From Acytostelium subglobosum LB1 (taxonomy: Eukaryota; Evosea; Eumycetozoa; Acytosteliales; Acytosteliaceae), in NCBI RefSeq assembly GCF_000787575.1, contig NW_012236512.1:62001-126000 (forward strand): DNA of 64,000 bases, in the 5' to 3' direction. The notes beneath the pieces were generated by a model that was given only the letters and a program-made list of their open reading frames with translations, was not told where the DNA came from and ran no database searches. Made by a program: the position numbers and the translations under genes. Positions 1 to 64,000 of this stretch are shown piece by piece (positions within the stretch are counted from its first letter, which is position 1; each line of letters begins with the position of its first letter).

Positions 1-55
1 TATTATTATTATTATTAATACAATATTATTCTATTTTCTTTAACCTCGTTACTAG

Positions 56-2475
56 AACAACAAATGGGTTGTTGGATACAATATCAACAATATCCCTGCT
101 GGCGCAACTTATCGATTGGTTATTAGATCGACTGGTGATATTAGTACCACTACCTCATCCGGAGAATCTGGTTTCAGCTTTGACAATTGTCCAAAAGGAT
201 TACTAGGATCTGTCACCAAGGCGAATAGCCAAGGTGTATGGGATGGCCTCACTGTTTCTAACGACTACTCTCTCACCTCTGCGCAGTCTATAATTGGAAG
301 ATCAATTTCAATTATTGATTCTTCTACTACTAAGTGTAAAGCTTCTGCCAAAGTGTATGTACCATATTTTTAAATCAAACTACCAACTTCTAACCAGATT
401 GCTTTCCTATATTTCCAAATAGTCATGCCCAATGTGTAATAGGAATTGGAAACCCAACCACCTTTTCCATTGCCGGTCAGCTTGCCCCCGTGGACAATTC
501 AGCCTACCTCCAAGTTACATCTCTCTCTAAGGCTGTTTGTGTTCTCCAGCCCACTAATGTTGTTGAGAACAACCAGGTTGGAGGTTTTGTCCATGTTACT
601 GTCTACAACAATGGTACAACAGTCTTTGCTGCTTCAGTCACAGGACTTGACACCACCGTGGCCCATGGTATCCATATCCACAACTATGGAGATATCCAAT
701 GGATGAATGGTTCCTCTATTGGAGGACATTGGAAGACTGCCAACCAGGTTCATGCTTTGCCACCCGCGGCCAACCGTGAATATGGTGATCTTGGAAACAT
801 TTGTGTCTACAAGAATGGTGTCGGCTACTACCTCTGGTCCACCAAAGACTTGCCAAACTTCAACAACAATCCAAACTTGATTGGTCGTGCAATTGCCATC
901 CATGCCATACGTGACTCAGGTGATTCCTCTCCTTTGGGACCACCTATTGCCCAATGTGTCCTGGGTAAGTCCACCAGTGGTGTCGTTCCATTCTCCATCC
1001 CAACTGGTTTGGATTTCTCCAAGGAACCAGCTTGTATCCCTGATACTCCTGTTACTACCACTTCGACCACCTCTGATCCAACTACTACGACTACCACGAC
1101 CACAACTTCTACAACTGTGGNCCAACNNNNNNNNNNNNNNNNNNNNNNNNNNNNNNNNNNNNNNNNNNNNNNNNNNNNNNNNNNNNNNNNNNNNNNNNNN
1201 NNNNNNNNNNNNNNNNNNNNNNNNNNTACTACTACCGGTACTACCTCAGATCCAACNACAACTACCACNACNACNACAACTGTGGACCCAACNACAACAA
1301 CTACTACTACCGGTACTACCTCAGATCCAACCACAACTACCACTACCGGTACCACCGCTGATCCAACAACAACAACAACCACAACTACATCAGATCCAAC
1401 NACCACGACTGCTGGTACCACCTCTGATCCAACAACNACAACTACTACTACCGGTACTACCTCAGATCCAACNACAACTACAACTACATCGGATCCAACT
1501 ACCACGACCACTACCACCTCTGATCCAACTTCTACCACCACGACGACAACGGATCCAACGACCACAACTACTACCACTACCGGTACTACCTCAGATCCAA
1601 CAACAACTACCACTACCGGTACCACAGCTGACCAAACTACTACCCCTGCCGGTACTACCTCAGATCCAACCACAACTACCACTACCGGTACCACCGCTGA
1701 TCCAACTACCACGACCACCACTGCTGGTACCACCTCTGATCCAACTACCACCACGACGACAACTGATTCAACTACCACGACTACTACCACTACAGGTACT
1801 ACCTCGGATCCAACAACAACTACCACTACCGGTACCACTGCTGATCCAACTACCACGACTACTACCACTACCGGTACTACCTCAGATCCAACCACAACTA
1901 CCACGACCGGTACCACCTCTGATCCAACTACCACGACTACTACCGCTGACCCAACTACCACAACTACTACCTCTGATCCAACTACCACGACTACTACCAC
2001 TACCGGTACTACCTCAGATCCAACCACAACCACCACTACCGGTACTACCGCTGACCCAACTACCACGACCACAACTACTGGTACCACCTCTGATCCAACT
2101 ACGACCACTACTGTGGACCCAACAACAACAACTACTACCACTGACCCAACTACAACGACCACAACTACTACTGTTAATCCAACTACTAGCACCACGACGA
2201 CCGCTGATCCAACTACCACGACTACTACCACCACCACCACCGGTACCACCGCTGATCCAACTACATCAACTACTGTAAAGCCAACGACCACAACTACAGT
2301 CTCTCCATCCACTTCAACTACTACTACTACGACTGCCACGCCTACGACATCGACCACCACCACGACCACAACAACCACAACTGATCCATCGATCTCCACT
2401 GGAGTCAGCAACTCATCGATCCTCGTTCCATCGTTCACTATTGTCATTGCCTTTGTCTTTATGATGGTTCTCTAA
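56..2475 (+). CDS. sodC: SodC-like Cu/Zn superoxide dismutase domain protein, GPI-anchored (5' partial)
   Basis: Exons 56-354 and 423-2475; an upstream exon lies outside the window, because the frame opens just after an AG at 54-55. Two SOD_Cu domains in tandem are followed by a very long Thr-rich stalk and a hydrophobic C-terminus typical of a GPI-attachment signal, as in the extracellular SodC of Dictyostelium, which removes superoxide at the cell surface. The second domain keeps the HIH copper motif, GGHW, a second zinc-site His, GDLGNI and AIAIHA. The position that is normally the third zinc-ligand His (RHVGDLGN in animals) is Glu (REYGDLGN). The first domain keeps only the fold signature (STGD, GRSISIID) and has lost the metal His residues. 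The stalk is interrupted by a 100-N gap, so its length is unknown. The family assignment is firm; orthology to sodC is inferred. Confidence 0.8.
1060..2390 (+). repeat. Thr-rich coding minisatellite (TTTTTTGTTSDP-type units)
   Basis: Tandem, imperfect units encode runs of Thr broken by GTTSDP, GTTADP or VDP. This is the mucin-like stalk of the SOD protein and probably heavily O-glycosylated. Isolated N bases at 1121, 1257, 1269, 1272, 1275, 1293, 1401, 1437 and 1473 sit almost only at third positions of ACN Thr codons. That is what a consensus built from collapsed, slightly different repeat copies would give. True copy number cannot be read here. Confidence 0.85.
1127..1226. other. Assembly gap of exactly 100 N
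   Basis: A run of exactly 100 N inside the Thr-rich repeat. The round number suggests a placeholder of unknown true length. The reading frame is the same on both sides as written, but this proves nothing about the missing sequence. Confidence 0.95.
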
Positions 2476-2683
2476 ATAGATCTATCAATCATCCAGTTAG
2501 TACTTCTGCCATAGCCGTTGAGATAAGATGTTTACTTATTAATAAACAACGTCGTTGCAAATGACTGTTTCTGAAACTATTGAGTGTGTCTATCGCCAGG
2601 GACCAAGTGATAAAAACGAAGAAGTAGACCATCACTTTAGATATTGTGTACAACAAATAGAACACAAACAAACACATAAGCAC

Positions 2684-4126
2684 ATGAGCTCATCGACTAT
2701 TATCAACTTTGGAGAGAGTTATCCGATTGAGTTAAGATGTACCGATACACAAGGAAGATTTGTTGTGGCAACAACAGATCTGATAATGGGTGACGTAGTG
2801 CTCATTGCTCAGTCATACCTATCAATGGAGAGCGACAACCTACGTAAAATGGCATGTCATCAGTGTCTACAGTTTCATGCCTATGGAGGCAACACAACAA
2901 CTCCATCAATGATAGCATCATCAACATCAACATCAACACCAACATCATCGTCTACGACATCAACTACATCAACGACCACAACTACAGCGCCAACATCTTT
3001 AACACTTCGTTGTAGTGGATGCAATGAAGTTTATTGGTGTGACGATATGTGCATGGCAGCTGGCAATGACATTCACCAGAGGTACGAGTGTGCCTACTTC
3101 AAGAGACTTCGAAGTTATAAAGGTGTCCGATTCAACGCTGATTCAATGACAGAGATCAAGATGTTGTTGGGACTTCTAGGAAGATACATCGACATCAAAC
3201 ATGGCTTTAGTGGAGCAACTCCACCTTCAACTCCAACATTATCAGGTGGTAGTAGTAGTAGTAGTAGTAGTAGTTCAATGGGTACAATGGTCATAGATGG
3301 TACAGAATATCCTATCACATATAGCTCAATCGATGATGTATTCCAGTTGGTAGAGAATGATATAAATGAGAACACAAACAAGGCTGCTTCGGATCTTGTC
3401 GACGAGATTACAATGTTTATCAAACTGCTGCTCAAGGATGTACTGCTGCCAATGCCAAGGAAGGGCAAGAAGAATATGGACGAGCAACAACAACTGCAAC
3501 ATCAGAACGACATGCAGAAGCGACAACAGATAGTGGATGATGTCGTGCCAAGGATAAGATCACTGGCATGCAAGGTCAGATGCAATCAGTTTGGTATATG
3601 GTCCAAGCGAGACAAGTGCATTGGAGTGTCCGTCACACCGGCTGCCTCCTACTTCAATCATTCATGCTGTCCAAACATCGTTGACATCAGAGGCACTACG
3701 ACCGTTGTATTCAAAGCACTACACAACATTGCCAAGGGCACTCCACTATGCATCACCTATCTCGACATGGACCAGCCAACACAAGAGCGACAGGACTACC
3801 TAAAGATGTTCTATTACTTTGATTGCAGGTAATGAATGATGTCAGACGACGATACATACATCCAACTCATTCAATACTAATCAAACAATTAATCATATTT
3901 TGATCATAGATGTATACGATGTAAGGATCAGACAGAGGAGATTGATGGATGGATATCAAGATTCTATTGCCAGAGGTTCAAGTGCTCTGGCACCTATTTC
4001 ATCGAGGACAAGCACAGGGATATAGCAGAGGAGAGTGTACAGTTGACCTGTAGTTATTGTTACACAAAGATCAGTGTTCATCCCGATAGGATGGTGTCAC
4101 CAGAGACTGTGAATAAATACGCTTGA
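2684..4126 (+). CDS. SET and MYND domain protein (SMYD-type lysine methyltransferase)
   Basis: Exons 2684-3828 and 3910-4126 (453 aa). The ATG at 2684 (MSSSTIINF) is the first in-frame ATG. An MYND zinc finger begins with CHQC near residue 65 and resumes after a long Ser/Thr insert with CSGC, YWCDDMC and H/C ligands. The SET core follows: an NHSCCPN motif (NHSCxPN is the SAM/substrate site of SET proteins), then GTPLCITYLDM. The splice rebuilds the post-SET cysteine cluster (FDCRCIRC), which supports the intron. SMYD proteins methylate lysines on histones and other proteins; the substrate here is unknown. It is convergent with the mannosidase gene, 68 bp away. Poly-Ser and Thr inserts split the finger and precede SET. 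Confidence 0.85.
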
Positions 4127-4194
4127 CCAGCTGGCGGGCTGGTCACGTCTGTCCGACAGTGTGGACACAGTGTTTATTGTTTCTTCAGACCGAG

Positions 4195-6144
4195 TCAGTC
4201 AGTGGCTGGCGGCGGGACATACCCATGCATTGAGGCGTGCAGTTGGAAGTCATTGTTCCATTCAATTTCGATGGGTCTCGCGTTGACTAGTTGGACGATG
4301 CCCGCCGACATCCTCCGTAGATATGATTGTCGTTTGCACTTCCAGTTGAATTCAATGTCGTTGACTTGCGTCTCGGTTGGCAGTGAGATGGGACGATCGC
4401 TCGGCAGTCCAGTGTCAATCCTAGATGGGCACATCATACTTGGTCCTTATATTGCTGGTGGTCAATGAGTCCTTGGCAATGAATCGATATTGCATTGGGA
4501 ATATGTGACCCTCCGTGTTGAACACATATGACTGATTGATGAACATGTTACTATCATCAAACAACAGATAGAGGTATTTACATGTCTCTGACAAGAAGAA
4601 ACTCTCCATCTTGTCTTCGAGTTCATGTGTCTCTACATCTGCAATATTAGCATGTCCACATTCCTAGTTTGATTGATTGAATGAGTGAGTGAGTGATTGA
4701 TCATTCGTGCATAGAGATGATCAGTACTACTACTTACACATCTTGTTTGATTACTTAATGTCCAAACCATATCCCTACCCATCTTGATAAAGTAAGGGTC
4801 CTTGTTGTTTTGATACATAGTGTATAGTGATTCTGCAAGCTCTGGGCGCAGTGGATATGATCGTTGACCTGGATGTACACCACCCGATAGTAGGTTATAA
4901 CCCTCTGGTAGGAATCCATATCGTCGCCACACTGTATGGAATGCTTTAACAGTGCCAAAGGCATCTTCAAACTGACCGGCCAGTGCTTGTAGACCGGGCC
5001 AGAACGATTGCAACGAGTTGTAAATAGGCCAGACTATATTGGCCTTGCTCATCTGCACCTCGACGTACCAATGCTCCTTCTTGACATGTCTAATGATCGC
5101 TCTATACGCCTTCTCAAAGATGTCCAGATAGTCTTGATCGTCAAAGAAGATGGCCGCTTTGAGCAAGTACTCAAAGTACGAGTCGATGCCAGTGCCAATA
5201 CCAGACTCTGTGATTGTCCATGCGCCAGTGATCAAATCCAGGTGGTTGCCAAGCAGGTCGATCTCTGAACGATAGCGCCACAGTGATCTAGCAGCACGCT
5301 TGGCAGCGCGTTCAAACTCTGGTCGCTGTGTCAGCTTGCTGAGTATGCCAAACTCCAGTGCAAAGGTTCCTGCGCCTGCTGTGCATGTCACACTTGATTC
5401 GCCAGGCAGTACTCCACGTGCCAGGTTTACGGCACCGTATGGTATGCCAGTTGGTGTGTCGAAAGCCACCAAGATTCGCTCGCCCAAGTCTAGTGCCAGT
5501 GGCAACAGACCACCAGTGTACGTGGACATATGCTCCTCGGCCAACAAGTGAGCAGAGAGTAGTCCACCGAGCACTCTAATGTTTGTTTCGAATACAGAGA
5601 CATTAACGTCTTTGTTGAACTGTATATTGTCAATGGTCCATTGTACACCCTTTTCAAACTCTGTCGTATTGCCAAGTATCAGTAGTGCATCCAATGAGTC
5701 TATATATGTTAATGCATATCTTTTTGATTGATTATCATTATTGTTGATGATGAGGTAGGTTAGGTCATGATCATTTGTATTCATTGAGTGACCAATCACC
5801 TACTTTCCAAAAGTATCGGAACCCTTGCATGAGATAGGTTTCAGTTCATCCATTGGGAAGCTATGCTTCATATAGCTATCATATCCATGATAGAACATCC
5901 TTTTAACATCATCTCTATTTGATTGATTGATTNGAGGTTGGTTAGTATGTATGTCACACTACTACTGTCGATGCTTTGATAGTGCTAGTGAGAAGTCAAC
6001 CTACCTGAGTAATCGTTTCAGTTCGTTAGATGGCGGATAGTGAATGACAGCACTGACAGAAGTGATAGCTGTCAGTATCAACAACAGCGACAACAACAAC
6101 AGCACATTGGACACGTTCAATTTCAACTGTATGTTGATGTGCAT
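4195..6144 (-). CDS. EDEM-type glycoside hydrolase 47 (ER degradation-enhancing mannosidase-like)
   Basis: Exons 6144-6005, 5914-5804, 5719-4738 and 4663 downward. The start at 6144 gives a signal peptide (MHINIQLK then a Leu-rich core). Exon joins rebuild FYHGYDSYMKHSFPMDELKP, GSDTFGKYALTYIDSLDALL and CGHANIADVETH, all textbook EDEM sequence. ESFFLSETCKYLYLLFD and FNTEGH near the end are also diagnostic. EDEM proteins act in the ER lumen, trimming mannose on misfolded glycoproteins to send them to ERAD. In the frame as written, translation stops at 4421. Skipping one C of a CCC at about 4427-4429 would open a further 75 or so codons to a stop at 4195, in DNA with coding-like composition; I favour that reading. 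Poly-TA lies just upstream, and the first intron contains one N (5933). Confidence 0.88.
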
Positions 6145-6241
6145 GCTGTCGTTGACCTATATATATATATATATATATATTATATGTTTACCTTTGATGA
6201 AACTGACTTGGAGTGAACTTCAATAAGACCCCTTGTCTCTG
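6145..6241. promoter_or_regulatory. Short divergent promoter with (TA)n
   Basis: The 97 bp between the divergent starts of the mannosidase and the first FNIP gene include a (TA)n tract at about 6158-6181. It is the only space available for both promoters. No specific factor site is recognised. Confidence 0.4.
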
Positions 6242-8107
6242 ATGAAGGACCAATCTGTTCACTTTATCTTGCCACTTTTTGAAACAATGTATAAACTACC
6301 TCATAACATTGTATTAAAAATAGTTGAATATTTACCTAAAGATGATAATAGTAGTTTAATTGATATCATTGCATTATTATCAACCTGCAAGACATTATAT
6401 CCATTGTTATATAGAGTCAATAGACTTTATTATTATTACACAAAGACAAAAAAATGGTGGTCAACAGCAGCAGCATCAACAACATCAGCATTAGTAGTAG
6501 TAGTACCATCATCGACATACTCATTGAGATCATTGACATTTGATAATGATTTCAATGACAACATTTCAAATCATTTAATACCAACATCATCATCATCATC
6601 ATCATCATCATTACACACTTTACATCTTGGCTATTCATTCAACAAGTTGATTACCTCANCCTGATATACTACCAACTTCACTGACATCACTCACATTTGG
6701 AAATAACTATGACAAACCATTAGTAGTCCAACCAACACTAGTCACAAGATTACTAAGTTATATAACTACATCATTGACATTAGAGTCATCAACAACAACT
6801 GCAGTACCAATACTCAGACATCTGACCAATCTAACGTCACTCTCATTTGGTTATCACTTTAATCAACGAATAGAGATAGGGTCACTCCCCTCATCCATAA
6901 CATCACTGACCCTTGGACATTGTTATAACCAACCAATGAACCCGGTGCTCTTCCATCATCAATCACCAGTTTGGTATTGGATAATAACTTTAGACAAACA
7001 TTCACCAAGGATATGTTGCCAGAGTCATTGCTTCACCTGTCATTCCGTACGGCCTATCCACACTTGAACAAGATATTGGACAAGAATGACATACTGCCAT
7101 CATCACTAAAGACCCTTGCCCACTGTAGACTGGACAAATCAATTGTACTACCATCATCCATCACCACCTTGGATATAGTCAACTATCACCTTTCAGAGTT
7201 GACAAGTCATTGCCTACCACCCTCGCTGGAGTACCTGTCCATTCGCTACAGTAACATCAGTCAGTTGTCTGCATTCCCTGCCACACTCAAAACACTGAAG
7301 CTCAGCTCGTTAGTCGACCAACGCTTCCAAACTCATCCAGGTATCCTTCCAGCATCGCTCACCTACTTCAAGATTGGCGTTGACCAACCTGTGGAGGAGC
7401 TGCTTCTCCCTCAATCGCTTCTCATACTCAAGTTTGGATCAGACTTTAATCAGAGACTGGTACCATACTGTCTACCGCCTTCAATCACATGTCTTTCATT
7501 AGGACCATTCTTTGCATCTCCCATCCAACTCAATGTCCTGCCAGCATCTCTTAGACGGTTGAAGTTTGGTGATAGGTTTAACAAACCAATCGAAGCAGGT
7601 GTGTTGCCACAGTCTCTAACCTCGCTATCATTTGGCACCAAGTTCAATCGAGACGTCAACAAAGATGGATGTCTACCTCAGAGCCTCATCAAGTTGAAGT
7701 TTGGCTCAAAGTTTGATAAACCTTTTGTAACAGTTCCACGTGACTTACGAAGATTGACAATACCTTGGAGACAATTGGACTCGATCAGTGGACAACAACA
7801 ACATCACTCAATTCAATACATTAATGTGTTTGATGTCGTTGGTGATGACATTCGAAACAACAACAAGACATATTCTACACTCAAACTTGATGCACTGAAA
7901 CTTCGATTCATCTCATTGGATTCCAACTCGATGCTATCATGTAAACAAGTGGCTAAATCATTTCCAAACATTCATACCTATACAATGATCGTTGCCAAGG
8001 AATTCACTCTTCATTTCAGAGTACTAGACTTGAATACAATGGAAGCATTGGTCACTCACGTAACCTACAAACATCGACACATAATTCGTTATGTAACATT
8101 AAGATAA
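6242..8107 (+). CDS. FNIP-repeat protein with F-box-like N-terminus
   Basis: The first ATG is at 6242; a second at 6287 (MYKLPHNIV) is also possible. The N-terminal LPHNIVLKIVEYL...STCKTLY segment resembles the F-box-like starts of dictyostelid FNIP genes. It is followed by about a dozen FNIP/LRR-like repeats of about 22 residues (LPxSLTSLxFGxxFNQPL). Such proteins are thought to be substrate adaptors or scaffolds; no enzyme motif is present. The reading frame changes at a single N (6659) and again near 6943 (ATGAACCCGGT). Dropping the N, and one more C in the CCC run, would give one continuous FNIP frame (QPMNPGALPSSITSL). I read both as assembly slips, although decay cannot be excluded. The C-terminal 100 residues are non-repeat. 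Confidence 0.75.
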
Positions 8108-8381
8108 TAGTGACATATATCTATAAACTTATCATACTTTAATTAAAAAATTGATCAGTCTTTCCCAAAAGGGGTTGTCGTCTCTCGTTTTGGTGGGTGG
8201 GTGTGAGTCGACGTTGAGAAACCCACTCTGACTCCGACAATTAATTTTGAGATATTCAATGGTTTTTGAGATATTTATTCAACTGGATTCGAATCATTGA
8301 GAGAGGATGTGAGACAAATCATTCATTCATACATTCATTCATTCATTATTGATATGGACATCAAGAGATACATACATAAAT
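8108..8381. other. Spacer with (ATTC)n microsatellite
   Basis: AT-rich spacer between the FNIP and ankyrin genes. An (ATTC)n tract occupies about 8320-8347, just upstream of the next ATG. A palindromic GATTCGAATC at about 8287 resembles a tRNA T-loop, but no tRNA folds around it. Confidence 0.5.
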
Positions 8382-10775
8382 ATGGAGAGTGACATTGATA
8401 CATACTCAACTATCATCACAATGACCTCAACAACAATAACAACAAACAATGTACATCACCAACAATCAATAATTAGAGTACTCACCAATAGGACATTATT
8501 AAAGAATATAATAGCATCATTTAAACGACCTTATCCAAAGGGATTACGTAGTAGACCACATTTGACTTATAATCATTATAGTTACATTCGATCAAAGTAT
8601 CATCATTGGACTGGTGCCGCCGATATGGTCCTACATAAACATTTCGGATTGTTGCGCGATCGTATCAAACGTAACCTCCACGTACACTTCACCTTCTCCA
8701 CCGTCCAGTCCATCTGTCAGTCGCCCGACATTGATCAGCACACATTCACCATGCTCTACAATCGTTACCAACGATTCTTCACTTGCAAGTCGGCATTGTT
8801 GGACGCCGTCACCTGTGGCAACCTGCCAATCGTACAGACACTACTGCACCAGACACATCCCATCGTGTTTGAGCGAACCGATGATCTTTTGGTGCGTGCC
8901 ACTCAAGGTGGCCACATCAAGGTGCTCAAGTACCTCTTGGACACTGGCAAGTTCAACAACGAGGTGCTCTGGAAGAGACATCCAAACGCCGTGATGGAAG
9001 CCTTGCACAACAGCTCCACATCTGCCGCCATCCGATTCCTGATGGACCCTCACAACTTTCCTCAAGACCTCATCGACTTGGTCAAGTCTAACGTGAATCT
9101 TTACGCAAAGGCATGCATCAGAACTGGCGACCAACAACTGATCGATCAACTATTGTCCTTGGATGTTATCAAGCAGATTACATTCACTTGTGACTTTATG
9201 CTTCCAAACAACTTCCAACCAATCCATCAGCTGGCTCACTTTGAGCGTTTGTTCCAGGGCACCAATGACGGTGGAGCACTGGACCGTCGTGCAGAGAAGG
9301 AGCTCACGTCATCACGACAGACGACACAATCAATCTTGACATCGACCACAGACACGTATGCACACTCTGGCATTGGTGACGATCAACGATTGGTCTTTAT
9401 CAAACTGGCCGAGGTCGTCAGTTGGGACGCCAACGATGATTTGGCTTCATACTTGGCACACCAATACGTTGTAACAGGTGACTTTGTACTCTTCCCCTAC
9501 CTCTTCTCCAAGGCCATACACGTAAAGACGATGATTAACTTGATCGTCCTGCATGGCAATGTCGTACAGGCCAAAGTGGTGCTTGGCTATCTGGACAATG
9601 TGATCATGCCCGCTCAGTTGGGCACGATACTGCGAGAGGAGCAATTCGGCGAACTCTACGATTCATTCGTACAGGCGGACAACATGTCCAACAGCTTCGA
9701 GATCATAAAGTACCTCAACAACAACCAGGTGGTCGTGAAGGAGGTGGCCAAGCTCTCCTCAGATCTCTTCCCTGGCACGATGGAGATGCTCAAGTTCCTC
9801 CTGTCCGATGCCAACAAGATCTTCCCCATGGATAAGCTACAGAACATGTTGGTGGTGCTGGCCATTGATCAGCTAGAGTACGTGCTCAAGACAAAACCAT
9901 CAGTGTTCCTCGCACCAGGCTCCCATTCCCTCGTGCACATTGCAATGAACGCTTCTTTCTTTGCCCGTCTCGATACATTGGATGCCATTCTGGATCACAT
10001 ACAACCCGAGCGTCACTTAGAGTCGACTCTACATTGTGCCTTGGCCAATGGTGGACGACATATGGGGGTGATCAAGTTGTTGGTCGAACGACAACATATA
10101 ACACTCAACTCTATATCATGTCAAATTGGACAACTTGGTGATGTGGAGCTCTTGGAGTATGCATTGGTCCATTGTGTGGATAATAGTCTTGACGCATTCC
10201 TCTCGAGCACCATCAACACGGCCATTTTCCGTCATCAGGTGGACCTTATCCAACACATTTACGCACGACATAAGGATAAAGTACAGACATATCACCACAA
10301 ACAGGCGGTGGAGCATGGCAGTCTTGAGCTGATGGAGTTCATCTTTGCTGTGGACCCATTGTCAAACACTGACCGACTGGAGACATTCATTCGATGTGCA
10401 ATCTCTGATGGAAACACAGAGATATTGGATTGGCTGCTCAAGTGTGAGGACAATGTTCCAAGACGATCTCAGATACTTCAATCTCTTGTTCCACAGCATA
10501 CTACATCATTGGTTAACAAGTCTGATATATTCACATTGCAACATCTTGTAAACATTGGTGCCACGTTGGACATGAAGGTGGCCAGCAAACTAAAGGCATA
10601 CAAGGAAAGCGAGGCAATTCAATATCTGTTTGCACAATACAAGAAGCAGACCAGTCAGGCCGAGTCAAAGGCCAAACAAAAAAGTAAACAACAACAATCA
10701 AAGAAGACTAAACGAGATGACAATAATACAGATGATACAACAACAACACAACCTATCAAGCGCAAGAGGAAATAA
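8382..10775 (+). CDS. Dictyostelid ankyrin-repeat protein
   Basis: Single exon, 797 aa, from the first ATG in frame (MESDIDTYS). After an N-terminal Thr/Asn stretch comes a family-type opening: a hydrophobic helix at about residue 40-110, then degenerate ankyrin repeats (CGNLPIVQTLLHQ, GGHIKVLKYLLDTG, NGGRHMGVIKLLVERQ, HGSLELMEFIF, DGNTEILDWLL). The C-terminal 50 residues are Lys/Gln/Thr rich and end in a likely nuclear signal (KSKQQQSKKTKR, PIKRKRK). Large families of such proteins expand in dictyostelids; individual functions are mostly unknown. No catalytic motif is seen. It lies inside the FNIP/LRR block, flanked by FNIP genes. Confidence 0.8.
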   Translation: MESDIDTYSTIITMTSTTITTNNVHHQQSIIRVLTNRTLLKNIIASFKRPYPKGLRSRPHLTYNHYSYIRSKYHHWTGAADMVLHKHFGLLRDRIKRNLHVHFTFSTVQSICQSPDIDQHTFTMLYNRYQRFFTCKSALLDAVTCGNLPIVQTLLHQTHPIVFERTDDLLVRATQGGHIKVLKYLLDTGKFNNEVLWKRHPNAVMEALHNSSTSAAIRFLMDPHNFPQDLIDLVKSNVNLYAKACIRTGDQQLIDQLLSLDVIKQITFTCDFMLPNNFQPIHQLAHFERLFQGTNDGGALDRRAEKELTSSRQTTQSILTSTTDTYAHSGIGDDQRLVFIKLAEVVSWDANDDLASYLAHQYVVTGDFVLFPYLFSKAIHVKTMINLIVLHGNVVQAKVVLGYLDNVIMPAQLGTILREEQFGELYDSFVQADNMSNSFEIIKYLNNNQVVVKEVAKLSSDLFPGTMEMLKFLLSDANKIFPMDKLQNMLVVLAIDQLEYVLKTKPSVFLAPGSHSLVHIAMNASFFARLDTLDAILDHIQPERHLESTLHCALANGGRHMGVIKLLVERQHITLNSISCQIGQLGDVELLEYALVHCVDNSLDAFLSSTINTAIFRHQVDLIQHIYARHKDKVQTYHHKQAVEHGSLELMEFIFAVDPLSNTDRLETFIRCAISDGNTEILDWLLKCEDNVPRRSQILQSLVPQHTTSLVNKSDIFTLQHLVNIGATLDMKVASKLKAYKESEAIQYLFAQYKKQTSQAESKAKQKSKQQQSKKTKRDDNNTDDTTTTQPIKRKRK

Positions 10776-10878
10776 ACAGCCAACTTCGTTCTTTGGGATC
10801 ACTTTTTAAAAATAATATCGCTACTTCATAGAAAGAGTGAATCGATCATTCAATCAATCATGTTTAGAAAGGGACAAG

Positions 10879-12871
10879 ATGGAACAGTTAGTGCATTACA
10901 TTATCAATCAATCAAACAAGTTTATATCACTCCCAATATATATAAGAATAGTTGCAACTCACCTTGCTCAAATTGACTTGTTATGTCTTCTCTTGTTGTG
11001 CAAGAGTATCTATTTGAAGAGAAGTAGTATTGCACCGATGTTGAAGCATCAACTTGGATCTGACATTGCAAAGAAGTTGAGAACATTTAAGCATTTATCT
11101 ACAACATTTGAAACATTCACTTACCGTCACCCATCAACATTGAAGGTCGACAAACACTCTAAACCTCTTCAAGTTGGAGATATACCATCGTCAGTGACGC
11201 AGTTAAAGTTCAGTTCATACAGCCAACCTCTTCAGGTTGGACTCATACCATTGTCAGTGACGGAACTATCATTCTTTTCATATTATAAACAATTTCAGGT
11301 TGGATACATACCATCATCGGTGACAAAGCTGTCATTCAGTCATTTCAATCAACCACTTCAGGTTGGACACATACCATCATCAGTGACCCGGTTGTCATTC
11401 GATATATTCTTCAAACAACCTCTTCAGGTTGGGCACATACCATCATCTGTGACACAACTATCAATCGGATTATTCAAACAATCTCTTCAGATTGGAGTTA
11501 TTCCATCATCTGTAACACACCTGAGATTCGGATCATTCTTTCAGCCTCTTCAGACTGGACATATTCCATCATCGGTGACACACCTGTCATTCGGATCACT
11601 CGAACAACCACTTGAAGTTGGACATATTCCATCATCAGTGACACAGTTGACCATCGAAGATTATCGGCATCCTCTCAAAGTTGGACATATACCACCATCA
11701 TTGGTACAATTATCATTACATTTCAGCCAACCTCTTGAAGTTGGTCATATTCCATCATCAGTTACACAGTTGTCAATAGATATATTCAATAGACCGCTTC
11801 AAGTTGGACTTATTCCAACATCAGTAACACAACTATCATTAGGTGGTTTCAATCATCCACTTCAGATTGGACATATTCCATCATCAGTGACGCAGCTATC
11901 ATTAAATAGTTTCAATCAACCACTTCAGATTGGACATATTCCATCATCCGTGACAGAGCTGTCATTAAATAGTTTCAATCAACCACTTCAGGTTGGACAT
12001 ATTCCATCATCAGTGACGCAATTAAAATTCTTACCAATTCGATCAACCTCTTCAGGTTGGACATATTCCATCATCAGTGATTCAGTTGGATTTCTCATCC
12101 TTCAATCAACCTCTTCAGGTTGGACATATTCCATCATCAGTGACACATCTATCATTCTATACATTTGATCAACCCCTTCAAGTTGGACACGTTCCAATTT
12201 CAGTGACACATTTGGTATTTGGCTATCAGTTCAACCAACATCTTGAGCCTGAATACATCCCATCAGTTACCTCACTATCGCTTCAGTGCACTCGGTTCTC
12301 CCATGCCAACTTCAATCAGCTTCTTAATCACAGTCAACTCACCGAGCTTCATATTCACCATCATACTAACAATACCACCGACATCAGGTGGACCGAAGAC
12401 ATCCCAAACATATATCTTGGATCATTCCTGGATGATAATCTTGATACTCTCACAAGATGGAACAGGCCTCTCAATTTGATCATTCACGTCGAGGCAACAG
12501 TTATACCAAAGAAAATACACGAGGTTGTGCCACACTCCATTTTCTCGCTACTAAGGATATTTCCGACCCTAACATTGGAGATGTACTTAGGTGACTCTTC
12601 CTATACGAACAATGACTTTCAAATTGTCTGCAGACTGATCGACTCTGAAACAGTGCTATTTGTCCCCAAATTATACACCTGTCGAGAGGAAACAAAGGAA
12701 GGCGATGGTATTGGATCATTTTGGAGAATGCCACACGATGTGAGGGATGATCAATCGTCCACCCCCAGGCCCCAAGTGGATCATGATCCACTCAGAAAGA
12801 AATCGACACAACAGTTGGCACTTCTAAAAAAGAGCATATTGCTGCAATACCTTGCGATGTATGGTAAATAA
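10879..12871 (+). CDS. FNIP-repeat protein, highly regular array
   Basis: The start is the ATG at 10879 (MEQLVHYIINQ). An F-box-like hydrophobic head (about 70 residues) is followed by about 17 FNIP repeats of 22 residues with the consensus FNQPLQVGHIPSSVTQLSF. The DNA of the units at about 11150-12240 is itself nearly repetitive (about 66-nt period), so these repeats duplicated recently or are kept alike by conversion. The frame slips by one base near 12037 (CCAATTCGATCAA). Removing one A restores the L-x-F-x-x-F-D-Q-P-L spacing exactly, and the array then runs on to a non-repeat C-terminal domain (HSQLTELHIH...). The stop is at 12869. Probably a protein-interaction scaffold; its target is unknown. 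Confidence 0.75.
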
Positions 12872-13056
12872 TAAAGCACCTATTACATTTAATGATAAAT
12901 AAAAATATTCCGGGCCACGTTTTGAAGCTTAATTAGGTCCTTCCTCTATTATAACTACAACAGTGTTCTTTTCTTCTGTCTTCTGGTTTTTGTGTTGAAA
13001 AATGACCTCTTGGAGATATGATATGCACAAATATTTGGTTTGTTTATTGTTGCCAC

Positions 13057-14446
13057 TTACCAACGGACAAGTGACAGCTCAAGCTTAGGGATGTTAAATA
13101 GTGCCTCAACAGCGGAGTCAAGGAATTGGACAGCCTTTTTCCTTATTTGTGAAGGCGGATACATGTTCAATTTAAGATTGATAAGGCCATTTGGTTGGGA
13201 GCATATCCATTGAACTAGTGCCTGTGTAGTCTCAACCCTATGGACTGTAGTGTGATGTAATGTATGGGTCCTAGTTAGTTAAGTAATAGAGACTCCTTAC
13301 TCACTCTTCTCCTTCATTTATATTATATAGAGGGATATTCTTAATTGCTTACCAGGGGGATTGCCTTCGTCATCATAATAATAGCTTCTTAGCAGATGAA
13401 ATGAGACCAGTGATTGGCTCAATGACTGGTTGGAGTCAAAAACGAAGATTGAGAACGTAGTTACAAGGTGAGTGATTGTTGTGTTAAGCGAGAGTGCCTT
13501 TGATATATCACGTTGTTGATGTTCAGACAATTGAGCGTCGTCGCAACTCCAAATGCACAACATGAGTTTGGTGACAGTCTTGTTTTTCTTGATGGTATCG
13601 CACAAATATATTATCTCCTCTGACTTGAATTCAAGCTTTGGTGGATGCTCTTCAAGGTGCTCATCATCTTGGACACTGTTACTATGAAGACATAATGTTT
13701 GGAGTGCTGGTAGTTGAAAGAAACGAGCCAAAATAAGGACAGGGATATTGAACCTGGCTCTAAAAGAAATGTGCTTGAGGTTTGTTGACACAGATGTAAG
13801 GCGTAACGTACGAAACATATCGTTTTCAGGGGACTCATCCGATCGGCAGTCGATAGCAAGTGTTGTAATGTTTGGCAAGGACCCGAGAGACCTGACTATC
13901 TTTGCACAGCTTTTATCATCCACGTACCTGTCATCGACCAGGGCAACTGAAGCGAGATTGCACCATTGGTCAGACGTAATTGTGTTAATGATATAATCTA
14001 TCATGTTGTGATGTATTCTAAATTTGGTACAGAACTGACCAATAGTGATCTGCAAGTGCTCCACTGGCGAAATGAATGACCTGTTTCCATCAAAAAGAGG
14101 TGATATATTCGCAAGATGATCTGCGCTTTGCACTCGCAACACTCTAAGATGCTTGATGATGCAGTACCTTGAATGTGATCCCTTGAGCATTCTTGTCAAC
14201 GCGAGATGTCCAATACGTGATTGTCCTTCAATACCAATATCGTCGATTGAGCTGGATATCAGTTCAAACCATTGCGAGATGAAGAAGATGGTAATTGCAT
14301 TGTACTGCTGAGAGGAGATCCATTGGTGGATCTTCGTCTGGTTCTATTGGCCATCGAGAGTCGCTGATTACCAACCTGATGATCTTCGTCAGTAAGATAT
14401 CTGATAAGTTTGGGTTTGGGTTCTGTGTGCGCATGTCTGTGCTCAT
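13057..14446 (-). CDS. F-box-like/LRR-like dictyostelid protein, frame interrupted
   Basis: ATG at 14446. The N-terminus reads LSDILLTKIIRLVIS...LLSAVQCNYHLLHL, an F-box-like start. The continuing frame (WFELISSSIDDIGIEG) is offset by one base at about 14262-14272. Removing one A in GCAATGG joins them. The middle (14199-13354) has irregular leucine-rich strands (LPNITTLAID, LPALQTLCLH, KTVTKLMLCIW). An exon at 13270-13057 (ALVQWICSQPNGLINLKLN...) reads well as coding. The intron between 13352 and 13271 has good GTAAGC...CTAG ends, but the phase needs one more base in a C5 run at the donor. The stop at 13057 overlaps a possible GTAAGT donor, so the 3' end is uncertain. Function unknown. Confidence 0.55.
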
Positions 14447-14732
14447 ATATGATATAATGATATGCTAGTTGGTTGGTTGTGCTTTGAATGAATTAGAAGT
14501 TTAGTGAGTTTGGGAATAACACCAAACACTCCAATGACCAATTTCAGATTAGCACAACTATTATCAAAGGCATTGAACAACAACAAATAATAATAAATCA
14601 CATCCAACTTGGAAGTTCACTTTCTAAAATATCTTTGATTCAATCACCAACACAGGTCGCATCTTGTGAAACACTACATCAATCACACACATAATCTTTT
14701 ATTATTTTTGTTGCAATCAGATAGAAACAGAC

Positions 14733-16604
14733 ATGATGGAGCAGTTACCGCATTACATTATCAAACAAATATTTGATGAACTGGATGAAGATGATCCACT
14801 TGATGTATTGACATTGGGATTGTCATGTAGGTCAATGTTGGTGCTGTTGAACAACATGACACAGTATCATATTCTTTGGAATATCAATCAACCACAGTTA
14901 CCAAAGGAGTCAACAATATTCAATCAGTTAACGACATTGACTCTATGTCATCTATTCAATGATGAACTCAACTCCATCACGTGCTTTCCAACATCACTTC
15001 GAACATTGGTGTTTGGTGATCGATACAACACACCAATCAGAGCAGGAGTGTTACCTTCAACGATGATCAACTTGACATTTGGAGCAGACTATGATCAATA
15101 CATTGATAAAGGAGTACTACCAGAATCATTACAAACCATTGTGTTTGGTTCAAACTTCAATCAACCAATCACTCTACAACCAACTATAATCAATCGTCTT
15201 GTAAAGTTCCTTGGTAATCAGTCAGAAACAACAAATAGTACTCAGCATAGACTACTCCCAGCCTCGATCACCTCAATAACATTTGGTGATTGTTACAATC
15301 AACCCTTTGAACCAACATCACTGCCTCCACAGTTGACCGCACTATCATTCGGAAGGGACTTTAACCAACCCATTAGAGGCCCACTTCCAACATCACTGCA
15401 CAAGCTTACATTCGGAGCACTATTCAATCAAACAATACCCGATGGAACAATAGATTCATTGACAGAACTAAGATTAAGCAATGATATCTCACCTCACTCA
15501 TTCACTATCAACGCTCTTATACCCTCAATCCTATTATTCATGGCACCAGACAACTCGATCAAGTCACTTGGCTCACTAGGTCACTCACTGACACGACTAA
15601 GTCTCGGTCACCATTTCAACGAACCACTCGTTCCAGGTTATCTCCCAACGACACTCATCCAGTTGGAGTTTGGATATTGCTTCAATCAAACACTACTACC
15701 AGAGTCACTACCAAATGCAATCCAGACACTAAAGTTTGGATATCTGTTCGATCAAGACATCACTCTACTACTACCTCGTTCCCTTCAATCACTGACATTG
15801 GGAGGATGTTTCAACAGACCAATATCACCTGGATCCCTGCCATCAATCACATCACTTGAGTTGAGCAATTCATTCAATCATGTACTGAGTGTTGGCTCGT
15901 TACCCAGATCACTGATCAAACTCAACCTTGGTTTCGAATACAATCATGTGTTACAACATGGTGTATTGCCATCGAATCTCACCGACTTGACATATTACCA
16001 ATTCAATCAACAAATCACACCAGGTCTCCTACCGACCTCACTAAGGTCTCTACGGTTTGGGCAAGGATTCAACAGCTTGATCGAACCAGCGTCATTGCCA
16101 GAGTCGTTAACTGAACTTGACTTGGGATCACAGTATGACCTGCCATTGGAGGAAGGTGCCATTCCAGAATCAATCAACTATCTTGGATTTGGCATTCATG
16201 AACATAACCCGATATCATTAGGTATTCATCATTTTCCCAACTTGACACGGGTGTCAGTGCCATCAATGTACTTTGTCTATGAAGTAGCATTACCAACAAC
16301 AATTAACAACATTAGGATAAGGGATTGTGGATCATACCTCACAATCAACAGGATTTTGGACACGAAGCTTAGCTCTATACACTTGTCAACAGTGGACACC
16401 CGTATCAATTATAAGCAATATGGTTCAATGATAAGTGGGTATTTGATCAACATTGGAACGATACACATCCAGAGTGTACATCAACGTCACGATCATCCAG
16501 AGAGTTTCAACAAGCTCTCAATGCGTCGCAACAGGATGTTCAAAGTGCATCACTACAATCGATCCAAGGGTGTATTCAAGCTGCTTGTCACTGCAGAGGC
16601 ATAA
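14733..16604 (+). CDS. FNIP-repeat protein, intact
   Basis: Single open exon of 623 aa starting MMEQLPHYIIKQIFDEL, the classic F-box-like opening of dictyostelid FNIP genes, followed by SCRSMLVLLNNM. About 17 FNIP repeats (LPxSLTxLxFGxxFNQPI) run from residue about 75 to 510. Three stretches break the regular spacing, including one at about 155-180 (TTNSTQHRLLP). The last 100 residues form a non-repeat tail shared in style with the other FNIP genes of this block (HSFPN/ITI strands). It is the only FNIP gene in the window with an unbroken frame and serves as the reference for the others. Likely adaptor or scaffold. Confidence 0.82.
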   Translation: MMEQLPHYIIKQIFDELDEDDPLDVLTLGLSCRSMLVLLNNMTQYHILWNINQPQLPKESTIFNQLTTLTLCHLFNDELNSITCFPTSLRTLVFGDRYNTPIRAGVLPSTMINLTFGADYDQYIDKGVLPESLQTIVFGSNFNQPITLQPTIINRLVKFLGNQSETTNSTQHRLLPASITSITFGDCYNQPFEPTSLPPQLTALSFGRDFNQPIRGPLPTSLHKLTFGALFNQTIPDGTIDSLTELRLSNDISPHSFTINALIPSILLFMAPDNSIKSLGSLGHSLTRLSLGHHFNEPLVPGYLPTTLIQLEFGYCFNQTLLPESLPNAIQTLKFGYLFDQDITLLLPRSLQSLTLGGCFNRPISPGSLPSITSLELSNSFNHVLSVGSLPRSLIKLNLGFEYNHVLQHGVLPSNLTDLTYYQFNQQITPGLLPTSLRSLRFGQGFNSLIEPASLPESLTELDLGSQYDLPLEEGAIPESINYLGFGIHEHNPISLGIHHFPNLTRVSVPSMYFVYEVALPTTINNIRIRDCGSYLTINRILDTKLSSIHLSTVDTRINYKQYGSMISGYLINIGTIHIQSVHQRHDHPESFNKLSMRRNRMFKVHHYNRSKGVFKLLVTAEA

Positions 16605-16647
16605 GGCCTCCGCTCCACTCGACTCCACAAGCAATGTATTTATATCA

Positions 16648-17600
16648 TTAACAAATATATAAGTTTCCTGCACACAGACATCTATCAACCTCCTCCTTGA
16701 ACTTGGGGTCGATTCCTTCTTTGTAGTGCAGCTGGACGATCCTGAGTGATGTGGAGGTGACCTCTGTCAGCTGATGGTTGACCGTGATGGTCAACTTCCA
16801 TTCAAACCAGAACTGACGATCTTTTGGCGAGGTGGGCAGAGACTCCTCGCGTCTTGAGTGAACGATCGTAACAATATCCTTGCTCTCCAATACTTCTATG
16901 CGCCAGCCTTCTGATCCCCTGACATCCTTTGTCATACACTTCATAAGGAATGGTACCTTGATCTTCAGTTCGAAGCAACCAACATAGATTATGTTCTGAT
17001 GAATCAGTTTCATAATCTTTACAGCTCTAGATGTCTCTTTGTCGTCAAAACACTGATTGATCAAAGATTGTAAGTTAACAGTTCCAGTGATTTGTTGATC
17101 GATTGATCGAACATACCTTGTCGAATATAGTACTCATATGTAACTCATAATCAGTTGGTTGTTGATATGATGACAATATCTCACTTGTTCTCTCAAGAGT
17201 TTCCTTTGATTCAAAGCACTCTGTCATCTTGAGTATGGTCTTCTTTAACTTCTTCCATGTCCTCTCATCTGGTGTATCTGTGACACATGTTAGCTCCTTT
17301 AATCAATCACATGTACACCGCTTACGTACCATTATCTAATATAGCCAACTTATCTAGATGCTCCTCCAACTTATCATGTTGATCCAGAGACTCGAGTCGA
17401 AGTGAGAGTGATTTGCGGTTGGGCAGATCCTCATCCTCCCATGGTATGTACTTGACACTCTTATTCTGTGTGGACTCTATTGATATCCTTCCAGCCAGAC
17501 GAGGTAGATCCTTATAAACAGGTAGTCTCTCTAACTTCTTACTCCAAATCTCAATGATCTGTTCTTCCAATGATTGATCTGATGGTATTAATGTTGCCAT
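16648..17600 (-). CDS. Unrecognised conserved-looking protein (three exons)
   Basis: Exons 17600-17330, 17277-17117 and 17052-16648 give 278 aa with consistent phases. It starts MATLIPSDQSLEEQIIEIW. The middle exon is charged and helical (ERTWKKLKKTILKMTECF). The C-terminal exon alternates short hydrophobic strands (IIYVGCFELKIKVPF, FWFEWKLTITVNH) and ends CLCAGNLYIC. No domain is recognised, and there is no signal peptide or membrane segment. The pattern suggests a helical N-half and a beta-rich C-half. It is convergent with the intact FNIP gene (43 bp) and divergent from the LYRM7-like gene. Confidence 0.65.
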
Positions 17601-18059
17601 ATTATAATTCTATCTGTATATCTTTATAACTATGTATTGGTATTATATTATTTTATATTATGTTGTATGTGTTTGTTAGTATTGGTTAATGATATTTATA
17701 AACAATAAATCGACTATAATTACTTGTAGAGTGTGTTCACTTTTTCAAGGTTTCATGAGGTCAACCCACAAACAATCAATGGGTTTGGGTCATAGACTCT
17801 GAATCTTAAAGACACTTACAAACGACTCTTAGTAGTCATCATTGCTCCCTGGGGTATAACATACAATATATTAGCTATTTCTTATTTCTTCAAAAGATAA
17901 GGATAGAGAATATTGACATTGTATAAATATAATATTTATTTGTTAGTGTACATCAACAATGATTGTCTTGGAAAACATAAATCTCAAATAAACGACATAA
18001 TTTACTGTCACACACACACTAAACGAAGAGATAAATAGTTAAAGAGATAAGAGGGAGAT
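17601..18059. other. Divergent intergenic region
   Basis: 459 bp of AT-rich DNA between two divergent genes. Both promoters must lie here. No recognisable factor site, RNA gene or repeat was seen. Confidence 0.4.
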
Positions 18060-18562
18060 ATGAACAATTTAAGATCAAAGGTTATTTCATCATATATGCG
18101 TCTGTTACGCACAGAGAGAAAGGTGTTTGACAGTGACTTTCAAACACTGAATCGTGTACAACTACAGACTCGTTCACAGTATCGCGATAATAGATCAGTG
18201 GATGACCCTGTCAAGATCGATGAGATGGTACAACATGCTAATGCCGTCTCTGATTTCTTATTGACAAATACTATTCAAGCTGTTAGAAAGACAGAGACTA
18301 GATTCGGTATGATAATGATCGATCGATCTATCATTCATTGATTGAATAAGTATGACTAACGCACATATGCACAACAACAACAGAATTAAAGTTGAGAAAG
18401 GATACACAATTGGGAATGGATAGACAGTATGAGTTTGTTGGAGATCAACCAAAGAAGAGAGAGAGAGGTACTAGAAAGGGTGTCGTCGCTACAGAGTGCT
18501 GTGGCGGTGGTGCATGTGGTCCAATGAGTGTCGACTCTCCAAAGACTGGAGGTTGCTCTTAA
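18060..18562 (+). CDS. LYR-motif protein, LYRM7/MZM1-like (complex III assembly)
   Basis: Exons 18060-18306 and 18384-18562 (141 aa). SYMRLLRTERKVF near the N-terminus is the LYR-type helix of the LYRM7/Mzm1 branch. DDPVKIDEMVQHANAVSDFLLTN follows, and the splice yields RFELKLRKDTQLG, also typical. LYRM7/Mzm1 is a matrix chaperone that binds the Rieske Fe-S protein before its insertion into respiratory complex III. The C-terminus differs from the family: after a basic stretch (PKKRERGTRKG) comes a Cys/Gly tail (ECCGGGACGP...GGCS) with four cysteines. No clear cleavable presequence is seen. Confidence 0.78.
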
Positions 18563-18629
18563 CTAAGACAGACATAGTTGAATAAATACTTTATATATAG
18601 GTAGCATCAGCAACAGAACTAGATCATCA

Positions 18630-21600
18630 TCAAAGTTGTTCAGCAGCAGCATTGGTACCAATGAACTCGATGTAATGTGGAGATGCCTTGATATACTTGA
18701 CTGCATTGTTCTTCAAGATCATCTCGCTCAACAGATTGTATCGATCTTTGGAAAGGCTACATGATGCGACACGAGTGTTAGTCAATCAATCAATCAGAAT
18801 TGACTTTGGTCACTACTTACAAGAGAGGTATTCCACGCTTGAGACCTGGATCATCCTCACCATGTGAATCAAGGAATGGTGAGCCGAGGAATCCAAAGCA
18901 AGCATGATCAAATACGATGGCTACGATCGATAACTCCATCAGTAGATAGAGACCAATGTCACCACAACATGTTTTTGAATGCCAGTTGATCTCGTTGGCA
19001 CCATTCCGTTTGCAACAGGATCCAATACAGATGGCTCGGCCACAGAGTAGGCATAAGGCCTGATCAGAGTTGTTCTTGGTTAGATTACAGGTGGAGCAAA
19101 CGAATGTACGTTTGGACAGATGGAAGAATGTGTTTGGCAGTGTCACCAGCTTGAACTGAGGTGGTTGCCTCTCGACAACATCCTTTGAGATCAAGTGCTC
19201 TTGAAGAGGCTGCTCCAAGAATATCTGATGTCTGGTGCGATGTACATTGCCATTGATGTACGCAATCAATTGAACGAGGTACTTTGGTGAGAGCTCCATT
19301 GATGGCAGGGGAGTGGAGGTGCTGCCCATGAGGACACTATCGAGTAGGACAAGCTTCCTAAGATCAACGCAGAGTTGATAGAATAGTCTGTCATTGCCTC
19401 TAGGCACCTCGGATGTGGGCGAGGTGAGCGCCTGTTCAAATTGCTGTGCAGTCAACTCCAAGTAGTTCTGAAGTGTCAGTTGAGGACGACCAGTAACACT
19501 CAAGTCCACGTAGACCTGATGAACCATCCTCTCCAAACATAATGATCCTGCAGGTTCCTTCTCACTCCAATTGCCACTGCGCAGATTCAACACCTTATGA
19601 TATACATATAATACATTGGAGAGATGTCTTAGCATCTGTCCAGTCTTCTCATCAACTGTTTGTTGAAGGTTCCATTGGCTGATAATGATTGATTGATTGA
19701 TGTATGCGTGTTAGAATTCGATCGATCAAACAACCAAAGTATAACATACTTATTCCTTGATATGAATTCCAGATTGTTGATTGTTGAAGCGAGCAACATC
19801 GATATCTTGGTGTCTGGTGATGGTAGTTTACTTTGTACTACCTTGCCAAATGCTTCGAAGCACTCGAGGAGTTTGGATCCAGCAAAGCCATCTGCCAAGT
19901 ACATTGCAGTGTGACCTGATGGTTGGTCGTCGTGCTGATGATGATTGCTGGTGTGTAGGTGCTGTAGTACTGTCAGTCCAACAGGTGCAGGTGGCAACAA
20001 CGTGTTGGAAAAGAAGTGGCACAATGGACATAGTCGGTGCGTGTTGTGATTGAACCTCTCCATCTTGATGTAACACTGATAGTGTACGGTGTGTCCACAT
20101 ATCTGTGCGATGGTCTCGCTCTTTGACACGTCCAGCTTGATCGAAGAGGCAAAATCTTGTTGATCGACCACACCGTTGGAAGGGTCAATCGAAGATCTGT
20201 CATTGAGCACATGCGCGATGCCAATGTTCTGTATCAAACAGAAGTATCCAATGGGATTGTTGAGGTCATTGAGGTAGTTCTCATCGCGACATATAATACA
20301 CTCTCCTTTGACATCGTGCACCTCATGAGCAGAATGCGAGCCATCCAGGGTCATGTCTTCATCGCTGTCCATGTGCTCATCCTCCAACAGGTTTGAGAAC
20401 CTCAGCTGTTCCTTTGCAATCGATTCCATTGCCTTACGCTTGGCCTCCAGCATCCTTCGCTTCCTGTCCTCCTTGTCCTGCATTGTCTCCATCTCGAACG
20501 CATCACACTCATGACCATTCTCCAAGGTTGGCTCCTTTAGACTCTGCAACAACAATGCCACAGTCGGGTGGAAGAACTTCATCGATGATGTCGTGAGTAC
20601 CAAGTCCAGCAGATCCACAATCGTTTGATATTGTGATGCGCTGTCAACGCGATCATGTTGTCTTGATATGCACATCTTCTTGATAGTGTCGTGCTCGGTT
20701 GGATGAGTGTCCAGAGCCAACATCATCAAGTGTAGGATATTGTCCACAGTGTCCGATCGGAAGATCACACGCTGTTGTGTGTCATACTCGTCCAGGGGCA
20801 CGGGGTCGACCAGTTGCACGGTGCAGTGGAGTAGCGAGAAGTATATCCTCTTGTAGAGTTGGGGCGACAGTAGCAACTGGCCGATCGCATCAAAGTCCTG
20901 ACGCAATGGAGCCAAAGTGTTGACGGCAACTCTTCGCACATTGTTGTTACGATGCTGTTGTGGAAGCGTCGAGACGACCTCCTCTGCCCTCTCGCGGTAT
21001 CTATACGTGTAGCCATAGTAGTACTTGTTGTAGTACGTGTAGTACTCGGGCTTGAGTGAGTAGCGGCCATGACTAGAGAGGGTGTTGGGCTGGACATATA
21101 TGGCCACCTCCTTGAGCACAGAGTCGACATCGTTGGCGTCAAAGTTGACAAAGCGCAACTCAGTGTTGAGCAATGTGTTGAGCTTGGTGTACGTCCTGTT
21201 CTTGACGATCAAATGATGAATGATGTCGTACTTGATGACGTCTCGTGTTGTTTGCTTGCCAATCAATGATCGCTCTGTGATCAACACCATGAGGAATTGA
21301 TAAAAGTACACCAGTACACCTGTTTGGTAGTTGTTCAGTGCTGTGTTGCTCTGGAACAATGTGTCCAGTCTCTTGAAGTGACTGAAATATGTTGTGATGA
21401 AGTGGTCCGCCTTCAAAGATGCACAGGACATCTGCTTCAAGTATAGATCATAGATGTATATATACTTGAGGTATGGATGTGATTGATAGCTATGTACCTG
21501 CAACTCAATAGGGTCTCCATTCTTGAGCCAAAGTCGTGACTTGCTCTCTGCAATAAGGTTGTCAATATTGGCTGGTCCATATAATGAATGTTCAACCAAG

Positions 21601-24177
21601 TCCTGATTTTGTCTATGATTGATTGAGTGAGTGATTATGTGTGAGTGAGGGAGTTGAGTGACATTGATCAATGAATCAAACTTACAGGAATGATGCTGCC
21701 ATGTCTTGGAAGGAGAACTGATCGAAATGTAGAATGACCAGTGAGAGTATAAGAGAGAGACAACGGTGAATGGGTAGGTTAAAGGATACGCCAACCATCT
21801 GTTGCTTGATGAGTGTTGATGCTTTGCAAAGCACTGCAATGGTGTTTGAAATGGCCAGTTCATCTCCGGCTGTGGCGACATTTGGAGGCTCTGGAACCAA
21901 TGTCTTTAAGATCTTGAATGTTACATTGCAATGATTCATCATCAACAAGTGTCCATGTGAGAAATATGATGTCCTAAAGTTGATTGATAATGTCAGCAGC
22001 ACACTCACTCTCTCAATCAATCAGAATCGATAAATCAATCAAACATACCTTAACTCTGAGAATACAAGCTCGCTACGAATGTTGGGACAACTAAAGTGGA
22101 GTAATGCAGCAAACTGTAGGAGTGGCACGATCTTGGATGGGTTGGTGCACATTAGATCGCGGAATATAGGCTGATGTGAGAGTATCATGGTGAGGTCTTT
22201 GATCGCCACGTAGAACTGTTCCAGTTTGCTCATACTGCCCAATTCGCTCTGATATGTAAGTGGTTCGTTGTCCACGATGAGGTACTTTGGAGTGGCGCTC
22301 TTGATGTAGTCGAGGAATATGTCCAATGCTTTGTAGTGCTCCATCACGTACATTGCAATCTGAGGACGTGTGAATATCTGAATACTCAGTGATATGATTG
22401 AGTTGCTGCCGTCATATGCACCATTGAGTAGACTGTCAAACATGGCCGGATAGTTGGACACAAAGACAGCTGCAAAGTCAAACTTGCATGATCGATCGAA
22501 TGTCAATGAAGTTACCCAATTGATCAGTTGTACCTGTCTAGAGTGATGTAGTTTCTTTCATTTTTTGATTGATTGATTGTGTGAGTGAATGAGTGAGACA
22601 AGGTTCGACTGGTGGCGCGCCACATAATCACCATCATTACATACTTGGATATTTGATACGAGTTGTGCCAATCTACATCCCTTTGGATCTAGGATGTTGG
22701 GCTCAGTGTGAAGGTAGTGCCTGTTGAGGCGCATCATGAGGTTGCAAAAGATACGCTTGAATGATACCAGTTGTGTAAGGTACTCAAATAGATTGAGTAT
22801 ACTGATTAGACTGGCGAATGGTAGTACCTTGAATCGCTTGGTGATGGTCAGCTTCAGGTTGGTCTGCTTTCTGATCATTGACACCACCACCTGACATTGT
22901 TGATGTGATCCGACATAGATGATGCAACGACCATTGTTATGAGCGTAATGTGCATAGTCTCTACACATTGCTTGTGAACGAGGAGTCAATGTCTCCAACA
23001 GCACAGACATCACCTCGCCAAATGATGTTACATCGTCATTAAACATAAGTATTCCATATTGGTCATCATCTAGTAGCTGTTTGATTGATTGATTGAATGA
23101 TATAGTGAGTGAGTGTCTTTGTCAAGTCTTTGACTGCCGCATCGTGATACATACAAACTCAAATGGATGTCCAGGGTGGAAGAAGTAAAGTGATCGATTG
23201 CTGAGCACGTCAGAGTCCTCTGGAGTGAGCTTGATGTTGGCTAGGGGCTGAAGGATCATGTCGAGGAGGATGCCCAACAATCGCTCACATCGGGCAACAT
23301 GATCGGGACCAAGTGATGCGAGTGGTCGAAGTATGACGTCGTCGGGCTCGGTGCGCTCAGTGTGAGCATCACAAAAGCCATCCTTTGCCCATGAGTCCTC
23401 GTCACCACAGTCACAGCAACCATTTGAGCTGACTCTAATGCGCTTGATCTCGTGGCCCACATGCTTGCCCTCGTCAAAGCACTTGCTGCACAGTATACTA
23501 GTCTCATCCTTCTGACATCTCTTGCACTGGAATGCCCAATCATTGTCCTTGAACACGTAGCCGCACGTGCTATCCCTCTGGCTGGCCTTCATTGCGCTGA
23601 ATGATCCAGCACCACCGGTCATGTACTCCTTGAGTGGTGACAACATTGAAGTAAAGGGATGCGCACTACCAGTGAATGCAATGACCTTGATATAGTTCTC
23701 CAACTCTATCCAACATTGCGCGCTCATAGTATCGGTGGAGTGCAAGTGAGTGAATGGGTCGAATGTTGCCAATGACTGTATTCGTGTCTTGATCTCATCA
23801 GACTCTGATACATAATCAATCATCTCATCATCAAGACTGACTTGTTCTAATAATGGTGTTGGTTCTATCTCTTCCATATGATCATCGTCATTGTTATTAT
23901 TATTGTTGTTATTGTTGTTGTTTGTGATATTGAAGTAATTGCTCAACAAGTTAAAGTTGAAGCCATTCAATAGATTACGACCAATATCACCTATTGATGT
24001 ATTATAGTATTGTTGAACTTCTTGGTCATCTTCATCGATGGTTTGGTCAAGGTCACCATCATCATCGTCATCATCGTCATAAACGTCATCAACGTCATCG
24101 TCTTCATATTGTAATCTAGTATCATCATCATCATTATCATCTTCCGAACTATTATTATTATTACTATGTTCGCTCAT
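18630..24177 (-). CDS. UBR1-type N-recognin E3 ubiquitin ligase
   Basis: Seven exons: 24177-23155, 23076-22645, 22533-22049, 21973-21686, 21612-19750, 19678-18821 and 18756-18630; 1691 aa with consistent phase. The 5' edge of exon 3 could instead be 22554. An acidic/Asn-rich N-terminus precedes a UBR box (TCGYVFKDNDWAFQCKRCQ... CSKCF...GHEIKRI...GCCDCGDEDSW) that binds basic N-degrons. A ClpS-like segment (ILMFNDDVTSFGEVM... VGSHQQCQVVVSMIRK) is expected to bind bulky hydrophobic N-termini. The RING-type region is CIICRDEN...ICGHTVHYQCY...CPLC. The C-terminal UBR-specific autoinhibitory/zinc domain (CSTCNLTKNNSDQALCLLCG... HGEDDPGLKRGIPLFLSKDRY) is complete. Its length matches animal UBR1/2 (about 1750 aa). 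It acts in the Arg/N-degron pathway in cytosol and nucleus. Confidence 0.93.
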
Positions 24178-24311
24178 TGTATCTACAATGGGATCTCTAT
24201 CTATCTGTATCCCTTAATTATTATTATTTGTTGTGCGAATGAATGAATGTCACATACAAAGAACTTCAAATAACTAGAAACACGAATGTCTTCACAATTC
24301 TCACAACTAAC
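24178..24311. promoter_or_regulatory. Compact divergent promoter, UBR1-like / CWF19L1
   Basis: Only 134 bp separate the start codons of the two divergent genes, so the core promoters must overlap. The sequence is AT-rich with a TTATTATTATTTG stretch. No defined factor site is recognised. Confidence 0.4.
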
Positions 24312-26188
24312 ATGTCAGACGAAGCAACAGTTATAAAGGTGTAAGTAGGTCATCAACTGGCAATCATTCATTCATTCGTATATATACATACTAACACCAT
24401 TCATTCAATCATAGACTTGTAGTTGGCGATGTATCAGGTGCATTCACTCAACTCTTCAAGAGAGTTGCAGCGGTCAACAAGTCAAATGGACCATTTCACA
24501 TGATGTTATGCGTTGGTGCATTCTTTACACCATACTCTACATCATTGACTGTTGCATCAACACTGTCAACAGAGTCAACAGAGTCAACAACAGAAACAGC
24601 ATTGACAATGCCAGAACAGTTGATACCCTACAAGAATAAGGAACAACAGGTACCATTGCCTGTGTACTTTATAGCTAATACATTGGACGATATGAGGTAT
24701 CTGGATGCATTGGCAGACAGTGAGGGAAAGATATGTGATGGTATTCAATATCTGGGCAAGAGTGGTGTCAAGTCAATCGAAGGTATCAACGTAGCATATC
24801 TCTCTGGCTCGGTTGCACACCCCGTGAAGCAGGTATCTGATGGCAAGTTGGACAACTCAATCACCAAAGATGACATTGCCTCAATCATCCAACAATCCAC
24901 CGACAAGAAGATCGACATCCTACTCACCAATCAATGGGCAAGAGGTGTACTCAACAACATGGAGTAAGTAACTACCTCCCAGGCAACATGTTTGTGATGC
25001 CCCTCCACTCACTCACTCACTTAATCAATCAATCAAACAAACAGTTTATCAGTCGTATCACAGACAATCAAGAACCCTTTGGTAAAGGGAATGGATGGTA
25101 TAAAGGAGGTGGCAATTGCTTTGGCGCCAGTGTATCACTTCTCAAAGGATAGTCACTACTTGCAACGACCACCTTATCTTAATCCAATGTCAAAGCATAA
25201 TGCTGCCACTCGCTTCATCTCGTTGGCACCAGTGCCAAACGAGCAGAAGCAAAAGTATCTCTTTGCCATGAACTATCAACCAAACAAAACAGATACCAAC
25301 ATACTAGACACGACCGGATTCCCATTCGCCGCTGTTGGTGGTGACAAGCCAGACAAGAGGCAGAGAACAGACAACAATAACAAACAGCAACAGCAACAGA
25401 ATCAACAAAGGAAATCACTACTTGGAGACTATCAACAGCGATCGGGCGACAGCAAGAAGCGAACATCACAGCAGAGTACACTTGAGTGTTGGTTCTGTCT
25501 GTCACAGCCATCGGTCGAGAGCCACTTGATCGTGTCGATTGGATCCGAGTCCTATCTGGCGCTGCCCAAGGGCGGCATCGTAGAGCATCACAGTCTTGTA
25601 GTGTTCATCGATCACAAGCCATCGTACACAATGCTGACAGATTCGGAGCGAGCTGACGTCGAGAAGTTCATCGAGAGTCTGAAGCAGTTCCATCTCAAAG
25701 AGGACGATTGTGATATCGTGGTGCTGGAGCGACACTTCCAAGGCCGCTTCCAAAACCAACTGCATGGACATCTACAGGTGGTGCCCATCTCCAAATCACT
25801 TTCAGCGGAAAAGATCGAGGAATGCTTTGCCAAACATGGCAAGCAGAGGAATGTGGAGTTCAAGAAGTTGGCCATAGGCAGTGAGCTGGCCAAAGCAGTG
25901 GGCGACAACTTCTACTTCAACGTTCGATTGCCAAATGGTGAGCAACTCTATGCCATCATTGAGAAGGAAGAGCAACAACCTCAACAACAACATCATCAGA
26001 AACATAATAATCAACAACAACAACAACAACCGGTTGACTTTCAATTTGGACGACAGGTACTTGTGGACTTGCTTGGAGTTCCAGATAGACTGAACTGGAA
26101 GCAATGTGCTGTGGGCAAAGAAAAGGAGACTGAACAGGCCAATGACTTTAGAACAATCTTCCAGCCATATTACGACAGCAACGAATAA
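24312..26188 (+). CDS. cwf19l1: CWF19-like protein 1 (CWF19L1/Drn1 homologue)
   Basis: Exons 24312-24340, 24415-24963 and 25045-26188 (573 aa). Splicing rebuilds KVLVVGDVSGAF, the metallophosphatase-like N-domain start of CWF19L1, then NGPFHMMLCVGAFF, DGIQYLGKSGVK and LLTNQWARGV. The C-half has the CwfJ domain 1 (CWFCLSQPSVESHLIVSIG, LALPKGG, HHSLVVFIDHK), whose HIT-like histidine motif appears as HGHLQVVPI, and a CwfJ domain 2. A Gln/Asn-rich linker (about residues 290-325) and a poly-Gln insert near 490 are dictyostelid-style additions. The yeast relative Drn1 modulates the RNA lariat debranching enzyme, so a role in intron turnover is likely. It diverges from the UBR1-like gene. Confidence 0.9.
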
Positions 26189-26242
26189 AGGTCAAGACGT
26201 GACCTTGGGGTTGGTTTATTTGAAAGAACATTGTGATAATTA

Positions 26243-27082
26243 TTATTTGGTCAACAGTGCAACCAACTCCTTGATAGTGCTCAGGGTCATCGGTGTTGGT
26301 TGTAAACAGCCTTCATAGGAGACAGAATGCGACTTGATCTCAACAAAGTCGTTATCATTTGCTATTTTGGCCTCATTGAAAAGCCTTCCGTTTCTGATGA
26401 CCACCGTGGTTATAGGACACTTTAGACTTTTCTTTAGTAGCTTGTAGATATCCGCCAAGGATGATGAGTCCATTCTCGATGTGGCCGTGAAACAGAGTAG
26501 GATTACCAAATCAGGGTGACTGTTCTTGATTTCTTGAACATGTTTGACGTGGTAGACATTGGTGGTTATAGTAGATGATGAGAATATCCATCCTTGTCTT
26601 TGTAGTTTGAGCTCCTTATCTAACAGGTCCTTGAAATCATTTTGGAGTTCAAAGTTCTCAGCTGACACATGTCTTAAAATGGCCACATTCTTGACTTTCC
26701 CGGAGAAAGCTTGGCCAGATGAATCTGTATTCTCATCCTTTGTAGGATGAGAAAGTCCAGTGCTGGGCTTTGTGAGAGATTGTGCTACTTTGCTTGGAGT
26801 GGGATTTGGAATTGGGTTGGCTATCTGAAAGAGTGTAGGCAATGTCTTTACCAAGGTATGGAGATCACCTGCCATATGGCCATGGAAACTAGAATTGGCG
26901 GCATATTCATGCTTGAGTTCCCAGAGACATTGAGCAATCTTGGAGATATCATTCTGAATCAAACTTAAAGAGTCAGCTATTCTTGTGATATCATTTTTGG
27001 GCATGTTTGTGGAATTGGTCTCCAAAGACCTGGGAGTAGGATCGTCATCATCATAGGAATCTTGACTAGTTGGATATGTCAT
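26243..27082 (-). CDS. Unrecognised protein with alpha/beta (Rossmann-like) C-half
   Basis: Single exon, 279 aa, from the ATG at 27082. The N-terminal 130 residues are polar, with a helical stretch (ITRIADSLSLIQNDISKIAQ) likely to form a coiled coil. From about residue 135, hydrophobic strands alternate with amphipathic helices (VKNVAILRHV, GWIFSSSTITTNVYHVKHV, HPDLVILLCFTA, CPITTVVIRNGR). This is the order of a flavodoxin/Rossmann or TIR-like fold, but no TIR or nucleotide-binding motif can be named. It is divergent from the vWA-GTPase gene and convergent with CWF19L1. It could be a lineage-specific signalling or conflict protein; that is inference only. Confidence 0.6.
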   Translation of the reverse strand: MTYPTSQDSYDDDDPTPRSLETNSTNMPKNDITRIADSLSLIQNDISKIAQCLWELKHEYAANSSFHGHMAGDLHTLVKTLPTLFQIANPIPNPTPSKVAQSLTKPSTGLSHPTKDENTDSSGQAFSGKVKNVAILRHVSAENFELQNDFKDLLDKELKLQRQGWIFSSSTITTNVYHVKHVQEIKNSHPDLVILLCFTATSRMDSSSLADIYKLLKKSLKCPITTVVIRNGRLFNEAKIANDNDFVEIKSHSVSYEGCLQPTPMTLSTIKELVALLTK

Positions 27083-27611
27083 TTAAAATATTTATATAAT
27101 ATATCTATTAGGTTAGAATAAATTTAATTGATCATAAAAGTAAAATTGGTTCTTTGCCTATTATAAATGATTAAACAAAATACTTGGATTTTTAAGTTAT
27201 ATCTGTTCTTTGTTGATTGTTTCAAGATTGGGGGGTTATGTCAAGTTATCAATTTGAATTACTTTGGAAATCCAAGTTAATATTATACATTCTGCTCAGG
27301 TTGAAAGAAGTCAAGACTCAATCGAACAAGTTACCATCATTATGTTTTTTGTGTGTAGATGTGGGTTTAAATACATCTCTTCCAGTTCAATCAACATGGT
27401 GAGAAGGAGAATTTACATATCAGGTCCTCCCCAATCTCATAGGAGAGCCTACCAAAAAAGAACAATGTTCCAATCTATAAACTATTTATGGCGATTTTAT
27501 CATTTCACTTGAAATTTTAAGTTCTGGATTACGTTTCAACTACTATAAATTTAATCCAATTGGATTTTTGATTGAATCAAACAAGAAATTATCAATATTC
27601 CTACTAATAAT
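27083..27611. other. AT-rich divergent intergenic region
   Basis: 529 bp, markedly AT-rich, between the unknown gene on the minus strand and the vWA-GTPase gene. Short open stretches occur but lack coding character. No RNA gene or repeat is recognised; it presumably holds both promoters. Confidence 0.4.
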
Positions 27612-29809
27612 ATGTCTACTATTTTTCATCCATTGGTCTCAAATATTGACCAACTAATATCTAACAATGAAGATATTGAGGTGACATTGCTCCTGGATGG
27701 TTCTGGATCCATGCAATCTCACTTTGAAACTCTTAGATCCACATGTCTTATGTTGGTAGACAAGTTCCTCAACATCCCCATTCAAGTGATTCAATTCTCA
27801 ACCTCATCCAGAGTTGAAGTAGACTACACTTCCGACGCCAACATCCTGAAGAAAGCCATCTCTAGTAAGTTTATTAATATTATTTTTTTAATAAATGATT
27901 CTAATATTATTAACTTATTTGATTTAATTTAGAAATGAAGATGATAGGCGCTGGTACCAACATGAAAGATGCTTTTAAGGTTTTAAGGGATAATCTTGTT
28001 AGAAACTCTCTAACAAAGTCTACTAATCCAATTGTTATCTTCATCACTGATGGAACTGCCGATAATGACCCAACTGCAGAGGCAAAGGCACTGATGAGCC
28101 TTGTACCAGCTCCGAAAGTTGTTGCCTTGGCAGTTGGAGCTAGTGCCAATCAGGGCAAGTTAAGTGCTATCTTCCCTGGCCAGTATGTCTACCCAATCAG
28201 CGACTTTGGAATGCTTGATAGCCTGTTGAAGAACCTGACAGTGGCACAAAAGACCAAGTCCTGTATCAAGATGTATATGTTTCCAGCCAACAAGGATTTA
28301 CAAACCTCCAAGGACAACCTGACCATCGACTTCTCGGTGGAGCCAGAGGATCCAATGAAAGTCATCCCGATTGGATCAACAATCTCGTTCCCTTCCAACA
28401 ACTACTTCAGCGCCGAGTCGATAACACTTAAAGAGGCTGCTTTCCAGAGACGACCTGTGAAGGCCAGTGTCACCCTGGAGGTGAAACCAGCGGCGCGGGC
28501 CTTTGGCCAATTTCCATCGGTTATCTCTTTTGAGTGCCATATCAATGGCTCCACCAAGGTCTACAAAGGTACTTGCCAGTTTCTCATTGGATACCTGGCT
28601 GGGGACTTTATTTACAAGAAGAACCCCAAGCATCCTATTAACATTCTTGTCTGGGGACCAATGGGCTCGGGAAAGAGCTCCCTGATCAATGGAATCATCG
28701 CCATGTTTAGCCACCAATACAAGGTCAAGAAGATCCTCAAGATCTCCAGGAGACATGACCATGTCACCAAGGACTACATGTGTCACAGGATTGCAGACTT
28801 TGCAGATACATCTGAGCCACTCGGAGCACTGATTGCCGACAACATAAAACTGAACTTCTGGGACCCATGGGGCCTGACCACGTCCAACTACCAGAATTTG
28901 AAGCTGATGCACTTCCTCGAGGGTCGCGTGCCAAAGGATCAGCCAATGAACGATTCTTTCAGCCATCATCCGGTCATTGAGGACCAAGTGACCCATGCCG
29001 TTGTGTTCATGATTCCACTAGGTACTGCACTGCAGAAACCACTACTTGACAACCTGTCCAAGCTGATCGATACCACCCAAGACTTTGGCATCCGTCCAGT
29101 GGTAGTGGTCAACTTTGCAAACCAGATGCAGAACCAGGCCGAGGTGGAGAAGCAGTTCAAGATTATCCTGGATGCCAGTCATCTCTCCAAGGACGACGTG
29201 ATCATGATGGACAACTATGAGGACGAGCCCTACCGCATCCAACAGAAGGATCTCCAATATTGGTCACTTGTGGGGAAGTTGTTTGAAGAGGCCACCAAGA
29301 ACATCAAGTTGCGTCCAATGAAACCTGTCACATCGTCACAATGCTCAGGTGTTGGACCGTTGGCCCCTGACCTCGCCGCGCTCAACATCTGCGAATCTCT
29401 ATGTCGAACGACGTCGTGTGCCAACTTCAACAAGGGTGTGACGACGCCTTGCTGCGCATACTGTGGCAACCCACCAGTGGACATGAGAGCCAGCGCCATG
29501 GTGTGCGGAGAGCCATCCTGCGTCGACGTTGGCAAGGCAGTCAACACACCTCGTTGTGGACAGTGTGGCAAGCCTGCCGTCAACAAGAGCGCAGAACGTG
29601 TCTGCAGCTCATCCAGTTGTGTCAACCGTGGAAAGACTGTTCAGGGCAACTTCTGTGGCCACTGTGGCGCACCTCCATCGTCGGAATCCCCGTCGGCCAG
29701 TCCAATCAAGAAGAACCTCTGTCCATCTACTACGTGCCCTAACGGCGGCCAGGAGATTCCAAAGGGATTCAACTACTGTGCCATGTGTGGTGCGCTACCA
29801 AGTAACTAG
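27612..29809 (+). CDS. vWA domain + IFI44-like GTPase + C-terminal zinc-ribbon array
   Basis: Exons 27612-27864 and 27933-29809 (709 aa). Residues about 20-200 form a von Willebrand A domain with a complete metal site: DGSGSMQ, AGTNMKD and ITDGTADND. After a beta-rich linker, a P-loop GTPase starts at about residue 330: NILVWGPMGSGKSSLI, then DPWGL as a G3-like motif, and VVFMIPLG / VVVVNFANQM strands. This order resembles animal IFI44/IFI44L GTPases. The last 140 residues carry four CxxC-type zinc ribbons (CCAYCGNPP, RCGQCGKPA, FCGHCGAPP, YCAMCGALP), each with a second Cys pair such as CSSSSC. No signal peptide. Function unknown: the design suggests metal-dependent ligand sensing coupled to GTP-driven assembly. 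Confidence 0.85.
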
Positions 29810-29893
29810 CGCGGTTCAACCGAGGACTGAACATGTTAAATAAATGCTACTTCTATACAGAATGATCGTCAGGTCAAAGGAGGTGATCAGTGA

Positions 29894-30136
29894 TCACCCA
29901 TCATTGATTGTATTCTGGTCACACTCGAAAGAGTGATTGACATGACATCCTTGCTGCACATGATTGCTGAATTGGTTGAGGGCTGCATTGTTAATGTTTG
30001 ATCCATTAAAGTACATGTTGGTACCTACTTGATAGATGCTTAGCGTTGAACTTCTGATTCTAGAGTTCTCGATGTGTACACATTGTTGATCGTGATGAGT
30101 CGTGCCATTGTAGTTGAAGATGATGATCATTATCAT
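29894..30136 (-). CDS. Possible small protein (80 aa), unrecognised
   Basis: Open frame from an ATG at 30136, ending close to the 3' end of the vWA-GTPase gene. The protein is Asn/His rich (NGSNINNAALNQFSNHVQQGCHVNHS) with three Cys, a pattern unlike a shadow frame, since no real gene lies opposite. It has no recognised domain and no signal peptide. Coding status is uncertain. Confidence 0.35.
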   Translation of the reverse strand: MIMIIIFNYNGTTHHDQQCVHIENSRIRSSTLSIYQVGTNMYFNGSNINNAALNQFSNHVQQGCHVNHSFECDQNTINDG

Positions 30137-30312
30137 ATCAGCAACATCATCATCCTACTTTGAGGACGACAACCTTAATTGTTGATGTGTAAGAGGCATC
30201 GAAGTCTACTGTATGTTTATATTTTGAAGATCACCTAATGAGTAGATTTGTCATTCAATTTAAATACAAACTCACATTGAATAATATTATTACTTAAACT
30301 TATAATTATAGA

Positions 30313-31554
30313 ATGATAATCGTTAAACTCATTTTACTTCTTCTTTTATTGCAGTTGTGCAACTCTGAAACACTCTATGCTGTGGATAACATTGATACGA
30401 TATATCATGATAAATTGGTTAGTGCTACCAACATCTCAAAGGTTGACCCTACAACTGGTATGTATACACAACTTTATTAAAGATACATCATTTAACCACA
30501 TGGATAATGTCGGTGTTAATATCTAGGGACAATCACTGTGTTGCAAACATTTCCAAACTTTAATCCATTGCCTCTTGACACTTTGAACTACTTCACAAGC
30601 ACAATCAATGTTCAAGACAACTACATGTATGCCATCTTGGATAACATCACTGAACTCTTTACCTTGTAAGTTACTCAAAGCCGGCTTATCATTTCAGAGA
30701 CAACAAACAACTAACATATATCCATTGAAGAGACAATCATTGTTTGTGATTGATCTGAACACCAACACATTGATCAATCAAACTATCCTGGAGAACAATG
30801 GAAACTACACCTATCAATACCTCGAAATCAGCTACAACCCTGTGAATCATGTCTTGAACTGTTTGGCCATTGACCTGTCCACCAACCTAACTTTTGTTGG
30901 TCATCTCACAATGGATGGTGAGATTGTTGCTTATGATGTAAGTTTATTAACTGAATACATTACTTATTTACTAACTGATACCAAACATACTAGACATTGA
31001 ACTGGACTGCCATTGGAGCTGGTGTGAGCTATGGGTTAATGAATGCAGCCTACTACCCACCAGGCAACATATTCATTGTTGCCCTTCCTAATATGAACAC
31101 AACTGGATATTACACTCAGACACTGAGACTCTATGATGTTTCAAAGGGATTGCTAATCAACACTGTCCAAACAAACGACTGTGAGTATATAGTCTCAAGC
31201 CTATTCTCATCAAATATTGACATCACACATTCATCGATAGACTACTCAAACTTTGATTACACGTCATACTATGGATGTATGATAGCCAGTGATGGAGGAG
31301 AGTTTGTCCTCCTGGATATTACTTCTGGGGTATCCAAGCCATTGCCCATCAATAATATGCCCAATATCGATACAAGTATGGCAACTCAAGCCGTTGGTGA
31401 AAACACGTTATACTATTCAATGCAGGGCGACAATGATAATGTGTACCTTTGCACGATTGAGTTCACGGCCGGTCCACTTGTGGCTTCATGTTTGTCGTCC
31501 CATACCAACTATGCTGGTTTACTACATGGTCAAATGATCGTATCTCCATTCTAA
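30313..31554 (+). CDS. Secreted, N-glycosylated protein of unknown function
   Basis: Exons 30313-30457, 30527-30665, 30733-30937 and 30994-31554 (349 aa, phases consistent). The start gives a clear signal peptide (MIIVKLILLLLLLQLCNS). Many N-x-S/T sites (NIT, NQT, NYT, NLT, NWT, NTT) and short repeated beta motifs suggest a glycosylated beta-rich, possibly propeller-like, extracellular protein: LYAVDNIDTIYHD, LFVIDLNTNTL, GEIVAYD, GEFVLLDITSG. There is no C-terminal membrane or GPI segment. The third acceptor (GAAGAG|A at 30732) is the one that keeps the frame open. It is convergent with the Crinkler-like gene (57 bp). Confidence 0.72.
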
Positions 31555-31611
31555 AGGTACCATATTCCATCAATCATCATCATTGATACTGGCATTAAAT
31601 CCATCAATCAA

Positions 31612-33646
31612 TCAATCAAACAGAATTGGCATTGGGAATGGACAAGTAGGGGATGAGTAATTGGAGGACTCGATCGAATCTTGATCGTGGAGAGGGTATA
31701 TTGTTGAAGGTGTGAGACCAGAGAAGTTGATTCGAAGGGCATATTGTCGACATTGAGGGAGGTTTGGGATCTGACCATCGACCCAGTTGAGTGAATCATT
31801 GTTGGTGACAAAGTTCTGCAGGCGGTAAGAGAGGTAGGTCTGGTTTGGAACAATGAAGAATAGATAGAATTTGGTTGTATCGCCGAGAGACAGAGCATTG
31901 ATGAGATGACCATATTCTACGTGAGAGATTGAGTGGGGCTTGCTTGAATAGGTGACCTTGAACATGTAACACTGTTCACCATCTCTGAAGGCGAATGAGT
32001 CAACACAAGGGAAGGTACTCTCTGATGGTCTCCAAAGGATGTCATTTGTTGGCTTGTGTTTCCTAAAGTCCATCTCCTTCAAAGCGTTCATATCTTTGAA
32101 TCCATTAACTCCATTGAATGGGAGCTCAAGTGTGCCATTGAACTCATCGCCCAATCCATCCAAAGGTCGAACATCAAATTCCTGACCAAACTGAATGGTT
32201 CTTTGACATAGTTGCTCAAAGAGTTTTCCAATGTTGGCTGAAGACAGGTCTGTACAGCCTTTCTCAATTGCATCAACCACCTGCTGTGTCCAGTTCCAGT
32301 AGAACCTCTGGGCAATCATATCCTTGATGTATTCTGACCCAAATATGATTGTCTGTTGAATGTATTCAGGATCGATAGTGTGAAGTTGAAGAACATTGTA
32401 GTTGCCTGCCTCCGGTGAGTCAGGGGAGGAATAACTTCTACGACACACTTCATAGTCAGTTCTTCCAATGGCCAACTGGAGTTCTTGTTGAGAGGCTAGG
32501 TCTATTTTCTCCAACACATATCTTGATAGACATCATGTCATGTTAATGGGCGGCTTAGACCTTTTGTTTGGTACCAAACATAACATACCTTGGAATTCCA
32601 CCCCATCCTCTATACCTTTCTATGACTTGCTTGACATCTCGCATGTACTGTTTCTGAGAGTTGGCAACGGTGATCTCATCCAAAGTCCAGACTGGTATGA
32701 TAAATGTGTTGTTCGCTCTCTCCTACATTGTTTGGAGATATAAGTAAGTAAGTAGTTTGATTGATGACGCCGGCGCTGAACATACCTTGGCGTATTGTTC
32801 ATAGTTGTTTCTCCTTGGATAGGTTGCCAAGAGAACAAATGAGTTGGCGGCCATTGGAGTCTGTCCATCCACAAGATATATTGTATCTTCTTGACGAACA
32901 ATATGTTCGAACTTGGTGCGATTGCCAACATAGGCAACTGGTTTGTTCATGTGGTCAAATGTAAAGTGGATGGCATCTCGTGAGAAGCAGTCGAAAACGA
33001 TGTTCTTGGGGCAGGAGCCAGAGCACCTCTTCTTCCACAAGTAGAAGAAGAGAAACATTGACTTGCCAATGCCAGGATTGCCCTTCAAGACAGTGATCTG
33101 ACTTGGTCTCTCAGTCTTGACAATGATATCGTACAGCTCTGTATATGACTTCCTTATCAACAATGTGGATAGGTCGGGTCTGGTTGGGAAGTGAGTGTTC
33201 TCCATCAAGACAAGTACATTGTCAATTGAGATGGCCTTGTTAAGTTGAGTCCAAAACGATGTTTGAGTTGGATCGGCTGACATAGAAAATGTAAGTATCA
33301 CTGATCACTCACTCACTCACTATGATTGGTACTTACGAGCTATGATACCTTGTGATGCTATTGTGACATTACTTGGAATGTGCACGTAGAGCTTTAGTAC
33401 GCCATCCTCTGTTGGAAGATCCGACAAAAGTGTTTCGTTCATGTGGAGGTGACCGTTGATGTCTTTGAATCCAAACTGATCAGGGAAATATGACTGGAGT
33501 GAAGAGAACTCTTCCTTGGCCTTCTTCTTTAGATCGTCAATGTCCAGTTCACAAGTGATCTTGAATGAGGCTACTTGTTTACTACCTCGAGGTGCAGCAT
33601 AAACTCTTGGCTTTTGTGACGTTAGAGTTGGAGTATTTATATCCAT
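31612..33646 (-). CDS. Crinkler/RHS-type protein: ubiquitin-like head, P-loop ATPase, nuclease-like tail
   Basis: Exons 33646-33337, 33276-32786, 32722-32589 and 32521-31612 (614 aa, phases consistent). The first exon gives a ubiquitin-like header (SSLQSYFPDQFGFKD...LKLYVHIPSN). Exon 2 carries the ATPase with Walker A GNPGIGKS, followed by FLFFYLWKK, and YLVDG as a Walker B-like strand. The exon 3 end, RYRGWGGIPR, matches the RHS/CRN ATPase lid. The last exon has a restriction-endonuclease-like core (STFPCVDSFAFRDG then YMFKVTYSSKP). This Ubl-ATPase-nuclease order is known for oomycete and fungal Crinkler effectors and trypanosome RHS proteins, which derive from mobile-element conflict systems. 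There is no signal peptide. The gene looks whole. Its role in an amoeba is unknown. Confidence 0.82.
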
Positions 33647-33901
33647 CTTTTAGTTGATTTGATGAATAAAGAATAATAAGAGTAATCTGTTTGTTGTGTA
33701 ACACATATCACATATTACTACTCCATTACTGTAGATGCTAATGTGAACAAATGTTACTGTAGATGTGCATGTTGAGAGATAATAAGAGTTGTGTGAGAGT
33801 AATATTGTGAAGAAGATACAAGTCAAATCTGGACTGAAGATCAAAAATGAATGACATCCAATTAAACATACGAATATATAAACAAACAAAGAGAGAGAGA
33901 G
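33647..33901. promoter_or_regulatory. Divergent promoter, Crinkler-like / COQ8
   Basis: 255 bp between divergent start codons, AT-rich, with a purine run (GAGAGAGAGAG) directly before the COQ8 ATG. No specific factor site is recognised. Confidence 0.4.
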
Positions 33902-35826
33902 ATGTCACGACTCAAAGACCTGATACAGGTGTTGGGCGCTGGCAAGAGTGTTGTGATGCCAATGATCAATCGATATAAACCATCGTCGTTGTACATGCCA
34001 AGACACTATCCATTGCAAGATCATAAAGGAGGAGACAAGTCAATCAATGATCGAATAAAGACAGATAACGACAACGACAGCAGTAGACAATCAACATCAA
34101 CAACAACAACAACAGAAGAGGATCATCATCAGTTCTTGACAAACAAGAATCCAGAGATCAAGTTTGTTGAGACCACTGGCGCCTCAGTTCCATCAAGTCA
34201 ATCAACACGCTTCTGGCACTTCACAAGTATCCTATCATCAATCCATCTATCATCATCATCATCATTGTCAATATGACTGTGATACTGACATTGAATCATT
34301 CAATAATCAATCAATCAAACAAACAGAACTGGCATTGGGAATGGGAGCAGGATTGGTTGGAGAGATGACGAGAAGAACGATCAAACCGACGAGTACACAG
34401 ACACAACAGGAATCATCACATCCAATGTTTAATGAAGCCAATGCCAATAGATTGGTGGAGACCTTCTCAAGAATGAGGGGAACTGCACTAAAGATTGGTC
34501 AGGTGTTGTCCATCCAAGACGAATCAGTGTTGCCACCATCATTTGTAAAGCTACTCGAGAATGTGCGCAAGAGCGCCAACCCAATGCCATTGCAACAACT
34601 TCATGTATGTATGTGCGTGTATGTGCGTGAGCTAAGCAGCCTCTGGCCTGATCGTCGACGGCTAACCACTTGTCCCTCCCCCACGTAACACAGGACACAC
34701 TTGCCCAAGAGCTGGGCGAGAACTGGCGATCATTGTTTAAAGAGTTTGAAGAGCGACCAGTGGCTGCGGCATCGATTGGACAGGTACATCGCGCTGTCAC
34801 AATCGATGGAAAGGTGGTCGCCGTGAAGGTGCAGTACCCTGGCGTGGCAGAGAGCATCAACAGCGATATAAAGACACTCACATCGATGTTGCGCATGGTC
34901 GTTCCCGAGACGGCCTACATCGATCGCTCACTGGACTCTGCGCGACTGGAGCTGCTCAAGGAGACGGACTATCTGCTCGAGGCGGCCAATCAACGACGCA
35001 TGAAGCACAACATCGAGTCGAGCACCAGTCCTCAAATGAAATACTTCTTTGTACCAGCAGTTATCGATGCGCTTACGACCAAGCGCGTACTCACAAGTGA
35101 GTACATTGAAGGTGTATCAATCGATCAGATCAATATCAGCGACTACAATCAAAAGACAAGGAATTGGCTATCCAAGAGTCTGCTGTCCCTCTGTCTTGCC
35201 GAACTCTTTGAGTTCCAATACATGCAGACCGATCCCAATTGGACCAACTTCATCCTGGACTTTGAGAACAAGAGAGTGAGTGTTGGAGCAAGCGAGTGGC
35301 TCATGAGGCGACACAACTGGCCTGGCTAACATATGTCCTCGCTCACTCATTCATTCAATCATAGATCAACCTGTTGGACTTTGGAGCATGTAGAAGCTAC
35401 GACAATCCATTTATATATAACTACTTCAAGTGTATTGAGGCTGGCGTTGAACAAGACACAGCCAAGATATTGGACTATTCGCTACGTGTAGGATACTTCA
35501 CGGGCGAGGAGAGCTCACTAATGAAGGATGCCCAAGCGGCAGCCATACGCATTCTGGCCGAGCCATTCGCAGCAAGCGATCCCTACCCATTCTTTGAGCG
35601 ACAGATATCTACACGCATCGCCAAGCTGATACCGGTGATGCTTAAACATCGACTGAAGCCGCCACCCGAGGAGACCTACTCGCTGCATCGCAAGCTCAGT
35701 GGTTGTTTCCTAATGTGCTCCAAGCTACAATCAGTGAATGAATGTAACTCGATATGGCTACACTACCAAAAGTTATTCAACGATAAGAACATCAACTACA
35801 ACAACAGCAGCAGCAGCAGCCATTAG
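33902..35826 (+). CDS. coq8: COQ8/ADCK3 atypical kinase (ubiquinone biosynthesis)
   Basis: Exons 33902-34226, 34327-34604, 34694-35275 and 35365-35826 (548 aa, phases consistent). It carries the hallmarks of the COQ8 branch of the UbiB/ABC1 family: the KxGQ motif ([15 protein letters not shown]), the Ala-rich loop (AAASIGQVH) in place of a glycine-rich loop, VAVKVQYPG with the ATP-site Lys, [18 protein letters not shown], and the LDFGA metal motif rebuilt across the last intron. COQ8 sits on the matrix side of the inner mitochondrial membrane and supports the coenzyme Q complex through ATPase activity. The N-terminus is basic/hydroxylated, plausible for mitochondrial import; GMGAGLVGE before KxGQ may be membrane-associated. 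The tail is Asn/Ser-rich. Confidence 0.92.
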
Positions 35827-36984
35827 TTGGTTGGACGACGCAACGTTCGCTGACCTTCTGGCATCCAACTTCCATATTTGTCCACGACAGATTAAAAAGT
35901 TGAACTTCATCTTGAAACATAAAAAGGAACTAAATTCAAAATTATAATTAAAACTAATTAATTGTGTGGGGTGTGTGTTTATTGTTTAACCCACCACCAC
36001 ACTAATAACACACACCACACTTTAGCTCGCTCACACACACACATTTACACACACACATTCACAAACACACACACACACACACATTTAATTAAAAGTTCAC
36101 ACGCATAAACACACACTATCTTCAATCTATATTACATATCTTGTGTTTGATCGACAGTCAATCGGAGCATATCCTTTCCAGTCGAGGTAATAGTCCTAAT
36201 CAATCAATCATTCAATCAAAGTAAGTAGCTCTCTATTCATTCATTCATTCATTCATTCATCCATTGTTAGTTAGAAGCCAACAAACCAGAGTCTCTCCAA
36301 CCAAAGAGAAGATACAGCATGTTTCATTCACTTTACCATCATTCCGCTTCTGTTGTTTCTCTCTTTCTCCTACTCTGAGCAGATCTCATTCATAGACTTG
36401 GAGTCGAGGTCATTCATTCTCCTCTATCTCTCTCAAACACACTTACTCACTTCAACAACACACACTTTTGCATTAACCCAAACACACTCCAACAACAACA
36501 CATGTTTTTTTAAAGATCCATCCGTTACATATCTCGCTCATTCACTCACTTTAATTGCCCAACTCAAATTAAGAGAGGGAGTGAGTTCAACGGTCAACGA
36601 CAAATGATTACTTCCCTCCCTTTTGTTATTGTACCAACGACCATTTTCCATTACATTCTATATTATTCCATCACAATACATTAATGAACAACAACAACAA
36701 CCACCCAATCACACAATTCTTCATTCACCTGATTGCTTGGATGAATGATTGTTGATGATTGTTGTTGGCTTCGTTGCAACTTCTTTAACTATTTTTAACA
36801 TTGTGCACCTCCATCACAATGGTTGGGGCGTGCGTCGGATGAGTTTTGATTTACATCTCACACTTCAGTTCATCTTGTGTGGGTGTTATTTAATACATCA
36901 TCACCTTCACCCATTGTACATAAACACACACATATTCTTCATTCACACACAACCACAATAACATATTACCATCATCCACAACAA

Positions 36985-37021
<37 letters not shown>

Positions 37022-37441
37022 ACAACAAAAGACCATCCAGGCAACCAAAGGCGTCTGCTGACAACGATCGATCAATCAGCATTCATTTGTATACTTCCAT
37101 AATCCATCACATTCATTCATTCACTCTTGGTGATAGAGAGAGAGAGTGACAGACGCACACATACAGACTCATTGATCAATCACACATTTACAACTTTATT
37201 GTTGTACAATCAATCAATCAAATTGACAACTATATCCACCACCACCAAGTCGACAACTTCACTTGTATGCATTGCATTTGACTTTGACATTTATCTCAAA
37301 GATAGAATCAATAAATTATACTAATACTCTAATATCACGAACCACCCTTTAGAAGCAGCGGCAGATAAGAAGCAGTAGCAGTAGCAGTAGCACTAAGACA
37401 TAAACTAAACCCAACAAACATACATTATACTATATATATAC
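35827..37441. other. Long upstream region/leader with CA- and CT-rich tracts
   Basis: 1.6 kb with no supported gene, upstream of the zinc-ribbon gene. It contains dispersed (CA)n tracts (about 36000-36115 and 36988-37020), (ATTC)n at 36235-36260, CT-rich stretches and scattered short ATG frames. By far the longest spacer in the window, it probably holds an extended promoter and 5' leader. No RNA gene is recognised. Confidence 0.5.
36988..37020. repeat. (CA)n microsatellite
   Basis: Perfect CA dinucleotide run of about 33 bp in the leader region of the zinc-ribbon gene. A less regular CA-rich block lies at about 36000-36115. Confidence 0.9.
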
Positions 37442-38851
37442 ATGTTATCAACGACCAATTCGACCAACTCATCAGGCTCTGGCTCAAATCTAAGCACTGA
37501 GCCACTCACACTTCCATTGCCGTCAATCTTTCAGAACAACCCAATGAATCCCTCAATGTTCAATCCATCGACTACGATGACGCCATCGTTCCTGCTGCCC
37601 ACCAACCCCTCGTCGATGATGCCGCACACATTTGCCCACGACTCGGGCAGTGGCGGCAGCGGCCAGTACAGCGGCGGCATGGACAACGTGTCCAACGACT
37701 ACCAGAACATGCAGCAGAATCAGCACCAGCATCAGCAGTCACACCAGCAGCAGACAGGTGGTGCCCCAGGCTCCCACTACGCCTCACCCTCGGTCCAATA
37801 CAACTATCTATACCTTCAGCAATCGGCCATGCAGCATCAGGGCCAGCAGCCCCAGGCAAACGCCATCCCAAGCAGCGTGGCGACACAGCCCTCATCACAG
37901 ACGACCACCTCGACAAACTCTACGACGACAACACCGACCAAGTCGCCAAAGCGCAAGTTGTCCACAGAGAAGAAGGAGCCCGTCACACCAAACGCCGTGC
38001 CCAAGTGCACTCGCTGCAATGAGACAGCGTCATGGAAGCACGACAAGCGCAGATGGTGGTGCAAAGAGTGCAAGAAGGCCTTCACACCAGGCATCTCCAA
38101 GACACAGAACACCAACCAGGCGCCCAGCACACAGTCGTGGGACAACAGTGGCATCCCACCCGGAGGTCCCCTCTGCAATTGCCCAGGGTGTGGAGCATCC
38201 GCTTGCTGGAAGCACGACAAGAAGCGCTGGATCTGTAAAGAGTGCAAGCGACCATTCACAACAAACCAAGATGGCGCCACGCCTTCTTCGCCCACGTCGC
38301 CCAAGTCCTCCAAGAAGTCATCCAAATCAAAGAAGTCAACAACTGCGTCGTCAACACAATCACTCGCCTCTCCCTCCTCCAACAACCTGATGACGTCGGC
38401 ATCCACGATGACGGGCGCCTCACCCTTACAGCCACAGATGACATACTATAGCCAACCGCCACTGCCATCCTTTCACCAAATGGGCACCTTCCCAGGTCTC
38501 CAGCATCTAGGCGGCGGCCAGAAGGACTTACTGCGCGCGGCGCCACCAATGGGCCCTGGCGTGCCCCAGATGAGCACCATGAACATGAACAACCAGAACT
38601 TCTTGAACAACATGATGTCCAGCTTGACCAATACACCCAGTCAGGTGTTTGCCAACCCAGGTGTACTCTCGCCAAACAATGGCTCCAAGAAGATTTCACC
38701 AGTGCCCAAGTCCAAGAAGGAGGCTGGCGACGGTGGTCACCAAGATCTGATGGGTGGCCCTCAGGCCGATCTCTCTGGCATGGGCAACACAGACTATTCA
38801 AAGATGGGCGGCAACAAGATGATCAACGACCTGAGATTTCTTGCCTCCTAA
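37442..38851 (+). CDS. Twin zinc-ribbon protein, probable transcription regulator
   Basis: Single exon, 469 aa. Two copies of a C-x2-C-x14-C-x2-C zinc ribbon sit at about residues 187-210 (CTRCNETASWKHDKRR...CKECKKAFTPG) and 247-270 (CPGCGASACWKHDKK...CKECKRPFTT). They are near-identical around WKHDK(R/K)RW and separated by a Pro/Gly linker. The spacing is shorter than a GATA finger (x17-18) and resembles transposase/IS-type zinc ribbons. Flanks are Ser, Thr, Gln, Pro and Met rich with long disordered stretches, and a Lys/Ser cluster (KSSKKSSKSKKS) could be a nuclear signal. Codon use is GC-rich. The architecture suggests a DNA-binding regulator, but no family name can be given. Confidence 0.75.
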   Translation: MLSTTNSTNSSGSGSNLSTEPLTLPLPSIFQNNPMNPSMFNPSTTMTPSFLLPTNPSSMMPHTFAHDSGSGGSGQYSGGMDNVSNDYQNMQQNQHQHQQSHQQQTGGAPGSHYASPSVQYNYLYLQQSAMQHQGQQPQANAIPSSVATQPSSQTTTSTNSTTTTPTKSPKRKLSTEKKEPVTPNAVPKCTRCNETASWKHDKRRWWCKECKKAFTPGISKTQNTNQAPSTQSWDNSGIPPGGPLCNCPGCGASACWKHDKKRWICKECKRPFTTNQDGATPSSPTSPKSSKKSSKSKKSTTASSTQSLASPSSNNLMTSASTMTGASPLQPQMTYYSQPPLPSFHQMGTFPGLQHLGGGQKDLLRAAPPMGPGVPQMSTMNMNNQNFLNNMMSSLTNTPSQVFANPGVLSPNNGSKKISPVPKSKKEAGDGGHQDLMGGPQADLSGMGNTDYSKMGGNKMINDLRFLAS

Positions 38852-39239
38852 TCAATGAGCATCAATCAACAATCAAAACAGCAACAACAACATCACATTG
38901 TCCAGTCCTTCCTTCCTTCCTTCCTCTCCTCATTACATCGTATCGTAAACAACAACAACAACAACAACACATAAGACATGAAGACAAGTAGTCAATCAGC
39001 GCAGTAGCAGTAGCAATAGAGCATCCACAACAACAGTGATGGATACACTCCTCACTTGTATAAATCAATACCAATCAATCCAATCAATCAATCAACCAAA
39101 CCTAACATCCCCTTAATATTAATAATAATAAACTACTACAACAACTGATGGTCTATTGGACCATGCCACATACATCCATTGGCTAACATCCAGCGCTTTA
39201 ACTTGTTTATATATCAAGGTGATTGAGAAGGTTGGAACA
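38852..39239. other. Convergent 3' spacer
   Basis: 388 bp between convergent genes, mostly CAA/CAACAAC-rich 3' UTR of the zinc-ribbon gene with an (TTCC)n run at about 38910-38930. Nothing else is recognised. Confidence 0.4.
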
Positions 39240-41261
39240 CTACCAAATCTTCCATGAACCTCCACTCTTTGAGTCCTTGGACACCTTGCGGATGGTATGC
39301 CAGTCACGTGCCTTACTTAACTCCTCAGGAGTGAACTCCACTATCCTTCCAATTACATCGATGAATTGTAGCTCATCTCTCTCAATAAAGCCAAGTATGT
39401 TATTTTTGAGGAATCTGTATACATTGATGTGATGATATTAGTAAGTGATGGTTAATGAGATCACCTCGTTGAGATATACATACACAAACTCTTGTGGATC
39501 CCTCTTAAGCTCCTTCTCCAGCCTCCTGATTTCATTCTTCAACGCTGCAGCTTGTTCCACATGCTTTTGTTCCATCTTCTCACTCTCCCTACACCAATGA
39601 CAAGAGTCAGTACATTGTTATTTATCCGATAGACATGACAATGATTATGTTGTACATACGACAAAAGATATCTGAGTACTTTAAGTTCGGCAAATGACTT
39701 CCTTAGCTCCTCATCCCTATTAGCTTGTATCTGTGATCACGTCTTGTTAGTCAACGATTCTCCGAGATGGATGTGATCAAACATACTTTGGCATAGTTGT
39801 GTAATATCTTATCAATCTCTGATCCAGGTTCTAATAAATCAGTCGTATCATTGCCATTGCCATTTCCATTTCCATTACCATTACCATTCTGATGATGATT
39901 AGATGTTGGAAGTAGTTGATCAAAGTCCATAATAGGCATCGGTACAACCGGATCCATAGACGCCTGTGTTGTCTTCGTTGAGTCCATTCCATTGGCAAGT
40001 GTAGCTCCATTGTTTGGCCTCAAACGTTCCAGGTCCTCTCTTAGACTCTAAAGTATTGTGGATGTTGTGTCAGTGAAGTGAACATGATCCCAAACAAACA
40101 AACAAGCAGACATACCTGTATCAATCTATCCTTCTCCTTCAATTGATTGTCTTGTTGCTTGGAGAGTGCCACATCGATCACACCTTCAATGTTTGTCTTG
40201 TAGGATGCAAACTCCTCTTGTAGTTTGACATGCACAGAGTTGGTGTTGGTCAGCTGATTCTCCAGTATCTTGATCCTCTGAAGATTGTATTCATAGTTCC
40301 TCTTCATCTCATGATAGTCCTGCGACATTGAGTCTTCATCCAATTGATTGTGCTCCAACTCCTTCACCCGCTCTTGCAGATTGCCAACCTCCAATGTCTT
40401 GTCAGCAATCTGTTTCTTCAAGTCTGTGACGTGCTTCTGTGCCGCTGCCAACAGGTTCTTTAGCTTATTGATCTTGTCGTCAGCTTCTGACTTGTTGTCA
40501 TGCCCCAGTGGTGATGGAGATGATGATGACTGTTCCATTCGCTTTATAACGTCCTCCTTCTCAATGAGTTGTTCTCGCACCTTGACCAACTCTAGATGAT
40601 TGGACTCATGTTGTTGTACGAGGTTTGAAATCTCCTCTTCCTTGACCTGAAGATCCGCGCTCAGACCATCGATCACCTGTTGAATGTTGACTCTCTGATG
40701 ATTGAACTTTGCAAGTAACTTGTCTCGTTCTCCGATGAACTTTGTCATTGTAATATTGTAATCATCATTGACTTGTCCAATCAGTTTATCCAGTTGACTA
40801 TCCTTTTTCTTGCTCTCTTCAAGCAAGTTTGAATGTGCAGTGTCCACCACATGGTTATTCTTCTTCTCCTTCTTGTCCTCCTCTTCTTTCAAGCCCAGTA
40901 GTGTGAGCAGGTGGTCATCGTCCAACTCCTCATCTTCCTTCTGATGTGATTGTTGATGGTTCAATTGCACCATCATGTGATTTGTTTGTCCCTCGTGTTG
41001 TTGTTGTTGCTGCTGCACCAAGCTCATCATCTCGTCTATGTACATTTTGTTGTTGTTGTTGTTGTTGTTGTCTTTGTTGTTGATCTTTAACTTGTTGATG
41101 TGTTGTGACTGCATCTTGATACAGGCAATAAGATCATCCCTTGATGCTTTGGACATATCAATGTCAATGTCCATACTCATATCCAATGATGATGAAGATG
41201 ATGATTGTATTGTTTCACCAGGATGGAAGTGGCGATGATGGTGTTCATTATCAGACATCAT
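39240..41261 (-). CDS. GRIP-domain golgin (coiled-coil Golgi tether)
   Basis: Exons 41261-40116, 40047-39787, 39730-39660, 39588-39484 and 39414-39240; 585 aa, total divisible by three. Most of the protein is heptad-rich coiled coil with Gln and Asn inserts (KEKDRLIQ, LREDLERLRP, ALKNEIRRLEKELKR) and a (GN)n tract. The last splice creates QEFVFLKNNILGFIERDELQFIDVIGRIVEF, a GRIP domain: the family signature is x-Y-L-K-N, here with Phe for Tyr. GRIP golgins bind Arl1-GTP on the trans-Golgi and tether vesicles. The Tyr-to-Phe change at the key aromatic residue is notable because mutating this Tyr weakens Arl1 binding in other golgins. A PHD-like Ser-rich, acidic N-terminus precedes the coil. Confidence 0.82.
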
Positions 41262-41882
41262 CGTCGTTTTCTCTAAAGTACTCTCTACTATCTATCTATC
41301 TATCAATCTAATCTTTTACTAATACTAATATTAATACTACTACTACTATATATTACATGTATGATATAATGGTGTGTATTTGTACACATTCATATATTGT
41401 GTGTTTATGTGTTTGTGTTGTTGGGTGATTGGATTAGTTGGGGTGTTGTTTCGTCTTTGTTGCTCTGTTTGAAAACACACACCAATCTCCCACATCTTCA
41501 CACTTTGTCAGTTGTAGAAGAGAACTTCCAATCAGTACATCTAGTATAAGATTCTACCCAACCACCTTGGGCATTTTATAAGTTAAAATATTATATAATC
41601 CATACCAAGGTAACTTGTGATGATCAAGGAAGGTCTCCCAAATATTATATCTCCTCTCTGTTATTTAAAACAATCAATTAATAATATTTTTATAATTATC
41701 ATTGAAGGGAACTGAAACATCCAAAAAACAAACAAATCAATCAAATTAATTCACACTTTTGAGTTGAAGTCACCTGACCTTGAATGAAGTGACAACTATG
41801 AGAAATCATTCAGATCATTATTAAAAATTGTACTACAATTTAATAAGAGAGATAGATAAGATATAGAGAGAGAGAGATAGAT
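41262..41882. other. Divergent promoter region, golgin / P5C reductase
   Basis: 621 bp, AT-rich, with a (CTAT)n run just upstream of the golgin start and a GAGA/GATA-rich stretch just before the P5C reductase ATG. No RNA gene or other coding signal is seen. Confidence 0.4.
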
Positions 41883-43559
41883 ATGTCAAACAACAGATCA
41901 AGAGGAAGTGGAAGTACTTCAACAACATCAACTTCATCAACACAAACAAACAATCAGAATAACAATAATGAATCCATTGCTATACTTGGTTGTGGAAATA
42001 TTGGACTGTCAATTGCCCATGGACTGGTCAACTCGGGTCTGTACTTGGCAAAGAATGTCATCTTGACAAAGAGGAACCCAGAGTCCCTGGAAAAGACCAT
42101 GTCGCCATTGGGCTTTGCTGTGATGTCTGATAACGCCGCTGCCGTGGCCAGGTCCCGTGTGATCCTGGTGTGCGTCACGCCCGCCCAGCTCGACAGCATA
42201 CTCGCCATCATCCGTCCGTCAATCGACCCCCTGCGCCACATTGTCATCAGTGTGGTGAGTGGCGCATCCATCTCCGACATCACCTATAAGCTCGGACGTC
42301 CAGACATTGCTGTGGTGCGCGCCATGCCAAACACCGCCATCCAGTACTGCCAGTCGATGACGTGCATTGCCGTGCGCGGTGTCAACCACGAGATGGGCGC
42401 CTCCGACTTGGAACAGCGTCGCGACGACGCCCTGGCCACCTGCGAGCGAATCTTCAACGTGCTAGGCATCTGCATCACGCTCAAGGAGGAGCAGATCGTG
42501 CCGGCCACCGCGCTATGCGCATGTGGCATTGCATTCTTTGCGCGTGCCATCCGTGCTGCATCGCAGGGTGGTATTGAGATTGGATTCCACGCCGAGGACG
42601 CCATCAAGATCGCCGCACAGACCGCCAAGGGTGCCGCTGTGCTGTTGCTCCAGGGTCATCAGCATCCCGAGTACGAGATCGACAAGGTAACCACTCCCCA
42701 AGGCTGCACTATTGCTGGTCTGAACCAGATGGAGCACAGTGGATTCTCTTCTGCCATGATCAAGGGTATTGTAACGTCCGCTGAGAAGGCTGCCTCGCTC
42801 TACAGTTCAAAGAGGCAATCACAGAAACCACCCCAACATCAACAGCAACAGTCGCAACAGCAGCAACAGCATGTTCAAGCTCCACAACAACACTACCAAC
42901 AACCTGCTCCCCAACCCCAGGTACAACATCAACAACAACTACAACAACATCATGTTCCAGAGCAGCAACAGCAACAGCACCAACCACAACAACAAAGGGA
43001 ACAGAGAGGACAAGGACAAGGACAGGGACATGGTCATGGACATGGTGGTCATGGACAAGAAAAGAGACAGAGCAATGGTAATTGGTCAAGAGAACAACGT
43101 CAGGAGAACGATGACAACAACAATAACCAGGACACAAAGAGAAGATCTCAACAAAACCGTGGTGGCGGTGGCGGCGGAAAGAGACGTGATGATCACTACC
43201 AGAGACAGGAGGAGGATCATCGTCAACAGCCAAAGCTAGATATGGATCATGTCGATAGTGCTCTCAGACAGACAAATGAGAAAAGGATGCAAGACAACAG
43301 GGACAACAGGGACAACAGAGACAATAGAGACAACAGAGACAACAGAGACAACAGGGGCCACCAAGACAGCCGTGAAAGAGGATCACACCGTGGTGGTGGC
43401 GGTGGAGGAGGTGGCAAGGGAAACAGATCGCATTCCAACCAGAATGGACATTCGCATGCCGAGCCTCAACAACAGAAGGAGCAACAAAAGACGAATGAGC
43501 CAGCACCAGCGCCAGTAGCCGCGCCACCTGCAACAGCAGTAGCAGCAGCTGCCAAATAA
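41883..43559 (+). CDS. Pyrroline-5-carboxylate reductase with long Gln/RG/RDN tail
   Basis: Single exon, 558 aa. Residues about 30-300 are a full P5C reductase: the NAD(P) Rossmann start ESIAILGCGNIG, VTKR-type cofactor loop (LTKRNPE), CVTPAQLD, ISVVSGAS, RAMPNTA, and the dimerisation/active helix (TALCACGIAFFARAI, TPQGCTIAGL). The enzyme makes proline from P5C, usually in mitochondria or cytosol. Unusually, about 240 residues follow: Gln-rich, then GQGQGHGHGHGG, an Arg/Gly box (NRGGGGGGKRRDD), tandem RDN repeats (about 43288-43350), another SHRGGGGGGGGK box and an Ala/Pro end. Such tails are typical of RNA-binding or condensate-forming proteins. The frame is open throughout, so the fusion is real in this assembly. 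Confidence 0.88.
   Translation: MSNNRSRGSGSTSTTSTSSTQTNNQNNNNESIAILGCGNIGLSIAHGLVNSGLYLAKNVILTKRNPESLEKTMSPLGFAVMSDNAAAVARSRVILVCVTPAQLDSILAIIRPSIDPLRHIVISVVSGASISDITYKLGRPDIAVVRAMPNTAIQYCQSMTCIAVRGVNHEMGASDLEQRRDDALATCERIFNVLGICITLKEEQIVPATALCACGIAFFARAIRAASQGGIEIGFHAEDAIKIAAQTAKGAAVLLLQGHQHPEYEIDKVTTPQGCTIAGLNQMEHSGFSSAMIKGIVTSAEKAASLYSSKRQSQKPPQHQQQQSQQQQQHVQAPQQHYQQPAPQPQVQHQQQLQQHHVPEQQQQQHQPQQQREQRGQGQGQGHGHGHGGHGQEKRQSNGNWSREQRQENDDNNNNQDTKRRSQQNRGGGGGGKRRDDHYQRQEEDHRQQPKLDMDHVDSALRQTNEKRMQDNRDNRDNRDNRDNRDNRDNRGHQDSRERGSHRGGGGGGGGKGNRSHSNQNGHSHAEPQQQKEQQKTNEPAPAPVAAPPATAVAAAAK
43288..43350 (+). repeat. Coding (GACAACAGR)n microsatellite, RDN repeats
   Basis: Nine-base tandem units encode Arg-Asp-Asn about seven times inside the tail of the P5C reductase gene. 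Units differ mainly by AGG/AGA at Arg and GAC/GAT at Asp. Confidence 0.85.
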
Positions 43560-44003
43560 TTGATTAATTAATTAATTAATTGATCGATTGATTGACTGAT
43601 TGATTGGTCAATGTACCAAGTCATCATTCAGAAGTATGTATGAGCTTCACAATCCAAAGTTATATATATTATATATATTGAATAAATAATTCAATCCGAA
43701 TTGGGTCTTGCTCACCAACAATGTAAAGTCAATCATTCATTCAATCAATTTTGGTTTCCACACCAACATTCACGTGATCGCGCCGACACTGCACGCAGTG
43801 TGTCAGTGAATGGGGTTTTGTTAAACTCGAACCAAAGGTCACCATCAAGTCATTATTATCTGTATTCAGATGTTACCTCTGTATAGTTATAATCGAATGA
43901 TTGATTAATATATATATATATATACTTTACATATATATATACAAACAACAAACAACAAACAATAACAAGCAATAATAATAACAACGATATATGTATAGAT
44001 AGA
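43560..44003. other. Intergenic region with small hairpin and TA tracts
   Basis: 444 bp, AT-rich, with (ATTA)n/(GATT)n after the P5C reductase stop and (TA)n tracts at about 43907-43940. A GC-richer patch at about 43770-43810 holds CACGTG and an inverted repeat ACACTGC-AC-GCAGTGT (about 43786-43801). It could be a regulatory site of the FNIP gene downstream. No RNA gene is recognised. Confidence 0.4.
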
Positions 44004-45571
44004 ATGGTGGAGATCATATCATTGTCAAACTTGTTGATACAACAGATTATTTCAAACTTGGGATGCAATGTGGATCGTTTATGCTTTGTTCTTACATGTT
44101 CAAGGTTCTTAAGACATCGTGAACGATTCTTATTGTTCAATCTCGATCTGACTTATAGGACATTGGACTACTTTCAAGACTCAAAGCTATACAGTTATCT
44201 ACCTACCTTTCTCAGCCAGATCTATCAATCTTTCATGTTAAAGGCTGGCACTGATCAACCAACAATACTACATAAACATAATAGTGGTGTGTATATCTCT
44301 GCTGACGAGGACAGGCTACAAGTCAAGTCAAGTCACATTACTCACACTCATTCATGATCACAGATAAACAACCAATCTCAATACCAGATAATGCAACACA
44401 TGTTTGCTTTGGCGAATCGTTCTTGGAGTATGGCGACTCATTCAACTCGACGATACCACCCAACTGCATCCCTCCCTCGGTCACTCACCTTCAGTTTGGT
44501 TATCAATTCAATCAGACGTTGATGCCGGGCACGATACCCGACTCGGTGACACTGATCAAGTTTGGACACGGCTTCAATCAACCGTTGATGCCCGGCTCGA
44601 TCCCATCGTCGGTGACCTATCTAAAGCTGGGCTTCTGTTACGACCAACCGCTGTCCACGGCGGTGCTGCCAGCGTCGATCATCAAGCTCAAGTTTCGCTC
44701 GAAATACTCTTGTACATTAGCGCCTGGGTCGCTGCCAAACTCGATCGAAACAATCATTGGACTGCCGCAATTCAAAATCGCCATTCCCAACTCTGTCACA
44801 CAGCTCAACATTGGTCGACGCTTCAACTCGACCATCCCTGTCGGTGCCATACCAAACTCGGTCACCGGTCTCGTCATTGGCGAGTCGTTCAATCAACCAA
44901 TCAGTCGGGGCGCCATCCCCAACTCGGTCAAATACCTAACGTTTGGCGTACTGTTCAATCAACGCATCGACCCGGGTGTCATCCCTGCTTCTGTCATCGA
45001 CATACAGTTTGGTCCTCGGTTTAATCAGCCGCTGGTGGCGGGCGTCATTCCTCCTCACACCAAGTATCTCAGGTTCGGCACTGATTGGAATCAAGTGATC
45101 ACACCTGACATCATCCCGCCGTCAGTCACACACATCAAGCTTGGCCAGCAGTTCAATCAACACGTGGATCTAAAGAGTTGGGCGCCATCTGTGACGCACC
45201 TCATCCTGGGCTACCTCTTCCACTGCGACGACTATCCACAGTTCTTCAGCAAGAACACACTGGAATCGGTACTGTCGTCCGTTTCAAACATTCATCTACA
45301 GATGGAGGATGAGCTCTATGCTCTGGTGAACATCCGAGCGATCGACAAGGACGTTGTGTTTGTGCTCAATGAGAATCTGGAGGGAGGCTTCCTCTCGCTG
45401 CCTCGACTGCTCAGTCTGGCCAAGCAGGAAGGTTCAATCTATTGTCACGTGGCAAACAAAAGGATACAGACCTACGATGATGAAGACGACGAAGACGATG
45501 CAGAGGGTGCCGACAACAACAATGATCACTATGATCTGGAAGAATATGACAACGACAACATCGAACTATAG
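44004..45571 (+). CDS. FNIP-repeat protein (possible intron near 44284-44363)
   Basis: It starts MVEIISLSNLLIQQIISNLG, an F-box-like head (CFVLTCSRFL), then continues from about 44364 in another frame with about 14 FNIP repeats (IPNSVTxLxFGxxFNQPL). A frame change is needed between 44306 and 44354. Removing 44284-44363 or 44287-44363 (GTG...ACAG, 80 or 77 nt) as an intron joins the frames as HNNKQPISIPDN or HNSDKQPISIPDN. The donor is weak (GTGGTG/GTGTGT), so a missing base is the alternative. The C-terminus ends in an acidic run (DDEDDEDDAEGADNNND). Codon use is GC-richer than in the other FNIP genes. Probable scaffold or adaptor. Confidence 0.72.
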
Positions 45572-45703
45572 ATAATAGTAAATCAAAGTTGAAATCATGT
45601 CCTCTCATCCATGTGCGTGACTGAGTGACACAGTGACTGACTGACTGACTGACTGAGTTGGTCGGTACATGTATTGTACTAATTAATTAATTACACATTA
45701 TGA

Positions 45704-47379
45704 TCAAACAATGTTGATCCTTTGAGCTATGCTCAACTCATCCTGCTGTACAACAGGTGGTTGTTGCTGTTGAGGTGGTGGCTGCTGTGGACGTTCGTCA
45801 TCACTGTCGTCTTCATGTTCGGATACATGAATCACTGGTGCTGCCGATGTTGTTGTTGTTGATGATGTGACGGCACCACCACCATCCTTCTCATGATCAA
45901 TGTCACGCTTGCAGAATGGACATGATTTGTTGATGACGAGCCATCGGTCCACACAGTCCAAATGGAAGTGATGTCTACACGGCAATATTCTGATCTTGTC
46001 GTCTTCATCATACTCGCACAGACAGATTGCACAACTACAGTCATCCTTCTCCAGCAGACCTGTATGGAACTTCTTGATTGTGAGCTTCCTGATCATGGCA
46101 TCGGTTGCGCCACGGCTTTCGGGAGGCGCCATCTCGACGCCCGCGCCAAGTCGCATCAATGAGAACATGCAAGAGCAACAACAGAACATTATCGCACCAG
46201 ATGCCAATATAATTTGAGTGATGATCACTGAATATGTTACCCAGAATAAATATGGCGAGGAGGAGGGCTAGAGGTGGGAGGAGGGAGAGTCAGACATGGA
46301 CATGGAGCGGACCAATCAATCAATCAACGTTGCTTACACATTTATCACTACTCCTTGCTTTGAATGTCCAGATGATGCCAACGAGGAACCAGGTGATATA
46401 GAAACATGATAGCATACGATGCACAGTGTTGAAGATGAACTGTTTACGCAGCAATGATGGAGGTGGATTGCCATTGTCGTCTTGTGATGGTAGGTTGACA
46501 AAGAGGAAGATGAAATTTACAATGATGAGCGATTGGATCACGATCTGAACCGAGGACCATTGCTTCAGTGGGTGATCACATGCGTGTTTCCAATCAGTGA
46601 CCAATGCCACAAACAGTACAATCGACACTGGTAACAAGTATAATATACCAGCAAATAGCAGGCGTCTAACATATTGATTGATTGATTGAGTAAGTGAGAG
46701 TAATGATTGAGTGCACACTCAATCATACATACCTTAGAAAACCGTAGAATGATATTGGCCTCGACAACTCATTCTGAATGAACAGGATGTTCTGTGCCTC
46801 ACGACCAATCTCGTTGTCGGTAGTGTCACCCACATCGATGTGAACGACTTGTTCACTGTTAGATGACTGAACATTTGAAGATGTTGTTGTTGTTGGCATA
46901 GTTGTTGAGGTTGATGAAGTTGAAGTTGTTGAAGTTGTAGTAGTAGTTGTTGTTGTTGAAGTACTTGATGATGAAGTAGTTGATTGTAATAATGGACCAT
47001 CTTCATTGACATCATCATCGTCTATGTCATCGTCATCATCATCATTGTCATGGAGTGCCCTCAACTTCTTCTTGATCGTTGAAGTAGTAGGCTTTGGTTT
47101 ATGTATTGGTAACACATGATCATTCATTTGATGACCTTCCAATTGTTGTTGTCTCATTCTCTTTTGATATTCTCTCCTCTCATTGATAAGGAACTCCTTC
47201 TCTTCTTCACTATCATACTCTGGACCATCATCAACACCACCACTATTACTACTATTACTACTATTGTTATTATTGAGTACTGTACTTATATTACTAACAC
47301 TAACTTTCCGTTCATGTACATCATCATTATCATCATCTTCATCATCGTCATCATCCACCAGTAGTTCTTTCTTTCGCAT
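45704..47379 (-). CDS. Transmembrane RING-H2 E3 ubiquitin ligase
   Basis: Exons 47379-46733, 46665-46338 and 46267-45704 (512 aa, phases consistent). The N-terminal 200 residues are cytosol-type disorder: acidic, Asn, Ser and Thr runs. Four hydrophobic segments follow ([63 protein letters not shown]), then a Cys patch (FCCCSCMF) at the membrane edge. The RING-H2 finger is complete: [31 protein letters not shown]. The tail is Gln/Pro-rich. The build resembles plant and protist multi-span RING ligases of endomembranes; the substrate is unknown. It is convergent with the FNIP gene (132 bp) and divergent from granulin. Confidence 0.87.
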
Positions 47380-47909
47380 GATCTTTTAAATATATGTATG
47401 TATGTATGTATATAAATAACTATCTATCTATCCTTCTCTATCTCTATTTGAATGTCCACATTCAACAACAAACTCTAGAGTTTCAAACTTTCATTCGCTT
47501 CTACCCACCTTTCGCATCAATCCCACATTGATCCACATGGTGATGTGGCTGCACAATCACTGAGCAAAATTAATTAAGATCAATGATAATTTGGGATTGT
47601 TATTGGGCATGTCCAATCATAGACATAATATCAACTCTTATTAATATTTGTATTATTTAAATATAACCATACTTACAACTACTACAACTACTTTATAATT
47701 TTATCATTTTTTTATATAAATATCTTTGTGGTAGTTGTCACGACCAAGGGTGCCTTTGGATCTGTCATTCAACTTTTCATTCATCTTGTCAACAAAGTCC
47801 GATCCGAATAAGGACCCACCTTTAAATCAATCACATCAATCATAGACGACACACACATACATACATACATATACATCATTTATATATATATTGAACATAC
47901 ACATATAAA
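47380..47909. other. Divergent promoter region, RING-H2 / granulin
   Basis: 530 bp, AT-rich, with (ATGT)n next to the RING gene start and (ACAT)n plus a TATATATATA run close to the granulin ATG. Nothing else is recognised. Confidence 0.4.
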
Positions 47910-48360
47910 ATGAACAAGTTGATCATCCTCCTCGTTTTATTGATTGTTGTACTGATAAGTACTATGACGACTACAGTCAATTGCAAGTCGATCTTATTGC
48001 AAGGTACAAGAAAGCAGTCGATCTATAACAAACAGTCAATGGATTGTGGACCCCTTGCAACATTCGACGATGAGGAGGTTGGAAAGAGTGGTATCAAATG
48101 TCCAGACGGAAGTTACTGTCCATCATCAAGCACCTGTTGTCCCAGTGGAAATGGTGGCTACGCTTGCTGTGGTCAACCAAACGCATCATGTTGTACCGAC
48201 TTTAAATATTGTTGTCCATCAGGTTTCACATGTAGTAAGTACTCCCAACCTTCTCAACATTTATCATTAACTAACTTTACTGGTGATGTTCATTGCACAA
48301 CCACCAACAGCTGACGATGGCAAGATGTGTATACCACCATCAATGTATCAACAACAGTAA
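47910..48360 (+). CDS. grn: Secreted granulin-domain protein
   Basis: Exons 47910-48234 and 48311-48360 (124 aa). A strong signal peptide (MNKLIILLVLLIVVLIST) precedes a single granulin module: CPDGSYCPSSSTCCPSGN, YACC, SCCTDFKYCCPSGFTC, then C after the splice (GKMCIPP). The alternating CC pairs are the defining granulin pattern. Granulins are secreted or lysosomal cysteine-rich growth/proteostasis factors; one-module versions are usual in protists. The tail MYQQQ is short. An upstream TATA-like run lies about 25 bp before the ATG. Confidence 0.88.
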
Positions 48361-48954
48361 TTACTAGTCAGCAACAAGCAACAACAACAAACAACAACAG
48401 TATCACGATCGTCGCTACTTTATTGCGATGAATACCCAACTTTAACTTAACTTAATTTAATGACGATGGTCATCCATCCATCCCAGGCCACATCCAATCA
48501 AAACATACAATAATAAAATGATATTTATAGTTTGTGTGTCTGTATGTCAATCAATCCAAAGGCAATTCATTGTATACATAAATGATGATTATTATTTAGA
48601 TCAAGATCGATTAATTATCTCTAGACATGTCAAGCTTATTATTTGTTGTGTGAAGTTATTTATTATTATTATTTTTAATTTTGAACAATGTACGGTGCGC
48701 AAACAACTTCATCACCCATCTTGCTATTGAATCGAATTGTGAACACCTCAAACCCTCTTCTGTTTGTTATTTGTGTGATTAATGAAACAACAACAACAGC
48801 AACATTGTTCATAATAACGATTCATTCATTCAAATATACAGTAACAAACAAAACTATTAATATATTTTCATATATATATAGTAGTAGTAGTAATAGCAGT
48901 TGAAGTGCAGCTCAAGTAATACTTTGTTTGACACATTATTATAATTATTAAAGG
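48361..48954. other. AT-rich intergenic region
   Basis: 594 bp between granulin and the PP2A scaffold gene, rich in CAACAA and ATT runs and carrying a (TAG)n stretch at about 48879-48895. Short open frames lack coding character. Likely the 3' UTR of granulin and the promoter of the PP2A gene. Confidence 0.4.
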
Positions 48955-50661
48955 ATGGGTATGTTTGATCAACAACATATATCGATCGATTGAAGATGAT
49001 TGATCAGTCGACACTAACAAACATATAAACTATGTCATTCAAATCATTATAATGCAGCAACAACAAACGAGTCTGATTATCATCCAATAGCGATATTGAT
49101 CGAGGAGTTGAAGAATGAGGATGTACAGCTTCGTTTAAACTCAATCCGTAAATTACAGGCAATTGCTAAGGCATTGGGTCCAGAGAGAACTCGTAACGAG
49201 TTGATTCCATATATACAGGGTAAATGATTGATTGATTGACCGACACAAGATGATCAAAGATGATGAGGTGTAGACTAACACAAACAACAAACAAAATAAT
49301 ATAACAGAGACTGAAGAGGATGAGGATGAAGTGCTCGTTGCACTATCAGAGGAGTTGGCTAAACTCACAGACTTTGTTGGTGGAAATGAACATATTACTT
49401 GTTTGCTACCACCATTGCAAACGTTGGCAGGTGCAGAGGAGGTCATTGTCAGAGAGAAGGCTGTAGAGGCCATCTGTAAGATATGTCAGGATCTTCCACA
49501 GCGTGCCTTTGAGGATAGCTTCTTGCCATTGGTGCTCAACCTCTCCAAGGCTGATTGGTTCACATCGCGTACATCTGCATGTGGATTGTTGACTGTATCA
49601 TACCCAAGAGCATCACCAGACATGAAGAAGAACCTTAGAAAGTATGTCATCATACCATCAATCATCGTTGTCGTCATCAAAGTACTCACACAGCCATTGC
49701 CAACAACAGGACCTTCATCACTCTCTGTCATGATGACACACCAATGGTTAGAAGAGCAGCTGCCACTCACTTGGGTGTATGTTATGATTGATTGATCGAT
49801 TGGATTGATTGGATTGACCCTGTACTCACACTAATCATACACCTCAAACCTTTATAGAACTTCTCCAAGCAAATTGAGAAGGACTCGGTCAAGTCAGAGA
49901 TGCTTCCACTGTTCACTTTCTTGGCCAGTGATGAGCAAGATTCAGTCAGACTGCTTGGTGTTGAGAACTGTTCCATCATTGGATCCATTCTCACCAATGA
50001 GGAGAACGTTCAATACATACTTCCCATCCTCAAGTCAAGCGCTCAGGACAAGTCCTGGAGAGTCAGATACATGGTCGCAAAGTTCTTCAAAGAGGTACGT
50101 ACCAACCTCTATCTCCAAGCAATCAGCCAATCAGTCTTGTCTAACACCTCATCCACATTACATAGCTTTGCGATTCAATGGGACCAGAGATCACAAGATC
50201 AGAGTTGGTTCCAGCATTTGTTAAGTTGTTGAAGGATACTGAGCCAGAGGTACGTACTGAGGCCGCTCAGAGAGTGACAGAGGTGTGCTCGATCATCCCA
50301 AAGGATGTGGCCATCAAGAGCATCCTCCCATGCGTCAAGGACCTCGTCTCTGATTCATCACAACATGTGCGCGCTGCACTGGCACAAGTGATCATGGGAC
50401 TGGCTCCAATCTTTGGAAAGGATGACACCAGACAACACCTCTTGGACCTCTTCCTCCAACTGCTAAAGGACGACTTCCCCGAGGTTCGTCTCAACATCAT
50501 TTCAAAACTGGATCAGGTCAACAAGGTCATTGGCATTGAAATGCTCTCCCATTCCCTCTTGCCAGCCATCGTTGAGTTGGCTGAGGATCAACAATGGCGA
50601 GTTAGACTTGCTATTATAGAGTACATCCCATTGTTGGCTTCACAATTGGTATGTAGTCCAT

Positions 50662-50699
<38 letters not shown>

Positions 50700-51272
50700 C
50701 AAATTAATCATACTAACATACTTTACTTATTATAGGGAGTTGAGTTCTTTGATGAGAAACTCGGTAACCTTTGCATGACATGGTTGGGCGATAGTGTGTT
50801 CTCAATCAGAGAGGCAGCCACCAACAACTTGAAGAAACTGACTGAGGTGTTTAGCGTCGAGTGGGCCAAGTCAACCATCATCCCAAAGGTCCTCACCTTG
50901 CACTCTCATCCAAACTACTTGTACAGAATGACAACTCTTTTTGCCATCAGTGTATGTATCCAAACAATCATCAATCAATCAAACAACAATTTTACAAATG
51001 ACTAACATTATTACACAAACACATAGGTCCTCTCCCCAGTCGTTGGAAGCGATGTTATCTCAAGCTCTATGATTCCATTGCTCTCAAAGATGGCCACTGA
51101 CAAAGTGCCAAACATCAGATTCAATGTTGCCAAGACACTCCAAATCATTATCCCTCTGATCGACAGCACTCTGGTCCAATCCAAGGTCAAGCCACTGCTC
51201 ACCAAGCTCATCTCGGACGAGACTGACAAAGATGTAAAGTTTTATGCCAACCAAGCCCTGCAGCTTTGCTAA
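48955..51272 (+). CDS. pppA: PP2A scaffold subunit A (PR65, HEAT repeats)
   Basis: Eight exons: 48955-48958, 49058-49219, 49308-49641, 49710-49776, 49858-50094, 50166-50648, 50736-50951 and 51027-51272; 582 aa, total divisible by three. The first coding exon is only ATGG; joined to the next it gives [20 protein letters not shown]. Splicing restores [25 protein letters not shown], a near-invariant PR65 segment, and every later junction is in phase. The protein is about 15 HEAT repeats (for example [57 protein letters not shown]). Its length matches PR65 (589 aa in animals). It scaffolds the PP2A catalytic and regulatory subunits in cytosol and nucleus. Confidence 0.94.
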
Positions 51273-51580
51273 AGGAATCAAACAACCAAACCCTCTGCAT
51301 GTCCGTCCACGTCATCGCTGCCTCCCCAGACGTCTCCACCTGCGTAACGGACAATGACAACAAGAAACAAACACAAACCACCATTCTCCATCCACCTGCG
51401 AATATCATCACCACGTACAACAACAAAGAAACAACAACATTACCTTCTTCTTATCTATCTCAATAAATAATGCCATAGTATCCATGGATAAATACATTCC
51501 GGACTCTTAATTGAGACAGTTGGCATATAGCACCTTCACTATTTTCCGAACTTCGGCTAGTCCTCTGACCTCAAAATTTA

Positions 51581-51668
51581 TGACCCCTAGGAGATTCGAA
51601 CTCCTGACCTGAAGCTAACTTCTCTATTTTAGTTGGAGACTTATGCGCTACCACTGCGCCAAGGAGCC
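51581..51668 (-). tRNA. tRNA-Trp (CCA anticodon) with 16-nt intron
   Basis: On the minus strand, GGCTCCT pairs with AGGGGTC (acceptor stem, discriminator A), D-stem GCGC pairs with GCGC, anticodon loop CTCCAA holds CCA, and T-arm AGGAG-TTCGAAT-CTCCT is perfect. Between nucleotides 37 and 38, the canonical site, sits a 16-nt intron (CTAAAATAGAGAAGTT). The mature length is 72 nt. The outermost anticodon-stem pair is T-C as written. A TTTT run follows the 3' end directly (about 51573-51576), a suitable Pol III terminator. It lies in the spacer between the PP2A scaffold and CDC50 genes. Confidence 0.9.
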
Positions 51669-51970
51669 TTCAAATTTGGACAGTTTTCCTATTCCTATTT
51701 TATCGGGATTTTTTGGTTTTTTTTTCGAACACGAGAGTAGTTGTTTAAACAAAAAGACATCTTCTAGGAATGTCAAAGAGTACTCTTTAGTTGCAACTAA
51801 AGAATATATAATGTCGAATAATTATAATTATAAATACTTTGCAACCATGGTTGCAGTTTAGTCCCCTTGTTCTCCAAAAGATTGAAACAAATAAAACCAA
51901 CTAACTGACTTATGAACACTTTCATAAAACAATTAATCAAATAGTTACAACATAATATATAATACATACA
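51669..51970. other. Spacer upstream of tRNA-Trp and CDC50 gene
   Basis: 302 bp, AT-rich, with a T9 run at about 51717-51725. It would hold the CDC50 promoter and the 5' flank of the tRNA gene. No mobile element, though tRNA flanks are common insertion sites in dictyostelids. Confidence 0.4.
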
Positions 51971-52885
51971 ATGGCAAAAGAAAAGAGCAATAAGTTCAAA
52001 CAACAGAAGATGAAGGCTTGGGAGCCTATCCTTACACTGACTCCAGCTATTATAACATTCATCGTCATCGGCATTGTGCTCATCCCTATTGGAGTGGTGA
52101 TGCTGAAAGCATCCAATGACGTTGTCGAATCGATTGTTCGCTACGATGAACGCTGCCCCGTCGGAGGTCCATTATGCAACATCACGATGAACATACCAAA
52201 GAAGATGGAGTCACCCGTGTACATGTACTACGGCATCGAGAAGTTCTATCAGAACCATCGTCGCTTTGTCAAGTCTAGAAACGATGACCAGCTGCGTGGC
52301 ATGATGGTCACCGACATGAAGAAGCTAAAGGAGGACTGCGAACCTTTCACATCATTGAACGGCACACTCGATACTGTCTACCTACCGTGCGGACTGGTCG
52401 CTCGCAGTATGTTCAACGACACGTTCTCTCTGTTTGACAAGGATGGCGCTACCGTCGTTCTGCAAAAGAAGGGCATTGCATGGGGATCAGACATTGACAA
52501 GAAGTTCAAGAATCCACCCGCTGACGCCAAGGGCATCAGAATCATCCCCGACTACACCGACGAGGACTTTATCGTGTGGATGAGAACGGCCGCTCTACCA
52601 GACGTCAGAAAGCTGTACAGAATCATCAATCAAGACCTCCCAGAGGGCAGTGTCACCGTCTCTATCAATGCAAACTACCCTGTGGACTCTTTCGACGGCG
52701 AGAAATACATTGTACTCACAACGGCCACATGGACTGGAGGCAAGAATGCCTTCCTCAGCTATGTCTACATCGTTGTTGGTGCAGTCAGTCTCTTTATTGG
52801 CATTGGTTTCTTGGTCAAGCATAAGGTTGCACCAAGGAAGCTTGGTGATACAAGATACTTGGAGTGGAACAACAAGGATAAATAG
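51971..52885 (+). CDS. CDC50/LEM3 family P4-ATPase chaperone subunit
   Basis: Single exon, 304 aa. Two membrane segments flank a large exoplasmic loop: about residues 24-48 (TLTPAIITFIVIGIVLIPIGVVML) and 258-282 (SYVYIVVGAVSLFIGIGFLV). The loop has family signatures: YDERC, MYYGIEKFYQNHRRFVKSR, CGLVARSMFNDTF, IAWGSDIDKKFKNP, DFIVWMRTAALPDVRKLYRII and YPVDSFDGEKYIVLTTATWTGGKNAF. CDC50 proteins escort P4-ATPase lipid flippases out of the ER and form part of the active enzyme. The N-terminus is basic (KEKSNKFKQQKMK). Confidence 0.93.
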   Translation: MAKEKSNKFKQQKMKAWEPILTLTPAIITFIVIGIVLIPIGVVMLKASNDVVESIVRYDERCPVGGPLCNITMNIPKKMESPVYMYYGIEKFYQNHRRFVKSRNDDQLRGMMVTDMKKLKEDCEPFTSLNGTLDTVYLPCGLVARSMFNDTFSLFDKDGATVVLQKKGIAWGSDIDKKFKNPPADAKGIRIIPDYTDEDFIVWMRTAALPDVRKLYRIINQDLPEGSVTVSINANYPVDSFDGEKYIVLTTATWTGGKNAFLSYVYIVVGAVSLFIGIGFLVKHKVAPRKLGDTRYLEWNNKDK

Positions 52886-53321
52886 ATGGATTAGATGGAT
52901 TAATCAATCATTATCGTCTAAAGACTACACAACAACATTCAATCACCAATCATAGCGTAACAACCAACACCAACTTGAAGCGTACATTGTCTATCCCAGC
53001 AGAGATAGATGATGTACTTGTAATTTACATTCATTCAATCAATCAATCAACCTGACTACTCTACTCTACTACAATAATAAAACCTTTTGCTGACAAGGAA
53101 TGAATGATGGATGATGATGTCCACTTGAGTTATTATTCTCAGACAAGAGTATTGGTTAATTGTTGCTGTTGTTGCTTTGAGGAGGAAGAGGATAAGGAGG
53201 AGGAGAGGGAAATGAATTGAAGAAGTACATTGGTGTCTGTGTCTGTGTCTGTGTCTCTTGTTGTGTGTGTATGATTTGTCTCCAGCATTACTGATAAGAT
53301 ATATCTTAGAGAGACACGTGA
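52886..53321. other. Convergent 3' spacer with (GTGTCT)n
   Basis: 436 bp between convergent CDC50 and Rho genes. A (GTGTCT)n hexamer tract lies at about 53233-53262. Otherwise 3' UTR-like sequence, with nothing recognised. Confidence 0.45.
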
Positions 53322-54433
53322 TTATTTGGTTGGCTTCTTGTCATCCTTGTCCTTCTTTCTGAACAAACTCCAGCTCTGCTTCTTCTCTGCTGGCTTTGAT
53401 GATGTCGACGTGGTGGAGGTTGTCGACGACGATGATGATGATGCGCCTGATGACGAAGGTGATGTCGAAGACGTCGATGACTTTGATTTGGATGACGACG
53501 AAGATGATGACTTTTTGGAAGAGCTGGTCGCAGGTTGTTTGTTAAAGGCTGCCTTGATCGCCGCTGCGAATATCTCATTGACGCCACTACCTGTGCGAGC
53601 AGCACACTCATAGAACTCCATCGCTCCTATCTCCTTTGCAAGTGCTACTCCCTGTGTTGTTGTAAGTGTGATCGATTTGATGTTGTTAGCATGCTTGCTC
53701 TGTCGGTCTGTTTATGTTGATGGTATCACAATCCTTACCTCCTCGCGTGTAATTGGTTTCTGATTGGTCTCTGCCAGCTTTGCCACCAGCTTTTTTGTCC
53801 TCCCTCAGATCGGTCTTTGTAGCCCACGAGAATGATTGGTGTACCAGCATTGCTCTGTGTGATCTCTTTCAACCACTTATACTTTATATTGTCCATCGAA
53901 TCCTTCTTGTCGACAGAGTAACATATCAAAAATACATCAGTCTAACGTACGTATATGTTAGTGAATGAACGAATGGTAGGTTGGTGGAGTTAAACTTACT
54001 TGGGGATATGATAGTGGTCTGAGGTTATCATAGTCTTCCTGTCCAGCTATATTGATTGATTGATTGAGTGGAATGTTCCAATTGATTAGAGTCAGTGTTT
54101 GTTTGAATGAATGATCCCAGTGATTGATTGAGACTCAGATGATGATCATACCTGTATCCCAGAGGACTAAATTTACAGGCTTATTATCGTACATTTCGAG
54201 GCAGTTGAAGTTATCTGTTGTTTGTTGTATGTAACAGTCAGTCAGTATGATTGTTCATGCTCCTGTCCTGTCCTGTCCTGTTGTGTCTACAAATAGTATG
54301 TCTTACCAAATACTGTTGGGACGTAGTCTGTTGGGAAGGCTTTGGTTGTGTATAGAATCAGCAGAGATGTCTTTCCAACAGCGCCATCACCGACAACAAC
54401 GACCTTAACAGTCTTTTTGATTCCTGTTGCCAT
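53322..54433 (-). CDS. Rho-family small GTPase with Ser-rich tail, no CAAX
   Basis: Exons 54433-54307, 54214-54152, 54046-54000, 53941-53739 and 53651-53322. The start [23 protein letters not shown] carries the P-loop; then VPTVFDNF (switch I), [18 protein letters not shown] (switch II), and KWLKEI with a Rho-type insert. In exon 4 the conserved run [14 protein letters not shown]...ITREEG is broken by two one-base slips, both at A runs (about 53815 and 53790). With one A fewer in each, the exon is 201 nt and in phase with both neighbours, so I read them as assembly errors (255 aa). The C-terminus has a long Ser/Lys tract and ends [16 protein letters not shown] with no CAAX box. Membrane attachment would have to rely on basic residues. 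Confidence 0.8.
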
Positions 54434-54740
54434 TGTTGTTGTTTTTATTTAATTATGTACAATCGTTATGTATTAATGATACTGGATATGAATATGTATA
54501 TATATAAGTATAGTTATAATCAAATAAATAGTAGTTCTGTGTATGTTTATGTTTATGTTTGTGTGTTTGATCACTACCTCTCAGTTTTTGATCATTCCAT
54601 CCCCCACACATCAAACCAAACAGGATAACAAAAGTCGGAAAAAAATTAAAATGGTGATGGTGATGGAGAGATGGGAAAGAGATAGATAGATGATCTAGTA
54701 AGGATGTACATAATTAATTTATTTATATATATATATAAAT
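54434..54740. other. Rho promoter and 3' end of the MATH/USP7-C gene
   Basis: 307 bp, AT-rich, with a (TA)n tract at about 54722-54738 and (TATG)n near 54490. Contains the upstream region of the Rho gene on the minus strand. Nothing else is recognised. Confidence 0.4.
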
Positions 54741-57700
54741 TTAACTGTATGTTGGTTCATAGTAGGACAACAAGATGTTTGGAACCAAACGATCGAGATT
54801 CTCTGGTGCCAAGTAGGTCTCCTTGACATCCACATACAGTATGTCAACACGTTGATGCAGTGCCTGAAGTACATCCCTGAGTGGCTTATCATTTGGTGTC
54901 AACTCCTTCCTCTCCACACTAGCAGCCTGTCCAGTTGATGGCTCATACTCAGCTGGCACAGAGTATAATATCACGTTCTGAGGGAATGCCTGGAGGAGAC
55001 GTGCCACTCTCTGCACAATGTCCGAGTACTTCATGGTCTTGATCACACCAAACTGGAAGGAGATGGGCTGTCCGGTGATGCTGTTCTTATGTTGCACCAT
55101 ATGGAAGTTGATCGTCGTCTTGTTATATACATAGTTGAAGTAGTCTGGCACGAATGGTATGCGTGGCAGATCGCGAAGTTGTTGCTGGCGCTGGCAGTAG
55201 ATGATGTCGCCGTGTCCAATCTCATAGGACTTGAGCGTGCGGTTTGGATCCAGCTGGTAGACCAGGCTCATTGACAGGTCGCCATAGAGCATCAATGGTC
55301 TGTCTGGACTTGCTCCAAGCTTCTGATTCAATATCGGTACCAAATATGATATTGAAGTATTTGCCTGGCACACCTTTGATGTCAAGAACTCAATAGACTG
55401 TGTCTTTGCATCATAATACTTGAAGAATATCAATGCATGATCAGGTTGGATTGGATCAAAGAATAAGTTCTTCTCCTATTTAGATTGATTGATTGATTGA
55501 TTGAGCGTGAGTGAGTATGAATGTGTGGATGTGGGGGTGGAATGATTCCAGATTCTGATTGAGATCACTTACATTCGGGGTTGGAGAGTTGGATACCTCC
55601 ATGTGAAGTCTGATCTCAACTTGTCCAAAGTATGAGATATATTGATTGACTGATTGATTGATTGAGTGAGTGGAATGAAGTTAGCGAATGATCAATGATC
55701 AAACAGTTGGAGTGTACACTTACATATATCTTCATCATCAAGGATGATTGGACACCGACTGACTTTGGCAGGTTTGGACTTGTTGTTGTCCCAGAACCAT
55801 ATCCTTATTCTCTCAAAGGCGATGCCATACATCATTTGTAGGAGCAGCTTGAACTCCAACAGAGTGGTGTACTTCCTGATCTTGACAGTCTGGTGCTTGT
55901 TGAAATCGATCAGATCAAATGATTGCCGGGACTCAAAGTCCGTGTCACACGTTAACTTTATCGTGTGGTAGTAGTACGTCTCCTCATCCGACTTTTGCTT
56001 GGCATATGCCTCTGCATCATCCACTGCGCCACTTGTATTGAGGTATCTATGATTACAATACAGTTGGATATGTGATGATCTCATGTGACTATATGATTGT
56101 AGACTACGTGATTGATTGATGGTTAGTGGGTGTGATTGAGTGATTGATTGGAACTATTCCATGATGGGTGATGACATACTATCTGTTATCAAGATTGCTT
56201 TGGGACATAAAGTGGATGGTCACATTGACAGAGATAGTGTCATTCTCAATGAATCCAGAGTTCTCATCACGAAGAGTGTCCAAAGACATGAACTTCTTGA
56301 ATCCCCAATTGATGCTGCTGTAACAGAATGTGTGGAATGAGTCTAATTGATGATAAGTCAGTGATTGATTGAAGGAATGATCGGACCAGGATAGAGGGTA
56401 CTTACACTTCCTCTCAGACTTGGATGGATTCAACTTGTTGATGATGGACAGTACGAAACAGATGTATTGTCTGCGCTTGGGGAAGGTCTTGGGGTCGACA
56501 AAGTCTAGGTATAGGGAGAAGAAGTTCTGAGCACTGTTGCCTTTGGGGAACACGTAGAATCTCCAGTTGGTAGAGTTCAATGTGAATGTAGGCGAGTAGA
56601 ATGACTTCTCCAATGTCGAGAAGTTAGTTATATCGTAGGAGAAGTTGCAGGGTCCTTCACCCATGTTGTTGTTGTTGATTGTTGGTGTTGGTGTTGGTGT
56701 TGGTGATTCCATCAATGTTGTCGTGGGATTGGGACTTGGACTGGAACTTGGACTTGGACTGATGGGACATGTAGATGGGAGACTGAGGGGTGACTCAATC
56801 CTGAATGGCTTGGGACTGAGGTAGTCATAGGACACAGTGATCAACTCAACATTGATGATAATAATGTCATTCTTGATGAAGCCATACTTTGGGTCCATCA
56901 GTGTATGATTCTTGATGAACTTCTGGAAGAGCCAACTGAATGAGTTATATGAATAGACATTGCTGATGACTATAATGAATGATGATGATGAGCTGTTAGT
57001 GTTGATGATGAATGAGTAGAGCACTACTACAACATACATTTCTTAAAGTGCTTGTCTGGATTGAGTTGGTTCTCAATCTCAACAGAGAATGAGATGTGCT
57101 TGCGAAGCAATGGAGTTGTCTTGATGTCCACGAGATCGAGATAGATTGAGAAGAAGTCGGTAAGGTTCTCCAATGGATAGCTTATTACCTGCCACTTACT
57201 ACCCGCTATCTTATACGTTGGTGACAGTATCAACTCTGTTGACTGACCCTTTGTAGCGTGGAATGTGAAACGTCCACAATCCGCTGACTTGTCCAAGTTG
57301 GACTCGATCTCAAAGCTAATGTATTGATTGATAGTTAGTATGAATGTGATTGGATGATTGAATGAATGAATGAATGAGGGGAGTAGGACATACTTTGGAG
57401 TGGACTCATTGTAGTTGGATGACATGACTGTGAACTCGATGTTGATTTGGATGGAATCATCGACCATGTAGCCATTGTCGGGGTTGAGGAGAGTGGAGAG
57501 AAGGACAAACTTGGGGAAACCAAAGTTCATGTTCTTGTCGTCGTAGAGGTGATCGACCCACTTCTTGAGGTTCCTGTCGGGATACTTCTGATTGACAATC
57601 TCAATGGCAAAGAAGAGATGCTTGATCATCAGTGGCTTGAACTTGACGTCGAGCAGATCCAGGTAGACCGAGAAGAAGTTGGGCGACGAGTAGCCGTTGG

Positions 57701-58672
57701 GGAAGATATAGATGCGCCAGTTGGAGCCGCACGAGTGGAACGTGGGCGAGTAGAAGTTCTCAAAGTGATGTGAGAAGTTGGTCATCTTGTAGGAGAATCG
57801 TCCAAATGGCTTGGGTCGCAGTGCGTCCGTGTTGTCAATGGTCACTGGCGACTGTATCTCCACCTTGATCATCAACTTGTCATCGATCAAATATCCATTC
57901 TCCGCCTTGACCAATGTCTGAAGACTCAAGAAACTGACGAATCCCCAATTGACTCCTTTGAATGAGAACTTGTGGCTTGAGTCTAGGATGGGAGGGCGAG
58001 GCGAGGGCGAGGGTTAGGGCGAGGGTTGAGGGCGAGGGTTGAGGGCGCCAAGATCAATCAATCAAACATACTCTTTCTAACATTCTTCTTGTTGTTTAGT
58101 TGATTGAGTAGGGTAAGGGTTAGACCAGCATCCTTCTCGAGTAAGGGGTTGTGACCAATGTCAAAGTAGTCGAGGAAGATGGAGATGTTGCCTGGACTGT
58201 TGTTGCCTTCGGGGAAGATGAGCAGACGCCAGTTGGCGCCGCACAGGTTGAAGGTTGGCGTGTAGAAGCTCTCCTTGTACGTGGAGAAGTTGCCAATCTC
58301 CACGGTCTTGCAGCCATTGGTGGCCTCGTTAAAGTCGCCAAAGATGGAGGCGGCCGTCGACGACGATGGCGAAGCGCCCGATATTATCGGGTGGGCAGTG
58401 TTGCTTGTGTTTGGGTTGGCGCTGCCCTGCCCTGTGTTTGCGTCCACGTTTGATTTCTGTGTGCTGGCAGTCAAGGCTATTGACTGCTGCTGCTGCTGGT
58501 GAATGGTTTGTTGATTCTGAGTTTGTGTTTGTGGTTGGGTTTGTTGTGGCTGCTGGGGTTGTTGGGTTTGTGGCTGTTGTTGTTGTTGCTGTGGCTGTTG
58601 TGGCTGCTGTGGCTGTTGTTGGGGCTTAGGTTGAAAGAATGTATCCGAGAGTGTTGCCCAGAAACCCTTCAT
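54741..58672 (-). CDS. MATH x4 protein with USP7-like C-terminal domains and no peptidase
   Basis: Eight exons: 58672-58072, 57982-57394, 57315-57038, 56969-56406, 56342-56180, 56088-55724, 55619-55573 and 55475-54741; 1113 aa, total divisible by three. Exon 6 could start at 56103 instead. An MKGFWATL head and long poly-Gln/Pro stretch lead to four MATH domains, each with a FYSPTF-xxCGxNWRxxIFPxG motif and SVYLDLLD (MATH1 FYTPTFNLCGANWR). The C-half matches the ubiquitin-like/ICP0-binding region of USP7: IRKYTTLLEFKLLLQMMYG, RIWFWDN, FFKYYDAKTQS, YEIGHGDIIYCQ and FPQNVILYSVP. The USP catalytic domain (Cys and His boxes) expected between them is absent; the MATH4-to-UBL distance is too short to hide it. 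Likely a ubiquitin-pathway adaptor. Confidence 0.82.
57988..58049 (+). repeat. G-rich intronic minisatellite (GGGCGAGGGTTGA units)
   Basis: The plus strand is a run of GGGCGAGG, GGGTTAGGGC and GGGTTGAGGGC units inside the first intron of the MATH/USP7-C gene (its template strand). It is the only such G-rich block in the window and has repeated GGG runs at short spacing, so a G-quadruplex is possible. Confidence 0.8.
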
Positions 58673-59925
58673 TTGGTCTCAATATACTGTTTGATTGATT
58701 GATTGATTGATTGGCTGTGTATCCTTCCTTTGTCTTTGGGAATATATAAAAGTAATTCTGTTTGTCTTGAATATAGATGGCAACGTAATATGGCCGCCGT
58801 TGGTTGGATTTGCACTCAACAGCAGCGACAAGATAATAAAGATAAGTATATTCGTTGATGGATGATGGGATGATGATGATGTTGCGCAACTAAGTTTAAT
58901 AATATATATAATATTATATAAAGAGTGAATGACTGGATTGGATTGGTTAGGATGGATGATGGATAGAGATAGATAATGAAAGAGCAGTTATACAACTATC
59001 GTTGTTGGGTGTTGAATGAATGTGTCTGTCTGTCTGTTTGTATGACTGTGTGTATGTGTATATGAGAGGAGGAGGAGGTAATAATGATGCGTTGCGTGAT
59101 TGATCAATCGCAAGTCAAGCAAGCAAGCAGCAGGTGGCTGGTGCTCATGCAGCGGCACAATGTTTGTTTGTTTGTGCAGATGGATGGACAGCGGCAAGCT
59201 CTCACTGTGCTGCGGAAGGAAGTTGGTGATGGTGTTTTAAATGTGAGTGATTGATGGGTGGAAGCTGTTTAAACCTGTGAGTGTGAGTGAGTGTGTGTGT
59301 GTAGTTGTTTGATTGATTGTGTGTGTGTGTATGAATGAATGAGTGTGAGAAATTAAGGTGATAGAGTGATCGTAGGTTTGAGTGTTTGTGTTTAGGTGAG
59401 GGTGTGTTTGTTTGATTGATCGTAATGCTTAGATAGAGGGCAAAAATGGATCTAAAGATGGGTGTGGGCGTAGGCTCATAGGATCAGGTTAATATAAAAT
59501 TGGTATTTGACTTGCAATGATCGTGCCCGATCCCATTATTGTGGGAAGTAAGGGGTATTATTATTCTAGCCTTCTCCTCTCAACATTGTTACATTAAATT
59601 CATATGATTATTATTTACCTCTAAACAAGTTTGATCATCAATTGTAGATTTCTAAATATGGTCATCCTTACAAATGACATGTGGGTCACATTTGTCTTGG
59701 ATGATCTATGTGAGTCAAATGAATATGCATATTGGATTAATGAATGAATGAATGAATGTTTATGGGTGTGGACTCGTGTCTCGGCTTGTCCTCAAATTGT
59801 GTTGTTGGCACTCAAACTTTTATAAACTCTAGGCGACGATCATCACGATAATCAAAGATACAGGACACATTGCTCACTCTCTCTGAGTACTAGTTGTATA
59901 CAACAACAACACTGCGCGCATTACA
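58673..59925. other. Long intergenic region with GT- and GATT-rich repeats
   Basis: 1.25 kb without a supported gene. It holds (GATT)n at about 58690-58712, a (TTTG)n at about 59162-59173, GT-rich tracts at about 59280-59335 and 59380-59415, and (GAAT)n at about 59741-59757. It lies between divergent genes and must contain both promoters. Two conserved-looking GC-richer patches (about 59450-59480 and 59520-59555) match no RNA family I recognise. Confidence 0.4.
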
Positions 59926-60254
59926 ATGAAGATCCAACCAAGGACCCCACTGTTCTATGTGACATCATTCACTATACTAGGATTGACATTCTACGGACTT
60001 GATCGTTATCTGTCAGGTTCATATTGTAAGTGTCACTGACTGTCTGTCTGTTGGTCGTTGTTGTTATTTGTTTTATGAATGTGACTAACACATCATCATC
60101 ATGATCATCATTATCAGATCAATACTTAAATCATCATAAGGTTAGAAGAATCGAAGAACAAGAAGCAAAGGATGACCTTGCTCGCGATAGAATAAGAAAG
60201 AGACAAGAGTTGGAGAAGCAACAACAACAACAGCAACAACAACAAAAGCAATAA
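59926..60254 (+). CDS. Small single-pass membrane protein, probably mitochondrial
   Basis: Exons 59926-60025 and 60118-60254 (78 aa). MKIQPRTPLFYVTSFTILGL-TFYGLDRYLSGSY is a short basic head plus one membrane helix. A charged helical tail follows (RRIEEQEAKDDLARDRIRKRQELEKQ), ending in poly-Gln. This size and order are common among small respiratory-chain assembly factors or accessory subunits, but no family can be named. It is convergent with the WD40 gene (57 bp). Confidence 0.65.
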
Positions 60255-60311
60255 TAATTGTATCATTCATTCATTCATTCATTCATTCGATCAATCGATC
60301 AAACATGTTTA

Positions 60312-61964
60312 TTACTTTGTGGTTGTCTTTCGTTGTGCCAACATCTTCCTTGGCACTGGAATACCTGGCATCATAGGAGCAGGCGGCTTTATCACATACT
60401 TGCGTTCAGTAATCGTTGGCTTCTTATTGTTTGTCTTCTTTGACTTGGACTCCACCTCTGCCTCAACCTCGTCGTCCTGGTCGACTACCTTGACTTTTGG
60501 ACTCCTTGTTTTATGAACACGATCATACTCCACATCGACCTTCATCTTTGGACCATCATATATGTTCTTTTCCTGTTGGTCGTTGTCGTCTCCATCCTCC
60601 ATATCATCCGATTCGTCATCGTCGTCGTCCGAGTCTTGGTCATCCGAGTCGCCATGGTCCATCACCTCAACATTGCACAGTGTGATACAAGTTAGACGTG
60701 CGCCAGTCTCTGCCATTCCAACCGGCAGTTCAGTGTCAATGTTCCAAACAACGACATTGCCATCCGATGATATGCTGACCACATAAGGCTTCTTTACCGA
60801 GTCGAATCTCAACACTTCCAATCCCTTGACTCGTGCCGAGTTGCCCTCCAACTGTTTGATCACCTTGCCATTCTTATAATCCAACAATGTAATCAACTTG
60901 TCCTCGCCTCCAACCATCAATATGTCATCCTAAAGATTGATTGATTGAGTTAATGAGTGAGTTGATGGGAGGGATGGTTCCAGGACACTTACATCATAGT
61001 ACTTCATTGTGAGTACGGGTTGCTTGAACTCAAAGCTGTGCAACTCTTTGGCGTCGGTTGTGTAGATGGCAACTCGGTCGGCGTAGACGACAGAGTAGTG
61101 GTTGCCAGTGGGCGACCATTGGACGATGAGTCCCTCCTTTGGCAGTTTGTTGTAGTTGGCCGCCACTCCACGCATTAGATCCCAGAGGAACAGACGACGA
61201 TCCTTGCCCACGCTCAGAGCAGCCTTGCCACTCGGATGGATGGACAGTGAGTTGACAATGTCCTTGTGGCCCTTGAGTGTCTTGAGACACTCCCAGTCGG
61301 CCACACGCCACACGCTCAGTGTGTGGTCGCGCGACGCTGCCAACATGTGCGAGCTGCCAAAGAATTGGATGGCGTTGATCCAGCCCTCGTGCTTGGACAG
61401 TGTGCCAAACTCCTCGCGCTTTGACAAACGGTAGACACGCATGGTCTCGTCAGTGGACGAGCTGACCAGGAACTCGCCGTCGGCTGTCGTGCCCACCGCC
61501 TTGACGCAGCCCGAGTGAGCGGCGTATGCAAACACCTGTTGGAGGAGTACCTCCATCTCGTCTGGGTTGCCCAGCTCTGGATGATCAGCCATCAACAATG
61601 CCTCATAACCAAGTATCGAATGTTCATAACATCCAATTGTAAGCAATGGACTATACTCCTTCTCTATTACAGGGGTAGCAGTTGTTGTGTTGTCTGTGGT
61701 TGTGGCTTTAGTCTTTTTGCCTTTGGCGGCCGATGCCACAGGAGTGTCTGCCTTCTTAAGGATTGACTTTGTTGATGTAGTAGTAGTTGTTGTTGTTGTA
61801 GTTGGCACTTCAGTAGTGACTACAGCAGCGGCAGTTCTCTGCTTCTTCTGTACTATAGTTTGTTTATCATTTTGAGCTGTTGTCTTCTCTTCGTCAACAG
61901 CAGTGACTTGTCTTTTCTTTTGTTGCTGTTGCTGCTGTGGTTGTTTCTTAGTTGATGTCGACAT
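60312..61964 (-). CDS. WD40 protein, PAK1IP1/Mak11 homologue (60S ribosome biogenesis)
   Basis: Exons 61964-60993 and 60929-60312 (529 aa, phase 0). A low-complexity Lys/Gln/Thr head of about 110 residues precedes WD40 repeats: LLTIGCYEHSILGY, AHSGCVKAVGTTADGEFLVSSSTDETMRVY, HEGWINAIQFFGSSHMLAASRDHTLSVW, GHKDIVNSLSIHPSGKAALSVGKDRRLFLWD. This order, especially the DLMRG and NYNKLPKEG stretch after the fourth blade, is that of PAK1IP1/Mak11, a nucleolar factor for large-subunit assembly. The tail is acidic (DSDDQDSDDDDD) and then basic with a Pro end, fitting a nucleolar protein. Confidence 0.86.
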
Positions 61965-62275
61965 CTTTATATATATATCTCTCTTTTGTTACTTATTTAT
62001 ATATTTAATAATCTGATTATGATGATGCATTCATTCACCAAGTTTAGTTTCTTTCGTTCGTTTTCAAACAAGTTCTCGCAATCTGGCACCCTGCTCGAGG
62101 ATGTCCAAGTCGAAAGACTAACTTCATGGTCCATCCACCCTCAATCAATCAATTAATCAATATTATACCAATTCATAACCTATCCATCATTGATCGTCAG
62201 ACTAGTTAAATGACTTAAATATTATATAGGACCAAAGGCGTTTATTGTAAATTGATAGCTGCGCAGCTGCATTAT
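61965..62275. other. Promoter of the WD40 gene and 3' spacer
   Basis: 311 bp, AT-rich, between two genes on the minus strand. It contains a TATATATATA run close to the WD40 start. Nothing else is recognised. Confidence 0.4.
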
Positions 62276-62972
62276 TTATAGGCCTGTTCTTCTCTTCTCT
62301 GCAGCCTTCTCCTCCATAGCTATATTGTTTGAATAAGTAGTTAGGTAAGTATATTTGATTGAATGATTGATTGATATAATATAATATGAACATACCCTTC
62401 TTCTCCTCTTCTCTCTTCTTTGCAGCCTCCTCTCTTTGCTTTCTAATGACGAGCAGTCTTTCCATATCAGCCTTCTGCTGTTTCTCCTGTGCTCTAATCT
62501 GTGCCTGTTGCTTAGCAACCTCCTCTCTGTTTGATTGATTGATTGATTGTTAGTGATTGAATGAATGATTGAATGATCGAATGAATGAAACGAAACATTA
62601 CTTCTCTCTTCTTGATAGTTCAACCTTATGTCCAACCGGCAGATCTGACACCTTCTTGGTGACTGTCTTGACTCTGTTTGGATTGCTAGCGTCTACCTTT
62701 GGAGCAGAAGCCACTGGCTTCTCGTCCTCTGATGACTCGTCGACCTCCTCTCCAGATGAGTGCTCGCTGCCAGAGTCGTCGACCTCCTCGTCGGAGGAAT
62801 CACCGTTCCTACGTCTAATATCCTCGACGCCCTCCTCATTGCCATAGAGCACATGACGCTCCTGTCCCTTGTGATTGGCCTTTGATCTCTCGATCGCGCG
62901 CTTGTTCAACTTGCCACCGGCAGCTGCACCGCCACCGCCACCGCCTCTCTTTCCTCCTCTTCCGTAAGCCAT
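62276..62972 (-). CDS. PDAP1 / HASPP28-like phosphoprotein
   Basis: Exons 62972-62602, 62526-62396 and 62319-62276 (181 aa, the same length as human PDAP1). A Gly/Arg-rich start (MAYGRGGKRGGGGGG) and an acidic Ser-rich middle with many casein-kinase-2-like sites (DSSDEEVDDSGSEHSS) precede the conserved C-domain. Splicing yields [45 protein letters not shown] and AAEKRR, the PDAP1 signature ([22 protein letters not shown] in animals). The family is a small, heat- and acid-stable phosphoprotein linked to mRNA/translation and growth-factor response; its exact role is unsettled. Confidence 0.88.
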
Positions 62973-63224
62973 TGATTGATATCTGTATCTGTATCTGTTC
63001 GCTTAAATGTTATTATTATTAACCAATATAGTGTGTGTTTCTCATTCTTTATCCTCTCACTCATCCATCATCTTGTTGTTGAAATTGATAAAATTATTCG
63101 ATTACGAACTTCTTACAAAAGTTAGTGTGTGACAAGTGTGTGATAAAAGAATGACCCGATTCATTCGTTTGATCATTCATCTAAAGATCAAGATATATAT
63201 AACAACAAAACAAACAATAATATA
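62973..63224. promoter_or_regulatory. Divergent promoter, PDAP1 / NDUFB7-like
   Basis: 252 bp, AT-rich, between the divergent start codons, with a TATATATATAACAAC stretch about 30 bp before the NDUFB7-like ATG. No defined factor site is seen. Confidence 0.4.
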
Positions 63225-63668
63225 ATGAATAGTTATAGAATAAGTGAACCAGTATTCCCTAAATTGGATGATTATTATATGGATCATATTAATGTGATGC
63301 CAGAGGAATTCGTATTGATATCAAAGAGGAAAGGAGTTCAACTTAATGAGAATAGAGCATGATTATAAAGGAATCATGTATTGAGTACTTTTCAGAGTTG
63401 GAGCAATGCAAGACCACAAGATCATTCTCATTCGTCAATTGTATAGACTATCACAGACAGTATCATTATTGTGTAAAACAGAACTCTGTACGTCAATCAC
63501 TCATCTCATTCAATCACTCATTCGAATTCATTGAACTAACATATCAATCAAATGTAGGAGAAATGGGATAGATATCTAAAGTATCATCTGTGGAGTAATA
63601 AGGAGTCATACTATAAGTATTGGGAGGAGATTGAGAAGAAACAGCAGCAGCAGCAACAACAAAAGTAG
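63225..63668 (+). CDS. NDUFB7-like twin CX9C complex I subunit
   Basis: Exons 63225-63487 and 63558-63668. The core, CIEYFSELEQC...CIDYHRQYHYC, is a twin CX9C motif with NDUFB7 (B18) spacing. The splice then gives EKWDRYLKYHLWSNKESYYKYW and a poly-Gln end. The upstream start MNSYRISEPVFPKLDDYY...VQLNENR reads as the matching N-terminus, but a one-base slip at about 63357 (GCATGATT) breaks it. One more T would join R-A-L-I-I-K-E-S-C. Otherwise translation could start at the ATG at 63359. NDUFB7 is an accessory complex I subunit on the intermembrane-space side, folded by Mia40. Confidence 0.72.
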
Positions 63669-63739
63669 TCCATGGACCACAAGACAACACAACATCACAC
63701 CTTCTTTTTCGTCTTCAACACTAAAGGGTGTCCAGGACC

Positions 63740-63776
63740 AAGTTGACACGCGATCAACTTTGTGTCATATGACACA
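63740..63776. promoter_or_regulatory. Two adjacent perfect inverted repeats
   Basis: AAGTTGA-CACGCGA-TCAACTT (7-bp stem, 7-nt loop, 63740-63760) abuts the perfect 16-bp palindrome TGTGTCATATGACACA (63761-63776). Together they form 37 bp of nested symmetry 72 bp after the NDUFB7-like stop. It could be a protein-binding site of the next gene or a transcript-end structure. Confidence 0.5.
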
Positions 63777-64000
63777 CGTACACATCCAGCAATGATGATT
63801 GGCTTAGTCATTCATTCGTTCATTGGTCAATGGACCATGATGGTGTAGTTCACTCTCATTGCATTTTCCAGCACACGTGGATCGATCATCAGATGACTTG
63901 ACTAGACTGCTGGTAGTAGCAACACAACAGGAGGATGGATGGATGGATGGATGGGATGGAGCAGGAGGCACACTATCAACCACTGGCTCAGTCTTAATAA
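63777..64000. other. Intergenic end of window
   Basis: No gene is recognised. A (GGAT)n run lies at about 63933-63957. The region probably belongs to the flank of the next gene outside the window. Confidence 0.4.

Follow-up and report, generated by a model that had tools for sequence, protein, structure and literature searches.

USP7 (HAUSP) is laid out as a MATH domain, a USP peptidase domain, whose catalytic residues in the human enzyme are C223, H464 and D481, and five UBL domains (UBL1-5). The human protein has been described as starting with a disordered N-terminus which contains a polyglutamine region and as carrying its catalytic domain at residues 207-560 (PMC7419626), and the TRAF domain and UBL1-2 are presented as its main binding modules (PMC7419626, PMC13142314). 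The pocket of the MATH domain uses D164 and W165, D164 being reported as indispensable for contact with P/A/ExxS peptides (PMC7419626), along with R104 and other residues (PMC13142314). A further pocket lies in UBL2, where the acidic loop DELMDGD (residues 758-764) binds KxxxK motifs. In pull-downs, E759, D762 and D764 were each reported to be needed for ICP0 peptide binding, which the D762A mutation abolished; in human cells, the D762R/D764R mutation is reported to lower the recovery of partners, not to abolish it, by about two-fold for ICP0, to 35% for GMPS and to 21% for UHRF1 (PMC4457826). With regard to activity, UBL1-3 are described as a binding platform which does not directly influence it, and UBL4-5 with the C-terminal tail as the part that activates the enzyme, trans-activation being reported only at 60-110 uM (PMC6335408).

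Other known proteins share parts of this make-up. Pseudo-DUBs such as USP39 are derived from DUBs, are expected to be non-enzymatic and are assigned scaffold or complex roles; USP39 is reported to have retained a USP domain in which the usual catalytic residues are missing, and whether it is really inactive is debated (PMC10919355). In plants, class I and class III proteins have been described with several MATH domains in tandem and no catalytic domain, class I showing no recognisable domain besides these and class III being the MATH/Filament group, and USP7-type UBL domains are described for neither class in that account (PMC3664471). In SPOP-type MATH-BTB proteins and TRAF-type MATH proteins, the MATH domain likewise acts as a partner-binding module. 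Over 40 TRAF-like proteins are reported as predicted in D. discoideum (PMC5758549).

The stretch of Acytostelium subglobosum LB1 DNA analysed here (the window, 64,000 nucleotides) was confirmed to hold a predicted gene that is a relative of USP7 without the protease. Its model comprises the following parts:

58672-54741, minus strand: whole USP7-like gene model, 8 exons, 1128 aa, based on splice sites, phase and codon scores
58672-58072, minus strand: exon 1
57982-57394, minus strand: exon 2
57315-57038, minus strand: exon 3
56969-56406, minus strand: exon 4
56342-56180, minus strand: exon 5
56179-56104, minus strand: intron 5, 76 nt, GTATGT...CACGTAG, which connects the MATH part with the UBL part
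56103-55724, minus strand: exon 6
55649-55573, minus strand: exon 7
55475-54741, minus strand: exon 8

An earlier note on this DNA had described all exons as being in phase, and the eight-exon model agrees: the seven introns are all GT-AG, open with GTATGT or GTAAGT donors and measure 63-97 nt, and their removal leaves a coding sequence of 3387 nt without stop or frameshift. Codon scores were trained on coding stretches from elsewhere in the window, 18 of 20 being used; the two that were dropped (20000-21500 and 61060-61960, minus strand) had stops in the frame taken. The assigned frame scored best of six in 7/8 exons, the exception being the 77-nt exon 7 (0.15 for the assigned frame versus 0.19). 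Intron 4 (56405-56343, 63 nt) has a length divisible by three and contains no in-frame stop, so that a form retaining it would remain open through MATH4.

The junction between the two halves of the protein lies at intron 5. Exon 5 ends in TA and the next base would complete an in-frame TAG at 56181-56179, yet this base opens the GTATGT donor and the G would thus be spliced out. Sixteen GT/AG pairs keep the frame open across this region (donors 56240-56166, acceptors down to 55991), three of which use the GTATGT donor and let the following exon start at 56103, 56088 or 56031; the exact join is therefore uncertain by up to 24 linker residues. The acceptor favoured in the earlier note, 56088, does keep the frame but is one of these three, and the present model uses 56103.

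The protein predicted from this model can be divided as follows:

58672-58310, minus strand: N-terminal low-complexity region, aa 1-121; aa 1-118 are 67% Q/N/S/T/P
58309-57846, minus strand: MATH1, aa about 122-246, exons 1-2 with a phase-1 intron inside; Pfam and PDB sequence search
57803-57396, minus strand: MATH2, aa about 261-396, exon 2, no internal intron; Pfam, PDB sequence search and a MATH-like model
57281-56833, minus strand: MATH3, aa about 409-535, exons 3-4 with a phase-1 intron inside; Pfam and PDB sequence search
56640-56215, minus strand: MATH4, aa about 600-720, exons 4-5 with a phase-1 intron inside; Pfam and PDB sequence search
56214-56004, minus strand: linker from the last MATH to the first UBL homology, aa 721-765, without USP7 homology, spanning intron 5 at the site of the USP7 catalytic domain
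56003-55573, minus strand: UBL1 with the residues leading to UBL2, aa 766-884, exons 6-7 with the intron between; inner borders estimated
55475-55173, minus strand: UBL2, aa about 885-985; Pfam and PDB search, borders estimated
55226-55206, minus strand: UBL2 pocket loop YEIGHGD, aa 968-974, equivalent by alignment to human 758-DELMDGD-764
55160-54741, minus strand: UBL3 with a short C-terminal end, aa about 990-1128; borders estimated, UBL4-5 absent

The arrangement of four MATH domains leading into a USP7-type UBL region, as first read from the letters, is borne out by Pfam and by matches to PDB sequences. Four stretches are matched by both MATH_2 (E=7.2e-76) and MATH (3.9e-38), and USP7_ICP0_bdg is found at aa 831-1064 (2.6e-34). 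In a phmmer search of PDB sequences, the last 390 residues hit USP7 at 5.3e-15, well beyond chance, in an alignment collinear with human 553-835, and UBL1 alone matches the USP7 structure 2kvr (E=0.0016). The MATH domains, searched against the same database, are all nearer to USP7 than to SPOP: 6.8e-8 versus 1.4e-4 for MATH1, 3.8e-7 versus 0.0019 for MATH2, 0.001 versus 0.034 for MATH3, and 8.9e-9 versus 1.1e-6 for MATH4, which was the best stretch of the four-MATH query. Among solved structures, both halves of the predicted protein are thus nearest to USP7, whose order they follow, with USP7-type MATH domains after a low-complexity start and then UBL1-3.

Structure models were less decisive for the MATH part. 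A model of MATH2, built from an alignment of four pieces (the window's own MATH domains) and reaching a mean pLDDT of 69.7, retrieved MATH folds with Foldseek; SPOP came first by E-value (8.7e-7) and USP7 highest by TM-score (up to 0.63), within the best 50 Foldseek rows. The fold search is undecided between the two families for MATH2 and the sequence searches favour USP7. The earlier note had called for a structure prediction of the C-terminal half, and UBL2-3 were modelled from the single sequence: USP7 UBL structures did come first in Foldseek, at TM-scores of about 0.2 and a mean pLDDT of 45.2, values too low for this agreement to count as independent evidence.

What separates the protein from USP7 is the loss of the enzyme and of its activating part. 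The MATH4 alignment ends at aa 720 (human 195) and that of the UBLs starts at aa 766 (human 553), which leaves 45 residues, compared with 357 in human USP7 (196-552). The earlier estimate of about 50 codons was therefore right, as was the claim that this is too little for a catalytic domain of about 350 residues, and no peptidase family was matched. Since the human catalytic domain spans 207-560 and the part lost corresponds to 196-552, the loss would have occurred close to domain borders. At the other end, 78 residues follow the equivalent of human 835, where human USP7 has 267; by their number they suffice to complete UBL3 and are too few for UBL4-5. The expectation of five USP7-type UBLs consequently gives way to UBL1-3 only, with neither UBL4-5 nor the USP7_C2 match expected of the activating tail. 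In the Pfam search of the protein, listed to E 1 with HMMER filters that remove most matches above about 0.1, no peptidase (UCH), USP7_C2, BTB, RING or zinc finger was found.

These differences also set the protein apart from the other systems. It is DUB-derived and expected to be non-enzymatic, like the pseudo-DUBs, but in contrast to USP39 it does not retain a USP fold deprived of catalytic residues. It has the tandem MATH domains of the plant class I and class III proteins, followed here by USP7-type UBLs. Unlike MATH-BTB and TRAF-type E3 adaptors, it has in Pfam neither a BTB domain nor a RING with TRAF zinc fingers. Because the catalytic domain, UBL4-5 and the pocket residues which mark the USP7 enzyme are absent or changed, the protein is classed as a USP7-derived variant and not as a member of USP7.

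The multiplication of the MATH domain, single in USP7, has left a trace in the gene structure. Introns 1 (58071-57983), 3 (57037-56970) and 4 (56405-56343) interrupt MATH1, MATH3 and MATH4 at the same place and in phase 1, the split codon lying 12 residues before the W165 equivalent in these three of the four domains, and MATH2 has no intron. The four domains are 31-42% identical in pairwise comparisons. The shared intron suggests that a MATH unit already carrying it was duplicated in tandem, one intron having probably been lost later. A tblastn search (E up to 0.01) of the rest of the window detected no second copy of the gene or of any of its parts. In viral contigs, six patterns from the UBL2-3 exon, which as derived from a single sequence reach close relatives only, matched 6 stretches, none of them a relative.

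The binding pockets, judged against those of human USP7, are altered in both kinds of module. The motif corresponding to DWGF reads NWGF, NFGF, SWLF and NWGF in MATH1-4, so that D164 is kept in none of the four (N, N, S, N) and W165 in three (W, F, W, W). R104 is absent from MATH1, 2 and 4, and the alignment of MATH3 is unsure at this position; MATH3 is also the diverged copy, with SWLF in place of DWGF and the USP7 match of only E=0.001. In the UBL2 loop, YEIGHGD replaces DELMDGD, D758 being changed to Y and D762 to H with E759 and D764 kept. Owing to these changes, the protein may bind little of USP7's partners, or some of its domains may be only structural.

Collectively, these data suggest, with a probability of roughly 0.6, that the gene encodes a USP7-derived, enzyme-free multivalent adaptor. 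A USP7-family gene would have lost its catalytic domain, UBL4-5 and the activating tail, and its MATH domain would have been multiplied to four by tandem duplication. In the protein, which we infer to be translated from one mRNA, the MATH array would bind short peptide motifs of partner proteins and the UBL1-3 module a second set of partners, both sets being held together, probably within ubiquitin signalling and with a peptide specificity unlike that of human USP7.

This reading presupposes a single intact gene, which is the best reading of the splice signals and homology. The locus could instead be split into two genes. The first would encode a four-MATH protein and stop at the TAG at 56181-56179, and the second would encode UBL1-3 from about the in-frame ATG at 56084 (M739), which precedes the UBL homology. 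The codon composition of the two halves differs somewhat (GC1 0.37 versus 0.48; GC3 0.66 versus 0.57), and the codon test does not set the exons on either side of the MATH/UBL join, 5 and 6, above the best introns: they score 0.21 and 0.22 bits per codon, and introns 2 and 3 reach 0.21 each in their best frame. We nevertheless regard two genes as improbable: the TAG shares its G with a GTATGT donor for which an in-phase acceptor exists, giving an intron whose 76 nt fall within the 63-97 nt of the other six, both halves match one protein without a change of order or strand, and the intergenic gap would be only 94 nt. An AATAAA signal is absent from the 400 nt past the TAG and present 20 nt past the final stop, a weak argument in the same direction given that about 0.14 would be expected per 400 nt by chance. 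That a segment carrying the peptidase dropped out during sequencing or assembly, which the earlier note had named as a possible refutation, is conceivable on a single contig but scarcely credible here: all Ns of the window lie at 1121-6659, the nearest to the gene being at 6659, the faulty join would need to yield a GT-AG intron of normal size and in phase, and UBL4-5 are missing as well, at a different place. A decaying USP7 pseudogene would account for diverged pockets and lost domains and is very improbable in view of the uninterrupted 3387 nt of coding sequence, the codon scores in favour of the assigned frame in 7/8 exons and the gain of extra MATH copies.

With regard to function, the closest alternative to the adaptor is a decoy which competes with a full-length USP7 of the same cell for substrates and partners, either shielding them from ubiquitin-dependent decay or exposing them to it. 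Both kinds of USP7 binding module are kept without the enzyme, W165 persists in MATH1, 3 and 4 and E759 and D764 in UBL2, and the partial recovery of partners reported for D762R/D764R in human cells indicates that a changed pocket need not abolish binding (PMC4457826). This reading is nonetheless unlikely, since the residue reported as essential for P/A/ExxS peptides (PMC7419626) is replaced in all four MATH domains, R104 is lost from three of them, and the H at position 762 occupies a site where an alanine was reported to be enough to abolish ICP0 peptide binding (PMC4457826). A competitor for the classical USP7 motifs thus appears less likely than an adaptor with motifs of its own; of the earlier suggestion that the protein might compete for USP7 partners or scaffold them, the scaffold make-up stands, and competition is weakened by the changes at D164 in 4/4 MATH domains and at D758 and D762 in UBL2. 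It had also been proposed that the UBLs act in trans to switch on a separate USP. The C-terminal UBLs of USP7 are indeed reported to activate the enzyme, with a trans effect measurable at high concentration (PMC6335408), but the activating part, UBL4-5 and the tail, is what this protein lacks, and the 60-110 uM reported as needed in human USP7 (PMC6335408) make such a role most doubtful, leaving the proposal without a basis.

The enzyme-free adaptor would allow a bolder, tentative extension, which we put at well below even odds: the lineage may have made USP7 into a pure recognition protein, its four MATH readers acquiring new specificities and the product, as a multivalent hub or decoy in its own right, steering many partners towards a different ubiquitin-dependent fate. 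If so, the reader function of USP7 would have been separated from its eraser function in nature. Recognition and catalysis by USP7 are usually told apart by engineered truncations or mutants, and a natural recognition-only protein would reveal which USP7 contacts remain worthwhile once the enzyme is gone. Such a case would also extend the pseudo-DUB idea to the loss of a whole fold, not just of an active site. Among the matches listed from open-licence PMC titles and abstract starts, no description of a USP7-type MATH-UBL protein without peptidase was found, and a database annotation of this architecture for dictyostelids may well exist.

Several other genes were noted in the window. About 300 bases from the USP7-like gene, the next gene downstream (53322-54433) resembles, by eye, a Rac-type small GTPase whose C-terminal tail is rich in Ser, and the C-terminal piece of this gene matches Ras at 0.00031, just under the Pfam cut-off. 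The same window encodes, at 23122-24213, a UBR-box protein (zf-UBR, 3.5e-20), possibly a ubiquitin ligase of the N-recognin type. A 628-aa ORF at 27923-29809, in which no Pfam family was found at E up to 0.001, shows by eye a P-loop-like GPMGSGKSS and, at its end, repeated CxxC zinc-ribbon-like units. At 394-2475, a Cu/Zn superoxide dismutase domain (394-1120, Pfam 3.4e-22) is followed by a long Thr-rich repeat tail with Asp-Pro, which contains a 100-base N run (1127-1226). FNIP repeats, which are typical of dictyostelids and, like the gene style, fit such an origin of the DNA, were found at 44306-45571 (Pfam 1.1e-88), and several FNIP-repeat-like genes were recognised by eye at 6929-16604.
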